Assembly: GCA_024372625.1 (NCBI GenBank)
Contig: CP099605.1
Location: 2,356,001 to 2,420,000, forward strand
DNA: 64,000 nucleotides
Reading direction: 5' to 3'
Source: Comamonadaceae bacterium OTU4NAUVB1
GTDB lineage: Bacteria > Pseudomonadota > Gammaproteobacteria > Burkholderiales > Burkholderiaceae_C
Of the stretch, positions 1 to 64,000 are shown one piece after another (the first letter of the stretch is position 1; each line of letters starts with the position of its first letter). A model generated the notes under the pieces. That model was not told the DNA's origin. It worked only from the letters and a program-made list of their open reading frames with translations, and ran no database searches. A program made the translations under genes and the position numbers.

Positions 1-75
1 CTGCGCGAAGCGGTCGATGCGCGGACCGCCGAGCTCGACGCCGATGGCGTCCGGGCCAACGGGCTGCAAAAGTAG
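1..75 (+). CDS. ihfB: Integration host factor subunit beta, C-terminal end (partial)
   Basis: An open frame enters from the left edge and stops at TAG (73-75), giving 24 residues that begin LREAVDAR and end NGLQK. The start resembles the C-terminal segment of IHF-beta, where a PHFKPGK-LRE-VD type motif ends the DNA-binding arm region. The neighbour supports it: in Burkholderiales ihfB is usually followed directly by lapA and lapB, exactly as here. IHF-beta pairs with IhfA to bend DNA. Only the tail is visible, so the call rests mainly on gene order plus the short match. Confidence 0.6.
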   Translation: MREAVDARTAELDADGVRANGLQK

Positions 76-102
76 AATGCGCCCGGGTTTTCGGGGACGC
101 GC

Positions 103-438
103 ATGAAATACCTCCTGTGGCTGCTCAAGGCAGCCCTTTTTTTCACCCTCTTCGCCTTCGCGCTGAACAACCAGCACGATGCGACCGTCCACTTCTTCTT
201 CGGCACGAACTGGCGAGCACCGCTCGTGCTGGTGGTGCTGGCGGCCTTCGCCGGCGGCGTGGTCGTCGGCGCGCTGGGCATGCTGCCGGGCTGGTGGAAG
301 CACCGCAGCGCCGCGGCGGCGAACCATCCGGCCCTCGAAACGCCGACGGCGATCGTCGCCACCACCGTGCCGGCTCCCCTGGAAGCCGCCTCTTGCCCCC
401 TGACCGACGTTCCCGCCGCCCGACAACATGGACTTTGA
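103..438 (+). CDS. lapA: LapA, lipopolysaccharide assembly protein A (DUF1049)
   Basis: A 111-residue inner-membrane protein. Residues 1-20 (KYLLWLLKAALFFTLFAFAL) form a first membrane helix, then comes the family motif NNQHDATVHFFFG, and residues 38-62 form a second helix (APLVLVVLAAFAGGVVVGAL). The C-terminal part is a cytoplasmic, Ala/Pro-rich tail. LapA works with LapB to control LpxC proteolysis by FtsH and so the rate of LPS synthesis. The stop lies inside the first codons of lapB (overlap 428-438), so the two are probably translationally coupled. ATG 103 is the only start that keeps the first helix intact. Confidence 0.9.
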   Translation: MKYLLWLLKAALFFTLFAFALNNQHDATVHFFFGTNWRAPLVLVVLAAFAGGVVVGALGMLPGWWKHRSAAAANHPALETPTAIVATTVPAPLEAASCPLTDVPAARQHGL

Positions 439-1666
439 TTTCAGCTGGCTGCTGCTGGGCTTTCCGATCGCCTTCGTGCTCGGGTGGCTCGCCTCGCGCT
501 TCGACCTGCGCCAATTGAAGCTGGAGAACCGGCAGGCTCCCAAGGCCTACTTCCGAGGTCTGAATTTCCTGCTCAACGAGCAGCAGGACCAGGCCATCGA
601 CGCCTTCATCGAGGCCGTCCAGAATGATCCCGACACGCAGGAGCTGCACTTTGCCCTGGGCAACCTCTTCCGGCGCCGGGGCGAGTACCAGCGCGCCGTG
701 CGCGTGCACGAACACCTGCTTGGACGCGGCGACCTGTCGCGTGCCGACCGCGAGCGGGCGCAGCATGCGCTGGCGCAGGATTTCCTGCGCGCCGGCCTGC
801 TCGACCGCGCCGAGGCGGCGCTGCAGAAGCTCGAGGGCACGCGCTACGAGAACGAGGCGCGGCTGTCGCTGCTGGCCATCTACGAACGTTCGCGCGAATG
901 GACGCAGGCCGCGGCGGTGGCCGAGAAGCTCGATGCGGCCGGCCAGGCGAGCCATTCGACGCGCCGCTCGCACTACCTGTGCGAGCAGGCGGCCGAACGT
1001 CTGGCCAAGGGCGACGACACCGCCGCGGCTGCCGAGCTGCTGCGGCAGGCCGTCGCGCTCGCCCCCACCGCGCCACGTCCGGCCATCGACACCGCCGCCC
1101 TGCAGTGGCGCATGGGCCAACCCGATGCCGCCTTCGACACCCTGATGGCACTGAGCGAACGCGCGCCGCTCGCGTTGCCCCTGTGCGCGGGCACGCTGCA
1201 GCAGGCGGCCGTCGCCGCGGGGCGCACGGGCGAGGCGCTGGCGCTCCTGGAGCGCCGCTACGCGGAGCAGCCCTCGATCGACCTGCTCGAAGCCATCATC
1301 GCCCTGGGTGGACTGCCCGTGCGGGCCGACGGCGGGACCCCGGTGTTCGAGGCGGCGTCGACACCGGCGCCGGAAACGGGCGTCGACGCGGCACCGCAGC
1401 AGGTGGGCACCACGCCCCGCGACGGCTACATCGCCCATTTGACCCGGCAACCGTCGCTGGTGGCAGCCTCGCGCTGGCTGGCCGGCGAGACCTTCGCCAA
1501 CGAACAGTTCCATCCCCAGGTGCAGCGCGCGCTCGAGCAGGCGACGCGCCCGCTGATGCGCTACCGGTGCGCGGCCTGCGGCTTCGAGGCACACCAGTAT
1601 TTCTGGCACTGCCCGGGTTGCCAGGCCTGGGACAGCTATCCGCCCCGGCGCGTCGAGGAACTGTGA
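428..1666 (+). CDS. lapB: LapB (YciM), TPR-repeat LPS assembly regulator
   Basis: A 412-residue protein. An N-terminal membrane anchor (residues about 5-20, SWLLLGFPIAFVLGWLAS) is followed by the RQLKLENRQ linker, TPR helices from about residue 45 to 290, and a C-terminal rubredoxin-type metal knuckle with Cys381-x2-Cys384 and Cys395-x2-Cys398 (CAACGF, CPGCQAW). In E. coli the TPR and rubredoxin parts are both needed for LapB to direct LpxC to FtsH. Length and domain order match the family (E. coli LapB is 389 residues). It overlaps lapA by 11 bases. Residues about 300-335 form a low-complexity Ala/Pro-rich insert not typical of the E. coli protein. Confidence 0.93.
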   Translation: MDFDFSWLLLGFPIAFVLGWLASRFDLRQLKLENRQAPKAYFRGLNFLLNEQQDQAIDAFIEAVQNDPDTQELHFALGNLFRRRGEYQRAVRVHEHLLGRGDLSRADRERAQHALAQDFLRAGLLDRAEAALQKLEGTRYENEARLSLLAIYERSREWTQAAAVAEKLDAAGQASHSTRRSHYLCEQAAERLAKGDDTAAAAELLRQAVALAPTAPRPAIDTAALQWRMGQPDAAFDTLMALSERAPLALPLCAGTLQQAAVAAGRTGEALALLERRYAEQPSIDLLEAIIALGGLPVRADGGTPVFEAASTPAPETGVDAAPQQVGTTPRDGYIAHLTRQPSLVAASRWLAGETFANEQFHPQVQRALEQATRPLMRYRCAACGFEAHQYFWHCPGCQAWDSYPPRRVEEL

Positions 1667-1829
1667 TCTCCCGCCGACGGCGCGCCGCATCGCGGCCGTC
1701 CGGACGTTCGATTTTGTAAGAAACCGCCGTCAAGGCGTCGCTAGAGTTGGGCTCGCGTCGGCACGGAAGTGACCGTCGCGATCGAAGCGTCACGCTTACA
1801 TCCATCGCAACCCAGGGAGAGTCATTCAC

Positions 1830-2162
1830 ATGTTCAAGAAAATCCTCACCGTCGCCGCCATGCTGCTGGCCGCGTCGTCGTTCGCCGCCGTCGATGTCAA
1901 CAAGGGCAGCGCGGCCGACCTGGATGGCCTCAAGGGCGTCGGCCCGAGTCTGTCCAAGCGCATCATCGACGCACGCGCGCAAGGCGAGTTCAAGGACTGG
2001 GGCGACCTGATGGGCCGCGTCAAGGGCGTCAAGGCCAGGACCGCGACCAAGCTGTCGGGCCAGGGCCTGACGGTCAACGGGAAAAGCTTCGATGACACCG
2101 CCGTCGCGGACAAGGCCGCCCGGGGCGATACCAAGACCCACGCTTCGACCAAGGCCAAGTAA
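1830..2162 (+). CDS. ComEA-like helix-hairpin-helix secreted protein
   Basis: A 110-residue protein with a clear Sec signal peptide (KKILTVAAMLLAASSFA, likely cleaved before AVDVN) and then the ComEA-type motif VDVNKGSAADLDGLKGVGPSLSKRI, a helix-hairpin-helix that binds DNA non-specifically. A second hairpin follows (KGVKARTATKLSGQGL) and the C-terminus is a polar Thr/Lys tail. An AGGGAGA ribosome site sits 10 bases before ATG 1830. Proteins of this class bind incoming DNA in the periplasm during competence. The comEC channel gene is also in this window (27459-30008), though not adjacent, so a role in DNA uptake is an inference. Confidence 0.8.
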   Translation: MFKKILTVAAMLLAASSFAAVDVNKGSAADLDGLKGVGPSLSKRIIDARAQGEFKDWGDLMGRVKGVKARTATKLSGQGLTVNGKSFDDTAVADKAARGDTKTHASTKAK

Positions 2163-2211
2163 GGCGCATCACGGGCCCGCCGCTGCCGCCGGTGCTCCAC
2201 CAGCCGCCCCA

Positions 2212-2232
2212 GCCGCCTCCGGGCGGCTTTTT
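2212..2232 (+). terminator. Rho-independent terminator after the ComEA-like gene
   Basis: A GC-only stem GCCGCC / GGCGGC (2212-2217 and 2222-2227) with a 4-base loop is followed at once by five T residues. It lies 50 bases past the stop of the ComEA-like gene and before the TRAP operon, so it probably separates the two transcripts. Confidence 0.75.
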
Positions 2233-2343
2233 CACGCCCGCCGCGGGCACCGCACCGTAGGGAAAGACCTCGATGGTGGCGCGATATTTGCACGTAGGCT
2301 GCACTGCGTTTTTTTCCTCGTCCTTCCCTCCGGAACTCCTCTC

Positions 2344-3369
2344 ATGCATCACTCTCCCGTTCGCGTCGCGAAGGCATCCGCCGCGCGGCAGTCCTTCCTG
2401 AGCGCCTCGATGGCGGCGGTCGCCTCGCTGGCCCTTTGCAGCGGTGCCGCGTTCGCCCAGCAGGTCAAATGGGACCTGCCCACGGCCTACCCGGCGACCA
2501 ACTACCACACCGAGAACATCACCCAGTTCGCCAAGGACGTCGAGGCGGCCACCGGCGGCAAGCTGCGCATCACCGTGCACGCCAACGCGTCGCTGTTCAA
2601 GGCACCGGAGATCAAGCGCGCGGTGCAGAGCGGCCAGGCCCAGGCCGGCGAGATCCTGCTGGCCAACTACGCCAACGAGAACCCGATCTACGCGCTCGAC
2701 GGCGTGCCCTTCCTGGCCACCACCTACCCCGATGCGAAGAAGCTCTACGCCGCCTCCAAGCCGGCCATGGAGAAACTGCTGGGTGCGCAGAACATCAAGG
2801 TCCTGTTCGCGGTGCCTTGGGCGCCGCAGGGCATCTACTCGAAGAAGGAGATCGCCTCGGTGGCCGACCTGCGCGGCATCAAGTGGCGCGCCTACAGCCC
2901 GGCCACCGCCAAGATCGCCGAGCTCATCGGCGCCCAGCCGGTGCAGATCCAGCAGGCCGAGCTCAGCGCCGCCATGGCCACCGGCGTGATCGAGAGCTAC
3001 ATGAGCTCGGGCTCGACCGGCTACGACACCAAGACCTACGAGCACATCAAGAACTTCTACGACACGCAGGCCTGGATACCCAAGAACGCGATTCTGGTCA
3101 ACGCCAAGGCCTTCGACGCCCTGGACGCGCCGACCAAGGCTGCCGTCGTCAAGGCCGCGACCGATGCCGAGGCCCGCGGCTGGAAGATCGCCGAGGAGAA
3201 GAACGCCGAATACAAGCGCCTGCTGGCCGAGCGCGGCATGAAGATCCACAAGCCGTCGGCCAAGCTCGACGCCGACATGCGCCAGGTCGGCGGCATCATG
3301 CAGGCCGACTGGCTCAAGGCCGCCGGCGCGGACGGCGCCGCGATCATCGACGCCTACAAGAAGAACTGA
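2344..3369 (+). CDS. dctP: TRAP transporter solute-binding protein DctP
   Basis: A 341-residue periplasmic binding protein of the DctP/TAXI-like TRAP class. A signal peptide spans about residues 1-39, with cleavage expected after AFA before QQVKWDLPT. The mature part shows DctP features: KLRITVHANASLFKAPEIKRAVQSGQ, then LRGIKWRAYSPATAKIAELIGA, the segment holding the conserved arginine that pairs with a substrate carboxylate, and VIESYMSSGSTGY. ATG 2344 is chosen because it gives a proper signal peptide; the frame stays open upstream but is not convincing. It is followed after 3 bases by dctQ and then dctM, a complete P-Q-M set. The substrate is not evident, probably an organic acid anion. 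Confidence 0.92.
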   Translation: MHHSPVRVAKASAARQSFLSASMAAVASLALCSGAAFAQQVKWDLPTAYPATNYHTENITQFAKDVEAATGGKLRITVHANASLFKAPEIKRAVQSGQAQAGEILLANYANENPIYALDGVPFLATTYPDAKKLYAASKPAMEKLLGAQNIKVLFAVPWAPQGIYSKKEIASVADLRGIKWRAYSPATAKIAELIGAQPVQIQQAELSAAMATGVIESYMSSGSTGYDTKTYEHIKNFYDTQAWIPKNAILVNAKAFDALDAPTKAAVVKAATDAEARGWKIAEEKNAEYKRLLAERGMKIHKPSAKLDADMRQVGGIMQADWLKAAGADGAAIIDAYKKN

Positions 3370-3372
3370 GCG

Positions 3373-3906
3373 ATGCGCCGCTTCCTCGATCGTCTGTACG
3401 ACGGTGCGGGCGCGCTGGGTGCCTTCTGCGTGTTCCTGATCTTCGTGCTGATGATCGTCGCGGGCGTCGGCCGGCAGATGAACTGGCACGTGAGCGGACT
3501 CAACGACGTGGTCGCCTGGCTGTGCGCGGCCGCGGCGTTCTTCGCCATGGCGCACGCGTTCCGCCACGGCGACTTCGTGCGCGTGACGCTGGTGCTCGAC
3601 AAGGTGCCGGCCCCGGTGCGGCGCGTGCTCGACGTGACCTGCCTGCTGATCGCCTCGGTGGCGGTCGCCTACCTCACCTACTGGGCCACCAGCTTCACCT
3701 GGGAGAGCTACGAGTTCGCCGAGATGGCGACCGGCCTCGTGGTCATCCCGATCTGGATCCCGCAATCGACCTTCGTGATCGGCTGCTGGCTGCTCCTCGT
3801 GGCCATGGTCGACGAACTCGTCGGCGTGGTGCGCGGCGAGAAGCCGAGCTACCAGCGTGCCCTGGAAGAGCGGCACGCGGCGGGCGATTTCTCCTCCGAC
3901 GTCTGA
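3373..3906 (+). CDS. dctQ: TRAP transporter small membrane subunit DctQ
   Basis: A 177-residue, four-helix inner-membrane protein typical of the TRAP small permease subunit. Helix 1 is GAFCVFLIFVLMIVAGVG (about residues 16-34), followed by RQMNWHVSGLNDVVAWLCAAAAFFAMAHAFRHGDFVRV, the usual DctQ region with the HGDFVRV motif at the membrane interface. Two more helices follow, around residues 90-110 and 120-150. DctQ bridges the binding protein and the large subunit DctM. It starts 3 bases after dctP stops and lies 9 bases before dctM, so the three genes form one operon. Confidence 0.9.
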   Translation: MRRFLDRLYDGAGALGAFCVFLIFVLMIVAGVGRQMNWHVSGLNDVVAWLCAAAAFFAMAHAFRHGDFVRVTLVLDKVPAPVRRVLDVTCLLIASVAVAYLTYWATSFTWESYEFAEMATGLVVIPIWIPQSTFVIGCWLLLVAMVDELVGVVRGEKPSYQRALEERHAAGDFSSDV

Positions 3907-3915
3907 AAAATTCCG

Positions 3916-5229
3916 ATGACAGAAACTCTGTGGATGGGCGCGCTGCTGCTCGTCATCATGCTGGTGATGCTGGCCGGCGGCGTGTGGATCGCCATGACGC
4001 TGGCCATCGTCGGCTGGGTCGGACAGGCCTTCTTCACGAACACGCTGCCAGGCAAGAACCTGTTCTCGGCCTTCTGGGAGAGCAACGCGAGCTGGGAGCT
4101 GGCGGCGCTGCCGCTGTTCATCTGGATGGGCGAGATCCTGTTCCGGACCAAGCTCAGCGAGGAGATGTTCGAGGGCCTGCGGCCGTGGCTCAACCGCGTG
4201 CCGGGCCGGCTGATGCACACCACCATCCTGGGCTGCGGCGTGTTCGGCTCGGTCTCGGGCTCGTCGGCGGCGACCTGCGCGACGATCGCCAAGGTGGCCC
4301 TGCCCGAACTCAAGCGCCGCGGCTACGACGAGCAGATGGCCATCGGCTCGCTCGCCACCGCCGGCACGCTGGGCATCCTGATCCCGCCGTCGATCACGAT
4401 GGTGGTCTACGCCGTGGCGGCCGACGCCTCGATCATCCGCATCTTCCTCGCCGGCTTCCTGCCGGGGCTGCTGCTGATGGGGCTGTTCTCCGGCTACATC
4501 GGCTGGTGGAGCCTGCGCAACCCGGACAAGGTGCCGCCGGCCGATCCGCCCACCAGCCTGCGCGAGAAGATCCGCCTGTCGGGCAACCTCATCCCGTGCG
4601 CCTTGCTGATCGTCTTCATCGTCTGGGTGCTGGTGGCCGGCTGGGCCACGGCCACCGAGTGCGCCGCCTTCGGCGTGCTGGGTTCGCTGGCCATCGCCGC
4701 CAAGGGCCGCAGCCTGAACTGGCGCAACTTCAGGGACGGTCTGATGGGTGCCACGCGCACCAGCTGCATGATCATGTTCATCCTGGCGGGGGCGGCCTTC
4801 CTGACCAAGACGATGGCCTTCACCGGCATTCCCCGCGAACTGGCCGAATGGGTCGACGCCATGCACCTGTCGCCCTACGCGCTCATCGGCGCGCTGGTGG
4901 TGGTGTACCTGGTGCTGGGCACGGCGCTCGACGGCATCTCGATGATCGTGCTGACCAGTGCCGTGGTGCTGCCGATGATCCAGAAGGCGGGCTTCGACCT
5001 GGTGTGGTTCGGCATCTTCATCGTGCTGCTGGTGGAGATCGCCGAGGTCACGCCGCCGGTGGGCTTCAACCTGTTCGTGCTGCAGAACATGACGGGCAAG
5101 GACAGCAACCTCATCGCCAAGGCGGCGATCCCGTTCTTCCTGTGCCTCGTGGTGTGCATCGCCCTGATCACCCTGTTCCCGAGCATCGTCACCAGCGTGC
5201 CGAACTGGATGATGGGCGTGGAGAAGTAG
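3916..5229 (+). CDS. dctM: TRAP transporter large permease subunit DctM
   Basis: A 437-residue polytopic membrane protein with about 12 helices. It carries DctM landmarks: PLFIWMGEILFRTKLSEEMFEGL, the glycine/serine-rich GVFGSVSGSSAATCATIAKVALPELKRRGYD, and GTLGILIPPSITMVVYAVAADASI. The latter two are re-entrant loop and substrate/Na+ site regions in the ion-transporter superfamily. The repeat appears again near the end as EIAEVTPPVGFNLFVLQNMTGKD. It moves the ligand captured by DctP, using a Na+ gradient. The stop is followed after only 12 bases by crcB, so read-through into crcB is likely. Confidence 0.93.
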   Translation: MTETLWMGALLLVIMLVMLAGGVWIAMTLAIVGWVGQAFFTNTLPGKNLFSAFWESNASWELAALPLFIWMGEILFRTKLSEEMFEGLRPWLNRVPGRLMHTTILGCGVFGSVSGSSAATCATIAKVALPELKRRGYDEQMAIGSLATAGTLGILIPPSITMVVYAVAADASIIRIFLAGFLPGLLLMGLFSGYIGWWSLRNPDKVPPADPPTSLREKIRLSGNLIPCALLIVFIVWVLVAGWATATECAAFGVLGSLAIAAKGRSLNWRNFRDGLMGATRTSCMIMFILAGAAFLTKTMAFTGIPRELAEWVDAMHLSPYALIGALVVVYLVLGTALDGISMIVLTSAVVLPMIQKAGFDLVWFGIFIVLLVEIAEVTPPVGFNLFVLQNMTGKDSNLIAKAAIPFFLCLVVCIALITLFPSIVTSVPNWMMGVEK

Positions 5230-5241
5230 CTCGATGGTCGC

Positions 5242-5634
5242 GTGGACCCGCCGGTCGTGCTGATCAACGCGCTGGCCATCTGCGCCGCCGCCTGCGTGGG
5301 CGCGCTGCTGCGCTGGGGCGTGTCGACGTGGCTCAACCCCGGCGGCGCGATCCCCTGGGGCACGCTCGCGGTCAATCTGGTCGGCGGCTACCTGATCGGC
5401 ATCGCGATCGGCGTCTTCAGCGGCCTGCCCGACATCCATCCGGCATGGCGGCTGATGGTGATCACGGGGTTCCTGGGCACACTGACGACGTTCTCAAGCT
5501 TTTCGGCCGAGACGGTCGGCATGCTGGCCGACGGCCGCTCCGGCCTCGCCCTGCTCACCATCGCGTTGCATCTGGGGGGCTCGTTGTGCCTCACCTGGCT
5601 CGGGCTGCGTACCGTGCAGGCCTTCATGCCCTGA
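5242..5634 (+). CDS. crcB: Fluoride exporter CrcB/Fluc
   Basis: A 130-residue, four-helix small membrane protein. Family signatures are GALLRWGVSTWLNP (first helix, conserved Arg), GTLAVNLVGGYLIG (pore-lining Asn) and GFLGTLTTFSSFSAE (Phe/Ser/Thr track of the fluoride pathway). Fluc proteins form antiparallel dimers that let F- leave the cytoplasm. I take GTG 5242 as start; an ATG at 5234 is out of frame. No fluoride riboswitch fits in the 12-base gap after dctM, so expression probably depends on the TRAP transcript. A GTG at 5257 is an alternative start. Confidence 0.9.
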   Translation: MDPPVVLINALAICAAACVGALLRWGVSTWLNPGGAIPWGTLAVNLVGGYLIGIAIGVFSGLPDIHPAWRLMVITGFLGTLTTFSSFSAETVGMLADGRSGLALLTIALHLGGSLCLTWLGLRTVQAFMP

Positions 5635-5707
5635 CCCGGTCGAAGTCCCCCCTCGAGGCCGGGTGCCGGACACGGGCCGACCCACCCCGTCGATAAAATC
5701 CGTCCCG

Positions 5708-8700
5708 ATGCCCCTGGTCTTCCTCGTCGCCCTCCCCTTCATCGCCAGCGCGCTCGCGGCCTTCCTGCCGTCCAACGCCCGCAACCGGGAATCGACGCTC
5801 GCAGGCCTGGTGGCCCTGGGGTGCGCGGTGCAGGTCGCCTGGATGTTCCCGCGCCTGGCCGGTGGCAACGTCATCCGCCAGCGCATCGAGTGGCTGCCTT
5901 CGCTCGGCCTGGACCTCACGTTCCGGATGGACGGCTTCGCCTGGCTGTTCTGCATGCTGGTGCTGGGCATCGGGGCGCTGGTGGTGCTGTATTCGCGCTA
6001 CTACATGTCGGCCTCCGATCCGGTGCCGCGCTTCTTCTCCTTCTTCCTCGCCTTCATGGGGGCGATGATGGGCGTGGTGCTCTCGGGCAACCTCGTCCAG
6101 ATGGTGCTGTTCTGGGAACTGACCAGCCTGTTCTCCTTCCTGCTGATCGGCTACTGGCACCACCGGCGCGATGCCCGGCGCGGCGCGCGCATGGCACTGA
6201 CGGTGACGGGCGCGGGCGGGTTGTGCCTGCTCGCCGGCGTGCTGATCCTCGGGCGCATCGTCGGCAGCCACGACCTCGACGTCGTCCTGGCCTCGGGCGA
6301 CGCGATCCGCGCCCACGCGCTCTATCCGGCGGCGCTGGTGCTGGTGCTGCTGGGCGCCTTCACCAAGAGCGCGCAGTTCCCGTTCCATTTCTGGCTGCCG
6401 CGCGCCATGGCGGCGCCCACGCCGGTGTCGGCCTACCTGCATTCGGCCACCATGGTGAAGCTGGGCGTGTTCCTGATGGCGCGGCTCTGGCCGGCGCTCT
6501 CGGGCACGGAGGAATGGTTCTGGCTGGTCGGCGGCGCCGGGGCCATCACGCTCACGCTCGGGGCGTACATCGCGATGTTCCAGCGCGACCTGAAGGCGCT
6601 GCTCGCCTACTCGACCATCTCGCACCTGGGCCTCATCACGCTGCTGCTGGGCCTGAACAGCCCGCTGGCGGCGGTGGCGGCGGTCTTCCACATCATGAAC
6701 CACGCGACCTTCAAGGCCTCGCTCTTCATGGCCGCCGGCATCATCGACCACGAAAGCGGCACGCGCGACATCCGCAAGCTCAGCGGCCTGATCCGGCTGA
6801 TGCCCATCACCGGCACGCTGGCCATCATCGCCAGCGCCTCGATGGCCGGCGTGCCGCTGCTCAACGGCTTCCTGTCCAAGGAGATGTTCTTCGCGGAGAC
6901 CGTGTTCATCGAGTCGACGCCGTGGATCGAGTTCGTCCTGCCGGTGATCGCCACCGTCGCGGGCATCTTCAGCGTCGCCTATTCGGCGCGCTTCGTCTTC
7001 GATGTCTTCTTCGGCCCGCCCTGCGGACCGGAGGTGCCCAAGACCCCGCACGAGCCACCGCACTGGATGCGCGTGCCGGTCGAGCTGCTGGTGCTGGTGT
7101 GCCTGGTGGTGGGCGTGGCGCCGGCCTGGTCGGTCGGGCCGCTGCTGGCCACCGCGGCCATGCCGGTCGTGGGCGGCGTGCTGCCCGACTACAGCCTCGC
7201 GGTCTGGCATGGGTTCAACCTGCCGCTGCTGATGAGCTTCATCGCGCTGGCGGCCGGGGGCGGCCTGTACCTGCTGCAGCGGCGCGGCCGCGCGCGGGGC
7301 CGGCTGTCGCACACGCCGGGGCTGGGCCGCTTCGACGGCCAGCGCATCTTCGAGAACCTCCTCGCGCGCCTGAGCGAGGCTGGCCGCCGCAGCCGGCGCC
7401 TGCTGGGCACGCACCGGTTGCAGTCGCAGCTGCTGCTGCTGGTGCTGGTGGCGCTGGCCGGCGCCGCCGCCTCGCTGTGGGTGGCGCCGGCCTTGCGCGG
7501 CACGCGCGAGCCGCTCGCCTTCTCGCCGATGTTCGCGATGACCTGGACGATCGGCGCCGTCTGCGCGCTGGCCGCCGCCTGGCAGGCCAAGTTCCACCGG
7601 CTCGCCTCGCTGATGCTGGCGGCGGCCTCGGGCCTGGTGTGCTGCATCACCTACATCTGGTTCTCCGCGCCCGACCTCGCCCTGACGCAACTGGTGGTCG
7701 AGGCGGTCACGACCGTGCTGATCCTGCTCGGCCTGCGCTGGCTGCCGATGCGCCAGCAGGCGGTCCAGCCGGCCCGCGAGCGCCTGCGGCCGTGGGGCCG
7801 GCGCGGCCGGGACCTGCTGGTGGCGACCCTGGCCGGCGGCGGCATGGCGGCGATCGCCTGGACCGTGATGACGCGCGCCTCGCCGGGCAGCATCTCCCCC
7901 TTCTTCCTGGAGCGCGCGCTGACCGAGGGCGGCGGCACCAACGTCGTCAACGTCATGCTGGTGGATTTCCGCGGCTTCGACACCTTCGGCGAGATCACCG
8001 TGCTGGGCGTGGTCGCCCTCACCGTGTACGCGCTGCTGCGGCGCTTCCGTCCGGCCATCGAGTCGATGGCGCTGCCGGCCCAGCAGCGCGCGCAGGCCGA
8101 CGACGGCAGCAGCGACCTGCTCAACCCGCGCCGCGCCAAGGACACCGCCGTGGGCTACCTGATGGTGCCGGCGGTGCTGGTGCGGCTGCTGCTGCCCCTG
8201 GCCGTGCTGGTGTCGGTCTACTTCTTCATGCGCGGGCACAACGCGCCGGGCGGCGGCTTCGTCGCCGGGCTGGTGATGTCGGTGGCGCTGGTGCTGCAGT
8301 TCATCGTCTCGGGCACCGAATGGGTCGAGGAGCACCTGCGCATCTATCCGCGACGCTGGATCGCCGTCGGTCTCCTGCTGGCGCTGGCCACCGGCGGCGG
8401 TTCGGTGGTGCTGGGCTATCCGTTCCTGACCACCCACACCGCCCACCTGCACCTGCCGGTGCTCGGCGAGCTTCACGTGCCCAGCGCGCTGTTCTTCGAC
8501 ATGGGCGTGTTCTCGCTGGTGCTGGGCGCGACCATGCTGATCCTGACCGCGCTGGCGCACCAGTCGGTGCGCAGCCACCGCTGGGCCGACGAACAGGCCG
8601 AGCGCGAATCCGACGCCCAGGCGCACGCCCGGGTCGACGCCGACAAGGTCGCGCGTTCCGAGGCCGCCGACCCCCGCCTCGTGATCGAGGAAGCCGTGCC

Positions 8701-8743
8701 CCACCCCGCCGGCCTCGCGCCCCCGGCGTCCGGAGACCACTGA
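5708..8743 (+). CDS. mrpA: Mrp Na+/H+ antiporter fused subunit A+B
   Basis: A 1011-residue membrane protein. Residues about 1-790 are MrpA, related to NuoL/NuoN: a proton-channel core with LVQMVLFWELTSLFSFLLIGYWHHRRDAR, FPFHFWLPRAMAAPTPVSAYLHSATMVKLGV and STISHLGLITLLLGL. An MrpA C-terminal block follows (APDLALTQLVVEAVTTVLILLGLRWLP; VNVMLVDFRGFDTFGEI). Residues about 820-960 are an MrpB domain (YFFMRGHNAPGGGFVAGLVMS). The A-B fusion is normal for proteobacterial Mrp/Pha operons. ATG 5708 is preferred over GTG 5663 because homologues begin at MPLVF. A TAAAAT hexamer at 5693-5698 is a possible -10 only 10 bases from the start codon. Confidence 0.93.
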   Translation: MPLVFLVALPFIASALAAFLPSNARNRESTLAGLVALGCAVQVAWMFPRLAGGNVIRQRIEWLPSLGLDLTFRMDGFAWLFCMLVLGIGALVVLYSRYYMSASDPVPRFFSFFLAFMGAMMGVVLSGNLVQMVLFWELTSLFSFLLIGYWHHRRDARRGARMALTVTGAGGLCLLAGVLILGRIVGSHDLDVVLASGDAIRAHALYPAALVLVLLGAFTKSAQFPFHFWLPRAMAAPTPVSAYLHSATMVKLGVFLMARLWPALSGTEEWFWLVGGAGAITLTLGAYIAMFQRDLKALLAYSTISHLGLITLLLGLNSPLAAVAAVFHIMNHATFKASLFMAAGIIDHESGTRDIRKLSGLIRLMPITGTLAIIASASMAGVPLLNGFLSKEMFFAETVFIESTPWIEFVLPVIATVAGIFSVAYSARFVFDVFFGPPCGPEVPKTPHEPPHWMRVPVELLVLVCLVVGVAPAWSVGPLLATAAMPVVGGVLPDYSLAVWHGFNLPLLMSFIALAAGGGLYLLQRRGRARGRLSHTPGLGRFDGQRIFENLLARLSEAGRRSRRLLGTHRLQSQLLLLVLVALAGAAASLWVAPALRGTREPLAFSPMFAMTWTIGAVCALAAAWQAKFHRLASLMLAAASGLVCCITYIWFSAPDLALTQLVVEAVTTVLILLGLRWLPMRQQAVQPARERLRPWGRRGRDLLVATLAGGGMAAIAWTVMTRASPGSISPFFLERALTEGGGTNVVNVMLVDFRGFDTFGEITVLGVVALTVYALLRRFRPAIESMALPAQQRAQADDGSSDLLNPRRAKDTAVGYLMVPAVLVRLLLPLAVLVSVYFFMRGHNAPGGGFVAGLVMSVALVLQFIVSGTEWVEEHLRIYPRRWIAVGLLLALATGGGSVVLGYPFLTTHTAHLHLPVLGELHVPSALFFDMGVFSLVLGATMLILTALAHQSVRSHRWADEQAERESDAQAHARVDADKVARSEAADPRLVIEEAVPHPAGLAPPASGDH

Positions 8744-9087
8744 TGGAAATCGTCCTCGCCATCGCCATCGGCGTGCTCACCGGCTCGGGGGTCTACCTGC
8801 TGCTGCGGCCACGCACCTTCCAGGTCATCATGGGCCTCACGCTGCTGTCGTACGCGGTCAACCTCTTCATCTTCAGCATGGGCCGCCTGAAGGTCGACAG
8901 CGAGCCGGTGCTCATTCCCGGCTATGCCTCCACCCTCTCGAACACCGCCGACCCGCTGCCCCAGGCGCTGGTGCTCACCGCCATCGTGATCGGCTTCGCG
9001 ATGACGGCGCTGTTCCTGGTGGTGATGATCGCGCAGCGCGGCCTCTCGGGCACCGACCACGTCGACGGCCGGGAGCGCGCGGAATGA
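8743..9087 (+). CDS. mrpC: Mrp antiporter subunit C
   Basis: A 114-residue NuoK-like membrane protein with three helices: IVLAIAIGVLTGSGVYLLL, FQVIMGLTLLSYAVNLFIFSMG, and DPLPQALVLTAIVIGFAMTALFLVVMI. The PLPQALVLTAIVIG motif is diagnostic of MrpC/MnhC. ATG 8743 overlaps the last base of the mrpA stop (TGATG), and its own stop overlaps the mrpD start (ATGA). Such tight overlaps suggest translational coupling that keeps subunit ratios even. Confidence 0.93.
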   Translation: MEIVLAIAIGVLTGSGVYLLLRPRTFQVIMGLTLLSYAVNLFIFSMGRLKVDSEPVLIPGYASTLSNTADPLPQALVLTAIVIGFAMTALFLVVMIAQRGLSGTDHVDGRERAE

Positions 9088-10796
9088 TCGACGACATCGC
9101 GCGACTGCTCGACCGCCTGCTCGAGTTCACGATGCCGCACCTGGTGGCGGTGCCCATCCTCGTGCCGATGTTCACCGCCGCGCTGATGCTGCTGCTGGGC
9201 GAGCAGCGCCGGCGCCTGAAGTCGGCGCTGACGGTGATCTCCGGGCTGGTCGGCCTGATCGCCGCGCTGGCGCTGCTGCGCTGGGTCAACGCACCGGACA
9301 CCGGTGGCGGACCCGGCTCCATCGGCGTCTACCTGGCGGGCAACTGGCGCGCTCCCTTCGGCATCGTGCTGGTGGCCGACCGGCTCTCCACGCTGATGGT
9401 GGCGCTCACCGGCGTGGTCGCCTTCGCGGTGTCGATCTATTCCACCTCCCGCTGGGACCGCGCCGGCGTGCATTTCCATCCGCTGCTGCAGCTGCAGCTG
9501 ATGGGCCTCAACGGCGCCTTCCTCACGGGCGACCTGTTCAACCTGTTCGTGTTCTTCGAGGTCATGCTGGCCGCCTCCTACGGCCTGCTGCTGCACGGCT
9601 CGGGCCGGCTGCGGGTGCGCGCCGGGCTGCACTACATCGCCATCAACCTGGCGGCCTCCTCGCTGTTCCTGGTCGGCGCGGCGCTGCTGTACGGCGTGAC
9701 GGGCACGCTCAACATGGCCGATCTGGGCGTGCGCATCGCCGGGCTCGACGCCGGCGACCGCGGGCTGGTGCACGCCGCCGCCGCCATCCTCGCGACCGCG
9801 TTCTTCGCCAAGGCGGGCGCCTGGCCACTGAACTTCTGGCTGGTGCCCGCCTACAGCGCCGCGGTGGCGCCGGTCAGCGCCGTCTTCGCCCTGCTGACCA
9901 AGCTGGGCGTCTATACCGTGCTGCGGCTGTGGACCCTGATGTTCGCGCCCGACGCCGGCGTGTCGGCGCAGTTCGGCCAGGGCGCGCTGGTGGGGCTGGG
10001 GATCGCCACGCTGTTCGCCGCCGCGCTGGGCGTGGTCGGCACGCAGCGGCTGTCCAACCTCGCGAGCTTCTGCGTGCTGGTCTCCGCCGGCACGCTGCTG
10101 GCGGCCGTCGGGCTGGGACAGCCGGGTGTCTGGGCCGGAGCGCTCTACTACCTGCTGAACTCCACGCTGGCGGCGAGCGCGTTCTTCCTGCTCATCGACA
10201 TGATCGAGCGCTGGCGCAACGCGGGCGCCAGCATCGCGCCGCACGAGCGCGCGGGCAGCGCCCCGTTCCTGGCGGAGGACCTGACCGTGCACGCGCACGT
10301 CAACCTCGACGACGAGCAGCAGGCGCTCTACGGCCGCGCCATCCCCGCCGGGGTGGCGTTCCTGGGGCTGGGCTTCGTGGGCTGCGCGTTGCTGCTGGCG
10401 GGACTGCCGCCGTTTTCCGGCTTCGTCGGCAAGTTCGCGATGCTCGCCAGCCTGCTCGACGCGCCGCGCGTGAGTCCCGCGGGCTGGACCTTCCTGGCGA
10501 TGCTGCTGGCCTCGGGCTTCCTGACGCTGGTGGCGTTCAGCCGCACCGGCATCCGCCATTTCTGGACCCAGGACCACATCGCCCAGCCGTCCCTGCGCGC
10601 GCTGGAGGTGCTGCCCGTGGCGGTGCTGCTGGCCGCGTGCGTGGCCCTGACGATCCAGGCCGAGCCGGTGATGCAGCACGCCCAGGCGACCGCCGAGGGC
10701 CTGCTGCACCCCGATGCCTATCGCGAGGCCGTCTTCGGCGCCCGCCAGATCCCGAGCCCGACCCCGGGCACCGCCGCAGGGGGTGCCGCGCCATGA
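9084..10796 (+). CDS. mrpD: Mrp antiporter subunit D
   Basis: A 570-residue NuoN/NuoM-like membrane protein with about 14 helices. Family landmarks: LQLQLMGLNGAFLTGDLFNLFVFFEVMLAASYGLL (conserved Glu in the FFEVMLAASYGL helix), AFFAKAGAWPLNFWLVPAYSAAVAPVSAVFALLTKLGVYTVLR (proton-path lysines), and AGLPPFSGFVGKFAML. It forms the second proton-channel-like unit of the Mrp complex. Residues about 370-420 contain a hydrophilic insert between helices. It overlaps mrpC and mrpE by four bases each (ATGA). Confidence 0.94.
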   Translation: MIDDIARLLDRLLEFTMPHLVAVPILVPMFTAALMLLLGEQRRRLKSALTVISGLVGLIAALALLRWVNAPDTGGGPGSIGVYLAGNWRAPFGIVLVADRLSTLMVALTGVVAFAVSIYSTSRWDRAGVHFHPLLQLQLMGLNGAFLTGDLFNLFVFFEVMLAASYGLLLHGSGRLRVRAGLHYIAINLAASSLFLVGAALLYGVTGTLNMADLGVRIAGLDAGDRGLVHAAAAILATAFFAKAGAWPLNFWLVPAYSAAVAPVSAVFALLTKLGVYTVLRLWTLMFAPDAGVSAQFGQGALVGLGIATLFAAALGVVGTQRLSNLASFCVLVSAGTLLAAVGLGQPGVWAGALYYLLNSTLAASAFFLLIDMIERWRNAGASIAPHERAGSAPFLAEDLTVHAHVNLDDEQQALYGRAIPAGVAFLGLGFVGCALLLAGLPPFSGFVGKFAMLASLLDAPRVSPAGWTFLAMLLASGFLTLVAFSRTGIRHFWTQDHIAQPSLRALEVLPVAVLLAACVALTIQAEPVMQHAQATAEGLLHPDAYREAVFGARQIPSPTPGTAAGGAAP

Positions 10797-11287
10797 TCCG
10801 CCGCTGGATTCCGTCCCCGCCGCTGTCGATCGCGCTGTTCGTCGTCTGGCTGCTGCTCAACCAGTCCCTCGACACGGCGACCCTGCTGATGGCGCTGCTC
10901 CTGGCGCTGGTGGTGCCGCTGCTCACGCGCGGGCTGCGCCCGGCGGCCGTGCGCATGCGCCGCCCGCTGGTGGCCGCGCGGCTCGTCGTCGTCGTGCTGC
11001 GCGACATGGTGCGTTCGGCCCTGATGGTCGCGCGCGAGCTGCTCACGCGCCGCACCGACGACATCCCCTCGCACTTCCTGCTGATTCCCCTGGACGTGCG
11101 CGACGCCAACGCGCTCGCGGTCCTGGCGATGATCCTGTGCCTGACCCCGGGCACCGCCTGGGGCGAACTCAGCCTCGACCGCTCGACCCTGCTGCTGCAC
11201 GTCTTCGACCTGAAGGACGAGCAGGGGATGATCCGCATGATCAAGGACCGCTACGAGAAGCCGCTGATGGAGATCTTCGAGTCATGA
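10793..11287 (+). CDS. mrpE: Mrp antiporter subunit E
   Basis: A 164-residue protein with two N-terminal membrane helices (SIALFVVWLLLNQSLDTATLLMALLLALVVPLLT) and a soluble C-terminal part. The soluble part has the MrpE motif AVLAMILCLTPGTAWGELSLDRSTLLLHVFDL. MrpE lacks a complex I counterpart and is thought to help assemble or couple the antiporter. ATG 10793 overlaps the mrpD stop (ATGA), and its stop overlaps the mrpF start in the same way. Confidence 0.92.
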   Translation: MIRRWIPSPPLSIALFVVWLLLNQSLDTATLLMALLLALVVPLLTRGLRPAAVRMRRPLVAARLVVVVLRDMVRSALMVARELLTRRTDDIPSHFLLIPLDVRDANALAVLAMILCLTPGTAWGELSLDRSTLLLHVFDLKDEQGMIRMIKDRYEKPLMEIFES

Positions 11288-11562
11288 CGCCCGTGCTGCT
11301 GTGGGGCCTGAAGGCCGCCCTCTTCCTGCTGGCCATCGCCATGCTGTGCGCGCTCTACCGGCTGCTGGCCGGTCCGAGCGCGCAGGATCGCGTGATGGCG
11401 CTGGACTGCCTCTACATCAACGGCATGCTGATGATGCTGGTGCTGGGCATCGTCTACGCGAGCAACGTCTACTTCGAGGCGGCGATGCTGGTGGCGCTGT
11501 TCGGCTTCGTCAGTTCCACCGCGCTCGCCAAGTTCCTGCTGCGCGGCGAGGTGATCGAGTGA
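11284..11562 (+). CDS. mrpF: Mrp antiporter subunit F
   Basis: A 92-residue membrane protein with three helices. The family motif LYRLLAGPSAQDRVMALDCLYINGMLMMLVLG covers the end of helix 1 and all of helix 2; GPSAQDRVMALD is the usual MrpF/MnhF signature. Helix 3 is EAAMLVALFGFVSSTALAKFLLRG. It starts by ATGA overlap with mrpE and ends by TGATG overlap with mrpG. In related Mrp systems MrpF lies near the MrpA sodium path and has also been linked to cholate export; which role applies here is unknown. Confidence 0.92.
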   Translation: MTPVLLWGLKAALFLLAIAMLCALYRLLAGPSAQDRVMALDCLYINGMLMMLVLGIVYASNVYFEAAMLVALFGFVSSTALAKFLLRGEVIE

Positions 11563-11984
11563 TGCCCGAGTTCGTCGCCACGCCGCTGCCGCTGTGGGCC
11601 GAGATCGTGACGGCGGTCTTCGCCGTGGCGGGCGCGGCCTTCGCCGCCATCGGCTCGTTCGGGCTGGTGCGCATGCCGAGCTTCTTCCGCCGCATCCACA
11701 CGCCCACCCTGGGCGCGACGGCCGGCGTGTGGTGCGTGACCATCGCCACCATCGTGTACTTCTCGATGCAGGGCGCCAACCTGTTCCTGCACGCGGTGCT
11801 CATCACGCTGTTCATCGCGCTCACCGCGCCGGTCACCACCATCTTCCTGATGCGCGCGGCCCTCTTCCGCGAACGCCAGAAGGGCGGCGACGTCCCGCAG
11901 GCGCACCCGGGCGACGAACTCGGCCTGGACGCCGACGGCCAGCCCAGGAAGCCCGCGGGCACGTCGGTCCCGACGCCGGACTGA
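11562..11984 (+). CDS. mrpG: Mrp antiporter subunit G
   Basis: A 140-residue protein that ends the operon. Three helices are followed by a 40-residue hydrophilic tail. The signature is AFAAIGSFGLVRMPSFFRRIHTPTLGATAGVW, with RxP-x-FFxRIHxPTLGAT as the MrpG hallmark, then LLITLFIALTAPVTTIFLMRAALFRE in the third helix. The Asp/Gly/Pro-rich tail (QAHPGDELGLDADG) is longer than in Bacillus MrpG. The convergent xdhC gene ends 7 bases beyond its stop and no terminator is visible between them. Confidence 0.92.
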   Translation: MPEFVATPLPLWAEIVTAVFAVAGAAFAAIGSFGLVRMPSFFRRIHTPTLGATAGVWCVTIATIVYFSMQGANLFLHAVLITLFIALTAPVTTIFLMRAALFRERQKGGDVPQAHPGDELGLDADGQPRKPAGTSVPTPD

Positions 11985-11990
11985 CCGCGT

Positions 11991-13010
11991 TCAGGCCGGC
12001 TCCCGCAGCCCCTCCAGCGACGCCTTCGCGCTCGCCACCTCGATCTCCCGGGGCAGCGTCACGCCGTTCTTCACGGCCAGGATCTCCGCCATCACGCTGA
12101 CCGCGATCTCCGGCGGCGTCTTGCTGCCGATGTAGATGCCGATCGGCCCGCGCAGGCGCTGCAGCGAGGCCGCCGTGTGGCCGAAATGCTCCACCATGCG
12201 TTCGCGCCGGGCCTGCGCGTTGCGGCGCGAGCCGATGGCGCCGACGTAGAACGCTTCGCTGTCCAGGGCCTCCAGCAGCGCCAGGTCGTCGATCTTCGGA
12301 TCGTGCGCGAGCGCGACCACGCAGCTGCGGCGGTCCGGCCGGAAGGCGATCACGGCGTCGTCGGGCATCTGCGTCGTGATCGTCACGCCGGGCACGGCCC
12401 AGGCGCCCCGGTACTCCGCGCGCGGGTCGCACAGCGTCACCGCGAAGCCGCTGAACTTGGCCATCGTCGCGAGGTACTCGGCCAGCTGTCCGGCCCCGAC
12501 GATCAGCATGCGGAACGCCGGCCCGAAGCCGTTGACGAACCAGCCGTCGGCCACGTGCGCCTCCACCGTCGCCCCGCCCGCCTCGAGCCGCACCGCGCCG
12601 TCCGCCAGCGAGACGGCGCGGCGCATCGGCCGGCCGTCCTGCAGCGACGCGACCAGCGTGGCGAGCGCGTCGGCGTCGGGGTCGTGCTCGATCAGCAGCT
12701 CGAGCGTGCCGCCGCACGGCAGCCCGAAGCGGTGGGCCTCGTCGGCCGAGACGCCATAGGTCACGCTGGCCGGCCGCCGCGAGTCGCGCGGCAGGTGCAG
12801 GCGGCCGCGATGGCGCGCGATCAGGTCGTCCTCGATGCAGCCGCCCGAGACCGAACCCACCACCGAGCCGTCGTCGGCCAGCGCCATGATCGAGCCGACC
12901 GGCCGCGGCGACGAGCCCCAGGTGCGCGTCACGGTGGCCAGCAGGGCGTGCCGGCCGGCGCGCCGCCAGTCGAGGAGCGCGCGGATCACTGTCAGGTCGA
13001 GGTTGTCCAT
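11991..13010 (-). CDS. XdhC-family molybdenum hydroxylase maturation protein
   Basis: A 339-residue protein of the XdhC/CoxI family. The N-terminal XdhC domain has the motif RTWGSSPRPVGSIMAL followed by VGSVSGGCIEDDL, where the Gly-Gly-Cys-x-Glu is the conserved core. A Rossmann-like C-terminal domain begins around residue 165 with MLIVGAGQLAEYLA and includes YVGAIGSRRNAQARRERM. Family members bind molybdenum cofactor, promote its sulfuration and insert it into xanthine dehydrogenase-type enzymes. No xdhAB or CO-dehydrogenase-like structural genes lie in the window, but the gene sits just downstream of modE on the same strand, which fits a molybdenum role. Confidence 0.88.
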   Translation of the reverse strand: MDNLDLTVIRALLDWRRAGRHALLATVTRTWGSSPRPVGSIMALADDGSVVGSVSGGCIEDDLIARHRGRLHLPRDSRRPASVTYGVSADEAHRFGLPCGGTLELLIEHDPDADALATLVASLQDGRPMRRAVSLADGAVRLEAGGATVEAHVADGWFVNGFGPAFRMLIVGAGQLAEYLATMAKFSGFAVTLCDPRAEYRGAWAVPGVTITTQMPDDAVIAFRPDRRSCVVALAHDPKIDDLALLEALDSEAFYVGAIGSRRNAQARRERMVEHFGHTAASLQRLRGPIGIYIGSKTPPEIAVSVMAEILAVKNGVTLPREIEVASAKASLEGLREPA

Positions 13011-13070
13011 ACGCCCAGTGTGCGCGGCACCCGGGCGCGCGACCGTCGGACGCGAACGGTTTCGCCCGCC

Positions 13071-13892
13071 TCAGCCGGTCAGCGCGACCACCCAGGCCGA
13101 CGCGTCGACGGCGGCGCGCACCCGCTGGCGCGTGCGCAGCGCGGTGCCGGCGGCGGCGAAGCCGACGAGCCGCAGGCCGCCCGCCAGCGTCACCACCAGT
13201 TCGTCGCCGCCCTCGTCGCGCGTGATGCCGGAGACGGTGCCCTCGAGCCGGTCGACGGCGTCGGTCGGCGCGTGCGGTCCGGGCGCGGACCCGGCGGTCC
13301 GCCGCGCGGCCGGGGGCGAGCGGTCGAAGCGCACGGCCGTCGCCTTGCACAGCGCGATCACCGGCAGGCCGGGGCGCAGTCCCAGCAACTCGGCGCTCTC
13401 GGCCGTGAGGCGCGCGGCGACCGCCGGACCGCCCTCGGGACGCCCGTCGAAGCGCAGGATCGCGCGCGCGATGCGGCCGGCGACGTCCAGGCGCTCGACC
13501 GTCGCGGGCAGCTGGTTGCGCATGCTGGTGCGCAGGGCGACGCGGGGCAGCGCGGCGCCGTCCGCGGACAGCCATTGCGCATGCACCTCGCGCCGCGCCG
13601 CGTCGAGCGCTCCGGCCAGCGCCAGCAGCCGCGTGCCCTGCGCCGTCAGCCGCGCGCCCCCGCCACCCGCGCCGCCCACCGCTCGCTCGACCAGCGCGAC
13701 GCCGGCCAGGTTGGTCAGGGTGTCGATGGCCTGCCACGCCGCCTTGTAGCTGATGCCGGCCTCGCGCGCGGCGCGCGAGATGCTGCCGGTGGCCGCGATG
13801 CCGCGCAGGATCTCGATGCGCTTGTCGCCGGCGCCGTGGCCGAGGGCGTCGATCGAGGGCGCGGGGGGCGAGGCGGAGGACCGGAGGGACAT
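13071..13892 (-). CDS. modE: ModE, molybdate-responsive transcriptional regulator
   Basis: A 273-residue protein. Residues about 20-85 form a winged HTH of the LysR-like ModE type (ILRGIAATGSISRAAREAGISYKAAWQAIDTLTNLAGVALVERAVGG). Two TOBE/Mop molybdate-binding domains follow: the first begins around residue 125 at TSMRNQLPATVERLDV (equivalent to the SARNQ motif), the second around residue 205 at VDRLEGTVSGI. The gene is divergent from modABC, with a palindromic site in the 82-base gap. With molybdate bound, ModE normally represses modABC. The loop around residues 185-200 (Pro/Ala/Arg-rich) is longer than in E. coli. Confidence 0.9.
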   Translation of the reverse strand: MSLRSSASPPAPSIDALGHGAGDKRIEILRGIAATGSISRAAREAGISYKAAWQAIDTLTNLAGVALVERAVGGAGGGGARLTAQGTRLLALAGALDAARREVHAQWLSADGAALPRVALRTSMRNQLPATVERLDVAGRIARAILRFDGRPEGGPAVAARLTAESAELLGLRPGLPVIALCKATAVRFDRSPPAARRTAGSAPGPHAPTDAVDRLEGTVSGITRDEGGDELVVTLAGGLRLVGFAAAGTALRTRQRVRAAVDASAWVVALTG

Positions 13893-13926
13893 CGGGCGAT
13901 TGTCGACCGGGGTCTGGCTATGATGG

Positions 13927-13949
13927 CGCTATTCCTTTTTTGAATAACG
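13927..13949. promoter_or_regulatory. Probable ModE operator between modE and modA
   Basis: An imperfect palindrome CGCTATTC - 7 bases - GAATAACG (7 of 8 arm positions pair). As recalled, the E. coli modA operator has the form CGTTAT-N12-ATAACG; here it is CGCTAT-N11-ATAACG. It lies in the modE-modA divergent gap, 25 bases before the modA ATG and 34 bases from the modE start, where it could block both promoters. The one-base shorter spacer and the single mismatch are the main doubts. Confidence 0.6.
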
Positions 13950-13974
13950 CTTCGCACGAGGCCGCGATCCGACC

Positions 13975-14739
13975 ATGACCACCTCCACCCATCGCCTGCG
14001 CAACGGTGCGCTCGCCGCCGTGCTGCTCGCCGGTGCCGGCCTCGCGCAGGCGCAGGAACTGGTCGTCTCCGCCGCCGCCAGCCTGACCCAGGCCTTCCAG
14101 TCGATCGGCACGGCGTTCGAGCGGACGCGTCCAGGCGCCCGCGTGACGTTCAATTTCGCCGCCTCGGGCCCCCTGCTCGCGCAGATCCGGCAGGGCGCAC
14201 CGGTCGACGTGTTCGCCTCGGCCGACCAGGAAACGATGGACCGGGCGGCCAGCGGTGCGTTGCTGGCCGAGGGCACGCGGGCCGATTTCGCCCGCAACGC
14301 GCTGGTGCTCGTCGTGCCGGCGAACGCCACGCGCACGCCGGCCGCCCTGGCCGACCTGGCGGGCGACGGCTACGCCCGGATCGCCACCGGCACGCCCTCG
14401 TCCGTGCCCGCCGGCCGCTACGCGGCCCAGGCCGTGCGCCAGGCCGGCCTGACCGACGCCCTGGCGCCGCGCTGGATCTACGGGGAAAACGTGCGCCAGG
14501 TGCTCAACTACGTCGCACGTGGCGAGGTCGATGCCGGCTTCGTCTACCGCACCGATGCCCTGGTCGAGCGCGCGAAGGTCCGCATCGCGCTGGCCGTCCC
14601 CACCGCCACGCCGGTGAGCTATCCCATCGCCCGCATCGCCGGCGGCAGGAACGCGGCGCTGGCGGGCGACTTCATCGCCTTCGTGCGCGGCGCCGAGGGC
14701 CAGCGCATCCTCGAAGGCGCCGGCTTCTCGCGGCCCTGA
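13975..14739 (+). CDS. modA: ModA, molybdate-binding periplasmic protein
   Basis: A 254-residue protein with a signal peptide (residues 1-25, ALAAVLLAGAGLAQA, cleaved before QELVVSAAASL). The mature N-terminus shows the ModA ligand motif VVSAAASLTQAFQSIG, then FNFAASGPLLAQIRQGAPVDVFASADQETMD and GTPSSVPAGRYAAQAV. These loops carry the Ser, Ala and Tyr groups that hydrogen-bond molybdate or tungstate. It is the first gene of modABC, divergent from modE and 25 bases downstream of the proposed ModE site. Confidence 0.93.
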   Translation: MTTSTHRLRNGALAAVLLAGAGLAQAQELVVSAAASLTQAFQSIGTAFERTRPGARVTFNFAASGPLLAQIRQGAPVDVFASADQETMDRAASGALLAEGTRADFARNALVLVVPANATRTPAALADLAGDGYARIATGTPSSVPAGRYAAQAVRQAGLTDALAPRWIYGENVRQVLNYVARGEVDAGFVYRTDALVERAKVRIALAVPTATPVSYPIARIAGGRNAALAGDFIAFVRGAEGQRILEGAGFSRP

Positions 14740-14795
14740 GCGCCCGCCGGTCGCCGCTTGCCACCCCGATCCTCCTCCCGCGCGCCGCCTCCCAC

Positions 14796-15449
14796 GTGCT
14801 CACCCCCCTCTGGCTCACGCTCAAGGTCGCCGTCCTCGCCACGCTGCTGGCGGGCGCGGCGGGCATCGCGCTGGGCTGGTGGATGTCGCGCCGGCGCTTC
14901 GCCGGCCAGTCCCTCGCCGACGCGCTGCTCATGCTGCCCATGGTGCTGCCGCCGACCGTGCTGGGCTACTACCTGATCGTGCTGATCGGGCGCAACGGCG
15001 TGCTCGGCCGGCACCTGCAGGCGTGGTTCGGCATCAACCTGATGTTCACGTGGCAGGGGGCGGTCATCGCCGCGGCGGTGGTGGCGCTGCCGCTGATCTA
15101 CAAGGCCGCGCGCGCCGCCTTCGAGGAGGTCGACGGCCGCTTCGCGCAGGCCGCGCGCACGCTGGGCGCGGGCGAACTGGAGATCTTCCTGCGCATCGCC
15201 CTGCCACTGGCGGTGCGCGGCATCGCATCGGGCCTGATGCTCGCCTTCGCGCGCGCCATGGGCGAGTTCGGCGCCACGCTGATGATCGCGGGGAACCTGC
15301 CGGGCCGCACGCAGACGCTGTCGATCGCCGTCTACGAGGCCGTTCAGGCCGGCGACGACGCGCAGGCGCTGTGGCTCACGGCGGTGATCTCGGCGGTCTG
15401 CGTCACGGTGCTGGTGGCTTCCGGCCGCCTGCTGCGGGCGCGGCATTGA
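14796..15449 (+). CDS. modB: ModB, molybdate ABC transporter permease
   Basis: A 217-residue inner-membrane protein with five to six helices. The helix-loop motif EEVDGRFAQAARTLGAGELEIFLRIALPLAVRGI is the EAA loop that docks onto the ATPase. Other ModB features are LLMLPMVLPPTVLGYYLIVLIGRNGVLG and FARAMGEFGATLMIAGNLPGRTQTLSIAVYE. The start is GTG 14796; no ATG in frame gives a full first helix. It lies 56 bases after modA and 5 bases before modC. Confidence 0.93.
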   Translation: MLTPLWLTLKVAVLATLLAGAAGIALGWWMSRRRFAGQSLADALLMLPMVLPPTVLGYYLIVLIGRNGVLGRHLQAWFGINLMFTWQGAVIAAAVVALPLIYKAARAAFEEVDGRFAQAARTLGAGELEIFLRIALPLAVRGIASGLMLAFARAMGEFGATLMIAGNLPGRTQTLSIAVYEAVQAGDDAQALWLTAVISAVCVTVLVASGRLLRARH

Positions 15450-15454
15450 ACGCC

Positions 15455-16156
15455 ATGACGGATGCCCCGCGCCCCGACGATCCGGCCCGCCCGGCGCTCG
15501 ACGTCCACGTCCGCGCCACGCTGGCGTCGGGCGAGCGGCGCTTCGCGCTGGACACGGCCTTCGTGTCGCGGGCCATGCGCACGGCGTTGATGGGCGCGTC
15601 GGGCTCGGGCAAGTCGACCGTGCTGATGGCGCTCGCCGGTCTGCTGCCGGGCGTGCGCGGCCATGTGCGGATCGGTGCGCACACCCTGCTCGACAGCGCC
15701 GCGGGCATCGACCTGCCGGCGCGCGCGCGCGGCGTGGGCGTGGTGTTCCAGGACTACGCGCTGTTTCCCCACCTGACGGTGGCGCAGAACCTCGAGTTCG
15801 GCGTGCGGCGCCTCGGGCACCGGATCGCCGAGGCGGACCGGGCCCACATCGATGCGCTGGTCGGGCAGTTCGGTCTGGCCACGCTGCGCGACGCGCGGCC
15901 CGGGCACCTGTCGGGGGGCCAGCGCCAGCGCGTGGCCCTGGCGCGGGCGCTGGCGCCGCGCCCCCACCTGCTGCTGCTCGACGAGCCGCTGTCGGCGCTC
16001 GACGCGCCACTGCGCACGCGCCTGCGCGCCGAACTGGCCGAGATGCTGGAACGCGTGCGGGTGCCCACGCTGCTGGTCACGCACGACCCGGCCGACGTCG
16101 AGGCGCTGGCGCAGGCGGTGGTGCGCATCGACGTCGGGCGCGTGACGCCCGGCTGA
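15455..16156 (+). CDS. modC: ModC-type molybdate ABC transporter ATPase, short form
   Basis: A 233-residue ABC ATPase with Walker A GASGSGKST (residues about 47-55), Q-loop VVFQDYALFPH, signature LSGGQRQRVALARAL, Walker B LLLLDEPLSALD and H-loop LLVTHDPAD. The protein ends right after the H-loop region (VVRIDVGRVTPG). It therefore lacks the C-terminal TOBE/Mop regulatory domain of classical ModC, which is about 350 residues. Gene position after modB identifies it as the transporter ATPase. Loss of TOBE implies no feedback inhibition by molybdate through the ATPase; control would rest on ModE. Confidence 0.88.
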   Translation: MTDAPRPDDPARPALDVHVRATLASGERRFALDTAFVSRAMRTALMGASGSGKSTVLMALAGLLPGVRGHVRIGAHTLLDSAAGIDLPARARGVGVVFQDYALFPHLTVAQNLEFGVRRLGHRIAEADRAHIDALVGQFGLATLRDARPGHLSGGQRQRVALARALAPRPHLLLLDEPLSALDAPLRTRLRAELAEMLERVRVPTLLVTHDPADVEALAQAVVRIDVGRVTPG

Positions 16157-16168
16157 CCGGCTCGGCGC

Positions 16169-17125
16169 TCAGCTCGCCGGCATCAGGAAGTCCTGGCTGA
16201 TGCGCGCGCCGACCTCGTTGACGCGGTCGAGGAACTGCGTGAGGTAGGCGTGCAGCCCGGTCGCCAGGATCTCGTCGACGCGGGCGTACTGCAGGTCCGC
16301 CAGCAGCTTGCCGGCACGGCGGCGCGTCTCGCTGCCGGGGTCGTTGGAGACCTGGTCGAGGTTGGCCACCACCTCGTGCAGGCTGTGGTGCAGCGAGCGC
16401 GGCATGTCCGCGCGCAGGATCAGGAGTTCGGCCACGCGCTCGGGCTTGATGACGTCGCGGTAGACCTTGCGGTAGGTCTCGAAGGCCGAGACGCTGCGCA
16501 GGATCGCGCTCCAGTGATAGAAGTCGTACTCCTGGTCCTCCTCGGTGGCGGTGCCGAAGAACTCGCTGTTGAGGGCGTGGAACTTCACGTCCACCAGGCG
16601 CGCGGTGTTGTCGGCGCGCTCCAGGAACGTGCCCAGGCGCGAGAAGTAGAACGCCTCGTCCTGCAGCATGGTGCCCAGCGTGACGCCGCGCGAGAGGTGC
16701 GAGCGGAACTTCACCCACTCGAAGAACTGGGCCGGATCGCGCTCGAGGGCGCCGTTGCGCAGCATGCGGTTGACTTCGAGCCAGGTCGTGTTCTGCGTCT
16801 CCCAGGCCTCGGTGGTGAGCGCGCCGCGCACGGCGCGCGCGTTCTCGCGCGCGCCCTTCAGGCAGGAGATGATCGACGACGGGTTGTCCTCGTCCTTGAC
16901 CATGAAGTCGATCACCTCGTCGGGCGTGATCTGGTCGTGTTCCTTGTTGTAGGCGGGCAGCAGTTCGCTGATCGACAGTACGCCCTGCCAGCCGTACTTG
17001 GCGACCTCGGCGGACTGCGGCAGCAGCGAGGTCTGGTAGTTGACGTCGAGCATGCGGGCCGTGTTCTCGGCCCGCTCGGTGTAGCGCGACATCCAGTAGA
17101 GGTGATCGGCGGTGCGTGACAGCAT
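16169..17125 (-). CDS. Alpha-E domain protein (DUF403), locus 1
   Basis: A 318-residue, all-helical protein of the alpha-E family. It begins LSRTADHLYWMSRYTERAEN, the family signature, and has a second block FLERADNTARLVDVKFHAL. The same signature appears in the fused protein at 33717-36443 (ENMFWLGRYTERAEN), so the two are paralogues. It follows the ATP-grasp gene by 22 bases on the same strand and converges on modC with a 12-base gap. Comparative genomics has linked alpha-E proteins with circularly permuted ATP-grasp enzymes and transglutaminases in predicted peptide-forming systems; no biochemical role is established to my knowledge. Confidence 0.88.
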   Translation of the reverse strand: MLSRTADHLYWMSRYTERAENTARMLDVNYQTSLLPQSAEVAKYGWQGVLSISELLPAYNKEHDQITPDEVIDFMVKDEDNPSSIISCLKGARENARAVRGALTTEAWETQNTTWLEVNRMLRNGALERDPAQFFEWVKFRSHLSRGVTLGTMLQDEAFYFSRLGTFLERADNTARLVDVKFHALNSEFFGTATEEDQEYDFYHWSAILRSVSAFETYRKVYRDVIKPERVAELLILRADMPRSLHHSLHEVVANLDQVSNDPGSETRRRAGKLLADLQYARVDEILATGLHAYLTQFLDRVNEVGARISQDFLMPAS

Positions 17126-17147
17126 GGGGGACGTGCTCCTCTGGGCC

Positions 17148-18680
17148 TCAGGCCGATGTTTGTTTCTGTGCCTGCACGGCGGCCGCGGCGACCTCGCTGG
17201 CCGCCTGCCGGGCGCCGCGACGGTCGCTCTCGATGATCCAGGTGTCCTTGGTGCCCCCGCCCTGGGACGAATTCACCACCAGCGAGCCCTCCTTGAGCGC
17301 CACCCGCGTGAGGCCGCCAGGCACCATCTGCACCTCCTTGGCGGTCAGCACGAAGGGCCGCAGGTCGATGTGGCGCGGCGCGATGCCCGCCTCGACGAAC
17401 GTCGGGGAAGTCGACAGGCTCAGCGTGGGCTGCGCGATGTAGCCATCGGGCTTGGCGATCACGGCGCGCTTGAAGTCCTCGATCTCGGCCTGGGTCGACG
17501 CCGGACCGATCAGCATGCCGTAGCCGCCGGCGCCGTGCACCTCCTTGACCACCAGGTCCTTCATGTGGTCGAGCGTGTACTGCAGGTCGTCCTTGTTGCG
17601 GCACATGTAGGTCGGCACGTTCTTCAGGATCGGCTGCTCGCCCAGGTAGAACTCGATCATCTTGGGCACGTACGGGTAGATCGACTTGTCGTCGGCCACG
17701 CCCGTGCCCACGGCGTTGGAGATGGCGACGTTGCCCGCGCGGTAGGCGCGCATGAGGCCGGCGCAGCCGAGCGTGGAGTCGGGCTTGAAGACTTCCGGGT
17801 CGAGGAAGTCGTCGTCCACGCGGCGGTAGATGACGTCCACGCGCTTCGGACCGCGCGTGGTGCGCATGTAGACGAAGTCGTCCTTCACGAACAGGTCCTG
17901 GCCCTCGACCAGCTCGATGCCCATCTGCTGGGCGAGGAAGGCGTGCTCGAAGTAGGCGCTGTTGTACATGCCCGGCGTGAGCACGACGACGGTCGGCTCG
18001 GCGGTGGCCGGCGGCGCGCTCGCGCGCAGCGTCTCCAGCAGCAGATCGGGGTAGTGCGCGACCGGCGCGATGCGGTTCTGGCTGAACAGGTCGGGGAACA
18101 GCCGCATCATCATCTTGCGGTTCTCCAGCATGTAGCTCACGCCGCTGGGCACGCGCAGGTTGTCCTCCAGCACGTAGTACTCGCCGTTGCCCTGGGCGTC
18201 GGGCGCGCGCACGATGTCGATGCCCGAGATGTTCGAGTAGACGTTGTTGGGCACCGTGACGCCCATCATCTCCGGGCGGAACTGGGCGTTGTTCAGGATC
18301 TGCTCGGCCGGGACGATGCCCGCCCTGATGATGTCCTGGTCGTGGTAGACGTCGTGGATGAAGCGGTTGAGCGCCGTCACGCGCTGCACCAGGCCCCGCT
18401 CCATCAGCTCCCACTCGTGGGCCGGGATGATGCGCGGCAGCAGGTCGAAGGGAATCAGCCGCTCGGTGCCCGAGCCGTCCTCGTCCTTGGCGCCGTACAC
18501 CGCGAAGGTGATGCCGACGCGGCGGAAGATGAGTTCGGCCTCCTCGCGTCGGGAACGCATGAGCTCGCCGGGCTGGCGCGACAGCCACTGGTCGTAGCGC
18601 GCGTAATGGCTGCGGATCGCAGCGCCGGCATAGGGCAGCTGCTCGTACATCTCGTCGAATTTGTGCATGTGAACAACCAT
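17148..18680 (-). CDS. Circularly permuted ATP-grasp protein (DUF404/DUF407), locus 1
   Basis: A 510-residue protein of the CP-ATP-grasp type 2 family. Conserved blocks: LEDNLRVPSGVSYMLENRKMM, LTPGMYNSAYFEHAFLAQQMG, YRRVDDDFLDP followed by PDSTLG, and VVKEVHGAGGYGMLIGP, which is the nucleotide-binding glycine-rich stretch. The paired acidic residues in DDDFLDP and ENRKMM are candidate metal ligands. Family members are predicted amidoligases or peptide-bond-forming enzymes. Two starts are possible: ATG 18680, two bases after AGGAG, or ATG 18668 (MHKFDEMY), where most homologues begin. It lies 22 bases before the alpha-E gene, with a possible sigma-54 promoter upstream. Confidence 0.88.
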   Translation of the reverse strand: MVVHMHKFDEMYEQLPYAGAAIRSHYARYDQWLSRQPGELMRSRREEAELIFRRVGITFAVYGAKDEDGSGTERLIPFDLLPRIIPAHEWELMERGLVQRVTALNRFIHDVYHDQDIIRAGIVPAEQILNNAQFRPEMMGVTVPNNVYSNISGIDIVRAPDAQGNGEYYVLEDNLRVPSGVSYMLENRKMMMRLFPDLFSQNRIAPVAHYPDLLLETLRASAPPATAEPTVVVLTPGMYNSAYFEHAFLAQQMGIELVEGQDLFVKDDFVYMRTTRGPKRVDVIYRRVDDDFLDPEVFKPDSTLGCAGLMRAYRAGNVAISNAVGTGVADDKSIYPYVPKMIEFYLGEQPILKNVPTYMCRNKDDLQYTLDHMKDLVVKEVHGAGGYGMLIGPASTQAEIEDFKRAVIAKPDGYIAQPTLSLSTSPTFVEAGIAPRHIDLRPFVLTAKEVQMVPGGLTRVALKEGSLVVNSSQGGGTKDTWIIESDRRGARQAASEVAAAAVQAQKQTSA

Positions 18681-18698
18681 TTCTCCTGCGTGGAGCTT

Positions 18699-18715
18699 AG
18701 CAATTTCGAGGCCAA
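18699..18715 (-). promoter_or_regulatory. Candidate sigma-54 (-24/-12) promoter before the locus 1 ATP-grasp gene
   Basis: Read on the minus strand, TTGGC-CTCGAAA-TTGCT has the invariant GG and GC of a sigma-54 promoter exactly 10 bases apart, with TTGGC and TTGCT both matching consensus; the ACG after TTGGC is not conserved. It ends about 18 bases before ATG 18680, in the 73-base gap after the acyl-CoA synthetase gene. No enhancer-binding protein gene is nearby, and one chance match per 64 kb would not be surprising. Confidence 0.35.
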
Positions 18716-18753
18716 GCAGCGGCGTTCTTTTGCACGGGCGCGACGGGGGCGGC

Positions 18754-20838
18754 TCAGCCTCCCCGCTCGATCAGGGCGTCCAGCGCCACGGCGCCCTCGC
18801 CCCGGGCGCCGACCAGCACCGGGTTGACGTCGATCGAGGCGATCGCGCCGCCGGCATCCACCACGAGGCGCCCGACCGCCACCGCCAGCGCGGCCAGCGC
18901 GTCCACGTCGAGCGGCGGATCGCCCCGCACGCCCTCGATGAGCGGCGCGACGCGCAGCGTGCGCAGCGCCGCCGTCACGTCCGCGGCGGCGAACGGCGGC
19001 AGCAGCACGGCGACGTCCTGCAGGGCCTCCACGTACTTGCCGCTGTCGCCCACCACCACGACCGGGCCGAACACCGGATCGACGCGCGCGCCGACCATGA
19101 ACTCGCGCTGCCCCCGGCGCATCGCGGCCACGATCACGCCGTCCCGGGCCGCACCCAGCCCGGCCAGCGTGGCCCACTGGCGCTCGAACAGCGCCCGGGC
19201 CTCGGCCGCCGTGGTCACGCCCAGGGCCACCAGCCCGTGCTCGGACTTGTGCGGCACGTCGCGCGAGCAGGCCTTGACGACCGCCGGCGCGCCCACCGCC
19301 GCCAGCGCCTCGGCGGCCTCGTCGGCGCTGCGGCACAGCCGGTGCGCCACCACCGGCACCCCGGCGTCGGCCAGCACCGCCAGGCTCTGCGCCTCGTCGA
19401 GGAAGCGGCCGGAGCCCGGCGGCAGCGCGGGCGCGGCGCCGGCCGGCCACGGCACGACGGCGCGGCGCATCAGCGCGGTGTGCGCGGCCAGCTGCGCCAG
19501 CGTGCCCAGCGCGTCGTGCTCGTTGGCGTAGGTCGGGATGCCCTGCGCCCTGAACGGGGCGGCCACGGACTCCTGCCAGGCCGCGACCACGACCGGCTTG
19601 CCGGTGTCGCGCGCGAAGGCCGCCGTGTCGCGCGCGAAGGCCTCGACGTCGTAGCCGGCGCCGGCCACGGGGATGTTGACGAAGAACAGGTCGGCCGCCG
19701 GGTCGCGCGCCAGCGCCGGCAGCACGTCGCCGAACAGGCCGCTGTTGGACAGCAGCGCCGCCGTGATGTCGATCGGATTGACCGCCGTCGCGAAGCCCGG
19801 CAGGCGGGCGGCCACGTCGGCGCGGGTGGCGGGCGCCAGCTCGGCCAGCGGCAGCGCAAAGTCCTCGGAGGCGTCGGCGCCCATCACGCAGCTCGCGCCG
19901 GAGTTGCTGACGATCACCAGGCGCCGGCCCTCGGGCCGCCAGCCCTTGAGGTAGGCCTCGGCCGCCAGCGCCTGCGCGTGCGGGTCGCGCACCCGCCAGA
20001 TGCCGTGCTGGCGGAAGAAGGCGTCGACCGTGCGGTCCTCGTTGGCCAGCGAGCCGGTGTGCGACGCCGCCGCCTTCTGGCCGCTGGCCGAGCGCCCGGC
20101 CTTGACCGCGATGATCGGCAGGTCGCGCTCGCGGGCGTAGGCGGCCGTGCGCGCGAGCAGCGCCGGGTCGGCGATGGTCTCCAGGTAGAGCAGCAGCAGC
20201 CTGACGTCCGGGTCATGCGCCACCGCCCAGGCCAGGTCGGCGACGGTGATGTCGGCCTCGTTGCCGGTCGCGTGCACGTGGCGCACGCCCAGGCCGCGCC
20301 CGCGCAGCAGGCCGTACGCCATGGCGCACATGCCGCCGCTCTGGCTGACGATGCCCACCGGGCCGTCGGCCGGCGGCACTTCCACGAACATGGTGGAGAA
20401 GCCGGCGATGGCGCCGGTGCCGAAGTTCGCGAGCCCCTGCGTGTTGGGGCCGTAGAGCCGCATGCCGGCGGCGCGCGCGGTCTCGACCATGGCGCGCTGC
20501 ACCGCGCGCCCCGCCTCCCCGGTCTCGCCGAAGCCCGAGGCCACCACCACCGCCGACTTCACGCCCCGCGCCGCGCACTGCGCGACGGCCTCGACCGCCT
20601 TGTCGCCGCCGACGATGACCATCGCCAGATCGGGCACCTCGGGCAGGTCGTCGAGCGAGGCATGGCTGCACAGGCCCTGCACTTCCTCGCGCGCCGGGTT
20701 GATCGGGTAGATGCGGCCGAGGAAGCCGTGCTTCTGCATGTAGTGGATCGGCCGGCCGCCGATCTTGTGGATGTTCTCGGAGGCGCCGATGACGGCGACG
20801 GACCGGGGGTCGAGGGCGGATTCGAGCAGGTCGGACAT
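18754..20838 (-). CDS. Acyl-CoA synthetase, ADP-forming type (acetate-CoA ligase family)
   Basis: A 694-residue protein with the fused alpha-beta layout of NDP-forming acyl-CoA synthetases. A CoA-binding domain covers residues 1-140 (DPRSVAVIGASENIHKIGGRP). The succinyl-CoA-ligase-like domain starts near 150 (GPVGIVSQSGGMCAMAYG) and carries the phosphohistidine motif SHTGSLANED. The C-terminal ATP-grasp domain starts around residue 480 (AVVKACSRDVPHKSEHGLVALG; FGPVVVVGDSGKYVEAL). Start ATG 20838 gives MSDLLESAL; the longer frame upstream is Arg/Pro-rich and unlikely. It is the last gene of the catabolic operon that begins at iclR. It would activate a carboxylic acid, perhaps the one captured by the TctC proteins. 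Confidence 0.88.
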   Translation of the reverse strand: MSDLLESALDPRSVAVIGASENIHKIGGRPIHYMQKHGFLGRIYPINPAREEVQGLCSHASLDDLPEVPDLAMVIVGGDKAVEAVAQCAARGVKSAVVVASGFGETGEAGRAVQRAMVETARAAGMRLYGPNTQGLANFGTGAIAGFSTMFVEVPPADGPVGIVSQSGGMCAMAYGLLRGRGLGVRHVHATGNEADITVADLAWAVAHDPDVRLLLLYLETIADPALLARTAAYARERDLPIIAVKAGRSASGQKAAASHTGSLANEDRTVDAFFRQHGIWRVRDPHAQALAAEAYLKGWRPEGRRLVIVSNSGASCVMGADASEDFALPLAELAPATRADVAARLPGFATAVNPIDITAALLSNSGLFGDVLPALARDPAADLFFVNIPVAGAGYDVEAFARDTAAFARDTGKPVVVAAWQESVAAPFRAQGIPTYANEHDALGTLAQLAAHTALMRRAVVPWPAGAAPALPPGSGRFLDEAQSLAVLADAGVPVVAHRLCRSADEAAEALAAVGAPAVVKACSRDVPHKSEHGLVALGVTTAAEARALFERQWATLAGLGAARDGVIVAAMRRGQREFMVGARVDPVFGPVVVVGDSGKYVEALQDVAVLLPPFAAADVTAALRTLRVAPLIEGVRGDPPLDVDALAALAVAVGRLVVDAGGAIASIDVNPVLVGARGEGAVALDALIERGG

Positions 20839-20958
20839 GGGGCTGGGCCTCGCAGGATGGGGAAAGAAAACGGAAGAAGGAAAAGGAGGGCGACGGGACG
20901 GACGGCGGAGGAGACGCGGACGACGCACCCGGTCGGCGGAGGTGCCGGCCCGGCCCGC

Positions 20959-21747
20959 TCAGCCGCGCCGCCCCGCCAGGAACGCCGCCAGGCCCGCGCC
21001 GCAGGCCTCGCCATGGAGGTGGCGCACGAACGCGTCGCGCTCGGCGTCGAGCTGCGCGCGGCGCGGACGGCCCCGCGCGGCATGCACCAGCCGCTTGATG
21101 TCGGCCTGCGCCTCGAACGGACCGTCGGCCAGGCGCCGCGCCCAGGCCATGGCGGTGGCGAGGGCCTCGCCGTGGGGCACCACGCGGTTGACGACGCCCA
21201 GCGCGTGCAGCCGCGCGGCACCGCAGACGCCGCCGTCGAGCAGCAGTTCCAGCGCCGTCTGCGGCGGCAGCGCGCGGGCCAGCGAGTCGGAGCCGCCGCC
21301 GTCGGGCGTGAGCGCCAGCCGGACATAGGACATGACGAAGCGCGCGTCCTCGGCCGCGACGATCAGGTCGCAGCCCAGGCAGACCGAGAAGCCGCCGCCG
21401 GCCGCCGCGCCCTCGACGGCGGCGATCACCGGTTGCGGCGCCTCGTGCATCGCCATCACCCAGTCGTGCAGCGCGTCGAGGTGCGCGGCCTGCGACGCGG
21501 GCGGCAGAGCGCGCTGCCGCGCCAGGCGCGCGACGTCGCCGCCGCCGCAGAAATGATCGCCCTCGCCCGTGAGCACGATGGCGCGCACCGCGCGGTCGCC
21601 GGCCGCCGCGCGCAGGACCTCGACGGCCGTGCGGTAGAGCGACGGGTGCATCGCGTTGCACGCCGCCGGGTTGCTGATCGTCAGCACCAGCACCGCGCCG
21701 TCGCGGCGCGCGAGCAGGCGCGCGGCGGTCTCCGGCGCCGCCGTCAT
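20959..21747 (-). CDS. Enoyl-CoA hydratase/isomerase family protein
   Basis: A 262-residue crotonase-fold protein. Oxyanion-hole motifs are visible: NAMHPSLYRT near residue 33, GEGDHFCGGGDVARLA near 62, and AAVEGAAAGGGFSVCLGCDLIVAAEDARF around 105-130. The catalytic segment reads LALTPDGGGSDSLARAL, closer to PaaG-type isomerases than to classical hydratases, since the second glutamate position reads as Pro-Asp. ATG 21747 overlaps the preceding tctC stop by 4 bases. The next gene, acyl-CoA synthetase, begins 120 bases further on. It probably acts on the same CoA thioester series as the MaoC and thiolase proteins of this operon. Confidence 0.85.
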   Translation of the reverse strand: MTAAPETAARLLARRDGAVLVLTISNPAACNAMHPSLYRTAVEVLRAAAGDRAVRAIVLTGEGDHFCGGGDVARLARQRALPPASQAAHLDALHDWVMAMHEAPQPVIAAVEGAAAGGGFSVCLGCDLIVAAEDARFVMSYVRLALTPDGGGSDSLARALPPQTALELLLDGGVCGAARLHALGVVNRVVPHGEALATAMAWARRLADGPFEAQADIKRLVHAARGRPRRAQLDAERDAFVRHLHGEACGAGLAAFLAGRRG

Positions 21748-22805
21748 CCGTCGACCCGGATGTCGGCGGTGCGCACCACCTTCGTCCACTTGGCGATCTC
21801 GGCGTGCAGCATCTTCGCGAAGGCCTCGGGCGTGGTGGGCATGGCCTCGGCGCCGGCATCCTGCAGGCGCTGGCGCACCTGCGGGTCGTCCAGCGCCTTG
21901 CCGATGTCCGCGCCCAGGCGTTGCGCCAGCGCCGCCGGCGTGCCCGCCGGCGCCAGGAAGGCGGCCCACGAGTACGCCTCGTAGCCCGACACGCCCGGCA
22001 GGCCCGACTCGGCGACCGTCGGCACGTCGGGCAGCAGCGCCGAGCGCCGCGCGCTGGCCACCGCGATGGCCCGCACCTTGCCGGCCCGGATCTGCGGCAG
22101 CGCGGTCGGCGCGTCGCTGAACATGAACTGCACCTGGCCGCCGAGCAGGTCGCTCATCGCCGGGGCGCTGCCCTTGTAGGGCACGTGCAGCAGCCTGGTG
22201 CCGGCCTGCATGTTGAACAGCTCGCCGGCCAGGTGCGTGCCGCCGCCGTTGCCGGCGGAGCCGAAGCTCAGCGTGCCCGGAGCGCGCCGGTCGAGCGCGA
22301 CGACGTCGGCCACCGACTTCACCGGCACGCCCGGGTGCGCCACCAGCACCACCGGGAACATCGCGCCGAAGCTCAGCGGCACGAAGTCCTTCTCGATGTC
22401 GTAGGCCAGCCGGGGCTTGAGGCTGGGCAGCACCGCGTGGTGGATGCTGCAGACGAACACGTGGTGGCCGTCGGCCGGCAGCCGGGCCGCGATCTCGGCG
22501 CCGACGATGCCGCCGGCACCCGCGCGGTTGTCGACCACCGCCGGCACGCCCCAGACCTCCGACAGCTTCTGCGCCACCGCCCGGCCGGTGGTATCGACCG
22601 GGCCGCCGGCGGGAAACGGCACGACGAAGCGCACCGCCCGGCCCGGGAACGCGGCCTGCGCGAAGGCCCCACCCGGCGCGGCCAGCGCGCCGAGCGCGGC
22701 GGCCGCGCCCGCCAGCAGGGTCCGGCGCCCGAGGGTGGGGATGGGAATGGGGATGGGGATGGGGATGGAAGCGGGCGCGTGGTCCCGGTGGGTCCTGGTC
22801 GTCAT
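21744..22805 (-). CDS. Tripartite tricarboxylate (Bug/TctC) substrate-binding protein
   Basis: A 353-residue periplasmic binding protein. The N-terminus is unusual: residues 13-23 form a Pro-Ile dipeptide run coded by a hexanucleotide repeat, then a twin-arginine-like segment LGRRTLLAGAAAALGALAAPGGAFA. The mature part shows Bug-family motifs: PGRAVRFVVPFPAGGPVDTTGR, VVDNRAGAGGIVGAEIAAR, LLHVPYKGSAPAMSDLLGGQVQFMF, and VPTVAESGLPG. Bug proteins bind carboxylates, amides or aromatic acids. No TctA or TctB membrane genes are in this operon, so the transporter partner must be encoded elsewhere. Its ends overlap both neighbours by 4 bases. Confidence 0.9.
   Translation of the reverse strand: MTTRTHRDHAPASIPIPIPIPIPTLGRRTLLAGAAAALGALAAPGGAFAQAAFPGRAVRFVVPFPAGGPVDTTGRAVAQKLSEVWGVPAVVDNRAGAGGIVGAEIAARLPADGHHVFVCSIHHAVLPSLKPRLAYDIEKDFVPLSFGAMFPVVLVAHPGVPVKSVADVVALDRRAPGTLSFGSAGNGGGTHLAGELFNMQAGTRLLHVPYKGSAPAMSDLLGGQVQFMFSDAPTALPQIRAGKVRAIAVASARRSALLPDVPTVAESGLPGVSGYEAYSWAAFLAPAGTPAALAQRLGADIGKALDDPQVRQRLQDAGAEAMPTTPEAFAKMLHAEIAKWTKVVRTADIRVDG
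22735..22770. repeat. Hexanucleotide microsatellite inside a tctC signal peptide
   Basis: Six consecutive hexamers of the pattern ATGGGG (with GTGGGG, ATGGGA and ATGGAA variants). On the minus strand they encode an Ile-Pro dipeptide run in the n-region of the TctC export signal. Changes in copy number would keep the reading frame and only lengthen or shorten the signal peptide. Confidence 0.9.
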
Positions 22806-23734
22806 GTCGTCTCCTCGTCGTTGTCGGATCGTTCCAGGGTCGCTCGATCCTTCGGCGGGTCCGCGAACACGGCATGGCCGTGGTCGAGCACCACCCGGTC
22901 GCGCGTCGGCGCGCGGACGCGGAAACGCACCTCGGCGCCGTCGTGGAACAGCTCCAGGCGCAGCGTCTCGCCCGGGAACACCGGCGCCGAGAAACGCGCC
23001 GACAGGCTGCGCAGCCGCGTCGGATCGCTGCCGGCGCACTGCGCGAGCAGCGCGTGTCCCGCCATGCCCCAGGTGCACAGGCCGTGCAGGATCGGCCGCT
23101 CGAAACCCGCCGCGCGGGCCGTGGCCGGGTCGGCGTGCAGCGGATTGCGGTCGCCGCACAGGCGGTAGAGCAGCGCCTGCTGCGGCAGGGTCGGGATGTC
23201 GACCGCGGCGTGCGGCGCGCCCTCGGGCAGCGGCGCGGGCGCGGGCGGCGCGGGGTCGCCCGGCGCCTGCGCCGTCGCGAAGCCGCCGTCGCCGCGCGCG
23301 AAGGTGGTGTGCGTCACGGTGGCCAGCAGCGCATCGCCGTCCTCGGCGTCGTGCAGGGTCTTGTCGTAGGTGACGACGGCGCCGCGGCCCGGTCCCTTGT
23401 CGACCACGCGCGTGACGCGGTGCCGCGCGCGCACCGTGCCGGCCGGGGCCAGCGGGCGGTGCCACACGACGCGTTCCTCGCCGTGCACGATGCGCGCGAA
23501 GTCGATGCCGGTGGCCGCATCCCGCATCCACGAGCCTGGAAAGCCCAGCACCACCGCCAGCGTCGGCAGTGCCAGCGGCGGCGCCGCCGCGTCGCTGACG
23601 AAGCGCAGCTGCCGCGCGTCGGTCGGGTCGCCGCCCAGGCCGAGCGCGAGCGCATAGCGCATGACGTCGTCGGCGTCGTAGCGCTGCACCACCTCGTCGA
23701 AGTGCCAGGCCTTCAGGCGATGGACATCGATCAC
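22802..23734 (-). CDS. MaoC-family (hydratase 2) acyl-CoA dehydratase
   Basis: A 310-residue double hot-dog protein like the hydratase-2 part of eukaryotic MFE-2. The N-terminal half (residues 1-150) is MaoC_dehydrat_N-like (DDVMRYALALGLGGDPTD). The C-terminal half has the hydratase-2 motif LYRLCGDRNPLHADPATARAAGFERPILHGLCTWG, including the catalytic Asp and His of D-x-NPLHxD. It hydrates trans-2-enoyl-CoA to (R)-3-hydroxyacyl-CoA. ATG 23734 follows the upstream tctC stop by one base, and its stop overlaps the next tctC start (ATGA). The central linker (about 150-190) is Pro/Ala-rich. Confidence 0.88.
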   Translation of the reverse strand: MIDVHRLKAWHFDEVVQRYDADDVMRYALALGLGGDPTDARQLRFVSDAAAPPLALPTLAVVLGFPGSWMRDAATGIDFARIVHGEERVVWHRPLAPAGTVRARHRVTRVVDKGPGRGAVVTYDKTLHDAEDGDALLATVTHTTFARGDGGFATAQAPGDPAPPAPAPLPEGAPHAAVDIPTLPQQALLYRLCGDRNPLHADPATARAAGFERPILHGLCTWGMAGHALLAQCAGSDPTRLRSLSARFSAPVFPGETLRLELFHDGAEVRFRVRAPTRDRVVLDHGHAVFADPPKDRATLERSDNDEETT

Positions 23735-23735
23735 C

Positions 23736-24749
23736 TCAGTCCACCTTGGCGCCGGAGGTCTTCACCACGCCGGCCCACTTGTCGACCTCGGCGGCCATGA
23801 AGCGGCCGAAGTCCGCCGGCGTGCTCCAGGCGGCGAAGCCCTGGGCCTCGAACCGGTCCCTGACGTCCGGGGCGGCGAGCGCCGTCCGCAGCTCGGCGCT
23901 CAGGCGCGCCAGCACCTCGGCGGGCGTGCCCGCGGGCGCGAGCAGGCCGTTCCACGCGATGGCCTCGTAGCCCGGCAGGCCGGACTCCGCCACCGTCGGC
24001 ACGTCGGGCGCGACCGGCGAGCGCGCCGCGCTGGTCACCGCCAGCGCGCGCAGCTTGCCGGCCTTCACGTGCGGCAGGGCCGACAGCATGGTGTCGAACA
24101 TCAGCTGCGTCTGGCCGCCCATGGTGTCGGTGAGCGCCGGGGCGCTGCCCTTGTAGGGGATGTGGTTCATCCGCACGCCGGCCATGGCGGCGAAGAGCTC
24201 GGCCGACAGCTGCGTGGACTGTCCGTTGCCGGAGGACGCGAAGTTCAGCTCGCCCGGCCTGGCCTTGGCCAGCGCGAGGAGTTCGGCCACGTTGCGCACC
24301 GGCAGCTGCGGGTTGACGACGATCACCAGCGGCCCGCTGGTGAGCTGCGACACCGGCGCGAAGTCCTTCGACAGCGAGTAGCCCAGGTTCTTGAACAGCG
24401 ACGGGTTGATGGCGTGGGCCGTGGTGGCCACCACCAGCGTGTGGCCGTCGGCCGGGCTGCGCGCCACCAGTTCGGCACCGGGGTTGCCGCCCGCGCCCGG
24501 CCGGTTGTCGACGATGAACTGCTGGCCCGTCTGCTCCGAGAGCTTCTGCGCCACCAGCCGCGCGACGATGTCGGTCGGCCCGCCCGGCGGATAGGGCACC
24601 ACCAGCCGCACCGGCTTGCTCGGATAGGACGCGGCGGGCGACGGCGGTGACTGCGCCTGCGCGCCGGCCGACACGGCCAGGCCGAGCGCCGCGCCGGTGG
24701 CGGCGGCGAGCAGGCGGCGTCGCGCGGGGAGGAAGCGGATCGGATGCAT
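23736..24749 (-). CDS. Second Bug/TctC substrate-binding protein of the operon
   Basis: A 337-residue binding protein with signal peptide PARRRLLAAATGAALGLAVSAGAQA (Arg-rich, possibly Tat). Motifs parallel those of the other TctC here: YPSKPVRLVVPYPPGGPTDIVARLVAQ, IVDNRPGAGGNPGAELVAR, NHIPYKGSAPALTDTMGGQTQLMFDTM, and VPTVAESGLPGYEA. The two are clearly paralogous but not recent copies. Having two binding proteins and no membrane subunits suggests they feed a shared TctAB elsewhere or act in sensing. The 49-base gap to the DUF35 gene has no obvious promoter. Confidence 0.9.
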   Translation of the reverse strand: MHPIRFLPARRRLLAAATGAALGLAVSAGAQAQSPPSPAASYPSKPVRLVVPYPPGGPTDIVARLVAQKLSEQTGQQFIVDNRPGAGGNPGAELVARSPADGHTLVVATTAHAINPSLFKNLGYSLSKDFAPVSQLTSGPLVIVVNPQLPVRNVAELLALAKARPGELNFASSGNGQSTQLSAELFAAMAGVRMNHIPYKGSAPALTDTMGGQTQLMFDTMLSALPHVKAGKLRALAVTSAARSPVAPDVPTVAESGLPGYEAIAWNGLLAPAGTPAEVLARLSAELRTALAAPDVRDRFEAQGFAAWSTPADFGRFMAAEVDKWAGVVKTSGAKVD

Positions 24750-24798
24750 GTCGTTGTCTCCTGTGGTTCCTGTCGATGACCGGTGGCCCGGCGCGCGC

Positions 24799-25215
24799 TC
24801 AGCCGGCGGCGGGATCGGCGCGCGCGAAGCGCACCAGGGTGCGGCCGTCGTGCACGAAGAAGCCGGCCGTCACGCGCTCGCCGATGCACACGCCGGGCTC
24901 GGCGTGCGCCATCAGGCGCGGACCCTCGTCGAGCTGCGCGAGGACCAGCGTGTAGGGCGCCAGCACGCGGAAGGCGTCCGACGGCGCGCGCGCGACGACG
25001 GTGACGGCGTGCAGCGTGGCCGTGCCGCGCGCGGTCTCCCAGGCCAGCGCCTCGCTGCCGCAGCGCGTGCAGGCATGGCGCGCCAGCGTCTGCGCCGCGC
25101 CGCACGCGCCGCAGCGCTGGAAGCGCAGCACGTGGCGCGCGAGCCCCTCGACGAAGGGCGCGGCGAGCGCGCCGGAGGACGTGGTGGCCGGGGCGCCGGG
25201 CGCCGGGGCGTTCAC
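24799..25215 (-). CDS. Zn-ribbon/OB-fold (DUF35) acyl-CoA-associated protein
   Basis: A 138-residue protein. A rubredoxin-like zinc ribbon lies at about residues 34-55 (CGACGAAQTLARHACTRCG, Cys-x2-Cys-x10-Cys-x2-Cys), followed by an OB-fold (TLHAVTVVARAPSDAF; YTLVLAQLDEGPRLMAH). Such proteins pair with thiolase-like partners, for example BbsA with BbsB in toluene degradation or acetoacetyl-CoA-forming complexes. It is encoded right after a thiolase-like gene: the GTG start (25215) overlaps that gene's TGA. GTG is chosen for that coupling; the first ATG in frame is far inside the OB domain. Confidence 0.88.
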   Translation of the reverse strand: MNAPAPGAPATTSSGALAAPFVEGLARHVLRFQRCGACGAAQTLARHACTRCGSEALAWETARGTATLHAVTVVARAPSDAFRVLAPYTLVLAQLDEGPRLMAHAEPGVCIGERVTAGFFVHDGRTLVRFARADPAAG

Positions 25216-26420
25216 GACGCGTCCTCCCGCGAAAGGATCAGGCTCACGTGGGAGGACATCACGCCGCCGTCGGCGTGCACGAAGGCGTGGCGCGGCCGGG
25301 CCACCTGGCGCGCCCCGGCGCGCCCGGTCAGTTGCCGGAACGCCTCCACCGCGTGCGCCATGCCGCCGGCCACGCCGCAATGGCCGAACGACAGCAGGCC
25401 GCCGTGGGTGTTGAGCGGCAACGCGCCACCGGGCGAGAAATCGCCCGCCCGCGCCCGGGCCGCCGCGCCGCCGCGCGGGGCGAAACCGATCTCCTCGAGC
25501 AGCATGGTCAGCGTGATGGTGAAGGAATCGTAGATGCCCAGGTGGTCGATGTCGGCCACGTCCAGGCCGGCCTCGGCGAAGGCGCGCCGCGCCGCGACGG
25601 CCGCGCCGCAGTCCATGACGTCGGCCATCGCGCTCAGGTGCTGGTGGCGGTGCGCCTGCCCGGCGCCGGCGAGCGCCACGCGCGTGCCGGCGCCGGCGCC
25701 GCCGTCGACGGGCGCGGCCGACACCATCAGCGCCATCGCCCCGTCGGAGATCGGGCAGCAGTCCATGAGCCTGAGCGGGGCGGCGATCGGCTTGGAGGCC
25801 AGCACGTCGGCCACCGTGATCGGCGCGCTCAGGTGGGCGCCCGGGTGGCGCCGCGCGTTCTCGCGCATCAGCACCGCGAACTCGGCCAGGTCGGCCTCGG
25901 CGAGGCCGGTCTCGTGCAGGTAGCGCGAGGCCATCAGACCGTAGTAGGCCGGCACCGAGGCGCCGTTGGGCACCTCGTAGTCCGGGTCGCCGACCTGCGC
26001 CAGCGTCTGGATGGCGCTGTCGCGCGACTGGCCGCTCAGCCGGTTCTCGCCGGCCACCACCAGCACGTGGCGGCAGCGCCCGCCGCGCACCAGCTCGCGC
26101 GCCAGCATCAGCATGGCCGCACCGGTCGCGCCGCCGACCTGCACGCCGTGCGCGTAGGCCGGGTCGAGGGCGAAGCGCTCGCAGAACAGGGTCGAGAGCA
26201 TCAGGTGCGGCAGGGTCGTGGCATAGCCGCACAGCACGCCGTCGATGTCGGCGCGGCGCAGGCCGGCGTCGTCCAGCGCCGCGCGCGCGGCCCGTGCCAT
26301 GAGGTCGAGCGCGCCCTGCCCCTCGTGACGGCCGAAGGCGGTGCCGCCGACGCCGGTGATCCAGGCCCGGCCGGGCGCGACGGCGGACGCGGACGCGGAT
26401 GCGGATGCGGTGGCGGCCAT
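25212..26420 (-). CDS. Thiolase-like protein lacking the nucleophilic cysteine
   Basis: A 402-residue protein of the SCP2-type thiolase family. N-terminal domain: GRAWITGVGGTAFGRHEG and DIDGVLCGYAT. Where active enzymes have N-x-x-C-A-T-G, this one has HGVQVGGATGAAMLMLAREL, with Gly in place of the acylated Cys. The C-terminal block NTHGGLLSFGHCGVAGGMAH keeps the GH(C/P) histidine. It is followed by its presumed DUF35 partner (4-base overlap), as in BbsAB-type heterocomplexes. It could act as a non-classical C-C cleaving subunit or a scaffold. The start ATG 26420 shares its A with the iclR TGA. Residues 4-11 are an Ala-Ser repeat. Confidence 0.85.
   Translation of the reverse strand: MAATASASASASAVAPGRAWITGVGGTAFGRHEGQGALDLMARAARAALDDAGLRRADIDGVLCGYATTLPHLMLSTLFCERFALDPAYAHGVQVGGATGAAMLMLARELVRGGRCRHVLVVAGENRLSGQSRDSAIQTLAQVGDPDYEVPNGASVPAYYGLMASRYLHETGLAEADLAEFAVLMRENARRHPGAHLSAPITVADVLASKPIAAPLRLMDCCPISDGAMALMVSAAPVDGGAGAGTRVALAGAGQAHRHQHLSAMADVMDCGAAVAARRAFAEAGLDVADIDHLGIYDSFTITLTMLLEEIGFAPRGGAAARARAGDFSPGGALPLNTHGGLLSFGHCGVAGGMAHAVEAFRQLTGRAGARQVARPRHAFVHADGGVMSSHVSLILSREDAS
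26383..26412. repeat. Hexanucleotide microsatellite at the thiolase N-terminus
   Basis: Five tandem hexamers GCGGAC, GCGGAC, GCGGAT, GCGGAT and GCGGTG. On the minus strand they encode an Ala-Ser dipeptide repeat within the first 15 residues of the thiolase-like protein, ahead of the folded domain. Confidence 0.88.
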
Positions 26421-27289
26421 CAGTGCAGCCTCCCGTGCCGCACGGCGGCGGGTGTGGCGGTGCCGCCCGCGCCGGGCGCACCGCCGCCGGACGCGGCGCG
26501 GCTCCACAGCACCTCGCAGGTGGCGGCCTCGCGCCGCAAGGCCTGCGCCAGTTCGGCCTCGCGCGAGGTGATGCGGTCGTTGAGCGCGGCGATGCTCAGC
26601 GCCGCCACCGGCCGGCCGTCGGCGCCGAGGATCGGCACCGCGATGCCGCCCATGCGCTCGACCACCACGTCCAGCAGCACCGCGTGACCACGCGCGCGTG
26701 CCGCGAGGGCGTGGTCCTCCAGCAGCCGCGCCGTGATGCGCGGGTAGCGCTGCAACTGCGGCGCGATCACGGCCAGCGCGGCCTGACGCTCGGCCTCGGG
26801 CATCCAGGCCAGCAGCGCCAGGCTGCCCGCGCCCACGCCCAGCGGGCGGCGGCTGCCGATGGACAGGTAGTTGGCGCGGATCGGATAGCGGCCCTCCTCG
26901 ACATCGACGCACAGCGACTCGATGCCGCTCGGGATCGACAGGATCACGCTGTCCTCGAACCGGCCGGTCAGCCGCAGCAGCGACGGCCGTGCCAGCGGCC
27001 GCGGGTCGAAGCGCGCCAGGGCGGCGGCGCCCAGCACCAGCAGCTCGGCCCCCAGGCGGTAGTGCTTCGTGCGCGCGTCGCGCACCACGAAGCCGTCCCG
27101 CGCCAGCACGTCGAGCAGGCGCAGCGCGGTGGTCTTGTCCAGGCCGGTGGCCACGGCGATGTCGGTCAGCCGCGTGACCCCGGGATCGGACAGCGCGCGC
27201 AGGATGCGGCAGGCGCGCTCGACCGACGAGGTGGGCTCCACGGCCCGCTGGGCCAGCATGGAGGCGGGAACGCGCGTTCTGGCGGTCAT
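26420..27289 (-). CDS. IclR-family transcriptional regulator
   Basis: A 289-residue regulator. A winged HTH spans residues about 20-80 (SSVERACRILRALSDPGVTRLTDIAVATGLDKTTALRLLDVLARDGFV), then comes an IclR effector domain of about 180 residues (YLSIGSRRPLGVGAGSLALLAWMP; GIAVPILGADGRPVAALSIAAL). The tail is Gly/Ala-rich. It is the first gene of the minus-strand acyl-CoA operon and overlaps the thiolase start by one base, so it likely controls its own operon in response to the substrate or a CoA intermediate. A dyad at 27394-27416 upstream is a possible binding site. ATG 27289 is chosen over longer frames, which run into Arg-rich sequence. Confidence 0.88.
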   Translation of the reverse strand: MTARTRVPASMLAQRAVEPTSSVERACRILRALSDPGVTRLTDIAVATGLDKTTALRLLDVLARDGFVVRDARTKHYRLGAELLVLGAAALARFDPRPLARPSLLRLTGRFEDSVILSIPSGIESLCVDVEEGRYPIRANYLSIGSRRPLGVGAGSLALLAWMPEAERQAALAVIAPQLQRYPRITARLLEDHALAARARGHAVLLDVVVERMGGIAVPILGADGRPVAALSIAALNDRITSREAELAQALRREAATCEVLWSRAASGGGAPGAGGTATPAAVRHGRLH

Positions 27290-27393
27290 GTCGTCTCTCG
27301 TCGTTGTTTCGTGCACCGGAACCGGCGCCAGGACGGCGCCGCAACCTGCCGCATTGAAGTCGCGGCGCAACGCCAGCGTCAAGCAAAGCGGCG

Positions 27394-27416
27394 AAAGTTG
27401 CCGTGGCCGAAACTTT
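27394..27416. promoter_or_regulatory. Dyad upstream of iclR, possible operator
   Basis: AAAGTT and AACTTT (6-base arms, 11-base spacer) sit in the 169-base gap between comEC and iclR, about 105 bases before the iclR start. This AT-rich patch stands out from its GC-rich surroundings. IclR-type regulators bind short inverted repeats of this kind, but the match is short and no consensus for this subgroup is known to me. Nothing else was seen in the gap. Confidence 0.3.
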
Positions 27417-27458
27417 TCCAGGGAAAACCCGGCACGCGGACCGCCCGCCGCGTCCGGT

Positions 27459-30008
27459 TCAGGGCACGCGGTGGTGCCAGTAGCGCGCCGCCACCACGCG
27501 CTCGCACCGCGCCTCGCCCGGAGCGCGGCTCGACCAGTGCGCCGCGCCGCAGTGCGGGCTGTCCACCAGCGCGATGCCGCGCGCGGCATAGGCCTCGACC
27601 ACGGCCGGCGCCGGATGCCCGAAGCGGTTGCGGTAGCCCGCCTGCACCAGGGCCAGCCGGGGCGCCACGGCATCGAGCAGCGGCGGGCTCGACGAGGTCT
27701 TGCTGCCGTGATGCGGCACGAGCAGCACGTCGGCGCGCAGGCCGCCCGCGACGGTTCGCCCGACCAGGGCAGCCTCCTGCGCGCGCTCGATGTCCCCGGT
27801 CAGCAGCGCGGTGGCGCGTCCGTTGCCCACGCGCAGCACGCACGAGCGCGCGTTGGACCGCACGCCCGGCGCGTCGTGGTCGTCGGCCAGCGGATGCAGC
27901 ACCTCGAAATCCACCCCGTCCCACGACCAGCGCTGGCCGGCCGCGCAGCGCCGCGCCGGGCGCAGCGCCTGCAGCGGGTGCGCCGGCTCGATCGATGCGA
28001 GCAGTCCGGCCTGCGGCTGCGCGGTCAGCACCGCCGCCGCGCCGCCGGTGTGGTCGCTGTCGCGGTGGCTCAGCACCACCAGGTCCAGCCGCTCGCCCAG
28101 GGCGCGCAGCAGCGGCACCAGCACCCGCGCGCCGGCGTCGCTCTCGGGGTTGTAGCGCGGGCCGGCGTCGTAGAGCAGGCCGTGGGTGGCGGTGCGCACC
28201 AGCACCGCGCCGCCCTGCCCGACATCGGCCGCCAGCAACTCGAATTCCCCGGCCGCGGGCCGCGCCGGCTGCCACAGCAGCACCGGCAGCAGCAGCGGCA
28301 GGCCCAGCGAGCGCAGGCGCCACGGCAGCCGCATCGACGCGACCACCCCGCCGACGACGCCGCAGGCGGCCAGCCACGCCGGCGGGGCCGCCGCCGAGAA
28401 CGTGGCGAAGGGCAGCGCCGCGAGGCCCTGCAGCACCCAGGCCAGCGCCTGGACGGCGCGCGCGGCCAGGTCCCACAGCGGCGGCGCCATCACGCCGGCC
28501 ATCGCCAGCGGCGTGACCACCAGCGTCACCCACGGAATGGCCAGCGCGTTGGCCACCAGGCCGACCACCGACACCTGCTGGAACAGCAGCAGGGTCAGCG
28601 GCGCGAGCGCCAGCGTGACCACGGCCTGCTCGCGCGCCAGCCGCGCGAGGCGCCGCCGCCAGCCCGGGGCACGGCCGTCGGCCGGGGCCGGGTCGGTGGC
28701 GAACAGCGCGGCCACCGCGACGAAGCTGAGCCAGAAGCCCGCCTGCAGCAGCGCCCACGGATCGACCGCCACGGCCACCCACGCGGCCAGCAGCCAGACG
28801 CAGGGCCACGGCCAGCGGCGCCCCGACAGCCGCAGCAGCGCGACCGTCGCCAGCATCCAGACCGTGCGCTGCGAGGGCACGCCCCAGCCGCTGAACAGCG
28901 CATAGGCCGTGGCCAGCGCCACGCCGCCGGCCAGGGCCGCGCGCTGGGCCGGCCAGCGGTGCATGAGGCGGGTGCTGCGGCGCCAGGCCGCGCCGACGGC
29001 CAACGACGCCAGCGCCGCGAACATCGTGATGTGCAGGCCGGAGATCGACACCAGGTGCGCCACGCCGGTCGCGCGGAACACCTCCCAGTCGGCGCGCTCG
29101 ATGGCGCCCTGGTCGCCCGTGACCAGCGCGGCGACGACGCCGGCCGCGCGGCGGTCGGCGACGCGCCCGAGGACGGCGTCGCGCACCGCCTCGCGGGCGC
29201 GCGCCACGGGCTGGCGCCAGGTCGCCGCCAGCCGGCGCGGGGCGGCGTCGCGCGTGCCGGCGCGAACGTAGCCGCTCGCGCGCGTGCCCTGCGTCCACAT
29301 CCACAACTCGGTGTCGAAGCCGTGCGGGTTCACGTCGCCGTGCGGTGCCTTCAGCCGCACCGTGAAGCGCCAGCGCTCGCCGGGGTGCGGCGCCTCCGGT
29401 GCCGGCCCCGCCCCGGGCGGTGCCCCGTGCATGGCGGTGTCGGCATGCCAGACCAGCGCGATGCGCGCCGGCACCGGGTCGACCGCGGCACCCGGGGCGT
29501 CGTCACCGGCATCGCCGACCCCGGGCGGCGCCCGGCGTGCCGACTCGACCGCGAGCGCGAAGCGCGTGCCGCCCTCCCCGTGCTGCGGCAGCCCCACGAC
29601 CACGCCCACGACCCGCAGGTCCCGCCCCTCCAGGGCCGGGTCGAGCGCCTGGGCGGCATAGCGCGCCGCGCGCCAGCCGGTCGCTCCCGCGCCGAGCAGG
29701 GCGGCGAGCAGCAGTCCCAGGGCCAGCCGCGCGATGCCGGCGACGCGCCGCCGGCGCCCCGGCCACGCCAGCACGCCCCCGCCGATCAGGCCCGCCAGCC
29801 CGGCGATCCCGTAGACGGCGGCGGGCCACAGCGCGGGCTGATGCAGTTGCAGCGCGGTGCCGCCGAGCCAGCCCGCCATCGCCACGAACAGACCCGCCCC
29901 GGGCGCCGATCTCGGGTCGTCGCCCGCTTCCTCGCCCCCGCGCGCGGGCCCCGACGGGCCCGCGCGCAAGGCGCGGCCCGGCGTCGCGCCGACCACCTGG
30001 TTTTCCAT
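27459..30008 (-). CDS. comEC: ComEC/Rec2 DNA uptake channel protein
   Basis: An 849-residue protein with the full ComEC layout. N-terminal membrane helices lead into a DUF4131/OB region (about residues 40-230). The competence core follows (about 250-560, with HLVSISGLHITMFAALASLAVGAAW, the ComEC signature), then a metallo-beta-lactamase-like domain (about 600-849) with VVLSHRDSDHTGGAAAVL and LLVPHHGSKTSSSPPLL. It carries single-stranded DNA across the inner membrane. The ComEA-like protein at 1830-2162 is the likely partner type. It is divergent from the transglutaminase gene at 30109, with a 100-base gap. The first 40 residues are Gly/Ala/Pro-rich and poorly conserved, so the true start may be internal. 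Confidence 0.92.
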   Translation of the reverse strand: MENQVVGATPGRALRAGPSGPARGGEEAGDDPRSAPGAGLFVAMAGWLGGTALQLHQPALWPAAVYGIAGLAGLIGGGVLAWPGRRRRVAGIARLALGLLLAALLGAGATGWRAARYAAQALDPALEGRDLRVVGVVVGLPQHGEGGTRFALAVESARRAPPGVGDAGDDAPGAAVDPVPARIALVWHADTAMHGAPPGAGPAPEAPHPGERWRFTVRLKAPHGDVNPHGFDTELWMWTQGTRASGYVRAGTRDAAPRRLAATWRQPVARAREAVRDAVLGRVADRRAAGVVAALVTGDQGAIERADWEVFRATGVAHLVSISGLHITMFAALASLAVGAAWRRSTRLMHRWPAQRAALAGGVALATAYALFSGWGVPSQRTVWMLATVALLRLSGRRWPWPCVWLLAAWVAVAVDPWALLQAGFWLSFVAVAALFATDPAPADGRAPGWRRRLARLAREQAVVTLALAPLTLLLFQQVSVVGLVANALAIPWVTLVVTPLAMAGVMAPPLWDLAARAVQALAWVLQGLAALPFATFSAAAPPAWLAACGVVGGVVASMRLPWRLRSLGLPLLLPVLLWQPARPAAGEFELLAADVGQGGAVLVRTATHGLLYDAGPRYNPESDAGARVLVPLLRALGERLDLVVLSHRDSDHTGGAAAVLTAQPQAGLLASIEPAHPLQALRPARRCAAGQRWSWDGVDFEVLHPLADDHDAPGVRSNARSCVLRVGNGRATALLTGDIERAQEAALVGRTVAGGLRADVLLVPHHGSKTSSSPPLLDAVAPRLALVQAGYRNRFGHPAPAVVEAYAARGIALVDSPHCGAAHWSSRAPGEARCERVVAARYWHHRVP

Positions 30009-30108
30009 GTCGATCCCCTCCCTGCGTGCGCTCGTCGTGGCGCACTAATTGCTTATTCGTGGGCTAGTATGCGTCCCACCCGAGACCCTTGAAGCACAAC
30101 CACATCCC

Positions 30109-33100
30109 ATGTCCATCCACGCCGCGCTTCATCACGTCACCCACTACAAGTACGACCGCCCGGTGCAACTGGGTCCTCAGGTCGTGCGCCTGCGTCCGGC
30201 ACCGCACTGCCGCAGCAACGTCATCTCCTACTCGCTGCGCATCGAGCCCGAGCAGCATTTCGTCAACTGGCAGCAGGACCCGTTCGCGAACTACCAGGCC
30301 CGTCTGGTGTTCCCCGAGAAGACGCGCGAATTCAAGGTCACCGTCGACCTGGTGGTCGAAATGGCGGTCTACAACCCGTTCGACTTCTTCCTGGAACCGG
30401 AAGCCGAGAACTTCCCCTTCAAGTACAGCGCCTCGCAGGCCGAGGAACTCGCGCCCTACCTGGTGACGGACGCTATGACGCCGCTGGTCGAGGCCTACCT
30501 GCAGAAGGTCGACCGCAAGGAGCAGCGCACCATCGACTTCCTGGTGGGCATCAACCAGCAGGTGCAGGGCGATGTCGCCTACCTCATCCGCATGGAGCCC
30601 GGCGTGCAGACGCCCGAGGAGACGCTCGCCAAGGGCAGCGGCTCGTGCCGCGATTCCGGCTGGCTGCTGGTGCAGCTGCTGCGCCACCTCGGGCTGGCCG
30701 CGCGCTTCGTCTCGGGCTACCTGATCCAGCTCACGCCCGACGTCAAGGCGCTCGACGGCCCGAGCGGCACCACGGTCGACTTCACCGACCTGCACGCCTG
30801 GTGCGAGGTCTACCTCCCCGGCGCCGGCTGGATCGGCCTGGACGCTACCTCCGGCCTGCTCGCCGGCGAGGGCCACATCCCGCTGGCCTGCACCCCCACG
30901 CCGTCGAGCGCCGCCCCGATCGAGGGCGTGGTGGACGACGCCGAGGTCGAGTTCGGCCACGAGATGGTCGTCACGCGCATCCACGAGTCCCCGCGCGTCA
31001 CCAAGCCCTACACCGACGAGCAGTGGGCCGACATCCTGGCGCTGGGCGACGCGGTCGATGCCCGCCTGGTGGCCGGCGACGTGCGCCTGACGATGGGCGG
31101 CGAGCCGACCTACGTCTGCACCACCAACCGCGACGCGCCCGAATGGAACACCGACGCGCTCGGCCCCACCAAGCGCGGCTACGCCACCGAACTCGTGCAG
31201 AAGCTGCGCGCCGAATACGGCGACGGCGGCTTCCTGCACTTCGGGCAGGGCAAGTGGTATCCGGGCGAGCAGCTGCCGCGCTGGGCGCTGTCGATCTTCT
31301 GGCGCGCCGACGGCCAGCCGCTGTGGCGCGACCCCGAGCGCTTCACCGACGAGCGCACGCCCACGCACTACACCAGCGAGGACGCGCGCCGCTTCACCAC
31401 CGTGCTGGCGCACCGCCTGGGCCTGACCGAGCGCTACATCCAGCCCGGCTACGAGGACACCTTCTACTACCTCTGGCGCGAGCGCCGCCTGCCGGTCAAC
31501 GTCGACCCGTTCGACTCCAAGCTCGACGACGAGCTCGAACGCGTGCGCCTGCGCCGCGTCTTCACGCAGAAGCTCGACGCCGTCGTGGGCTACATGCTCC
31601 CGATCGAGCCCGGCAACGCGACGCCCGACGCGCCCGCGCTGGCCGGCCCCGGCTGGCGTACCGGCCCCTGGTTCCTGCGCGACGACCGGCTCTACCTCAT
31701 CCCCGGCGATTCGCCGATGGGCTATCGCCTGCCGCTGGACTCGCAGCCCTGGGTCAGCAAGGGCGACTACCCCTACCAGATCGACCGCGACCCGACCGCG
31801 CCGCGCGACGAACTGCCCAGCGCCGCCGATTTCCGCGCCCGCTATCCGAGCGCGCCGGCCCCGGCCGAGGGCGACCTCGGCGCGGTGCCCTATGCCTTCG
31901 GCGCGCCACCCGCCACCCCGGTGACGGTGCGCATGCAGGAGGCCCGCGCCGTGGCGCACGGCGAAGGCCCGATCGGCGCCGTCGCGGCCGCCGGCGCACC
32001 CGGCACGCCGGGTTCGGAGACCGATCCGGCCACCCCGCGCATGCCGCGCCGGGGCGAGTCGGCGCACTGGGCCACCCGCACGGCGCTGTGCGTCGAGGTG
32101 CGCGACCCGCGCCGCGCCAACGGCCCGGCGGCCGAGAAGGTCGGCAGCGCCTCGGGCGTGCTCTACGTCTTCATGCCGCCGCTGTCGCGCCTGGAGGACT
32201 ACCTCGACCTCGTCGCCGCCATCGAGGCGACGTCCGAGCAGCTCGGCCTGCGCATCGTGATGGAGGGCTACCCGCCGCCGCGCGATCCGCGCCTGAAGAT
32301 GCTGCAGGTCACGCCCGACCCCGGCGTCATCGAGGTCAACATCCACCCCGCGCACAACTGGCGCGAGCTGGTCGAGCACACCGAATTCCTCTACGACGCG
32401 GCCTTCGAGACGCGCCTGTCGGCGGAGAAGTTCATGACCGACGGCCGCCACACCGGCACCGGCGGGGGCAACCACTTCGTCCTCGGCGGCGCCACGCCGG
32501 CCGACAGCCCGTTCCTGCGCCGGCCCGAACTGCTCGCGAGCCTGCTGCTCTACTGGCACAACCATCCGTCGCTGAGCTACCTGTTCTCGGGCATGTTCAT
32601 CGGCCCGACGAGCCAGGCCCCGCGCGTGGACGAGGCCCGCAACGACCAGGTCTACGAACTGGAGATCGCGCTCAAGGAGATCGCCCGCGAGCGCGAGGTC
32701 TACGGCAAGGACATGCCCGCCTGGCTGGTCGACCGCACGCTGCGCAACATCCTGGTGGATGTCACCGGCAACACGCACCGCAGCGAGTTCTGCATCGACA
32801 AGCTCTACTCGCCCGATTCCGCCACCGGCCGCCTGGGCCTGCTGGAGCTGCGCGCCTTCGAGATGCCGCCCCACGCGCGCATGAGCATCGCCCAGCAACT
32901 GCTGCTGCGCGCCTTCATCGCCCGCTTCTGGGACACGCCCTACCAGGCGCCGGCCACCCGCTGGGGCACCGAGCTGCACGACCGCTTCCTGCTGCCGACC
33001 TTCGTCAAGATGGACTTCGAAGACGTCATCGCCGAGATGCGACAGGCCGGCTTCGCGTTCGACCCCGAATGGTTCGCGCCGCACCTCGAATTCCGCTTCC

Positions 33101-33645
33101 CGCTGGTCGGGCAGGTGCGCTCGATGGGCGTGGAGCTGTCGCTGCGCAACGCGCTCGAACCCTGGCACGTGATGGGCGAGGAAGGCTCCTCGGGCGGCAC
33201 GGTGCGCTATGTGGACTCGTCGCTCGAACGCATCGAGGTGCGCGTGACCGGCCTCAACGAGAGCCGCCACGTCGTCACCGTCAACGGCAAGGTGCTGCCG
33301 CTGCAGCCCACCGGCACCACCGGCGAGTACGTCGCCGGCGTGCGCTACAAGGCCTGGAACCCGCCCTCCTCGCTGCATCCGAGCATCGGCGCGCACGCGC
33401 CGCTGACCTTCGATCTGGTCGACACGTGGATGAAGCGCTCGCTCGGCGGCTGCCAGTACTTCGTGGCCCACCCCGGCGGACGCAACTACGAGACCTTCCC
33501 CGTCAACGCCTACGAGGCCGAGAGCCGACGCATGTCGCGCTTCACCCGCATGGGCCACACGCCCGGCACGATGCGCACGCCGCCGGCAACGATCGAGCTG
33601 GCGGGCAGCCGCGAGTTTCCGTTCACGCTGGACCTGCGGCGCTGA
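30109..33645 (+). CDS. Transglutaminase-like protein with DUF2126 (locus 2)
   Basis: A 1178-residue protein. Residues 1-90 are a bacterial transglutaminase N-terminal beta domain (HHVTHYKYDRPVQLGPQVVRLRP). The transglutaminase core follows with triad Cys180 (GSGSCRDSGWLL), His229 (DLHAWCEVYL) and Asp245 (GLDATSGLL). From about residue 300 the long DUF2126 region begins (GDVRLTMGGEPTYVCTTNRDAPEWN; FGQGKWYPGEQLPRWALSIFWR; GTGGGNHFVLGGATPADSPFL; FRFPLVGQVRSMGVELSLR), which resembles glutamine-synthetase/ATP-dependent ligase folds. Start ATG 30109 (MSIHAALHHVTHYKY) matches the family start; a longer frame to 30049 is unlikely. It is followed 71 bases later by the ATP-grasp/alpha-E fusion. The function is predicted (peptide or protein modification), not known. 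Confidence 0.9.
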   Translation: MSIHAALHHVTHYKYDRPVQLGPQVVRLRPAPHCRSNVISYSLRIEPEQHFVNWQQDPFANYQARLVFPEKTREFKVTVDLVVEMAVYNPFDFFLEPEAENFPFKYSASQAEELAPYLVTDAMTPLVEAYLQKVDRKEQRTIDFLVGINQQVQGDVAYLIRMEPGVQTPEETLAKGSGSCRDSGWLLVQLLRHLGLAARFVSGYLIQLTPDVKALDGPSGTTVDFTDLHAWCEVYLPGAGWIGLDATSGLLAGEGHIPLACTPTPSSAAPIEGVVDDAEVEFGHEMVVTRIHESPRVTKPYTDEQWADILALGDAVDARLVAGDVRLTMGGEPTYVCTTNRDAPEWNTDALGPTKRGYATELVQKLRAEYGDGGFLHFGQGKWYPGEQLPRWALSIFWRADGQPLWRDPERFTDERTPTHYTSEDARRFTTVLAHRLGLTERYIQPGYEDTFYYLWRERRLPVNVDPFDSKLDDELERVRLRRVFTQKLDAVVGYMLPIEPGNATPDAPALAGPGWRTGPWFLRDDRLYLIPGDSPMGYRLPLDSQPWVSKGDYPYQIDRDPTAPRDELPSAADFRARYPSAPAPAEGDLGAVPYAFGAPPATPVTVRMQEARAVAHGEGPIGAVAAAGAPGTPGSETDPATPRMPRRGESAHWATRTALCVEVRDPRRANGPAAEKVGSASGVLYVFMPPLSRLEDYLDLVAAIEATSEQLGLRIVMEGYPPPRDPRLKMLQVTPDPGVIEVNIHPAHNWRELVEHTEFLYDAAFETRLSAEKFMTDGRHTGTGGGNHFVLGGATPADSPFLRRPELLASLLLYWHNHPSLSYLFSGMFIGPTSQAPRVDEARNDQVYELEIALKEIAREREVYGKDMPAWLVDRTLRNILVDVTGNTHRSEFCIDKLYSPDSATGRLGLLELRAFEMPPHARMSIAQQLLLRAFIARFWDTPYQAPATRWGTELHDRFLLPTFVKMDFEDVIAEMRQAGFAFDPEWFAPHLEFRFPLVGQVRSMGVELSLRNALEPWHVMGEEGSSGGTVRYVDSSLERIEVRVTGLNESRHVVTVNGKVLPLQPTGTTGEYVAGVRYKAWNPPSSLHPSIGAHAPLTFDLVDTWMKRSLGGCQYFVAHPGGRNYETFPVNAYEAESRRMSRFTRMGHTPGTMRTPPATIELAGSREFPFTLDLRR

Positions 33646-33650
33646 GGGTC

Positions 33651-33689
33651 GGGGCCCCGGCGGCGATCCAGGATCGCCGCCGGGGCCCC
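33651..33689. repeat. 39-base perfect palindrome between transglutaminase and fusion gene
   Basis: Arms of 19 bases (33651-33669 and 33671-33689) pair perfectly around a single central A. The arms read GGGGCCCCGGCGGCGATCC and its complement. It begins 5 bases after the transglutaminase stop and ends 27 bases before the TTG of the next gene. No T-run follows, so it is not a classic terminator. It may act as an mRNA-stabilising hairpin, an attenuator or a cruciform site. Confidence 0.9.
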
Positions 33690-33716
33690 TCCCGCAACGT
33701 TGACAATGTCGGTACC

Positions 33717-36443
33717 TTGGAACCGCACAACGAATCCCTCTTCGACGCGCACGCACCGGAATCGCCGGCCGCGCTGGCGGCCGCGCTCGCGCCGCCACCG
33801 CCGCCCGGTCATTTCGACGAACTGCGCGGCCGCGTCGCGACCGCCACGGGCGCCGCGACGCCCGACGAAGGGCCCCGCGGGGCACCGGCGGCACCGCTGC
33901 TCTACGACGTCGCGCAGCCCGCGCCCGCCGCCGCCGCGCCGGCCACGCCGCCGGCAGGCCGGTCGGGCATCGCCGACGCGCTCGCACCGCCCTGGTGCCG
34001 TTTCTTCGAGAACCTGGGCGACGGCGGCTTCACCGACCTGCCGCGCCGCGCCGTCGGACTGGAGCGCCAGATCCGCGACAACGGCGTCACCTACAACGTC
34101 TACGCCGATGCCGACGGCCCGCAGCGCCCCTGGTCGCTCGACCTCTTCCCGCTGATCATCTCGCCCGAGAGCTGGACGCAGATCGAGGCCGGCGTGCAGC
34201 AGCGCGTGCGCGTGCTCGACCGCGTGATGGCCGACGTCTACGGAGCGCAGGTGCTGCTCGCCGAAGGCCTGCTGCCGCCTGCGCTGGTGCGCGGCCACCC
34301 GGGCTACCTGCGGCCGATGCACGGCGTGAAGCCGCCGGGCGACACCTGGCTGCACATCGCCGCCTTCGACCTCGCGCGCGGGCCCGACGGCAACTGGTGG
34401 GTGGTCTCGCAGCGCACGCAGGCGCCCTCCGGCCTGGGCTACCTGCTGGAGAACCGCGTCGCCGTCTCGCGCCAGTTCCCGCAGGCCTTCGCCGAGCTGC
34501 AGGTGCAGCGCCTGGCCGCCACTTACAGCGCGCTCATGGAAGGCCTGCAGGGCCTGTGCCCGGCCGGCGCGCCGCCGCACATCGCGCTGCTCACGCCCGG
34601 CCCCTACAACGAGACCTACTTCGAGCACGCCTACCTCGCGCGCTACCTGGGCGTGACGCTGGTCGAGGGCAGCGACCTGACCGTGCGCGACCAGCGGCTC
34701 TACCTCAAGACCCTGCAGGGCCTGCGCCCGGTGCACGGCCTCATCAAGCGGCTGGACGACGAGTTCCTCGACCCGCTGGAGCTGCGCCCCGATTCCACGC
34801 TGGGCGTGCCCGGGCTGCTGCAGGCGATCCGCGCGGGCAACCTGCTGGTGGCCAACATGCCGGGTTCGGCGTTCCTCGAATCGCCGGCCCTGCTGGGCTT
34901 CCTGCCGGCGCTGGCGCGGCGCCTCATCGGCGAGAAGCTGCGCCTGCCGGCCCTGCCGACCTGGTGGTGCGGCGAACGCGCGGCGCTGGAAGCGGCGCTG
35001 CCGCAGCTCGATCAGGCGGCGATCAAGCCGACCTATGCCGGCAGCCGTCCGGGCCATGGCTTCCAGGCCGTGCTGGGCAGCCGCATGGGCCGGCGCGAAC
35101 TCGACGAATGGGCCGGACGCATCGTCCGCCAGGGCGACGAGCACACCGTGCAGACCTACCTGCCGCTCTCGCAGATGCCGACCTGGGCACCGGACGCCGC
35201 GCTCGGGCGCATCGCGCCGCGCGCCATGCTGCTGCGCGTGTTCGCCGTCAGCGACGGCGCGCAGTCCTGGCGCGTGCTGCCCGGCGGGTTGGCCCGGCTG
35301 GCCGGCGCCGACGCTCAGATCGCCTCCATGCAGCGCGGCGGCAGCAGCGCCGACGTCTGGGTGCAGACGCACGGCACGGTCGACCGCAGCACGCGGCTGC
35401 AGCCGCACGCCACGCCGGCCTCGCTCGCGCGCCACCGCGCGCCGGTCACCAGCCGCGCGGCCGAGAACATGTTCTGGCTCGGGCGCTACACCGAGCGCGC
35501 GGAGAACGCCGTGCGCCTCGCGCGGCTGGCGCTCGACCTGCTCGGCGGCGAGGACCAGTCGTCCGCGCCGATCCTCGAATGGCTGCACAGGCTCGCCCTG
35601 CGCAACGGCCTGGTGCCGCGCGAGGTGCCGTCGGTGACGCGCTCGCGCCGCGTGTTCGAGCGCGCGGTCATCGCCGACCTGGGCAAGACCGACACCGGCA
35701 GCGTCGGCTACACGCTGCGCTGCGTGCGCCAGGCCGCGGCGGCCGTGCGCGAACGGCTGTCCCAGGAGCACTGGAACCAGATCGTGCGCGCCGAGACGGA
35801 CTTCCTGCGCCGCTGCGCCGAACTCGGCGGCGAGCCCCGCACGCGCGAGAACAGCTTCGCCAGCGGCGCCGCGCTGCGCACGCTGGAATCCGCCAGCACC
35901 GCGCTGTCGGCCATGACCGGGGCGCAGACCGACCGCATGACGCGCGACGACGCCTGGCGGCTGCTGTCCATCGGCCGCCACATCGAGCGCCTGGCGTTCC
36001 TCGCCAACGCGCTGGCGGCCGGCTTCGAGGACGCGGCGGTGCACGAGGTCACCGGCTTCGAGGCCGTCGTCGCGCTGTTCGACAGCACCATCACCTTCCA
36101 TGCCCGCTACCAGCAGCGCCGCGACGTGGCCACGCTGGTCGACCTGCTGGTGCTCGACGGCGACAACCCGCGATCGCTCGCCTGGGTCACCCAGACCCTG
36201 CGCGGACGCATCGCCCGGCTCGCGGGCAGCGCGCCGGGCAAGCTCACCGCGCTGTCCTACGAACTGCCCGACCCGGCCAGCTGGACGCTAGAAGCCCTGT
36301 GCGACCCCGGGCCCGACGGCAAGTACGGCGCGCTCGTCGCGCTGTTCCGCACCTGCGAGACGGCCGCCTACCACGTCTCCGACGCCCTGGGCACGCGCTA
36401 CTTCACGCTGACTTCCGAGTCGGTGCGCTCGGTGGGGATGTAG
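33717..36443 (+). CDS. Fused circularly permuted ATP-grasp + alpha-E protein (locus 2)
   Basis: A 908-residue fusion. Residues 1-90 are Ala/Pro-rich. The CP-ATP-grasp part runs from about 90 to 560: SQRTQAPSGLGYLLENRVAVS, LTPGPYNETYFEHAYLARYLG, KRLDDEFLDP, PDSTLG, KPTYAGSRPGHGFQAVLG. The alpha-E part runs from about 578 to 905 (SRAAENMFWLGRYTERAEN; LLSIGRHIERLAFLANAL). The same two modules occur as separate genes at 17148-18680 and 16169-17125. TTG 33717 (LEPHNESLFDAH) is the best start: no ATG or GTG lies in frame before the conserved region, although the ribosome site is weak. The stop is 4 bases before the second transglutaminase. Predicted amidoligase; unproven. Confidence 0.88.
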   Translation: MEPHNESLFDAHAPESPAALAAALAPPPPPGHFDELRGRVATATGAATPDEGPRGAPAAPLLYDVAQPAPAAAAPATPPAGRSGIADALAPPWCRFFENLGDGGFTDLPRRAVGLERQIRDNGVTYNVYADADGPQRPWSLDLFPLIISPESWTQIEAGVQQRVRVLDRVMADVYGAQVLLAEGLLPPALVRGHPGYLRPMHGVKPPGDTWLHIAAFDLARGPDGNWWVVSQRTQAPSGLGYLLENRVAVSRQFPQAFAELQVQRLAATYSALMEGLQGLCPAGAPPHIALLTPGPYNETYFEHAYLARYLGVTLVEGSDLTVRDQRLYLKTLQGLRPVHGLIKRLDDEFLDPLELRPDSTLGVPGLLQAIRAGNLLVANMPGSAFLESPALLGFLPALARRLIGEKLRLPALPTWWCGERAALEAALPQLDQAAIKPTYAGSRPGHGFQAVLGSRMGRRELDEWAGRIVRQGDEHTVQTYLPLSQMPTWAPDAALGRIAPRAMLLRVFAVSDGAQSWRVLPGGLARLAGADAQIASMQRGGSSADVWVQTHGTVDRSTRLQPHATPASLARHRAPVTSRAAENMFWLGRYTERAENAVRLARLALDLLGGEDQSSAPILEWLHRLALRNGLVPREVPSVTRSRRVFERAVIADLGKTDTGSVGYTLRCVRQAAAAVRERLSQEHWNQIVRAETDFLRRCAELGGEPRTRENSFASGAALRTLESASTALSAMTGAQTDRMTRDDAWRLLSIGRHIERLAFLANALAAGFEDAAVHEVTGFEAVVALFDSTITFHARYQQRRDVATLVDLLVLDGDNPRSLAWVTQTLRGRIARLAGSAPGKLTALSYELPDPASWTLEALCDPGPDGKYGALVALFRTCETAAYHVSDALGTRYFTLTSESVRSVGM

Positions 36444-36447
36444 GACC

Positions 36448-37431
36448 ATGCTGCTCCACGTCACCCACGAGACGCGCTACGACTACACGCCGCCGGTCGA
36501 GACGGCGCAGCACCTGGCGCACCTGAAGCCGTGCGCCACGCCCTGGCAGCGCCTGCTCAGCCACACCCTCACCATCACCCCGACGCCCGCGCAGTGCCGC
36601 GAGGTGCCCGACCTGTACGGCAACACGCGCGCCTTCTTCGCGCTCGAATCGACGCACGACGAGCTGGTGGTGACGGCCGAGAGCCTGGTCGAGACCACCG
36701 AGCCGATGCTCTCGGCGCGCATCGCCCGGGAGCTCCCGTGGGAGCGGGTGCGCGAGCGTTTCCGCTATGGCAAGCACGCGCGTTTCGACCCCGCCTCGGA
36801 ATTCGTCTTCGCCTCGCCCTACGTGCCGCGGCACGAGGATTTCGCGGTCTACGCGCGCGCGAGCTTCAACGCCGAGCGGCCTACCTTCGATGCCGCCATG
36901 GAGCTCACGCGGCGCATCTACCGGGAGTTCAAGTACGACGCCAGCAGCACCGAGATCAACACGCCCGCCATCGAGGCCCTCGCGCAGCGCAAGGGTGTGT
37001 GCCAGGACTTCGCGCACATCATGATCGGCTGCTTGCGCACGCTGGGCCTGCCGGCGCGCTACGTCAGCGGCTACCTGCTGACGCAGCCGCCGCCGGGCAA
37101 GGCGCGCCTGATCGGCGCCGACGCCTCGCATGCCTGGGTGTCGGTCTACCTGCCCGGCGAGGACCACCTGAGCGGGGACTGGGTCGACTTCGATCCGACC
37201 AACGGCCGCCAGCCCGGCGAGGACTACGTGACGCTGGCCGTCGGCCGCGACTACTCCGACGTCTCCCCGATGCGCGGCGTGCTGCATGGCGGAGCGCGCC
37301 ACACGCTGGACGTCGGCGTGACGGTGCGGCCGCTGGAAGAACTGCAATCGCGATCGCAATCGCAGTCGCAGTCGCAATCGCGGAATGCCGGGCCGGGTCC
37401 CGCGACGCCCGGCGACCCCGGGCGCCGCTGA
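36448..37431 (+). CDS. Transglutaminase family protein (locus 2, second)
   Basis: A 327-residue protein. An N-terminal beta domain (residues 1-85, LLHVTHETRYDYTPPVETAQHLAHLKP) is followed by a transglutaminase core with intact triad Cys185 (RKGVCQDFAHIM), His228 (ASHAWVSVYLPG) and Asp249 (VDFDPTNGRQ). The block GLPARYVSGYLLTQPP is typical. This is the standard third gene of ATP-grasp/alpha-E/transglutaminase operons. It starts 4 bases after the fusion gene, so it is probably co-translated. The C-terminal 25 residues hold a Ser-Gln dipeptide repeat coded by a microsatellite and are likely disordered. No signal peptide is evident, so it should act in the cytoplasm. Confidence 0.9.
   Translation: MLLHVTHETRYDYTPPVETAQHLAHLKPCATPWQRLLSHTLTITPTPAQCREVPDLYGNTRAFFALESTHDELVVTAESLVETTEPMLSARIARELPWERVRERFRYGKHARFDPASEFVFASPYVPRHEDFAVYARASFNAERPTFDAAMELTRRIYREFKYDASSTEINTPAIEALAQRKGVCQDFAHIMIGCLRTLGLPARYVSGYLLTQPPPGKARLIGADASHAWVSVYLPGEDHLSGDWVDFDPTNGRQPGEDYVTLAVGRDYSDVSPMRGVLHGGARHTLDVGVTVRPLEELQSRSQSQSQSQSRNAGPGPATPGDPGRR
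37345..37380. repeat. Hexanucleotide microsatellite at the transglutaminase C-terminus
   Basis: Six tandem hexamers of pattern CARTCG (CAATCG, CGATCG, CAATCG, CAGTCG, CAGTCG, CAATCG) encode a Gln-Ser dipeptide run close to the C-terminus. The unit is a multiple of three, so slippage would change tail length without a frameshift. Confidence 0.92.
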
Positions 37432-37470
37432 GCCGGCCGGACCCCACGCCGCCGCGCCGCGCCCGCTGCC

Positions 37471-37510
37471 CTTTCGTTTCCCTTTCGTTTCCATCCACGA
37501 GGTCGTTTCC
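37471..37510. repeat. Direct repeats in the ridA leader
   Basis: Two exact 11-base tandem copies of CTTTCGTTTCC (37471-37481, 37482-37492) and a third partial copy TCGTTTCC (37503-37510) lie just before the ridA ATG at 37514. The pyrimidine-rich leader lacks an evident Shine-Dalgarno sequence. The repeats could be a regulator or RNA-binding site, or simply slippage products. Confidence 0.7.
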
Positions 37511-37513
37511 ATC

Positions 37514-37972
37514 ATGAGCGTCTACGACAAGCTGTCGCAACTCGGCATCTCGCTGCCCCCGGTCGCGACACCCGCCGCCGCCTACGTGCCTTTCGCGCGG
37601 ACCGGCAACCTGGTGTTCCTGTCGGGCCACATCGCCCGCAAGGACGGAAAACCGTGGGTCGGCCAACTCGGCGCCGGCATCGCCACCGACGAAGGCCGCC
37701 AGGCCGCGCGCGCCGTCGCCATCGACCTGCTGGGCACGCTGCAGGCGGCCGTCGGCGACCTGGACCAGGTCGTGCGCCTCGTCAAGGTGATGAGCCTGGT
37801 CAACTCGACGCCCGACTTCACCGAGCAGCACCTGGTCACCAACGGCGCGAGCGATCTGTTCGCCGAGGTCTTCGGCGCCGAGCGGGGCGCGCACGCGCGC
37901 AGCGCCTTCGGCGTCGCGCAGATCCCGATGGGCGCCTGCGTCGAGATCGAACTCATCGCCGAGATCGGCTGA
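37514..37972 (+). CDS. RidA/YjgF-family protein
   Basis: A 152-residue protein of the RidA superfamily, of the YjgH-like longer subclass. Motifs: YVPFARTGNLVFLSGHIARKDG, GRQAARAVAIDLLGTLQAAVGDLDQVVRLVKVMSLVNSTPDF, and ARSAFGVAQIPMGACVEIELIAEI. The last stretch keeps the Arg of RidA (xR-x-A-x-G-V-x-x-x-P), which positions substrate in enamine/imine deaminases. It lies 82 bases after the second transglutaminase on the same strand, so it may belong to the locus 2 transcript or be only a neighbour. ATG 37514 is preferred; the frame upstream is Pro/Ala-rich. Confidence 0.88.
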   Translation: MSVYDKLSQLGISLPPVATPAAAYVPFARTGNLVFLSGHIARKDGKPWVGQLGAGIATDEGRQAARAVAIDLLGTLQAAVGDLDQVVRLVKVMSLVNSTPDFTEQHLVTNGASDLFAEVFGAERGAHARSAFGVAQIPMGACVEIELIAEIG

Positions 37973-38019
37973 TCCGCGCGTCCGCGCTCCCCGGTCCGTG
38001 GCGGCGAGGTGGCGCGTGC

Positions 38020-39186
38020 TCAGCGCCGCCGCGACGAGGCGCGAGGCACCAGGGTGGCGGACAGGCGCAGTTCGCGCGTCGGGACGTCGAGGCCCCGGAG
38101 GCGTTCGACGAGCCGGGTGGCCGCGGCATGGCCGATGGCGTCGGTGGGCTGGGAGATGGCGCTCAGGCCGGGTCCCACCAGGGGCGCCCACTCGGCATCG
38201 TCGAAACCCACGAAGCCCAGGCCGCTCCCCCACCGCCAGCCGAGGCGCGCGACGGCGGCGGCGACACGCAGCGTGACGAGGGCGTTGCCGGCGATCACGG
38301 CGGCGGTCGTGGGTGCCGCGGCCCCGGCCCGGCGGCCGGCTGCGGGCCCGGCGCCCGCGCGGCGCGGGCCCGGCGCACCACCGTCGCTCTCTCCCGCCGA
38401 CCGGCGCAGCTCCCGCAGGGCGGCGTCCAGGCGGGCGGCATCGGCGTCTGCGTCGCCCCCCTCGATCACCCGGCCCGTCATGTCGCCCGCGTGCGTCGCC
38501 AGGAACGCCCGGAACGCCGCCGCGCGCTCGTGGCGTGTGCTGATGCCGAGCAGGGGCTCGCTCGCATACAGCAGGTGCCGGTAGCCCTGCTCGCGCAGGT
38601 GCTCACAGGCCGACCGCATGGCGCCGGCGTTGTCGAGCGCGACGAGGTCGGCCGCCAGCCCGTCGTGCCGGCGATCGACCAGCACGGCCGGCCGGCCGTG
38701 CAGCGCCATCGCCGCGACGACCGAGGCGTCGTGGCCGTCGTCGTCGCGATCCGGCGCGCCGTCGGTGCCCGGTCCGCCGCCCAGCGTGTTGAGGATGAAG
38801 CCGTCCACCCGGTAGCCGGCCAGGGCCGCGATGGCCGCGCGCTCGCCGTCGGCCGCGGCCGTCGCGGCGTGGCCGAGGTTGAACAGCACCACCAGGTAGC
38901 CGGCCGCCTGACAGGCGCGTTCGGCGCCGCGCAGCACGGCCACCGAATATGGGTTGGCGATGTCCGCCACCACCAGCCCGATCAGGCGGGTGTGACCCCG
39001 GCTGAGCGCCTGCGCCATCGGATGGGGCGAGTAGCCGAGGGCGGCGATGGCCTGCGCCACGCGCGCGGCGATCGCCGGGCTCAGCAGCCGCTCGCGGTGG
39101 TTGAAGAAGCGCGAGACGGTCGCCTTCGACACGCCCGCCGTCGCCGCCACGTCGGCGATGGTCGCGCGCGCCGGGGCCCGGTTCAA
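38020..39186 (-). CDS. ptxS: PtxS-like LacI-family regulator of 2-ketogluconate use
   Basis: A 388-residue LacI/GalR regulator. The HTH covers residues 9-30 (TIADVAATAGVSKATVSRFFNHRERLL), the hinge is PMAQALSRGHTRLIGLVVADI, and the periplasmic-binding-like sugar domain contains NPYSVAVLRGAERACQAAGYLVVLFN. These segments closely follow what I recall of Pseudomonas PtxS. The perfect palindrome at 41309-41322 equals the PtxS operator. The gene overlaps kguD by 4 bases and is last in the kguK-kguD-ptxS operon, implying autoregulation. An Ala/Gly/Pro-rich insert around residues 265-290 is absent from typical LacI proteins. Confidence 0.8.
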   Translation of the reverse strand: MNRAPARATIADVAATAGVSKATVSRFFNHRERLLSPAIAARVAQAIAALGYSPHPMAQALSRGHTRLIGLVVADIANPYSVAVLRGAERACQAAGYLVVLFNLGHAATAAADGERAAIAALAGYRVDGFILNTLGGGPGTDGAPDRDDDGHDASVVAAMALHGRPAVLVDRRHDGLAADLVALDNAGAMRSACEHLREQGYRHLLYASEPLLGISTRHERAAAFRAFLATHAGDMTGRVIEGGDADADAARLDAALRELRRSAGESDGGAPGPRRAGAGPAAGRRAGAAAPTTAAVIAGNALVTLRVAAAVARLGWRWGSGLGFVGFDDAEWAPLVGPGLSAISQPTDAIGHAAATRLVERLRGLDVPTRELRLSATLVPRASSRRR

Positions 39187-40241
39187 CCGGCGCTCGTGTC
39201 GTAGACGGCGCCGGGCCGCTCGCCGGCGAGCGCCTGCAGCAGGTTCGTCACGGCCAGCGCGGCCATGCCGTGGCGCGTCTCGTGCGTGGCCGAGCCGATG
39301 TGCGGCAGCGGCGTGACGCGCGGATGCGTGCGCAGTGGCGAATCGGCCGCCAGCGGTTCCCGGGCGAAGACGTCGAGCCCGGCCGCGCGCAGCGTGCCGT
39401 GGTCGAGCGCGGCGATCAGGGCGGCCTCGTCGACCGTGGCGCCACGCCCGCCATTGACGAAGATCGCGCCGGGCTTCATGGCGCCGAACACGCGCGCATC
39501 GACCATGCCGCGCGTGGTGGCCGACAGCGGCAGCATCGCGACCACGAAATCCGCGCCCGCCAGCAGTTCATCGAGCGGCGTGTGCAGGGCCTTGCCCTGC
39601 AGTTCGGGCGCCTGCGCGGCCAGGTCGACCGGGCGGCGCGCGTGATAACGCACCGGCATGCCGAAGCCCAGCGCGGCACGGCGCGCGATGGCCTGGCCGA
39701 TGCGGCCGAAGCCGAGCAGGCCGAGCGTCTTGCCATGGACGTCGGTGCCGAACAGGTCGGCCTCGATGGCGCGCGTCCAGCGTCCCTCGCGCACCAGCGT
39801 CGCGGTCTCGACCACGCGGCGGGCCGTCGCCAGCAGCAGCGCGAAGACGGTGTCGGCCACCGTCTCGTCGAGCACGCCGGGCGTGTGGCACAGCACGATG
39901 CCGCGCTCGCGCAGCACGTCGAGCGCGTAGTTGTCGACGCCCACCGACACGCTGGAGACCACCTCCAGCCGCGGTGCGGCGTCGAGCAACGCCCGGTCGA
40001 CCGGAAAGCTCGACCCGATCAGTCCCTGCGCCCCGGCCAGCGCGGCACGGAACGCGTCGGCCTGCGCCGGGATGCGCGGGTCGGCGACGGTGACGTCGTG
40101 CGCCGCCCGCAGTCGCGCGAGCTGGTCCTCGGGCAACGCGCGGAAGACCAGCACGTGCTTGCGCGCCGGGGTCGCGGCGCCGGCCGCGGCCGGCATGGTC
40201 GTCGTGGCCGTCGTGGCCGTCGTCTTGGTCGTCGTGGTCAC
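39183..40241 (-). CDS. kguD: 2-ketogluconate reductase (D-2-hydroxyacid dehydrogenase family)
   Basis: A 352-residue NAD(P)-dependent D-2-hydroxyacid dehydrogenase. Key features: VVSSVSVGVDNYALDVL, FGTDVHGKTLGLLGFGRIGQAIARRAALGFGM (Rossmann GxGxxG), catalytic Arg in FVNGGRGATVDE, Glu in LDVFAREPL and His in TPLPHIGSATHET. The sequence and gene context match Pseudomonas KguD, which reduces 2-keto-6-phosphogluconate to 6-phosphogluconate. The start could be GTG 40241, overlapping the kguK TGA, or ATG 40196. The 15 residues between are an odd Thr-rich stretch coded by a repeat, so ATG 40196 may be the real start. Confidence 0.8.
   Translation of the reverse strand: MTTTTKTTATTATTTMPAAAGAATPARKHVLVFRALPEDQLARLRAAHDVTVADPRIPAQADAFRAALAGAQGLIGSSFPVDRALLDAAPRLEVVSSVSVGVDNYALDVLRERGIVLCHTPGVLDETVADTVFALLLATARRVVETATLVREGRWTRAIEADLFGTDVHGKTLGLLGFGRIGQAIARRAALGFGMPVRYHARRPVDLAAQAPELQGKALHTPLDELLAGADFVVAMLPLSATTRGMVDARVFGAMKPGAIFVNGGRGATVDEAALIAALDHGTLRAAGLDVFAREPLAADSPLRTHPRVTPLPHIGSATHETRHGMAALAVTNLLQALAGERPGAVYDTSAG
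40197..40241. repeat. Low-complexity repeat at the kguD 5' end
   Basis: Tandem GTCGTGGCC-type 9-base units (exact at 40201-40209 and 40210-40218, degenerate to 40241) cover the region between the GTG and the ATG candidates of kguD. If translated they give a Thr-rich N-terminus. Expansion here would alter the distance between the kguK stop and the kguD ATG. Confidence 0.75.
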
Positions 40242-41245
40242 AGTCCCGCCTCCTGCAGTTGCGCCCGCGTCGGCAGGCCTTCGGTGTCGCCCAGCACCTG
40301 CACGGCGCGCGCGCCGATCCAGCTGCCGCGCCGCACGGCGTCGACGACGCCGCGTCCCTCGAGCAGCGCACTGACCACGCCCGCGGCGAAGCCGTCGCCG
40401 GCGCCCACGGTGTCGATCACGCGCTCGACCGGAAAGCCCGGCACCCGTCCGGTGCCGGTGCCGCCGGCCGCGTCGCCGTCGTAATAGGCGCCTTCGGCTC
40501 CCAACTTGACCACGACCAGCTTCGCGCCGCGCTCGCGGTAGAAGCGCGCGATGCCCTCGGGCGTGGACTGGCCGGTCAGGATCAGGCCTTCCTCGATGCC
40601 GGGCAGCACCCAGTCGGCGCGCGTGGCCAGGTCGTTGATCGCCGCGCGCATCGCCTCGGTCGAAGGCCACAGCGTCGGGCGCAGGTTGGGATCGAAGGAC
40701 ACGGTGCGGCCGGCCGCGCGCATGGTGTCCATGGCGGCGACGGCGGCCTGCAGGCTGGTGGCGGACAGCGCCGCGAAGACGCCGGTGGCATGCAGGTGGC
40801 GCGCCGAGCGCAGCCACGCGGCGTCGATGTCGGCCGGGGTCATCCGGCTCGCGGCCGAGTCCTTGCGGTGGTATTCGGTGGGCGGGTCGCTGCCGTCGGT
40901 GACGCGGCCCTTGAACATGAAGCCGGTGCGCTGGGTGGCGTCGCACGCGACGTGGCTGCAGTCCAGGCCTTCGGCCCGCATGGCGTCGATGAGGTAGCGC
41001 CCCATCGAGTCGGTGCCCAGCCGGCTGGCCCAGCCGACCTTCAGGCCCAGGCGCGACAGGCCGATGGCGACGTTCGTCTCCGCACCGGCGGTGCGCTTGT
41101 GGAAGGACTCGGCCTGCTCGATCGGGCCCGGGCGGTCGGCCACCAGCATGAGCATCGCCTCGCCGAAGACCGCGACGTCGAAGACGGCGGGGACGGTGGG
41201 GATGACCGGATCGGAGAGGCTGGAGGGAGCAGAAGGAGGATTCAT
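40238..41245 (-). CDS. kguK: 2-ketogluconate kinase (PfkB family)
   Basis: A 335-residue ribokinase-family sugar kinase. N-terminal substrate motifs: VFGEAMLMLVADRPGPIEQAESFHKRTAGAETNVAIGLSRLG. PfkB signature 2: VIDTVGAGDGFAAGVVSALL, with the catalytic Asp in GAGD. Other blocks (VSFDPNLRPTLWPS; RGSWIGARAVQVLGDTEGLPTRAQL) agree with my memory of Pseudomonas KguK rather than KdgK. It phosphorylates 2-ketogluconate for reduction by KguD. It is the first gene of the operon, with AGGAGG-type purines absent before ATG 41245 and the PtxS operator 64 bases upstream. The usual kguE and kguT genes are not in the window. Confidence 0.8.
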   Translation of the reverse strand: MNPPSAPSSLSDPVIPTVPAVFDVAVFGEAMLMLVADRPGPIEQAESFHKRTAGAETNVAIGLSRLGLKVGWASRLGTDSMGRYLIDAMRAEGLDCSHVACDATQRTGFMFKGRVTDGSDPPTEYHRKDSAASRMTPADIDAAWLRSARHLHATGVFAALSATSLQAAVAAMDTMRAAGRTVSFDPNLRPTLWPSTEAMRAAINDLATRADWVLPGIEEGLILTGQSTPEGIARFYRERGAKLVVVKLGAEGAYYDGDAAGGTGTGRVPGFPVERVIDTVGAGDGFAAGVVSALLEGRGVVDAVRRGSWIGARAVQVLGDTEGLPTRAQLQEAGL

Positions 41246-41308
41246 GCGGTGCGCGTTCCTGGCGACGTGGGGCCGACGGTGCGGCGGAGGGAAGCGGAGG
41301 ACAGTATA

Positions 41309-41322
41309 TGAAACCGGTTTCA
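41309..41322. promoter_or_regulatory. PtxS operator, perfect 14-base palindrome
   Basis: TGAAACCGGTTTCA, a perfect palindrome, is identical to the operator described for PtxS of Pseudomonas. It lies 64 bases before the kguK start and is preceded on the plus strand by an AT-rich TATA patch. PtxS is encoded at the end of this same operon, so it probably represses kguK-kguD-ptxS until 2-ketogluconate is present. The divergent lipoprotein gene at 41482 could also be affected. Confidence 0.85.
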
Positions 41323-41481
41323 GGATCGGATCGGGAGTTTCCCCCGGACGCGGCGAATGGTCTTGGGGACGCCCGGGTCTTCCACAGCGCGTAACCTGCG
41401 GGCCGGCCCTGCGGCGCCCCTTGCGCCATGGCGCCCCGCGTGACCTCCGCGTCCCTTCCCTCCATCGCCAAGGAACCCGTC

Positions 41482-42618
41482 TTGCACCTCCGACATCGCC
41501 GGCGCCCTCGCGTCCCCGCTCCACCGATGCGCGGCCTCGGGCTGCTGCTGGCCACCTTGGCCGTCGCGGGCTGTGCCCTCGGCACGCCCTGCCAGCCGCC
41601 CTCGGCCGCTGGCGGCCGTCCGCCCGTCGCGCCGTTCTCCCCCGAGGACTGCCGCTTCCGCAACCTGCCCAACCCCGACGCCCGCGCCTCCGAGAGCGGC
41701 TGGAAGATCTGGACGCGCTTCCTGACCGTCAGCAAGCAGGACAGCCGTCCGGTCGCGCCGCTGCCGGTGGTCGCGGTGACCCGCGCCCAGCTCGACGCGC
41801 TCGATCCCGGCGCGAACCACGTGATCCGCCTGGGCCACTCGTCGGTGCTGCTCAAGCTGCGCGGTGCCTACTGGCTGATCGACCCGATGTTCGGGGAGCG
41901 CGCCTCGCCGTTGTCGTTCGCCGGGCCGAAGCGTTTCCAGCCGACCCCCATCGCGCTGGCCGACCTGCCGCCGATCGAGGGCGTGATCCTCTCGCACGAC
42001 CACTACGACCACCTCGACGCCGGCACCGTCGAGGGACTGCGCAAACGCGTGCGGCGCTACTTCGTGCCGCTGGGCGTCGGCGCGCGGCTGCGGGGGATGG
42101 GCGTGGCGGCCGATCGCATCGAGGAGTTCGACTGGTGGCAGCCGGGCCGCCTGGGCGACGTGCGGCTGACGGCCACGCCGGCGCAGCATTTCTCCGGCCG
42201 CGGGCTGTTCGACCGCGACCGCACGCTGTGGGCCTCGTGGGTCATCGAGAGCGGCGACCAGCGCATCTTCTACAGCGGCGACTCGGGCTATTCCCCGGCC
42301 TTCGGACAGATCGGCGAGCGCCTGGGCGGCTTCGACCTCGCGCTGATGGAGAACGGCGCCTACGACGGCTACTGGCCCTCGGTCCACATGCAGCCCGAGG
42401 AGAGCGTGCGCGCCTTCCGCGACGTGCGCGCCCGGGTGCTCTACGCCATGCACAACAGCGCCTTCGACCTGGCCCTGCACACCTGGCACGATCCGCTCGA
42501 CCGGCTGGCCGACCTGTCCGAGCGCCAGGGCATCGAGCTGGCGACGCCCCGGCTGGGCGAAGTGCTGACGATCGGCCGGCCGCGCGAGAACGTGCGGTGG
42601 TGGCGGGGACTGCGCTGA
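41482..42618 (+). CDS. Lipoprotein MBL-fold hydrolase (NAPE-PLD/UlaG-like)
   Basis: A metallo-beta-lactamase-fold protein, 378 residues from TTG 41482. A basic n-region (RHRRRPR) and a hydrophobic stretch end in a lipobox LAVAGC, so it is probably an outer-membrane lipoprotein. The catalytic domain has LSHDHYDHLD (H-x-H-x-D-H), HFSGRGLFDRDRTLWASWVI, and FYSGDSGYSPAFGQIG, the pattern of NAPE-hydrolysing phospholipase D relatives. TTG 41482 is preferred since AAGGA lies 8 bases before it and the signal length is right. ATG 41428 (18 residues longer) and ATG 41527 (very short signal) are alternatives. The substrate is unknown. Confidence 0.8.
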   Translation: MHLRHRRRPRVPAPPMRGLGLLLATLAVAGCALGTPCQPPSAAGGRPPVAPFSPEDCRFRNLPNPDARASESGWKIWTRFLTVSKQDSRPVAPLPVVAVTRAQLDALDPGANHVIRLGHSSVLLKLRGAYWLIDPMFGERASPLSFAGPKRFQPTPIALADLPPIEGVILSHDHYDHLDAGTVEGLRKRVRRYFVPLGVGARLRGMGVAADRIEEFDWWQPGRLGDVRLTATPAQHFSGRGLFDRDRTLWASWVIESGDQRIFYSGDSGYSPAFGQIGERLGGFDLALMENGAYDGYWPSVHMQPEESVRAFRDVRARVLYAMHNSAFDLALHTWHDPLDRLADLSERQGIELATPRLGEVLTIGRPRENVRWWRGLR

Positions 42619-42623
42619 CCGCC

Positions 42624-42824
42624 CTACCCGCGCCCGCTGCGCTCCTTCGCGCGGCGCACCTGACGGCTCTGCGTCGCCGCTTCGGCGAGGCGCTCGCGCG
42701 CGGCGTGTTTTTCCTGCCGCTTGCGGCGCAGGTGGCGGCCGAGCACGAAGCTGCCGACCCCGGTGAGGGAGGCCAGCACCAGGCCGAGGGTGCTGAGGTC
42801 GAGGTTCGCGAGGTTCATGTTCAC
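42624..42824 (-). CDS. Small membrane protein downstream of parC
   Basis: A 66-residue ORF from GTG 42824 (or 64 residues from ATG 42818). It has one membrane helix ([20 protein letters not shown]) and then a strongly basic, charged tail ([37 protein letters not shown]), giving an N-out/C-in or simple anchor layout. The GTG overlaps the parC stop (GTGA), which suggests co-translation. I do not recognise the family. It is convergent with the MBL lipoprotein gene, 5 bases away. Start overlap, helix and charge pattern speak for a real gene. Confidence 0.5.
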
Positions 42825-45217
42825 AGCACCCGCACGACGTTGGTCGGCTTGAAGCCCAGGTCGGCCGCCTTGCCCTTGCGCCCGCGCGGGGCGCGCGCGT
42901 TGTTCAGGGTGCGGATCTCCAGGGTCTCGTCGCGCTCCTTGCCGCCGCGCCCGATGCCCTCGACGCGCACGCTGCGCGTGTAGGCGGCGGCACCGGCGAG
43001 CGTGTCCCGGGGCTCGAGGTCGATCAGCATCAGGCCGCGCCCGCCCTTGGGCATGGCCTTGAGCTCGGCCATCTCGAAGGTCAGGATGCGCCCGCCGGTG
43101 GACGCGCAGGCCACGTGCGTGGCCATGGGCAGCGGTTCGGCGCCGCTCGCGCCGCCGGCGAGCGCCGGGCGGCACAGCTGCTCGCCCTCGCCGACGGCGA
43201 CGAAGGCCTTGCCGGCGCGGTGGCGCGACATCATGTGCTCGATCTGCGCCGTGAAGCCGTAGCCGCCGGTGGTCGCGAGCAGCAGCAGCGCGCCCGCCGG
43301 GCCGGCGAAGCAGTGCGCCACGTGCGTGCCGCTGTCGAGCTCGATCAGGGTCGTCACCGGCTGGCCGTCGCCGCGCCCGCCGGGCAGCGAGGCCACCGGC
43401 ACGGTGTAGACGCGCACGCCCTTGTCCTTGGCGGTGCCGAAGACCAGCAGCGTGTCGACCGTGCGGCACTCGAAGGCGCCGTAGAGCGCGTCGCCGGACT
43501 TGAAGCTGTATTCGGCCGGCGCCGCGCCGCCCTGCAGTGTCGCGCGCTCGCTGGCCCAGCCCTTCTGCGTGCGGACCCAGCCCTTCTGCGAGACGATCAC
43601 GGTCACCGGTTCGTCGAGCACCTTCACTTCGGCCACCGCGCGCTTCTCGGCCTGGATCAGGGTGCGGCGCGGGTCCTCGAAGGTCTTCGCGTCGGCCTCG
43701 ATCTCCTTGATCATCAGGCGCCGCAACGCGGCCGGGTTGCCCAGGATCTCGTCGAGCCGGCGCTGTTCCTCGCGCAGGTTCTTCAGCTCCTGCTCGATCT
43801 TGATGGCCTCCAGCCGCGCCAGCTGGCGCAGTCGGATCTCCAGGATGTCCTCGGCCTGGCGCTCGCTCAGGCGGAAGCGCTCGATCAGCGCCGCCTTCGG
43901 ATCGTCCGCCGCGCGGATGATGGCGATCACCTCGTCGATGTTGAGCAGCACCAGCTGCCGCCCCTCGAGGATGTGGATGCGGTCGAGCACCTTGGCCAGA
44001 CGGTGCTGCGAACGCCGCTCGATGGTCCGGGCGCGGAACGCGATCCACTCCTCGAGCATGCGGCGCAGCGACTTCTGCGTCGGCTTGCCGTCGCCGCCCA
44101 CCATCGTCAGGTTGATCGACGAGGACGTCTCCAGCGAGGTCTGCGCCAGCAGCGTGGTGATGAACTCGTCCTGGCCGATGCGCGAGGTCTTGGGCTCGAA
44201 CACCAGGCGCACCGCCGCGTCCTTGCTGGACTCGTCGCGCACCACGTCCAGCTGCGCCAGCACCAGCGCCTTGAGCTGCACCTGCTCGGCGCTCAGCGCC
44301 TTCTTGCCGGCGCGGATCTTGGGGTTGGTCAGCTCCTCGATCTCCTCCAGCACCTTCTGCGTGCTCACGCCCGGCGGCAGTTCGTTGACCACCAGCTGCC
44401 ACTGGCCGCGCGCGAGTTCCTCGATCTTCCAGCGCGCGCGCACCTTGAGCGAGCCGCGCCCGGTACGGTAGGCGTCGGCGATGTCGCCGGCGCTGCTGAT
44501 GATCTGCGCGCCGCCGGGGTAGTCCGGGCCCGGCACGATCGCGAGCAGTTCCTCGTCGGTGAGCTTGCCGTGGCTCTTGATGAGCGCGACGCAGGCGTCG
44601 GCGATCTCGCGCAGGTTGTGGCTCGGGATCTCGGTGGCGAGGCCGACGGCGATGCCGCTCGCGCCGTTGAGCAGCACGAAGGGCAGCCGTCCGGGCAGCA
44701 GCGCGGGCTCCTCGGTCGAGCCGTCGTAGTTGGGCACGAAATTCACCGTGCCCTCGTCGATCTCGTCGAGCAGCAGGCTGGTGATGCGCGCGAGGCGGGC
44801 CTCGGTGTAGCGCATGGCGGCGGCGCCGTCGCCGTCGCGGCTGCCGAAGTTGCCCTGCCCGTCGATCAGCGGGTAGCGCTGCGAGAAGTCCTGCGCCATG
44901 CGCACCAGCGCGTCGTAGGCGGCCTGGTCGCTGTGCGGATGGAAACGGCCGAGCACGTCGCCCACCACGCGGGCGCTCTTCACGGGCTTTGCGCCGACGT
45001 TGCCGTTGGCGCCGCCGAAGCCCAGCCCCATGCGCGACATCGAATAGAGGATGCGCCGCTGCACCGGCTTCTGACCGTCGCTGACGTCGGGCAGCGCGCG
45101 GCCCTTGACGACGGACAGGGCGTATTCGAGGTAGGCGGTCTGCGCGTAGTCGGCCAGGGTGAGCGCGTTGGGATCGTCCGCGGGGGCCGGAAGGTCGAGC
45201 GTGGTGGAGTCGTCCAT
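42821..45217 (-). CDS. parC: DNA topoisomerase IV subunit A
   Basis: A 798-residue ParC. N-terminal breakage-reunion domain: [40 protein letters not shown], the quinolone region [22 protein letters not shown], and the catalytic tyrosine in [13 protein letters not shown] coiled-coil/tower region follows, then C-terminal beta-propeller blades from about residue 510. The [16 protein letters not shown] block separates ParC from GyrA (no GQRG-type GyrA box seen). With ParE it decatenates daughter chromosomes. Compared with E. coli ParC, positions equivalent to Gly78, Ser80 and Glu84 are Ser, Gln and Asp. It is downstream of parE and a transglycosylase gene. Confidence 0.93.
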
Positions 45218-45229
45218 GGATGTCGGGAT

Positions 45230-45261
45230 CAGTCGGTCAATCGGTCAATCGGTCAGTCGGT
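45230..45261. repeat. Four tandem 8-base repeats between the transglycosylase gene and parC
   Basis: Units CAGTCGGT, CAATCGGT, CAATCGGT and CAGTCGGT follow each other without a gap. They cover the transglycosylase stop codon (45253-45255) and the 35-base spacer to the parC start (45217). As the unit is not a multiple of three, copy changes could move the stop codon or the parC leader. Confidence 0.9.
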
Positions 45262-46119
45262 GGGACGGTCGGCCCGGACGGTGGCGACGGGCGCGGGCGC
45301 GGGCGCGGACGCGGGCGCGGCACCGGCGAGTTCCATGCGCACGCGTTGCGGCGCCCGGCCGCCGCGCACGGCGGTCGTCCCGGAGGCGGCCGGGGTCGCC
45401 GCACCCGCGCCGGGCTTGAGGTAGGCGTAGATCTGCAGCACGGTCTTCACGTAGTTCTGCGTCTCGCGGTAGTCGGGGATGCGGTTGCCGGCGCGCTGCA
45501 CGGCGCCCTCGCCGGCGTTGTAGGCGGCCAGCGCCAGCTCGATGCTGCCCTGGAAGCGCCCGATCAGGTCGCGCAGGTAGCGCGAGCCGGCGGCGACGTT
45601 CACGCGCGGGTCGAACAGCTTGAGCTCCTGCGTCGTGCGGGCGTCGCCGCGCACGCCGTAGCGCTCCGCGGTCGCGGGCATGAGCTGCATCAGCCCGCGC
45701 GCGCCCTTGGGCGACACGGCCTGGGCGTCGAAGCCCGACTCGGTCGCCACCAGGGCCTGCAGGAGTTCGTAGTCGATGTCGTGGGTGCGCGCGGCCAGCT
45801 GCAGCGCGGCCTTGGCGGCGCGGTGATGGGGCGAGGCCTCGAACAGCGCGAGCAGCGTGCGCGCGGCCGGTGCCACGGCGCCGTCGCCGGCACCGCCATC
45901 CGCCGCGCGGCCCGCCGACGGGCCCAGGCCCTGCGCGGTGTCGAAGCTCTGCCCGCCGCGGAAGAACAGCCGGTAGCGCGCGTCGAGCCGCTCGGCCGCG
46001 AAATGCGCCACGCCCTGCGCGTCGACGTAGCCGTAGATGTCCGCCGCACGCGCGGCATGTTGCGCCAGCGACAGCGCGGCGGCGAGGATCAGGGAGCGCA
46101 GCAGGGTGTGGGTCTTCAC
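45253..46119 (-). CDS. Lytic transglycosylase (SLT domain) with DUF4124-like N-terminus
   Basis: A 288-residue periplasmic protein. Signal peptide LLRSLILAAALSLAQHAARA is followed by a DUF4124-like strand (DIYGYVDAQGVAHFAAERLDARYRLFFRG). The SLT domain covers about residues 110-235: LLQALVATESGFDAQAVSPKGARGLMQLMPATAERYGV, with the catalytic Glu in ATESGF, and YLRDLIGRFQGSIELALAAYNAGEGAV. It would cleave peptidoglycan glycan strands to 1,6-anhydro products. The C-terminus is a Pro/Ala tail coded by a GGGCGC repeat. The gene sits between parE (58 bases) and parC (35 bases). Confidence 0.9.
   Translation of the reverse strand: MKTHTLLRSLILAAALSLAQHAARAADIYGYVDAQGVAHFAAERLDARYRLFFRGGQSFDTAQGLGPSAGRAADGGAGDGAVAPAARTLLALFEASPHHRAAKAALQLAARTHDIDYELLQALVATESGFDAQAVSPKGARGLMQLMPATAERYGVRGDARTTQELKLFDPRVNVAAGSRYLRDLIGRFQGSIELALAAYNAGEGAVQRAGNRIPDYRETQNYVKTVLQIYAYLKPGAGAATPAASGTTAVRGGRAPQRVRMELAGAAPASAPAPAPVATVRADRPTD
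45289..45318. repeat. Hexanucleotide microsatellite at the transglycosylase C-terminus
   Basis: Five hexamers GGGCGC, GGGCGC, GGGCGC, GGACGC and GGGCGC encode an Ala-Pro/Ala-Ser run in the last 25 residues of the transglycosylase, after the folded SLT domain. Confidence 0.88.
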
Positions 46120-46177
46120 GTGGGATTCGATGCGGGCGCCGCGCCGACGGACGTCCGGCGTGGCGACATGGCGGTGG

Positions 46178-48163
46178 TCAGACGTCGATCTCGACGTCGT
46201 CGGCGCGCAGTTCCATCAGCTCGCGCCGCGCGGCGGCCTCGCCCTTGCCCATCAGCTTGGTGATCTCGCCCTGCGTGTCGGCGAAGCCGAAACGGCCGAG
46301 CCGGACCTGCAGCAGGCGGCGGGTGTCGGGATTGAGCGTGGTTTCCCACAATTGTTCCGCGCTCATCTCGCCCAGTCCCTTGAAGCGGCTGATGCTCCAG
46401 GCGCCCTCGCGCACGCCGTCCTTCCTCAGCTTGTCGAGGATGGCGACGAGTTCGCCCTCGTCGAGCGCATAGGCCTTGGAGGCGGGCTTGCGCCCCCGCG
46501 CGGGCGCGTCGACGCGGAACAGCGGCGGCTTGGCGACGTAGACGTGGCCGGCCTCGATCAGCTTGGGGAAGTGGCGGAAGAACAGCGTCAGCAGCAGCAC
46601 CTGGATGTGCGAGCCGTCGACGTCGGCGTCGGAGAGGATGCAGACCTTGCCGTAGCGCAGGCCGCTCATGTCGGGCGTGTCGGCGGGGCCGTGCGGGTCG
46701 ACGCCGATGGCCACCGAGATGTCGTGGATCTCGGTGTTGGCGAACAGCCGGTCGCGCTCGACCTCCCAGGTGTTGAGCACCTTGCCGCGCAGGGGCAGCA
46801 CCGCCTGCGACTCCTTGTCGCGGCCCATCTTGGCGCTGCCGCCGGCGGAATCGCCCTCGACCAGGAAGACCTCGTTGTGGGCGATGTCCTTGCTCTCGCA
46901 GTCGGTCAGCTTGCCCGGCAGCACGGCCACGCCCGAGCCCTTGCGCTTCTCGACCTTCTGGCCGGCGCGCTGGCGCGTCTGCGCCGCCTTGATGGCGAGT
47001 TCGGCGAGCTTCTTGCCGTAGTCGACGTGCTGGTTGAGCCAGAGCTCCAGCGCCGGGCGCACGAAGCTCGAGATCAGGCGCACGGCGTCGCGCGAGTTCA
47101 GGCGCTCCTTGATCTGGCCCTGGAACTGCGGGTCGAGCACCTTGGCGCTGAGCACGTAGGAGGCGCGCGCGAACACGTCCTCCGGCAGCAGCTTGACGCC
47201 CTTGGGCAGCAGCGAATGGAACTCGATGAAGCTCTTGACGGCGTTGAACAGGCCGTCGCGCAGGCCGCTGTCGTGGGTGCCGCCGGCGCTGGTGGGGATC
47301 AGGTTGACGTAGCTCTCGCGCACCGGCTGGCCATCCTCGGTGAAGGCCACGCACCAGTCGGCGCCCTCGCCCTCGGCGAAGTTGTCGGCGTTGCGATCGG
47401 CATGGCCGGCGCCCTCGAACAGCGGGATGACCGGTTCACCGTGGAGCGTCTGCATGAGGTAGTCGCGCAGACCGCCCTTGTAGAGCCACTGCTGCTGGTC
47501 GCCGGACTTCTCGTTGACCAGCGTCACGGTCACGCCGGGCATCAGCACCGCCTTGCTGCGCAGCAGGTGCGTGAGTTCGCCCAGCGGCAGCGTGGACGAC
47601 TCGAAGTACTTCGGGTCGGGCCAGGCGCGCACCGTGGTGCCGAGCTTGCGTTCGCCCGCCGCGAGCGGACGCACCACCAGCGGCTCGACCACGTCGCCGG
47701 CCGAGAACGCCAGCTTCGCCACCGAACCCTCGCGGTGCGAGGTCACCTCCAGGCGCGTCGACAGCGCGTTGGTCACGCTCACGCCCACGCCGTGCAGGCC
47801 GCCGGAGAAGCTGTAGGCGCCGCCCGAGCCCTTGTCGAACTTGCCGCCCGCGTGCAGCCGGGTGAACACCAGCTCGACCACCGGCGCCTTTTCCTCGGGA
47901 TGCAGGCCGAACGGGATGCCGCGACCGTCGTCCTCGATGCCGACCGAGCCGTCGGCGTGCAGCACGACCCTGATCTTCTTGCCATGGCCGGCCAGCGCCT
48001 CGTCGGCGGCGTTGTCCAGCACCTCCTGGATGATGTGCAGCGGGTTGTCGGTGCGGGTGTACATGCCCGGGCGCTGCTTGACGGGTTCGAGGCCCTTGAG
48101 GACGCGGATCGAGCCTTCGGAGTACGCCGGGGGCGCGGAGGAGGTCTTGGGAGAAGTCGCCAT
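46178..48163 (-). CDS. parE: DNA topoisomerase IV subunit B
   Basis: A 661-residue ParE. The GHKL ATPase domain shows IIQEVLDNAADEALAGHGKKI (catalytic Glu and Asn), VGIEDDGRGIPFGLHPEEKAP and GGKFDKGSGGAYSFSGGLHGVGVSVTNALS. The TOPRIM domain has FLVEGDSAGGSAKMGRDKESQAVLPLRGKVLNTW and ILSDADVDGSHIQVLLLTLFFRHFP, with the acidic metal ligands intact. ATG 48163 (MATSPKTSS) is preferred over the 29-residue longer frame because homologues start there. It is the first gene of parE-transglycosylase-parC-small protein and is divergent from an MFS gene. Confidence 0.94.
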   Translation of the reverse strand: MATSPKTSSAPPAYSEGSIRVLKGLEPVKQRPGMYTRTDNPLHIIQEVLDNAADEALAGHGKKIRVVLHADGSVGIEDDGRGIPFGLHPEEKAPVVELVFTRLHAGGKFDKGSGGAYSFSGGLHGVGVSVTNALSTRLEVTSHREGSVAKLAFSAGDVVEPLVVRPLAAGERKLGTTVRAWPDPKYFESSTLPLGELTHLLRSKAVLMPGVTVTLVNEKSGDQQQWLYKGGLRDYLMQTLHGEPVIPLFEGAGHADRNADNFAEGEGADWCVAFTEDGQPVRESYVNLIPTSAGGTHDSGLRDGLFNAVKSFIEFHSLLPKGVKLLPEDVFARASYVLSAKVLDPQFQGQIKERLNSRDAVRLISSFVRPALELWLNQHVDYGKKLAELAIKAAQTRQRAGQKVEKRKGSGVAVLPGKLTDCESKDIAHNEVFLVEGDSAGGSAKMGRDKESQAVLPLRGKVLNTWEVERDRLFANTEIHDISVAIGVDPHGPADTPDMSGLRYGKVCILSDADVDGSHIQVLLLTLFFRHFPKLIEAGHVYVAKPPLFRVDAPARGRKPASKAYALDEGELVAILDKLRKDGVREGAWSISRFKGLGEMSAEQLWETTLNPDTRRLLQVRLGRFGFADTQGEITKLMGKGEAAARRELMELRADDVEIDV

Positions 48164-48184
48164 GGAAGGATTGTAATGAGCGCG

Positions 48185-48325
48185 CATTCGGGCAACTGGA
48201 TGTCCGTACAGTACCACCCGCCCGTCATGGGGTCGATGCGCGGAACGCATCGAAGTCGCGCCCGAATGTCATCGCCGCGCGTGTCGCCGGGGGGCTGCGC
48301 CGGACGGCGCGAATGACTACATTCG
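48185..48325. promoter_or_regulatory. CATTCG hexamer array in the parE-MFS divergent gap
   Basis: CATTCG or its complement occurs four times in 141 bases: 48185-48190, 48263-48268, 48310-48315 and 48320-48325. The first two extend to a 9-base inverted pair (CATTCGGGC / GCCCGAATG). The last two form a tight hairpin CGAATG-ACTA-CATTCG ending 4 bases before the MFS start. A separate dyad TCGATGCG-5-CGCATCGA lies at 48233-48253. These could be operators for an unlinked regulator. Confidence 0.4.
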
Positions 48326-48329
48326 AAGG

Positions 48330-49553
48330 ATGTCCACCCGCTCCGAACCCTCCCACCTGTCGATGCAGCAGGTGCTGCTGTGCGGCGCCCTCGTCGTCAC
48401 GCTCTCCATGGGCATCCGCCACGGCTTCGGACTGTGGCTGCAGCCGATCACGCAGGAACAGGGCTGGACCCGCCAGACCTTCTCCTTCGCCCTGGCCATC
48501 CAGAACCTCTCCTGGGGCGTGATGGGTGTCTTCGCCGGCATGCTGGCCGACCGGCTGGGCGCCTTCCGCGTGCTGCTGATCGGCGCGGTGCTCTACGCGG
48601 CAGGTCTCGCGGGCATGGCGCTGTCGAGCACGCCGCTGACCTTCGCGCTGACCACCGGCATCCTGATCGGCGCGGCGCAGGCCGGCACCACCTATGCCGT
48701 GGTCTACGGCGTGATCGGGCGGCAGATCCCGGCCGAGCGACGTTCCTGGGCCATGGGCGTGGCGGCGGCGGCGGGCTCGTTCGGGCAGTTCCTGATGGTG
48801 CCGGTCGAAGGCCAGCTGATCGCGCGGCTGGGCTGGCACGACGCGCTGCTGGTGCTCGCCGCCGTGGTGCTGCTGATCGTGCCCTTCGCCTTCGGGCTGC
48901 GCGAGCCGCGCCGGACGGCCGGCGGCGTGGCGCGCCAGCAGAGCATCCTGCAGGCGGTGGGCGAGGCGTTCCGCTACCCGAGCTTCGGCCTGCTCATGGC
49001 CGGCTACTTCGTCTGCGGCTTCCAGGTCGTCTTCATCGGCGTCCACATGCCCAGCTACCTCAAGGACAAGGGCCTGTCGCCCGAGGTGGCAAGCTACGCG
49101 CTGGCGCTCATCGGCCTGTTCAACGTCTTCGGCACCTATGTCGCCGGGACGCTCGGCCAGCGGCTGGCCAAGCGCAAGATCCTGGCGGCCATCTACTTCG
49201 GCCGCGCCGTCGCCATCGCCGTGTTCCTGGCGGTGCCGCTCACCCCGGCGAGCGTCTACGTGTTCGCCGGCGTGATGGGCTTCCTGTGGCTGTCGACCGT
49301 GCCGCCGACCAACGCGCTGGTGGCGCAGATCTTCGGCGTGGCGCACCTGTCGATGCTCAGCGGCTTCGTCTTCCTGGGCCACCAGGTCGGCTCGTTCCTG
49401 GGCGTCTGGCTGGGCGGCTTCCTCTACGACCGCACGGGCAGCTACGACATCGTCTGGTACATCGCCATCGCCCTGGGGGTGCTCGCCGGCCTGGTCAACC
49501 TGCCGATCCGGGAGAACGCGATCGCGCGCGCGCCGGTGCCGCGTCCGGCCTGA
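48330..49553 (+). CDS. MFS transporter, monocarboxylate/oxalate-formate-like
   Basis: A 407-residue, 12-helix major facilitator protein. The loop 2-3 motif is LADRLGAFRVLLIGAVLYAAG, with GIRHGFGLWLQPITQEQGWTRQTFSFALAIQNLSWG in helices 1-2, typical of the MCT-like and BacE/OFA branch. A central loop at about 195-215 separates the halves; the second half has VASYALALIGLFNVFGTYVAGTLGQRLAKR. It probably exchanges a small organic acid; the substrate is unknown. An AAGG ribosome site directly precedes ATG 48330, within the hairpin region described for the CATTCG array. Confidence 0.88.
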   Translation: MSTRSEPSHLSMQQVLLCGALVVTLSMGIRHGFGLWLQPITQEQGWTRQTFSFALAIQNLSWGVMGVFAGMLADRLGAFRVLLIGAVLYAAGLAGMALSSTPLTFALTTGILIGAAQAGTTYAVVYGVIGRQIPAERRSWAMGVAAAAGSFGQFLMVPVEGQLIARLGWHDALLVLAAVVLLIVPFAFGLREPRRTAGGVARQQSILQAVGEAFRYPSFGLLMAGYFVCGFQVVFIGVHMPSYLKDKGLSPEVASYALALIGLFNVFGTYVAGTLGQRLAKRKILAAIYFGRAVAIAVFLAVPLTPASVYVFAGVMGFLWLSTVPPTNALVAQIFGVAHLSMLSGFVFLGHQVGSFLGVWLGGFLYDRTGSYDIVWYIAIALGVLAGLVNLPIRENAIARAPVPRPA

Positions 49554-49583
49554 GGCGCTCGCACCGCCCGAGCGCATCCCATC

Positions 49584-49733
49584 ATGCCGCGCCATTCCCG
49601 CACCCGTTCCCGTTCGCTGTACCGCGCCGCCGCCTGGGCCGCGGGGACCTGCGCGCTGGCGGGCGTTTTCCTGCTCTACACGCGCCCGGCCTTCATGGTC
49701 ACGATGATCGACCAGCTGTGGGCGTGCTTTTGA
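49584..49733 (+). CDS. Small single-span membrane protein
   Basis: A 49-residue ORF. The N-terminus is Arg-rich (PRHSRTRSRSLYR), followed by a helix AAAWAAGTCALAGVFLLYT and a C-terminus RPAFMVTMIDQLWACF. I recall similar short proteins ending in (A/I)DQ(L/V)W(A/S)CF in Comamonadaceae, which supports a real gene, but no function is known to me. It lies 30 bases after the MFS gene, and its stop overlaps the start region of the methyltransferase gene, as in a co-translated set. Confidence 0.6.
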   Translation: MPRHSRTRSRSLYRAAAWAAGTCALAGVFLLYTRPAFMVTMIDQLWACF

Positions 49734-50383
49734 CCACGGGGCCGACGTCGCCGTCGCGCGCCGCATCGGACGCCTCGCCGCCCTCGCCCTGGGTGGTGCG
49801 CTGGAGCCGCCTGGTCGCGCCCGGCGGCACCGTGCTCGACGTCGCCTGCGGCGGTGGCCGCCACCTGGGCTGGTTCCATGCGCGCGGGCACCGCGTGACG
49901 GGGGTGGACCGATCGGCCGAGGCGCTGCGCGCCCTCGCGCCGCTCGCACGCGCAGGTGCCGAGATCGTCAAGGCCGACCTGGAGGACGAACCCTGGCCGT
50001 TCGCGGCCCGGACCTTCGACGCCGTGGTCGTGACCAACTACCTCTGGCGCCCCTTGTTCCCCACGATCGTGGCCGCGCTCGCGCCCGGCGGCGTGCTGAT
50101 CTGCGAAACCTTCGCGGCCGGCAACGAGACGGTCGGACGTCCGGCGCGCGCCGACTTCCTGCTGCGTCCGGGTGAACTGCTGACGGTGTGCGACGACCTG
50201 CACGTGGTGGCCTACGAGAACGGATTCCTGGAGGCGCCGGCGCGCTTCGTGCAGCGCGTCGCGGCGCTCCGTCCGAAGGCCGAGGACGCCTCCGGCATCG
50301 CCACCGGTCCGCCGCGCCACTTGTTGCAAACCCTTTCCAGTGACGCAGTCTCGGCGCCGATGCCCCGGACGGGCGCTCGGTAG
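49724..50383 (+). CDS. Class I SAM-dependent methyltransferase
   Basis: A 219-residue methyltransferase. Motif I VLDVACGGGRHLGWFHARGH binds S-adenosylmethionine; then come VTGVDRSAEAL (acidic residue for the ribose), IVKADLEDEPWPFAARTFDAVVVTNYLWRP (motif II region) and ALAPGGVLICETFAAGNE. The layout resembles TehB/UbiE-like small-molecule methyltransferases. Start choices are GTG 49718, GTG 49724 and TTG 49730, the last overlapping the small ORF stop (TTGA); I use GTG 49724. The TAG stop overlaps a TAGAAT hexamer (50381-50386) that may be the dapA -10 element. The substrate is unknown. Confidence 0.82.
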   Translation: MLLTTGPTSPSRAASDASPPSPWVVRWSRLVAPGGTVLDVACGGGRHLGWFHARGHRVTGVDRSAEALRALAPLARAGAEIVKADLEDEPWPFAARTFDAVVVTNYLWRPLFPTIVAALAPGGVLICETFAAGNETVGRPARADFLLRPGELLTVCDDLHVVAYENGFLEAPARFVQRVAALRPKAEDASGIATGPPRHLLQTLSSDAVSAPMPRTGAR

Positions 50384-50422
50384 AATGCCCGCTTTTCGTC
50401 CACCCGACAGAGAGATCCACCC

Positions 50423-51313
50423 TTGGAGCAATTGACAGGCAGCATCGTCGCGCTCGCCACGCCGATGCACGACGACGGCAGCGTCGACTATCCCGCCCTG
50501 CGAAGGCTGATCGACTGGCACATCGACGAAGGCACCGATTGCCTCGGCGTGGTCGGCACCACCGGTGAGTCGCCTACGGTCGATGTCGAGGAGCACTGCG
50601 AGATCATCCGCGTGTCCGTCGAGCAGGCCCGGGGGCGCGTGCCGATCATGGCGGGCTGCGGCGCCAATTCGACCCGGGAGGCCATCGAGCTGGCCCGGTT
50701 CGCCAAGGGGGTGGGCGCCGACTCGCAGCTGCAGGTCGTGCCCTATTACAACCGCCCGACGCAGGAAGGCCAGTACCGGCATTTCCAGGCCATCGCCGAG
50801 GCCGTGGGCGACCTGCCGATGGTGCTCTACAACGTGCCCGGCCGCACCGTGGCGGACATGGCACACGACACCGTGCTCCGCCTGGCCGAGGTGCCCGGCA
50901 TCATCGGCATCAAGGAAGCCACCGGCAACATCGAGCGCGCCCAGTGGCTCATCCGCGACCTGCCCGCGCGCTTCGCCGTGTACTCGGGCGACGACCCGAC
51001 CGCGGTCGCGCTCATGCTGTGCGGCGGCAAGGGCAACATCAGTGTGACGGCCAACCTCGCGCCGCGCAGGATGCACGAGCTGTGCGTGGCGGCGCTCGCC
51101 GGCGACATCGCCACGGCGATGCGCATCCAGTTCGAACTGATGCCGCTGCACCGTCACCTGTTCGTCGAACCCAATCCGGTCCCCCTCAAGTGGGCCATGG
51201 CGCGCCTGGGCCTGTGCGGCCCCGCACTGCGCCTGCCGCTCGTCGAACTCGGCGAGGGCCATCGCCCGACCGTCGAAGCCGCATTGCGCGCCTGCGGCCT
51301 GCTCAAGGACTGA
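50423..51313 (+). CDS. dapA: 4-hydroxy-tetrahydrodipicolinate synthase
   Basis: A 296-residue DapA. It shows [17 protein letters not shown] (Thr pair for proton relay), [17 protein letters not shown], Tyr136 in [10 protein letters not shown], and the Schiff-base Lys164 in [12 protein letters not shown], followed by YSGDD. It condenses pyruvate with aspartate semialdehyde, the first step of lysine and diaminopimelate synthesis. The start is TTG 50423, preceded by a GAGAGA purine run; [15 protein letters not shown] aligns with family starts. dapA-bamC order is conserved from E. coli to Burkholderiales. Confidence 0.94.
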
Positions 51314-51433
51314 CGCGACCCTTCGATGCGTTCCGCGGACGGCCCGGCAAAACTTTTGCCGTCGCGCCGACTCACACCGCCGGACCATCCCGGGCACCGC
51401 CCGACCGAAACCGTTTCCCCAAGGAAGACAACG

Positions 51434-52519
51434 TTGAACACCACTTCGCGCTTCGCGCTGATCGCCCTCGTGGCCAGCCTGGCCGCCTGCTCCGTCATGC
51501 AGGGCGACAAGATCGACTACAAGAGTGCCGGCAAGGCGCCCACGCTCGAAGTCCCGCCCGACCTCACCCAGCTCTCCCGCGACAACCGTTACGCCGTTCC
51601 CGGCGGTGCCGTGACGGCCAGCGGTTTCCAGACCAGCGCCACCAGCGCCCCGGGACTGCCCGCGGCGGTTTCCTCGGTCGGCGACGTGCGCATCGAGCGC
51701 GCGGGCAACCAGCGCTGGCTGGTGGTGGGCCGCTCCCCCGACCAGCTCTGGGAGCCGGTGCGCGATTTCTGGCAGGAGAACGGCTTCCTGCTGACCACCG
51801 ACCAGCGCAACCTGGGCATCCTGGAGACCGACTGGGCCGAGAACCGCGCCAAGCTGCCCCAGGACATCATTCGCGGCACGCTGGGCAAGCTCATCGACTC
51901 CGTCTATTCGACCGGCGAGCTCGACCGCTTCCGCACCCGCCTGGAACGCACGCCCAACGGCACCGAGATCTACGTCAGCCACCGTGGCATGGTGGAGGTC
52001 TACACGTCCACCCAGAAGGACCAGACCGTCTGGCAGCCGCGCCCGAGCGACCCCGAGCTCGAAGCCGAGTTCCTGCGCCGCCTGATGGTCAAGCTCGGCG
52101 TGTCCCAGGAGCAGTCCAAGGCGCTGATCGCCACCGGCACGCCGGTCCAGACGCCCCGCGCGACCACGGTCGCCGGCCAGCCGGTCGTGCAGATCGCCGA
52201 CACCTTCGACCGTGCCTGGCGCCGTGTCGGCCTCGCGCTCGACCGCACCGGCTTCACCGTCGAGGACCGCGATCGCAGCGCCGGCACCTACTTCGTCCGC
52301 TACGTGACGCCGACCACGGACCGCAAGGAACCGGGGCTGCTGAGCAAGCTCTTCAGCTTCGGCCGTTCCAAGCCCAACGAGTCGCCGCTGAAGTTCCGCA
52401 TCGTGGTGAAGAGCCAGGGCGACGGCAGCACGGTGTCGGTACAGAACGAAGCCGGCGTGCCCGACACCTCGGCCGATGCGCAGCGCATCGTCCAGGTCAT
52501 CGCCGACGACCTCAAGTAG
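51434..52519 (+). CDS. bamC: BamC, outer-membrane assembly lipoprotein
   Basis: A 361-residue lipoprotein. TTG 51434 gives NTTSRFALIALVASLAAC, a signal with lipobox SLAAC, and an AAGGAAG ribosome site lies 6 bases upstream. The mature N-terminus has KIDYKSAGKAPTLEVPPDLTQLSRDNRY, the extended BamC segment that contacts BamD. Two helix-grip domains follow (about 90-200 and 245-360; RWLVVGRSPDQLWEPVRDFWQENGF and AWRRVGLALDRTGFTVEDRDRSAGTYFVRYV). It is part of the BAM complex that inserts beta-barrel proteins. An ATG at 51326 would add 36 residues and spoil the lipoprotein signal. Confidence 0.92.
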   Translation: MNTTSRFALIALVASLAACSVMQGDKIDYKSAGKAPTLEVPPDLTQLSRDNRYAVPGGAVTASGFQTSATSAPGLPAAVSSVGDVRIERAGNQRWLVVGRSPDQLWEPVRDFWQENGFLLTTDQRNLGILETDWAENRAKLPQDIIRGTLGKLIDSVYSTGELDRFRTRLERTPNGTEIYVSHRGMVEVYTSTQKDQTVWQPRPSDPELEAEFLRRLMVKLGVSQEQSKALIATGTPVQTPRATTVAGQPVVQIADTFDRAWRRVGLALDRTGFTVEDRDRSAGTYFVRYVTPTTDRKEPGLLSKLFSFGRSKPNESPLKFRIVVKSQGDGSTVSVQNEAGVPDTSADAQRIVQVIADDLK

Positions 52520-52595
52520 CACGCCCGGGACGTTCCATGTTCCCGTCCGACGCGCGCAGGACCGCGAACGGCTCGACCGTCCGGAACGCCGCCTG

Positions 52596-53372
52596 ATGCT
52601 GCGCTTTCGCAGTCTGGGCAGCGGCAGCACGGGCAACGCCACGCTGGTCGAGGCCACCAGCGAGGGGCGCCGCTCGCTGTTGCTGATCGACTGTGGTTTC
52701 GGCATCCGGCAGCTCGACAAGCGCCTGGCGGGCGCCGGTCTCTCCGCGGGCGACATCGACGCCATCTTCATCACCCACGAGCACGGCGACCACATCGGCT
52801 GCGTGCAGCAGCTGGCCAAGCGCGAACGCATCCCGGTGTGGATGAGCGAAGGCACCTGGCTGGCCACCGGCGGCCACGACTACGAAGACCGACTGAACCT
52901 GGCGCGCGACGGCGAGCACATCCGGGTCGGCGACCTCGACGTGCTGCCGTTCACGGTGCCGCACGACGCGCGCGAACCCCTGCAGCTGCGCTGCAGCGAT
53001 GGCGCTCGCACCCTGGGGGTGCTCACCGACCTCGGCCACGCGACGCCGCACGTGATGGCGCAACTGGTCGGGCTCGACGCGCTGGTGCTCGAGTGCAACC
53101 ACGACGTCGACCTGCTGGCGTCGTCGGCCTATCCACCGTTCCTCAAGTTGCGCGTGGGCGGCAACTACGGCCACCTGTCGAACGCGGCGGCGGCGGACAT
53201 CGCGCGCGCGGTGCACCACCCGGGTCTGCGCCACGTGGTGGGCGCCCACCTGAGCGAGCAGAACAATCGGCCCGACCTCGTGCGGCTGGCGCTGGCCGGG
53301 GCCCTGGGGGCCAGCGAGGCCGACATGGTCGCGGCCACCGCCGCCGCCGGATCGCCCTGGCTGGACGCCTGA
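52596..53372 (+). CDS. MBL-fold hydrolase, YycJ/WalJ-like
   Basis: A 258-residue metallo-beta-lactamase-fold protein. It begins LRFRSLGSGSTGNATLVE, the typical YycJ start, and has ITHEHGDHIGCVQQLAKR (H-x-H-x-D-H), VPHDAREPLQLRC, GVLTDLGHATPHV and LECNHDVDLL. Its relatives in Gram-positives affect cell-wall signalling or DNA ends, but the role in betaproteobacteria is not established. It follows bamC by 76 bases, a linkage common in this group. ATG 52596 is preferred over the 40-residue Arg-rich extension. Confidence 0.87.
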   Translation: MLRFRSLGSGSTGNATLVEATSEGRRSLLLIDCGFGIRQLDKRLAGAGLSAGDIDAIFITHEHGDHIGCVQQLAKRERIPVWMSEGTWLATGGHDYEDRLNLARDGEHIRVGDLDVLPFTVPHDAREPLQLRCSDGARTLGVLTDLGHATPHVMAQLVGLDALVLECNHDVDLLASSAYPPFLKLRVGGNYGHLSNAAAADIARAVHHPGLRHVVGAHLSEQNNRPDLVRLALAGALGASEADMVAATAAAGSPWLDA

Positions 53373-53396
53373 AGCCGGGCGGCGAGCATTTCGCCC

Positions 53397-54155
53397 CTAG
53401 TAGGCGCCCAGGCCGCGCTGGCGCATCGCTTCGTAGAGGCACACCCCACTGGCCACCGACACGTTGAGGCTCTCCACGGCGCCCTGCATCGGAATGCTCA
53501 CCAGCGCATCGCAGCTCTTGCGCGTGAGCTGGCGCATCCCTGCGCCCTCGGCGCCCAGCACCAAGGCCAGCGGGCGATTCAGGTCGCTCTGGTAGAGCGT
53601 GCCGGGCGCGTCGTCGCTGGTGCCGACGCACCAGATGTCGCGTTCCTTGAGCTCGCCGAGCGTGCGGGCCAGGTTGGTCACCATGAAGTACGGCACCGTC
53701 TCGGCGGCGCCGCTCGCCACCTTGGCGACCGTGGCATTGATGCCGGCCGCGTGGTCCTTGGGTGCGATCACGGCGTGCGCGCCGGCGCCGTCGGCCACGC
53801 GCAGGCACGCGCCGAGGTTGTGCGGATCGGTCACGCCGTCGAGCACCAGCAGCAGCGGGGCGGTGCGGGCCGCTTCGAGCCCTTCGAGCAGTTCGTCCAG
53901 CGAATGGGTCTGGGCAATGGGTTCGACGCGCGCGGCCACGCCCTGGTGGCCATGGCTGCCGCTGAGCTTGGACAGTCGCAGGCCGTCGGCCTCGACCAGC
54001 CGCACGCCCGCTTCCTGGGCGCGCGCGATGAACTGCTTCATGCGCGCGTCGCGGCGGCTGGCATCGAACAGCACCTCGAGCACCGAGGCCGGTGCGGTCT
54101 TGAGGCGGACACCCACGGCATGAAAGCCGAAGATCACTTTGGGGGGAGAGGACAT
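53397..54155 (-). CDS. rlmB: 23S rRNA (guanosine-2'-O)-methyltransferase RlmB
   Basis: A 252-residue SpoU-family enzyme. An N-terminal substrate-binding domain (residues 1-80, VIFGFHAVGVRLKTAPASVLEVL) is followed by the trefoil-knot domain with motif 1 TDPHNLGACLRVADGAGAHAVI, motif 2 LVLGAEGAGMRQL and motif 3 IPMQGAVESLNVSVASGVCLYEAMRQR. It methylates G2251 in the peptidyl-tRNA loop of 23S rRNA. It is convergent with the YycJ-like gene, with a 24-base gap, and lies 83 bases downstream of the ABC ATPase gene on the same strand. Confidence 0.92.
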   Translation of the reverse strand: MSSPPKVIFGFHAVGVRLKTAPASVLEVLFDASRRDARMKQFIARAQEAGVRLVEADGLRLSKLSGSHGHQGVAARVEPIAQTHSLDELLEGLEAARTAPLLLVLDGVTDPHNLGACLRVADGAGAHAVIAPKDHAAGINATVAKVASGAAETVPYFMVTNLARTLGELKERDIWCVGTSDDAPGTLYQSDLNRPLALVLGAEGAGMRQLTRKSCDALVSIPMQGAVESLNVSVASGVCLYEAMRQRGLGAY

Positions 54156-54238
54156 CCCCGGATTATCCCTGCCGTGCCGTCAATGGCGCCGGGCGGACCC
54201 GCCCCCGGCCTCGCCAACCTCGCCCCGCCTCACCGGCG

Positions 54239-54937
54239 TCAGGTCCGGCGCTCGTCCGATGCGACACGGCCGGCATCGATGGTGATGCGTCGGTCGCAGC
54301 GCGCCGCAATGGTGCGGTCGTGCGTGACCAGCACCAAGGTCGTGCCAAGCTCGCGATTGAGGTCGAACATCAGTTCCATCACCTGCTCGCCGGTGGCGAA
54401 ATCGAGGCTGCCGGTGGGTTCGTCGGCCAGCAGCAGTTGCGGTTGAACCACGAAGGCACGTGCCAGCGCCACACGCTGTTGCTCGCCGCCCGAGAGGACC
54501 TTGGGGTAGTGGCCGAGCCGCTGGCCGAGACCGACGCGACCGAGCATCTCGGCGGCGATGCGGCGCGCGTCACGGCGGTCGGCGAGTTCGAGCGGCAGCA
54601 TCACGTTCTCCAGCGCGCTCAGGTTGGCGAGCAGCTGGAAGCTCTGGAACACGAAGCCGACCTTGCGCGCACGCAGCGCGGCACGCTCGTCCTCGTCGAT
54701 GGCGAAGAGGTCCTCGCCGTCCAGATACACGGTGCCGCGCGTGGGCGTGTCGAGCCCGGCGATGATCGACAGCAGGGTGCTCTTGCCCGAACCCGATGCG
54801 CCGACGATGGCGGCGGTCTCACGAGCCCCGAGCGAGAAGTCGACGTCGCGCAGGATGTCCAGCGTGCCGGTGGAGTCCGTGACGGACTTGAAAACTTTTG
54901 CTACAGCAACAATTGCATCGACGGGGGCTGGCGACAT
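54239..54937 (-). CDS. ybbA: ABC transporter ATPase, YbbA/LolD-like
   Basis: A 232-residue ABC ATPase with Walker A VGASGSGKSTLLSIIAGLD, Q-loop FVFQSFQLLANLSALENVMLPLELA, signature LSGGEQQRVALARAF, Walker B LLLADEPTGSLD and H-loop LVLVTHD. This is the MacB/FtsE/LolD group; position divergent from tesA matches E. coli ybbA. The FtsX-like permease ybbP that normally follows is missing: rlmB comes next. The start codon ATG (54937-54935) overlaps the opposite-strand ATG of tesA by two bases. Confidence 0.87.
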   Translation of the reverse strand: MSPAPVDAIVAVAKVFKSVTDSTGTLDILRDVDFSLGARETAAIVGASGSGKSTLLSIIAGLDTPTRGTVYLDGEDLFAIDEDERAALRARKVGFVFQSFQLLANLSALENVMLPLELADRRDARRIAAEMLGRVGLGQRLGHYPKVLSGGEQQRVALARAFVVQPQLLLADEPTGSLDFATGEQVMELMFDLNRELGTTLVLVTHDRTIAARCDRRITIDAGRVASDERRT

Positions 54938-55601
54938 GGAAAGGCTTGATGTGGTGAATCGACGCGACTTTATATTGGCCGGTGCGCTGACCGGCGCAGC
55001 GGGGTCTTGGGTCCATGCGCAACCGCGCGGTGCCGGGGCCCGCAAGCCGGCGGTGATCCTGGTGGTCGGGGACTCGCTCTCGGCCGAATACGGCCTGCAG
55101 CGCGGCCAGGGCTGGGTCACGCTGCTGGAGCAGCGCCTCGGACAGCAGCAGATCGACGCCCGCGTCGTCAACGCCAGCATCAGCGGCGACACCAGTTCGG
55201 GCGGCCGCGCACGCCTGCCGGCCTTGCTGCGGCAACACCGGCCGACGCACGTGGTGATCGAGCTCGGTGCCAACGATGCCTTGCGGGGCCTGCCGATCCC
55301 CAACACCGCCGACAACCTGACGCAGATGACGAAGGCCGCGCAGGCCGCTGGCGCGCAGGTGCTCATCGTGGGCATCCAGGTGCCACCCAACTACGGGGGC
55401 GACTACCTGCGACGCTTCGAGGCCATGTTCCTCGACGTGTCGAAGGCGACCAGGGCGGCGGTGGTGCCGTTCCTGCTGCGCGGGGTGGCCGATGGGCCGG
55501 ACGCGGCCACGATGTTCCAGGCCGACCGCATCCATCCGGTCGCCGCGGCGCAGCCCCGCATGCTCGACAACGTCTGGCCGGAACTGCGCAAGCTGCTGTA
55601 G
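54936..55601 (+). CDS. tesA: GDSL/SGNH lysophospholipase-thioesterase TesA, Tat-type signal
   Basis: A 221-residue SGNH hydrolase. Block I is VVGDSLSAEYGLQRGQGW (nucleophile Ser), block III ELGANDALRGLP, and block V ADRIHP (Asp-x-x-His). The N-terminus NRRDFILAGALTGAAGSWVHAQ is a twin-arginine signal, so the protein is likely exported folded. ATG 54936 overlaps the opposite ybbA start. GGAAAGG at 54938-54944 is spaced 6 or 9 bases from GTG 54951 or GTG 54954, so the true start may be one of these GTGs, giving MNRRDF or MVNRRDF. TesA cleaves acyl-CoA and lysophospholipid esters in the periplasm. Confidence 0.87.
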   Translation: MERLDVVNRRDFILAGALTGAAGSWVHAQPRGAGARKPAVILVVGDSLSAEYGLQRGQGWVTLLEQRLGQQQIDARVVNASISGDTSSGGRARLPALLRQHRPTHVVIELGANDALRGLPIPNTADNLTQMTKAAQAAGAQVLIVGIQVPPNYGGDYLRRFEAMFLDVSKATRAAVVPFLLRGVADGPDAATMFQADRIHPVAAAQPRMLDNVWPELRKLL

Positions 55602-55611
55602 CCCGCTGTCT

Positions 55612-55636
55612 CGGATCGCCCGCTTTTCGATCCGAT
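55612..55636. repeat. Inverted repeat just after tesA
   Basis: TCGGATCG and CGATCCGA (8-base arms, 9-base loop) lie 10 bases past the tesA stop. The loop contains TTTT but no T-run follows the stem, so termination by it is uncertain. The stronger hairpin at 55653-55689 lies just beyond. Confidence 0.45.
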
Positions 55637-55652
55637 GTCCGTCACCGTCCGC

Positions 55653-55689
55653 AAAAAAGCCGCCGCCTGCGGCAGGCGCAGGCGGCGGC
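55653..55689 (-). terminator. Rho-independent terminator for the lysine-rich small gene
   Basis: A 13-base perfect stem (55659-55671 with 55677-55689, GCCGCCGCCTGCG and complement) with a 5-base loop is followed on the minus strand by six T residues (A-tract at 55653-55658 on plus). It starts 28 bases past the stop of the gene at 55717. It may also stop tesA transcripts in the other direction, though without a T-run there. Confidence 0.85.
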
Positions 55690-55716
55690 TTCGGGTTGGG
55701 ACCGGAAGAAAGGCGA

Positions 55717-55920
55717 TCAGCCGTTCTTGGTCGGGAGTTCGGGCACGGTGGGTGGATCGCGTTCCAGGGAAGCCACGTCGGTCTCCGGATCGCCGGGCGC
55801 CAGACCCTCGCTGCTCGGGCTGAGCTTGCGCTGGGCCTTGTCGCGAAGCTTCTCTTCCTTCTTCTTCTTCTTGGCCAGTTCTTTCTGGCGCTTCTCGTAG
55901 CCGTAATTGGGTGTTGCCAC
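55717..55920 (-). CDS. Conserved lysine-rich small protein
   Basis: A 67-residue protein beginning MATPNYGYEKRQKELAKKKK. The first half is a charged helix with a run of five lysines, and the second half is Pro/Ser/Asp-rich (SLERDPPTVPELP), so it is likely partly disordered. I recall near-identical N-termini in many betaproteobacterial hypothetical proteins; no function is known to me. A GAGAAG ribosome site precedes ATG 55920 by 3-8 bases, and a strong terminator follows. It appears to be a single-gene transcript, separated from metC by a 70-base gap. Confidence 0.75.
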   Translation of the reverse strand: MATPNYGYEKRQKELAKKKKKEEKLRDKAQRKLSPSSEGLAPGDPETDVASLERDPPTVPELPTKNG

Positions 55921-55990
55921 TTCTTCTCCTTGAGGCAGGGCAGTCCGGGTGACTGCGCGTGCTTCGACTGTAAGCGATAACCGAAAGCGC

Positions 55991-57211
55991 TCAGAGCGCG
56001 TCCAGCGCCTGCGCCAAGTCGGCCCGCAGGTCTTCCACGGCCTCCAATCCGATCGAGAAACGCACCAGCGTGCCCCGGTGCGGCCACCGCGCCACTGCGG
56101 GGTCTCGCATCAGCCCGATGTCGTAGGGCACCACGAGACTGATCGGCCCGCCCCACGAATATCCAAGGCGGAAAAGCCGCAGGCCGTCGCAGAAGCGATC
56201 GACCTGGTCGGAACTGAAGCGCTCGTCGAAGACGACCGAGAAGAGACCGGCGGCGAGATCGCTCGCGCCGCACAGGCGTGCCCAGTGCGCGTGTCCGGGC
56301 GAGCCGTCGAGGGCCGGATGCAGCACCTGCGCGATCTCCTCGCGCGTCTCGAACCAGCGCGCCAGCTCGCGCGCGGCGCGGTCGTGCGCCGCATACCGCA
56401 GGGCGATGCTCGGCAGCGCGCGCAGGATCGTCTCGACGTCTCCGACGCCGACGCCCCAGCCCATGCGCATGTGCGTGAGCTTGAGCGCCTGATGCAGGCG
56501 CGCGTCGCGCGTGGCGACACTGCCCATCAGCACGTCGCCACCGCCGCTCGGGTACTTGGTCAACGCATGCACCGAAAGGTCGACGCCCTGCCCGCTGCGC
56601 TCGAAGTCGAACGGATCGAACGCCAGGCCCGCGCCCCAGGTATTGTCCAGCACGCTGACGGCGCCGTGCGCGCGACACAGGCCCGCGAGCGCCATGAGGT
56701 CGGGAAACTCCATCGTCACCGAGCCCGCGGCCTCCAGCCACACGAGCCGGGTGCGCTCGCCGAGCTTGGCCGCCAGATCGGCCGGATCCATCGCGTCGTA
56801 CAGGCGGTGCGTGATGCCGAAGTTCGCCAACTCGCCGGTCGCCAAGGCCTTGTTGGGACCGTAGGCGTTGTCGGGGATCAGCACCTCGTCGCCGCTCTTG
56901 AGCAGCGCGAACGACACCAGCGCGATGGCCGCGAGTCCGCTGGGCACCAGCAGGCATTCACTGGCGCCCTCGAGTGCGGCGATGCGCGCTTCCAGCGTGA
57001 AGGTGGTGGGTGTCCCGTGCAGTCCGTACGTGTAGCCGGCCTTGGTCTTCCAATCGCGCGCGCGCATGGCCGCCACGTCGGCGAAGAACACCGTCGAGGC
57101 CTTGTGGATGCCCGGCAACGGCGCGGCGAAGTTCGCCGGTGGCTGATAGGGGTGGTGGATCAGCCCGGTGATGGGCTGGTCGGGATGCTCGGACGGCGGA
57201 GGACGTGGCAT
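55991..57211 (-). CDS. metC: Cystathionine beta-lyase (Cys/Met metabolism PLP enzyme)
   Basis: A 406-residue PLP-dependent enzyme of fold type I. Features: GYTYGLHGTPTTFTLEARIAALEGASECLLVPSGLAAI (phosphate cup and Tyr-x-Arg region variant), VSVLDNTWGAGLAFDPFDF, and the PLP lysine in LSVHALTKYPSGGGDVLMGSV. The C-terminal domain has LFSVVFDE and SWGGPISLV. In this clade the protein is usually annotated MetC, converting cystathionine to homocysteine, though cystathionine gamma-synthase-like roles cannot be excluded. ATG 57211 is used; a longer frame runs antisense through the next gene. The PRTase gene lies 14 bases upstream. Confidence 0.85.
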   Translation of the reverse strand: MPRPPPSEHPDQPITGLIHHPYQPPANFAAPLPGIHKASTVFFADVAAMRARDWKTKAGYTYGLHGTPTTFTLEARIAALEGASECLLVPSGLAAIALVSFALLKSGDEVLIPDNAYGPNKALATGELANFGITHRLYDAMDPADLAAKLGERTRLVWLEAAGSVTMEFPDLMALAGLCRAHGAVSVLDNTWGAGLAFDPFDFERSGQGVDLSVHALTKYPSGGGDVLMGSVATRDARLHQALKLTHMRMGWGVGVGDVETILRALPSIALRYAAHDRAARELARWFETREEIAQVLHPALDGSPGHAHWARLCGASDLAAGLFSVVFDERFSSDQVDRFCDGLRLFRLGYSWGGPISLVVPYDIGLMRDPAVARWPHRGTLVRFSIGLEAVEDLRADLAQALDAL

Positions 57212-57225
57212 GCGGGACGCGGCGG

Positions 57226-57750
57226 TCAGACCGACCACTTCTTCAGCAGCTTCTCGGCGCCCATGCTGTCGTAGCTCTCGAACGGCTGGTGGATCCAGGG
57301 GTTGGTCGCCAGGAATTCGACCGAGTAGTCGGGCGTGAAGGTCGACAGCGCCTTGGTCCAGAGCACGGCACTGCGCAGTTCGGTGATGGGCTTGTAGTTG
57401 GTACGCAGCAGGTCGACCACGGCGTGCAGGGTGTGACCCGAGTCCGCCAGGTCGTCCACCAGCAACACCTTGCCCGCCAGTTCGCCCTTGGGCGTGGTGA
57501 TGAAGCGGGCGATGTCGAGATGGCCCTGCACCGTGCCGGCGTCGGCGCGGTAGGAACTGGTCGACATGATCGCCAGTGGCTTCTCGAAGATGCGCGAGAG
57601 CACGTCGCCCGGCCGCAGCCCGCCGCGTGCCAGGCACAGGATGGTGTCGAACTCCCAGCCCGACTGGTGCAGCTTGATCGCCAGTTTCTCGATCAGGTTG
57701 TGGTACTCGTCATAGCTGACGTAGAGATGCTTGCCGTCTTCGGTCAACAT
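57226..57750 (-). CDS. Purine-type phosphoribosyltransferase
   Basis: A 174-residue type I PRTase. The PRPP loop is KVLLVDDLADSGHTLHAVVDLL, and a hood-like start YDEYHNLIEKLAIKLHQSGWEFDTILCLARGGLRPGDVLS is typical of Xpt/Hpt-like enzymes. It lies 14 bases downstream of purA on the same strand, which fits purine salvage, for instance hypoxanthine, guanine or xanthine phosphoribosyl transfer. The base specificity cannot be read from the sequence. C-terminus WIHQPFESYDSMGAEKLLKKW. Confidence 0.85.
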   Translation of the reverse strand: MLTEDGKHLYVSYDEYHNLIEKLAIKLHQSGWEFDTILCLARGGLRPGDVLSRIFEKPLAIMSTSSYRADAGTVQGHLDIARFITTPKGELAGKVLLVDDLADSGHTLHAVVDLLRTNYKPITELRSAVLWTKALSTFTPDYSVEFLATNPWIHQPFESYDSMGAEKLLKKWSV

Positions 57751-57764
57751 GGGTTCGGTCCTGC

Positions 57765-60283
<2,519 letters not shown>

Positions 60284-60365
60284 GGCAGGCGGGACGTGGT
60301 TAAACCGGAATTCTACCGGGCGCGACCTCGAAGGGGCGGCCGGTGCGACACACCGGAGCTGCGAC

Positions 60366-60554
60366 TCAGCCGACGAGCCAGAGGACGAAAAGACCGGCCG
60401 CGACCGCGCCCAGCCCGATGAAGCGCAACTGTCCGTCGCGCAGCTCGGCAAGCCGGGCGATGTTCAGGCGCCACCGGCCCGGCGAAAGCAGGGGCAGCAG
60501 TCCCTCGATCACCAGGACGAAGCCGAGCGCGCTCCAGAACGCGGCAGCGTTCAC
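60366..60554 (-). CDS. DUF2065 (YjeT-like) small membrane protein
   Basis: A 62-residue protein with two membrane helices: [21 protein letters not shown] and [20 protein letters not shown], joined by [16 protein letters not shown]. The [17 protein letters not shown] start and the (L/I)RxxGLxxMxxGL motif are typical of DUF2065/YjeT, which lies between hflC and purA in E. coli as well. The start is GTG 60554. It lies 10 bases after the hflC stop and 82 bases before hisZ. The function is unknown; it might assist HflKC. Confidence 0.85.
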
Positions 60555-60564
60555 GACGGCCGTT

Positions 60565-61455
60565 TCAGCGCTGTGGCGAACCGGCGCCGCGGAAGGCGCG
60601 GAAGAACTCGGACGATGCGGGATCGACGACCAGCACGTCGCTCTTCTTGCTGAAACTCTGGCGATAGGCGTCCAGGCTGCGATAGAACTGGGCGAACTGT
60701 GGATCGCGGCCGAAGGCCTCGCTGTAGGCCGCGGCTGCCTGGGCATCGCCCTCGCCCTTGATCTTCTGTGCTTCGCGGTAGGCATTGGCCACCGTGACTT
60801 CACGCTGTCGGTCGGCATCGGCCCGGATCTTCTCGCCCTCGGCGAAACCGGTCGATCGCAACTCGTTGGCCACGCGCTTGCGCTCGGCTTCCATGCGTCG
60901 ATAGACGGACTCGGTGATGGCCTCGACATAGTCGACTCGGGTGATGCGCACGTCGATGATGTCGACACCCCATGGCTTGGCACCCTTCACCACGGCCAGC
61001 ACCTCGCGCTGCACGTCGGCCATCAGGGCCTCGCGACGCACGGAGATGAGATCGCGCACGGTGCGCTTGTTGACGTTCTCCTGAAAGGCGTTGCGGACCA
61101 CGCGGTTGAGCTGCACGGCACCGGCGTTCTCGTCGAGCCCGACGTTGCGGATGTACTCCGAAGGGTTGGTGATGCGCCAGCGCACATACCAGTCGATAAC
61201 CACGCGCTGCTTCTCGGCCGTAAGCATCGGCTCGGCCTCGAGACTGGAAAGCGTGAGCAGCCGTTTGTCGAGGTAAGACACGTTCTGGATCGGCGGGGGC
61301 AGCTTGAAGTTGAGACCCGGCTCGGTGATCACGTTCTTGATCTGGCCGAGCTGGTAGACCACGCCGAACTGGCGTTGGTCGACCACGAAGAGCATCGAAC
61401 TCAGCAGCACGAGGGCTACGAGGATGGTCGATGCGATGAATCCGATTCTGTTCAT
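60565..61455 (-). CDS. hflC: HflC, FtsH-modulating SPFH protein
   Basis: A 296-residue protein: N-terminal anchor IGFIASTILVALVLLSSMLFVV (residues 4-25), then the SPFH/band-7 domain VDQRQFGVVYQLGQIKNVITEPGLNFKLPPPIQNVSYLDKRLLTL and YVRWRITNPSEYIRNVG, and a C-terminal coiled coil with ERKRVANELRSTGFAEGEKIRADADRQREV. HflC and HflK build a cage around FtsH and limit its access to membrane substrates. It starts 23 bases after the hflK stop. The length is close to E. coli HflC (334) with a slightly shorter tail. Confidence 0.94.
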   Translation of the reverse strand: MNRIGFIASTILVALVLLSSMLFVVDQRQFGVVYQLGQIKNVITEPGLNFKLPPPIQNVSYLDKRLLTLSSLEAEPMLTAEKQRVVIDWYVRWRITNPSEYIRNVGLDENAGAVQLNRVVRNAFQENVNKRTVRDLISVRREALMADVQREVLAVVKGAKPWGVDIIDVRITRVDYVEAITESVYRRMEAERKRVANELRSTGFAEGEKIRADADRQREVTVANAYREAQKIKGEGDAQAAAAYSEAFGRDPQFAQFYRSLDAYRQSFSKKSDVLVVDPASSEFFRAFRGAGSPQR

Positions 61456-61478
61456 TTTGTTTTGGTGTCCCAGGCGGA

Positions 61479-62882
61479 TCAGCGGCCGTCACGGTCACGC
61501 GTGCGGCCGTCGCCGCGCACGCGCATGTCGTTGGTGTTGGGCGAGGTCGGGATCGCCGACGAGGGAGACGTCGTGGCGGGCGACGTCGTGGCACCCGCGA
61601 CGCCAGGCAGCGAGGCATCGTTCGAAACACCCGGGCCGTTCGGACCCGTGGCCTGCATGAGCTTGTCGAGCGGCAGGTACAGCAGGTTGGAGCCTTGCTT
61701 CGAATCCACCAGCACCTTGGTGGTGTTGGCGTAGATCTGCTGCATGGCATCGGTGTACATGCGGTCGCGCGTCACCTGCGGCGCTTTCTGGTACTCGACC
61801 AGCACCGAGGCGAAGCGCCCCGCATCGCCCTGGGCCTGGGCCACGATGCGCGCCTTGTAGGCCTCGGACTCCTCCTTGAGGCGCGAGGCGGTACCGGTCG
61901 CGCGTGGCACCACGTCGTTGGCATAGGCCTGGGCTTCATTCTTGGCGCGCTCGCGCTCCTGACCGGCCTTCAGGACATCGTCGAACGCCGCTTGCACCTG
62001 CTCCGGCGGACGCACACCGCCCTGCTGCAGGTTGATGTTCACGACTTCCACGCCAACCTTGTAGCGGTCCAGGATGGTCTGCATCAAGGCGCGCACGCGC
62101 GGAGCGATCTGATCGCGTTCCTCGGCGAGGGCCGCGTCCATCCGCATCTTGCCCACCACCTCGCGCACGGCGGTCTCCGCGACCTGCACCACGGTGTCGG
62201 CCGGCGCCTTGCTCTCGTAGAGGTAGGCCCGTGCATCGCTCAGACGGTACTGGACGGCGAACTTGATCTCGACGATGTTCTCGTCCTCGGTCAGCATCGC
62301 CGATTCGCGAAGTCCGGTGGATCGAACGATGCTGTCACGACCGACGTCGGTCGAACGGATCTGCGTCACGACGACCAGTTCGTGTCGCTGGATCGGGTAC
62401 GGAAGACGCCAGTTGAAACCGGCGCCCACGGTCGTCTTGTAGCGTCCGAACTGCGTGATGACCGCTTGCTGCCCTTCGTTGACGATGAAGAATCCGGTGC
62501 CCAGCCAAATCAGCACGGCGATCAGCGCCACGATGCCGATGCCGTAGCCGGCGTTCTTCATGTCGGGTCTGAAGCCCCCGCCACCGGGACGCTGGTCGTT
62601 GTTGTTGCCGCCCCCTTTGCGTCCGCCGCCGAACAGCCCACCGAGCTTGCGATTGAAATCGCGCCAGAGCTCGTCGAGGTCGGGAGGTCCCTGGTTCGGG
62701 CCCTGTCCCCTGGGACGGTTGTTCTGCTGGTTGTTGTTGTGGCTCGAAGGCGGCAGGTCGTTGTCGGACGGAACGGCGTTCGGGCGCTCACCGCCGGACG
62801 AAGGCTCGTCGCTTCTCCCCCAGCGTCCATCGTTCAGGTTGAACATGCCTTGCAGACGGCTCCATACTGGCTTTGCATTCAT
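61479..62882 (-). CDS. hflK: HflK, FtsH-modulating SPFH protein
   Basis: A 467-residue protein. Residues 1-105 are a disordered Gly/Asn/Gln/Pro-rich region (SSHNNNQQNNRPRGQGPN, FGGGRKGGGNNNDQRP). A membrane helix covers about 112-134 (IGIVALIAVLIWLGTGFFIV). The SPFH domain has NEGQQAVITQFGRY and FAVQYRLSDARAYLYE, and a coiled coil follows (GQERERAKNEAQAYANDVVPRATGTASRLKEE). The C-terminus is a Pro/Ser/Thr-rich linker ending in RTRDRDGR. ATG 62882 (MNAKPVW) is preferred to a 13-residue longer frame. It sits 39 bases after hflX. Confidence 0.94.
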   Translation of the reverse strand: MNAKPVWSRLQGMFNLNDGRWGRSDEPSSGGERPNAVPSDNDLPPSSHNNNQQNNRPRGQGPNQGPPDLDELWRDFNRKLGGLFGGGRKGGGNNNDQRPGGGGFRPDMKNAGYGIGIVALIAVLIWLGTGFFIVNEGQQAVITQFGRYKTTVGAGFNWRLPYPIQRHELVVVTQIRSTDVGRDSIVRSTGLRESAMLTEDENIVEIKFAVQYRLSDARAYLYESKAPADTVVQVAETAVREVVGKMRMDAALAEERDQIAPRVRALMQTILDRYKVGVEVVNINLQQGGVRPPEQVQAAFDDVLKAGQERERAKNEAQAYANDVVPRATGTASRLKEESEAYKARIVAQAQGDAGRFASVLVEYQKAPQVTRDRMYTDAMQQIYANTTKVLVDSKQGSNLLYLPLDKLMQATGPNGPGVSNDASLPGVAGATTSPATTSPSSAIPTSPNTNDMRVRGDGRTRDRDGR

Positions 62883-62921
62883 TCGATTCGCTTCTCTCGT
62901 CGGTGAGGAGATTGTGCCCAA

Positions 62922-64000
62922 TCAGTCGGGCGCGTCGTGCAATGGGGCGTCCGGGTCTAAGGACATGTCCTCGACCACCGAGCCCGACCGACGGGCGAGT
63001 TCGGCGCGCAGGGCCGCCAGCCCCTCGCCGGACCGGGCGCTGACGAACAGGCGCGGCGTTCGCACGCCGTCGATCTCCATCTCGTCGCTCATGCAGGTCG
63101 GCCGCCGCCCCTCCTCCAGCGCATCGAGCTTGTTGAACACCAGCAGTTGGGGCACATCGCCGGCACCGATCTCGCCCAGTACACGCTGCACTTCGGCCAG
63201 CTGCTCGGGATGGTGGGGATTCGACGCGTCCACCACGTGCAGCAGCAGGTCCGCATCGACCGCTTCCTGCAGCGTGGCTTTGAAGGCATCGACCAGGCCG
63301 TGCGGAAGATCGCGGATGAAACCGACGGTATCGGAGATCGAGACCTGCCGGCGCGCATCTCCCAGGTAGAGTTGGCGCGTGGTCGTGTCGAGGGTCGCGA
63401 AGAGTTGGTCGGCCGCATAGGCGCGCGCCTTCACCATCGCATTGAAGATCGAAGACTTGCCTGCATTGGTGTAGCCGACCAGCGAGATGTTGAAGGTCTC
63501 TCGCCGCTCGCGCTGGCGCCGTTGCGTCCCGCGCTGCTTCTGTACCTTGGCCAGCCGTTCGCGCGTGCGCTTGATCGATTCGGAAATCATCCGTCGATCG
63601 AGCTCGATCTGCTTCTCGCCGGGACCCCCGCGTACGCCTGCCCCGCCGGTCTGACGCTCAAGGTGAGACCAGCGACGCACGAGACGCGTGCTCAGGTACT
63701 GCAGCCGCGCCAGTTCTACCTGCAGCTTTCCCTCGTGGGAGCGTGCACGCTGGGCAAAGATCTCGAGGATGAGGAAGGTGCGGTCGTAGACGGCGACATC
63801 GAGCGCGCGTTCGAGGTTGCGCTGCTGCGCCGGACTCAGGGACTGATCGAAGATCACCTCGCTCGCGCGATGCATTTCCGCGAGTTCGCGAATCTCGTCG
63901 GCCTTGCCGCTGCCCACGAAGAGTGCGGCGTCGGGGGCCTTGCGCCGGCACACGACGCGCTCGACGGGCGTCAAGCCTGCCGTTTGCGCCAAGAGACCGA
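62922..64000 (-). CDS. hflX: HflX ribosome-associated GTPase (partial, start outside window)
   Basis: About 359 residues are visible and the frame is open to the window edge; a TTG at 63992 is internal, since LLAQTAG continues the usual HflX N-terminal strand. The HflX domain has FVGSGKADEIREL and VIFDQSLSPAQQRNLERALDVAVYDRTFLILEIFAQRARSHEGKLQVELARLQY. The G domain has G1 SLVGYTNAGKSSIFNAM, G3 DTVGFIRDLPHGLVDAF and G4 NKLD. HflX splits stalled or hibernating ribosomes. It is upstream of hflK and hflC in one operon. About 10-20 N-terminal residues are missing. Confidence 0.93.
   Translation of the reverse strand, partial: GLLAQTAGLTPVERVVCRRKAPDAALFVGSGKADEIRELAEMHRASEVIFDQSLSPAQQRNLERALDVAVYDRTFLILEIFAQRARSHEGKLQVELARLQYLSTRLVRRWSHLERQTGGAGVRGGPGEKQIELDRRMISESIKRTRERLAKVQKQRGTQRRQRERRETFNISLVGYTNAGKSSIFNAMVKARAYAADQLFATLDTTTRQLYLGDARRQVSISDTVGFIRDLPHGLVDAFKATLQEAVDADLLLHVVDASNPHHPEQLAEVQRVLGEIGAGDVPQLLVFNKLDALEEGRRPTCMSDEMEIDGVRTPRLFVSARSGEGLAALRAELARRSGSVVEDMSLDPDAPLHDAPD

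Follow-up and report, generated by a model that had tools for sequence, protein, structure and literature searches.

A predicted pseudo-ATP-grasp within a putative amide ligase/transpeptidase gene set that may respond to nitrogen limitation in a Comamonadaceae bacterium

The locus described here is one half of a known bacterial enzyme set that is thought to form and cleave amide bonds, and the fused ATP-grasp at its centre looks, from the alignments, like a conserved pseudo-ATP-grasp and is a predicted pseudo-ligase. It consists of genes for a transglutaminase fused to a DUF2126 domain (gene 1, TGD), an ATP-grasp/Alpha-E fusion (gene 2, FUS) and a transglutaminase-like protein (gene 3, TG). 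A standalone ATP-grasp (AG) and a standalone Alpha-E protein (AE) are encoded about 11 kb away, within the same window (the whole stretch of 64,000 nucleotides that was analysed). Our preferred reading, to which we give a probability of roughly 0.45, is that the two transcription units make up one amide ligase/transpeptidase system that nitrogen limitation induces, in which DUF2126 and AG are the ligases and the fusion is non-catalytic. It is based on gene content, on conservation, on the loss of the E-x-N pair in FUS, on the intact AG-AE pair, on the apparent resemblance of DUF2126 to glutamine synthetases together with its invariant motifs, and on genus-conserved -24/-12 promoter sites.

The three-gene arrangement, as proposed earlier from the DNA letters, was confirmed in its coordinates: gene 1 occupies positions 30109-33645 (+ strand, ATG start, 1178 residues), gene 2 positions 33717-36443 (+, TTG start, 908 residues) and gene 3 positions 36448-37431 (+, 327 residues), with intergenic gaps of 71 and 4 bases. 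The larger gap holds a perfect hairpin with 19-base arms (33651-33689, +; z -5.0); visual inspection of the 75 bases past gene 1 in 27 genus relatives showed no such palindrome. The AG-AE pair runs on the opposite strand from 18680 to 16169, with AG, a circularly permuted ATP-grasp by Pfam, at 17148-18680 (-; start at 18680, or at 18668 as in relatives) and AE at 16169-17125 (-; 318 residues, Pfam score 337.7 bits). AE and FUS are the only Alpha-E matches in the whole genome. Gene 2 was also correctly described before as an ATP-grasp plus Alpha-E fusion, since Pfam finds CP_ATPgrasp_1/2 and Alpha-E far above the cut-off. The second ATP-grasp and Alpha-E pair, like the DUF2126 domain of gene 1, had escaped the sequence-only reading.

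Genes 1 and 3 both match Bact_transglu_N and Transglut_core far above the Pfam cut-off, and their Cys-His-Asp triads, previously noted as intact, are borne out by conservation. The gene 1 triad (C180/H229/D245, in a transglutaminase part at residues 7-246) shows no change across 46 aligned gene-1 sequences, that of the window among them, and the residues of the gene 3 triad (C185/H228/D249) are conserved in 155, 154 and 154 of 160 gene-3 rows. Structure matches of gene 3 include 3isr (E 6e-15) and 6g49 (E 1.5e-5). The remainder of gene 1, residues 276-1177, is a putative glutamine-synthetase-like amidoligase domain (30934-33639, +) that matches PF09899, DUF2126 'putative amidoligase', over profile positions 1-826 of 826 with 1323.7 bits. 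Its residues E332, K382, E387, E742, N744, H789, R804, E842, R844, E893, K898, E913, R915 and E918 are invariant in 46/46 aligned gene-1 sequences, and the predicted model of gene 1 shows some likeness to glutamine synthetases. DUF2126 is the predicted active ligase of the TGD-FUS-TG unit. Glutamine synthetase and GmaS carry no transglutaminase fusion, whereas DUF2126 of gene 1 is fused to one. The 2009 article by Iyer, Abhiman, Burroughs and Aravind reportedly also names glutamine-synthetase-like amidoligases in its title. A search of the open-access literature, which leaves most subscription journals outside its reach, found no mention of DUF2126.

Among 299 sampled genomes of the phylum, the fusion and DUF2126 occurred together in 75, the fusion only in 10, DUF2126 only in 9 and neither in 205. 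In 44 of the 46 co-occurring genomes whose coordinates were compared the two lie less than 500 bp apart, and this co-occurrence and closeness indicate that the locus is more than a chance assembly. Alpha-E domains were present in 156 of the same 299 genomes. It is somewhat unlikely, though the best placed of the alternatives, that AG-AE and TGD-FUS-TG are separate systems with a shared ancestry and different jobs. Such a separation would fit the 10 of 85 FUS genomes without DUF2126, the FUS-TG pairs of Sinorhizobium meliloti pSymB and Sphingomonas with neither TGD nor AG nearby, and two genomes (L295 and L296) that carry AG-AE and no DUF2126. On the other hand, the units lie within 9-18 kb of each other in the 26 genus regions that have both (regions chosen for closeness), they form one run of genes in several other Burkholderiales, and both are preceded by similar promoter sites. 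A putative ComEC-like gene, named from sequence reading (27459-30008, -), stands between gene 1 and AG in 25 of these 26 regions, and in the window about 8.8 kb of other genes separate it from AG-AE. Peptidase_Mx, a neighbour in Caballeronia, was found in 38 of 61 genomes, but within the genus it sits on a different contig or no closer than 0.2 Mb, and it was therefore not counted as part of the system. None of the five proteins (genes 1-3, AG and AE) matched anti-phage models or NCBIfam.

A sigma-54-type -24/-12 site, TGGCGCACTAATTGC, lies upstream of gene 1 (30038-30052, +) and another, TGGCCTCGAAATTGC, upstream of AG (18700-18714, -), with p values against shuffles, from the window sequence alone, of 0.03 and 0.165. 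The GG and GC columns of the gene 1 site show 100% conservation across the upstream regions of 28 loci of the genus. In Burkholderia cenocepacia H111, I35_5080-83 have been published as NtrC/sigma-54 targets, and the Pseudomonas Anbu operon shows nitrogen-linked expression. From these sites and relatives, the set may be switched on at nitrogen shortage. That the sites arose by chance or belong to another element, and that the genes are under no nitrogen control in this organism, would agree with the number of sigma-54-like sites in the window (31 against 34.6 expected from shuffles), with the p value of the AG site and with the test outside the family, where sites were found for AG in 9/22 and for gene 1 in 3/38, the latter near chance. 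We nevertheless regard this as unlikely, as GG-N10-GC is conserved ahead of both units, at every one of the 27 and 28 loci compared within the genus, against a mean upstream identity of 0.57 and 0.49, and the AG sites of two relatives (L070 and L074) are perfect, 11/11. Scans for NtrC sites upstream of both units gave no clear excess; in one, judged against single-base shuffles, the palindromic motif reached p<0.05 in 8/100 and 6/131 upstream regions, and the upstream regions of the window gave p values of 0.975 and 0.505.

Nitrogen-limitation control in relatives, together with intact thiol-enzyme triads, would also suit a system that breaks amides, in which the transglutaminases would act as ammonia-releasing cysteine peptidases and the ligases would protect or recycle the acyl part. 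It can be argued, however, that two ATP-spending ligase folds are superfluous for mere hydrolysis, and we consider this explanation doubtful.

Gene 2 fits the circularly permuted ATP-grasp in fold and sequence family, and it is the E-x-N pair that sets it apart. In glutathionylspermidine synthetase (GspS) and eukaryotic glutathione synthetases this pair serves as Mg ligands; FUS is without it. The codons for S231-Q232-R233 of FUS (34407-34415, +) align with E172-D173-N174, the putative Mg ligands of the standalone proteins, and the standalone structure 3n6x, which AG matches with E 9.6e-209, has E-D-N at this position. In the alignment both E172 and N174 were present in 100/100 standalone ATP-grasps and neither was present in any of 156 fused ones (0/156); one later fused outlier, L297, retains the E and has lost the N. 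The mapping of the metal ligands is based on fold, motif and strand order, since no significant alignment emerged when the standalone ATP-grasps were compared by sequence profile with E. coli GspS and its relatives. The three glycines of the Gly-rich ATP loop were likewise found in 100/100 standalone ATP-grasps, and among the 156 fusions none was kept in 103, one in 48, two in 4 and all three in 1. The FUS loop of the window still has glycines, and two alignments put it at different places. FUS also has the ATP-binding lysine, K437 (K379 in standalone numbering). In the fused Alpha-E domain, loss of the second ER motif was considered and ruled out, E169/R170 being present in 156/156.

The sequence-only reading had cast gene 2 as the former of the amide bond and had named loss of metal and ATP ligands as the finding that would speak against it. 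The E-x-N pair is broken in every fusion checked, so that as regards the metal ligands the assignment is not supported; the ATP-binding lysine of FUS in the window is still in place. It is improbable that FUS remains a ligase that makes the amide and binds ATP-Mg through the segment replacing E-D-N-L-R: the replacing residues are conserved (R at N174 and Q at R176, each in 32/33), K379 persists in 27/27 genus rows and in 120/156 fusions, and Arg441 and Arg459 are present in nearly all, but both E-x-N members are missing from all 156, K379 is found in only 9/40 more distant fusions, and we know of no active ATP-grasp without the pair. In AG, by comparison, E-D-N, the Gly loop and the Lys are all intact, with the same residues in 100/100 standalone rows. 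From sequence, the likelier ATP-using ligases are AG and the DUF2126 domain of gene 1.

Under our preferred reading of one nitrogen-induced system, sigma-54, probably with NtrC, would turn on both units, and AG and DUF2126 would each use ATP to activate a carboxylate, to which they would couple an amine. The resulting amide or isopeptide would be hydrolysed or transferred by the transglutaminases through a thioester. FUS would have retained its fold and part of its active-site residues and lost its chemistry, and its role would be that of a partner to the active ligases, in binding, scaffolding or regulation. The likely outcome would be that nitrogen in amides and amines is recovered or re-routed, or that proteins are tagged.

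The earlier statement that comparative genomics has placed these families together, as predicted systems for forming amides or modifying peptides, is supported. Citing passages of PMC6376114 and PMC5666114 attribute the ATP-grasp/alphaE/transglutaminase association to Iyer et al. 2009, so that the further idea of a wholly undescribed kind of system does not hold. According to the passage in PMC6376114, such operons are without a confirmed role. As far as those passages describe them, the systems of Iyer et al. 2009 share families and kind of operon with the locus, which differs in that its fused ATP-grasp is without the E-x-N pair. The Anbu operon of Yersinia bercovieri and Pseudomonas putida (ATP-grasp, alphaE, transglutaminase and Anbu) shares the standalone ATP-grasp, Alpha-E and transglutaminase, DUF2126 and the fusion being extras of the locus. 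A PF00227 search of the genome identified no Anbu; it gave a clear match to HslV and one weak match (C3:1407796), neither near the genes. The set I35_5080-83 of B. cenocepacia H111 likewise has an ATP-grasp, Alpha-E, a transglutaminase and a large transglutaminase; in another B. cenocepacia genome a like set is directly followed by FUS and TG, and from gene order and description the two sets are probably the same. In B. cenocepacia they form a single gene run, whereas here the two units lie 11 kb apart on opposite strands. A search of the open-access literature, most subscription journals lying outside it, found no mention of an inactive ATP-grasp, and the conserved, predicted dead ATP-grasp paralogue may be new.

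What has been gained is a probably dead protein, two likely ligase domains and a probable nitrogen-limitation switch, which guide experimenters in the choice of deletions, of proteins to purify and of the condition to test, and which speak against an assay of the fused ATP-grasp by itself, the test proposed earlier. More broadly, and tentatively, TGD-FUS-TG could be an amide ligase/transpeptidase machine, widespread and under nitrogen control, that has at its core a conserved dead ATP-grasp paralogue partnering in trans with the intact AG-AE pair. If true, this would be a couple of ligase and pseudoligase, present in at least two phyla.

The locus on the forward strand consists of three adjacent genes: TGD (transglutaminase plus DUF2126; 30109-33645, 1178 aa), FUS (the ATP-grasp/Alpha-E fusion; 33717-36443, 908 aa, TTG start) and TG (transglutaminase; 36448-37431, 327 aa). 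The coordinates bear out the gaps of 71 and 4 bases given in the sequence-only reading. Pfam places transglutaminase N and core domains in TGD and TG; FUS matches Alpha-E and two models for circularly permuted ATP-grasps. That reading was right to call gene 1 a transglutaminase but overlooked its DUF2126 domain ('putative amidoligase'), which spans residues 276-1177 with 1323.7 bits. The catalytic triads of TGD and TG, described there as intact, are conserved in aligned relatives.

Between TGD and FUS lies a perfect palindrome (33651-33689, 19-base arms around one base), which folded as RNA gives z -5.0 and has no T run behind it; inspection by eye of the 75 bases that follow TGD in 27 genus relatives did not show it. 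The FUS start codon is GTG or TTG across the genus, and TGACAAT stands about 9 bases ahead of it in 23 of 26 correctly placed loci, window included (33700-33719; L075-L101); inspection by eye showed no obvious ribosome site. FUS may thus possess its own promoter and a leaderless start.

Both Alpha-E matches of the genome fall inside the window, the second belonging to a minus-strand unit formed by a standalone ATP-grasp (AG; 18680-17148, 510 aa) and, by Pfam, a standalone Alpha-E (AE; 17125-16169). The organism is near Variovorax, with Variovorax, Xenophilus and Pseudacidovorax as named best matches. The search covered 36 other genus genomes, and regions were fetched from 27 of them, picked for closeness of the two halves; 26 of the 27 contain both, always on opposite strands and spanning 8.6-17.9 kb, while L079 has one half only and L077 lacks FUS at a contig end. 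Some genus genomes outside the fetched set have the halves further apart, e.g. about 48 kb in G014. In 25 of 26 genus regions the halves flank a ComEC-like gene, which in the window is set apart from AG-AE by about 8.8 kb of further genes (18754-27430). Translations of this insert were read as acyl-CoA ligase, Bug-type binding protein, thiolase and IclR regulator, the last being the one checked; no similar insert occurs in the fetched genus regions, themselves chosen for closeness.

In the fetched loci L065 and L068, in B. arboris and in B. cenocepacia the genes lie in a single run on one strand, and in Caballeronia the run is broken by an opposite-strand metallopeptidase gene. This Peptidase_Mx zinc metallopeptidase gene adjoins AG/AE (L257:3154-4215), and another (G051:C1:1875699-1876472) lies within about 1 kb of AG. 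A single B. cenocepacia genome carries two differing copies of the standalone ATP-grasp set (L301 and L300); the fetched stretch of one shows AG-AE-transglutaminase only, and the other has the full run.

The two ATP-grasp types differ at the putative active site. In an alignment of 39 standalone and 33 fused sequences, the invariant E172-D173-N174-L-R176 of the former is mostly S-Q-R-T-Q in the latter. A wider alignment (262 candidates, 256 through the coverage filter, 6 dropped) showed E172, N174, R176 and three loop glycines in 100 of 100 standalone sequences; among 156 fusions, which are not independent since 107 come from the genus or named close relatives, E172 and N174 were each found in none and R176 in 6. 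These fusions kept none (103), one (48), two (4) or all three (1) of the glycines, and glycines are still present in the loop of the window's FUS. Protein-search matches to the window's fusion and to the Granulicella fusion retained E172/N174 in 0 of 119 for the window's query (one of 120 matches failed the filter) and 0 of 120 for the Granulicella query; these sets partly overlap the earlier alignment set. Ten additional regions gave nine intact standalone sequences and three fusions, one of which (L297) kept E172 and lost N174. K379 occurs in 27/27 genus fusions versus 9/40 distant ones. By alignment, then, the FUS ATP-grasp is without the E-x-N pair of the standalone family. In a tree of 98 rows, made by a quick method that warned of four long fused branches, one branch (SH-aLRT 100) fully separates the 58 fused from the 40 standalone sequences. 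The loss is therefore ancient, and a single event is its simplest explanation.

The Alpha-E part of FUS retains its ER pairs (E17 in 154/156, R18, E169 and R170 in 156/156), and N81, D172, R176 and D179, invariant in standalone Alpha-E, are often lost. Among 299 genomes of the phylum, Alpha-E occurs in 156, DUF2126 in 84 and FUS in at least 85; among the matches listed, 75 genomes have both FUS and DUF2126, 10 FUS only, 9 DUF2126 only and 205 neither. Where coordinates were compared (46 of the 75), the distance between the two was below 500 bp in 44. The acidobacterium Granulicella tundricola carries the TGD-FUS-TG trio, in identical order, on a plasmid.

A sequence scan revealed GG-N10-GC sites before TGD (30038-30052, plus strand) and AG (18714-18700, minus strand); overall, the window holds no more such sites than expected by chance. 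Against shuffles the window's own sites gave p 0.03 (TGD) and 0.165 (AG). Across the genus upstream regions (28 TGD, 27 AG) the GG and GC columns never vary, and mean identity of the 15-mer is 0.94 for TGD and 0.96 for AG versus 0.49 and 0.57 upstream; the site-to-start stretch is conserved as well (0.73 and 0.86), and conservation matches that of the site in 6/145 and 10/145 windows. Another conserved block, GGCTAGTATGCGTC (30063-30076 and the L075-L101 upstream regions), follows the TGD -24/-12 site at a near-fixed distance. Outside the genus and named set, p<0.05 was reached by 12/26 AG and 6/43 TGD upstream regions, two of the AG sites being perfect; with same-family loci also left out, the counts are 9/22 and 3/38, a fair case for a sigma-54-type site beyond the family at AG and a weak one at TGD. 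In both B. cenocepacia and B. arboris a 10/11 site precedes the first aligned AG residue by 81 bp; in the other B. cenocepacia copy (L300) no site reaches 10/11. Scanning both units' upstream regions with an NtrC palindrome gave no clear excess.

In B. cenocepacia H111, the values listed for I35_5080 to 5083 in the ntrC mutant are -8.2, -9.4, -9.4 and -6.0, and the four genes are named as common sigma-54 and NtrC targets (PMC5491218); by order and description these would be AG, AE, transglutaminase and TGD. P. putida homologues are reported as up on nitrate (PMC8050072), and marine metagenome counts tie DUF403/404/407 to urea domains (PMC3597751).

TGD-FUS-TG and AG-AE belong to an already known gene grouping. 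Anbu papers credit the ATP-grasp/alphaE/transglutaminase association to Iyer et al. 2009 (PMC6376114, PMC5666114), and the standalone ATP-grasp of the Yersinia Anbu operon is reported to release phosphate from ATP (PMC6376114), which fits the intact standalone family. Unlike that operon, the genome carrying TGD-FUS-TG has no identified Anbu gene. Judging by its title, the 2009 work reportedly covers DUF2126 sets too. The part for which we found no printed precedent in the open-access papers searched is the conserved, apparently dead ATP-grasp paralogue.

Gene anatomy, conservation and promoter footprints were observed, and from them we infer chemistry and substrates as follows. Nitrogen limitation would, through sigma-54, switch on both units; AG and DUF2126 would use ATP to activate carboxylates and couple these to amines, the transglutaminases would cleave or transfer the resulting amide, and FUS would hold a substrate or partner.
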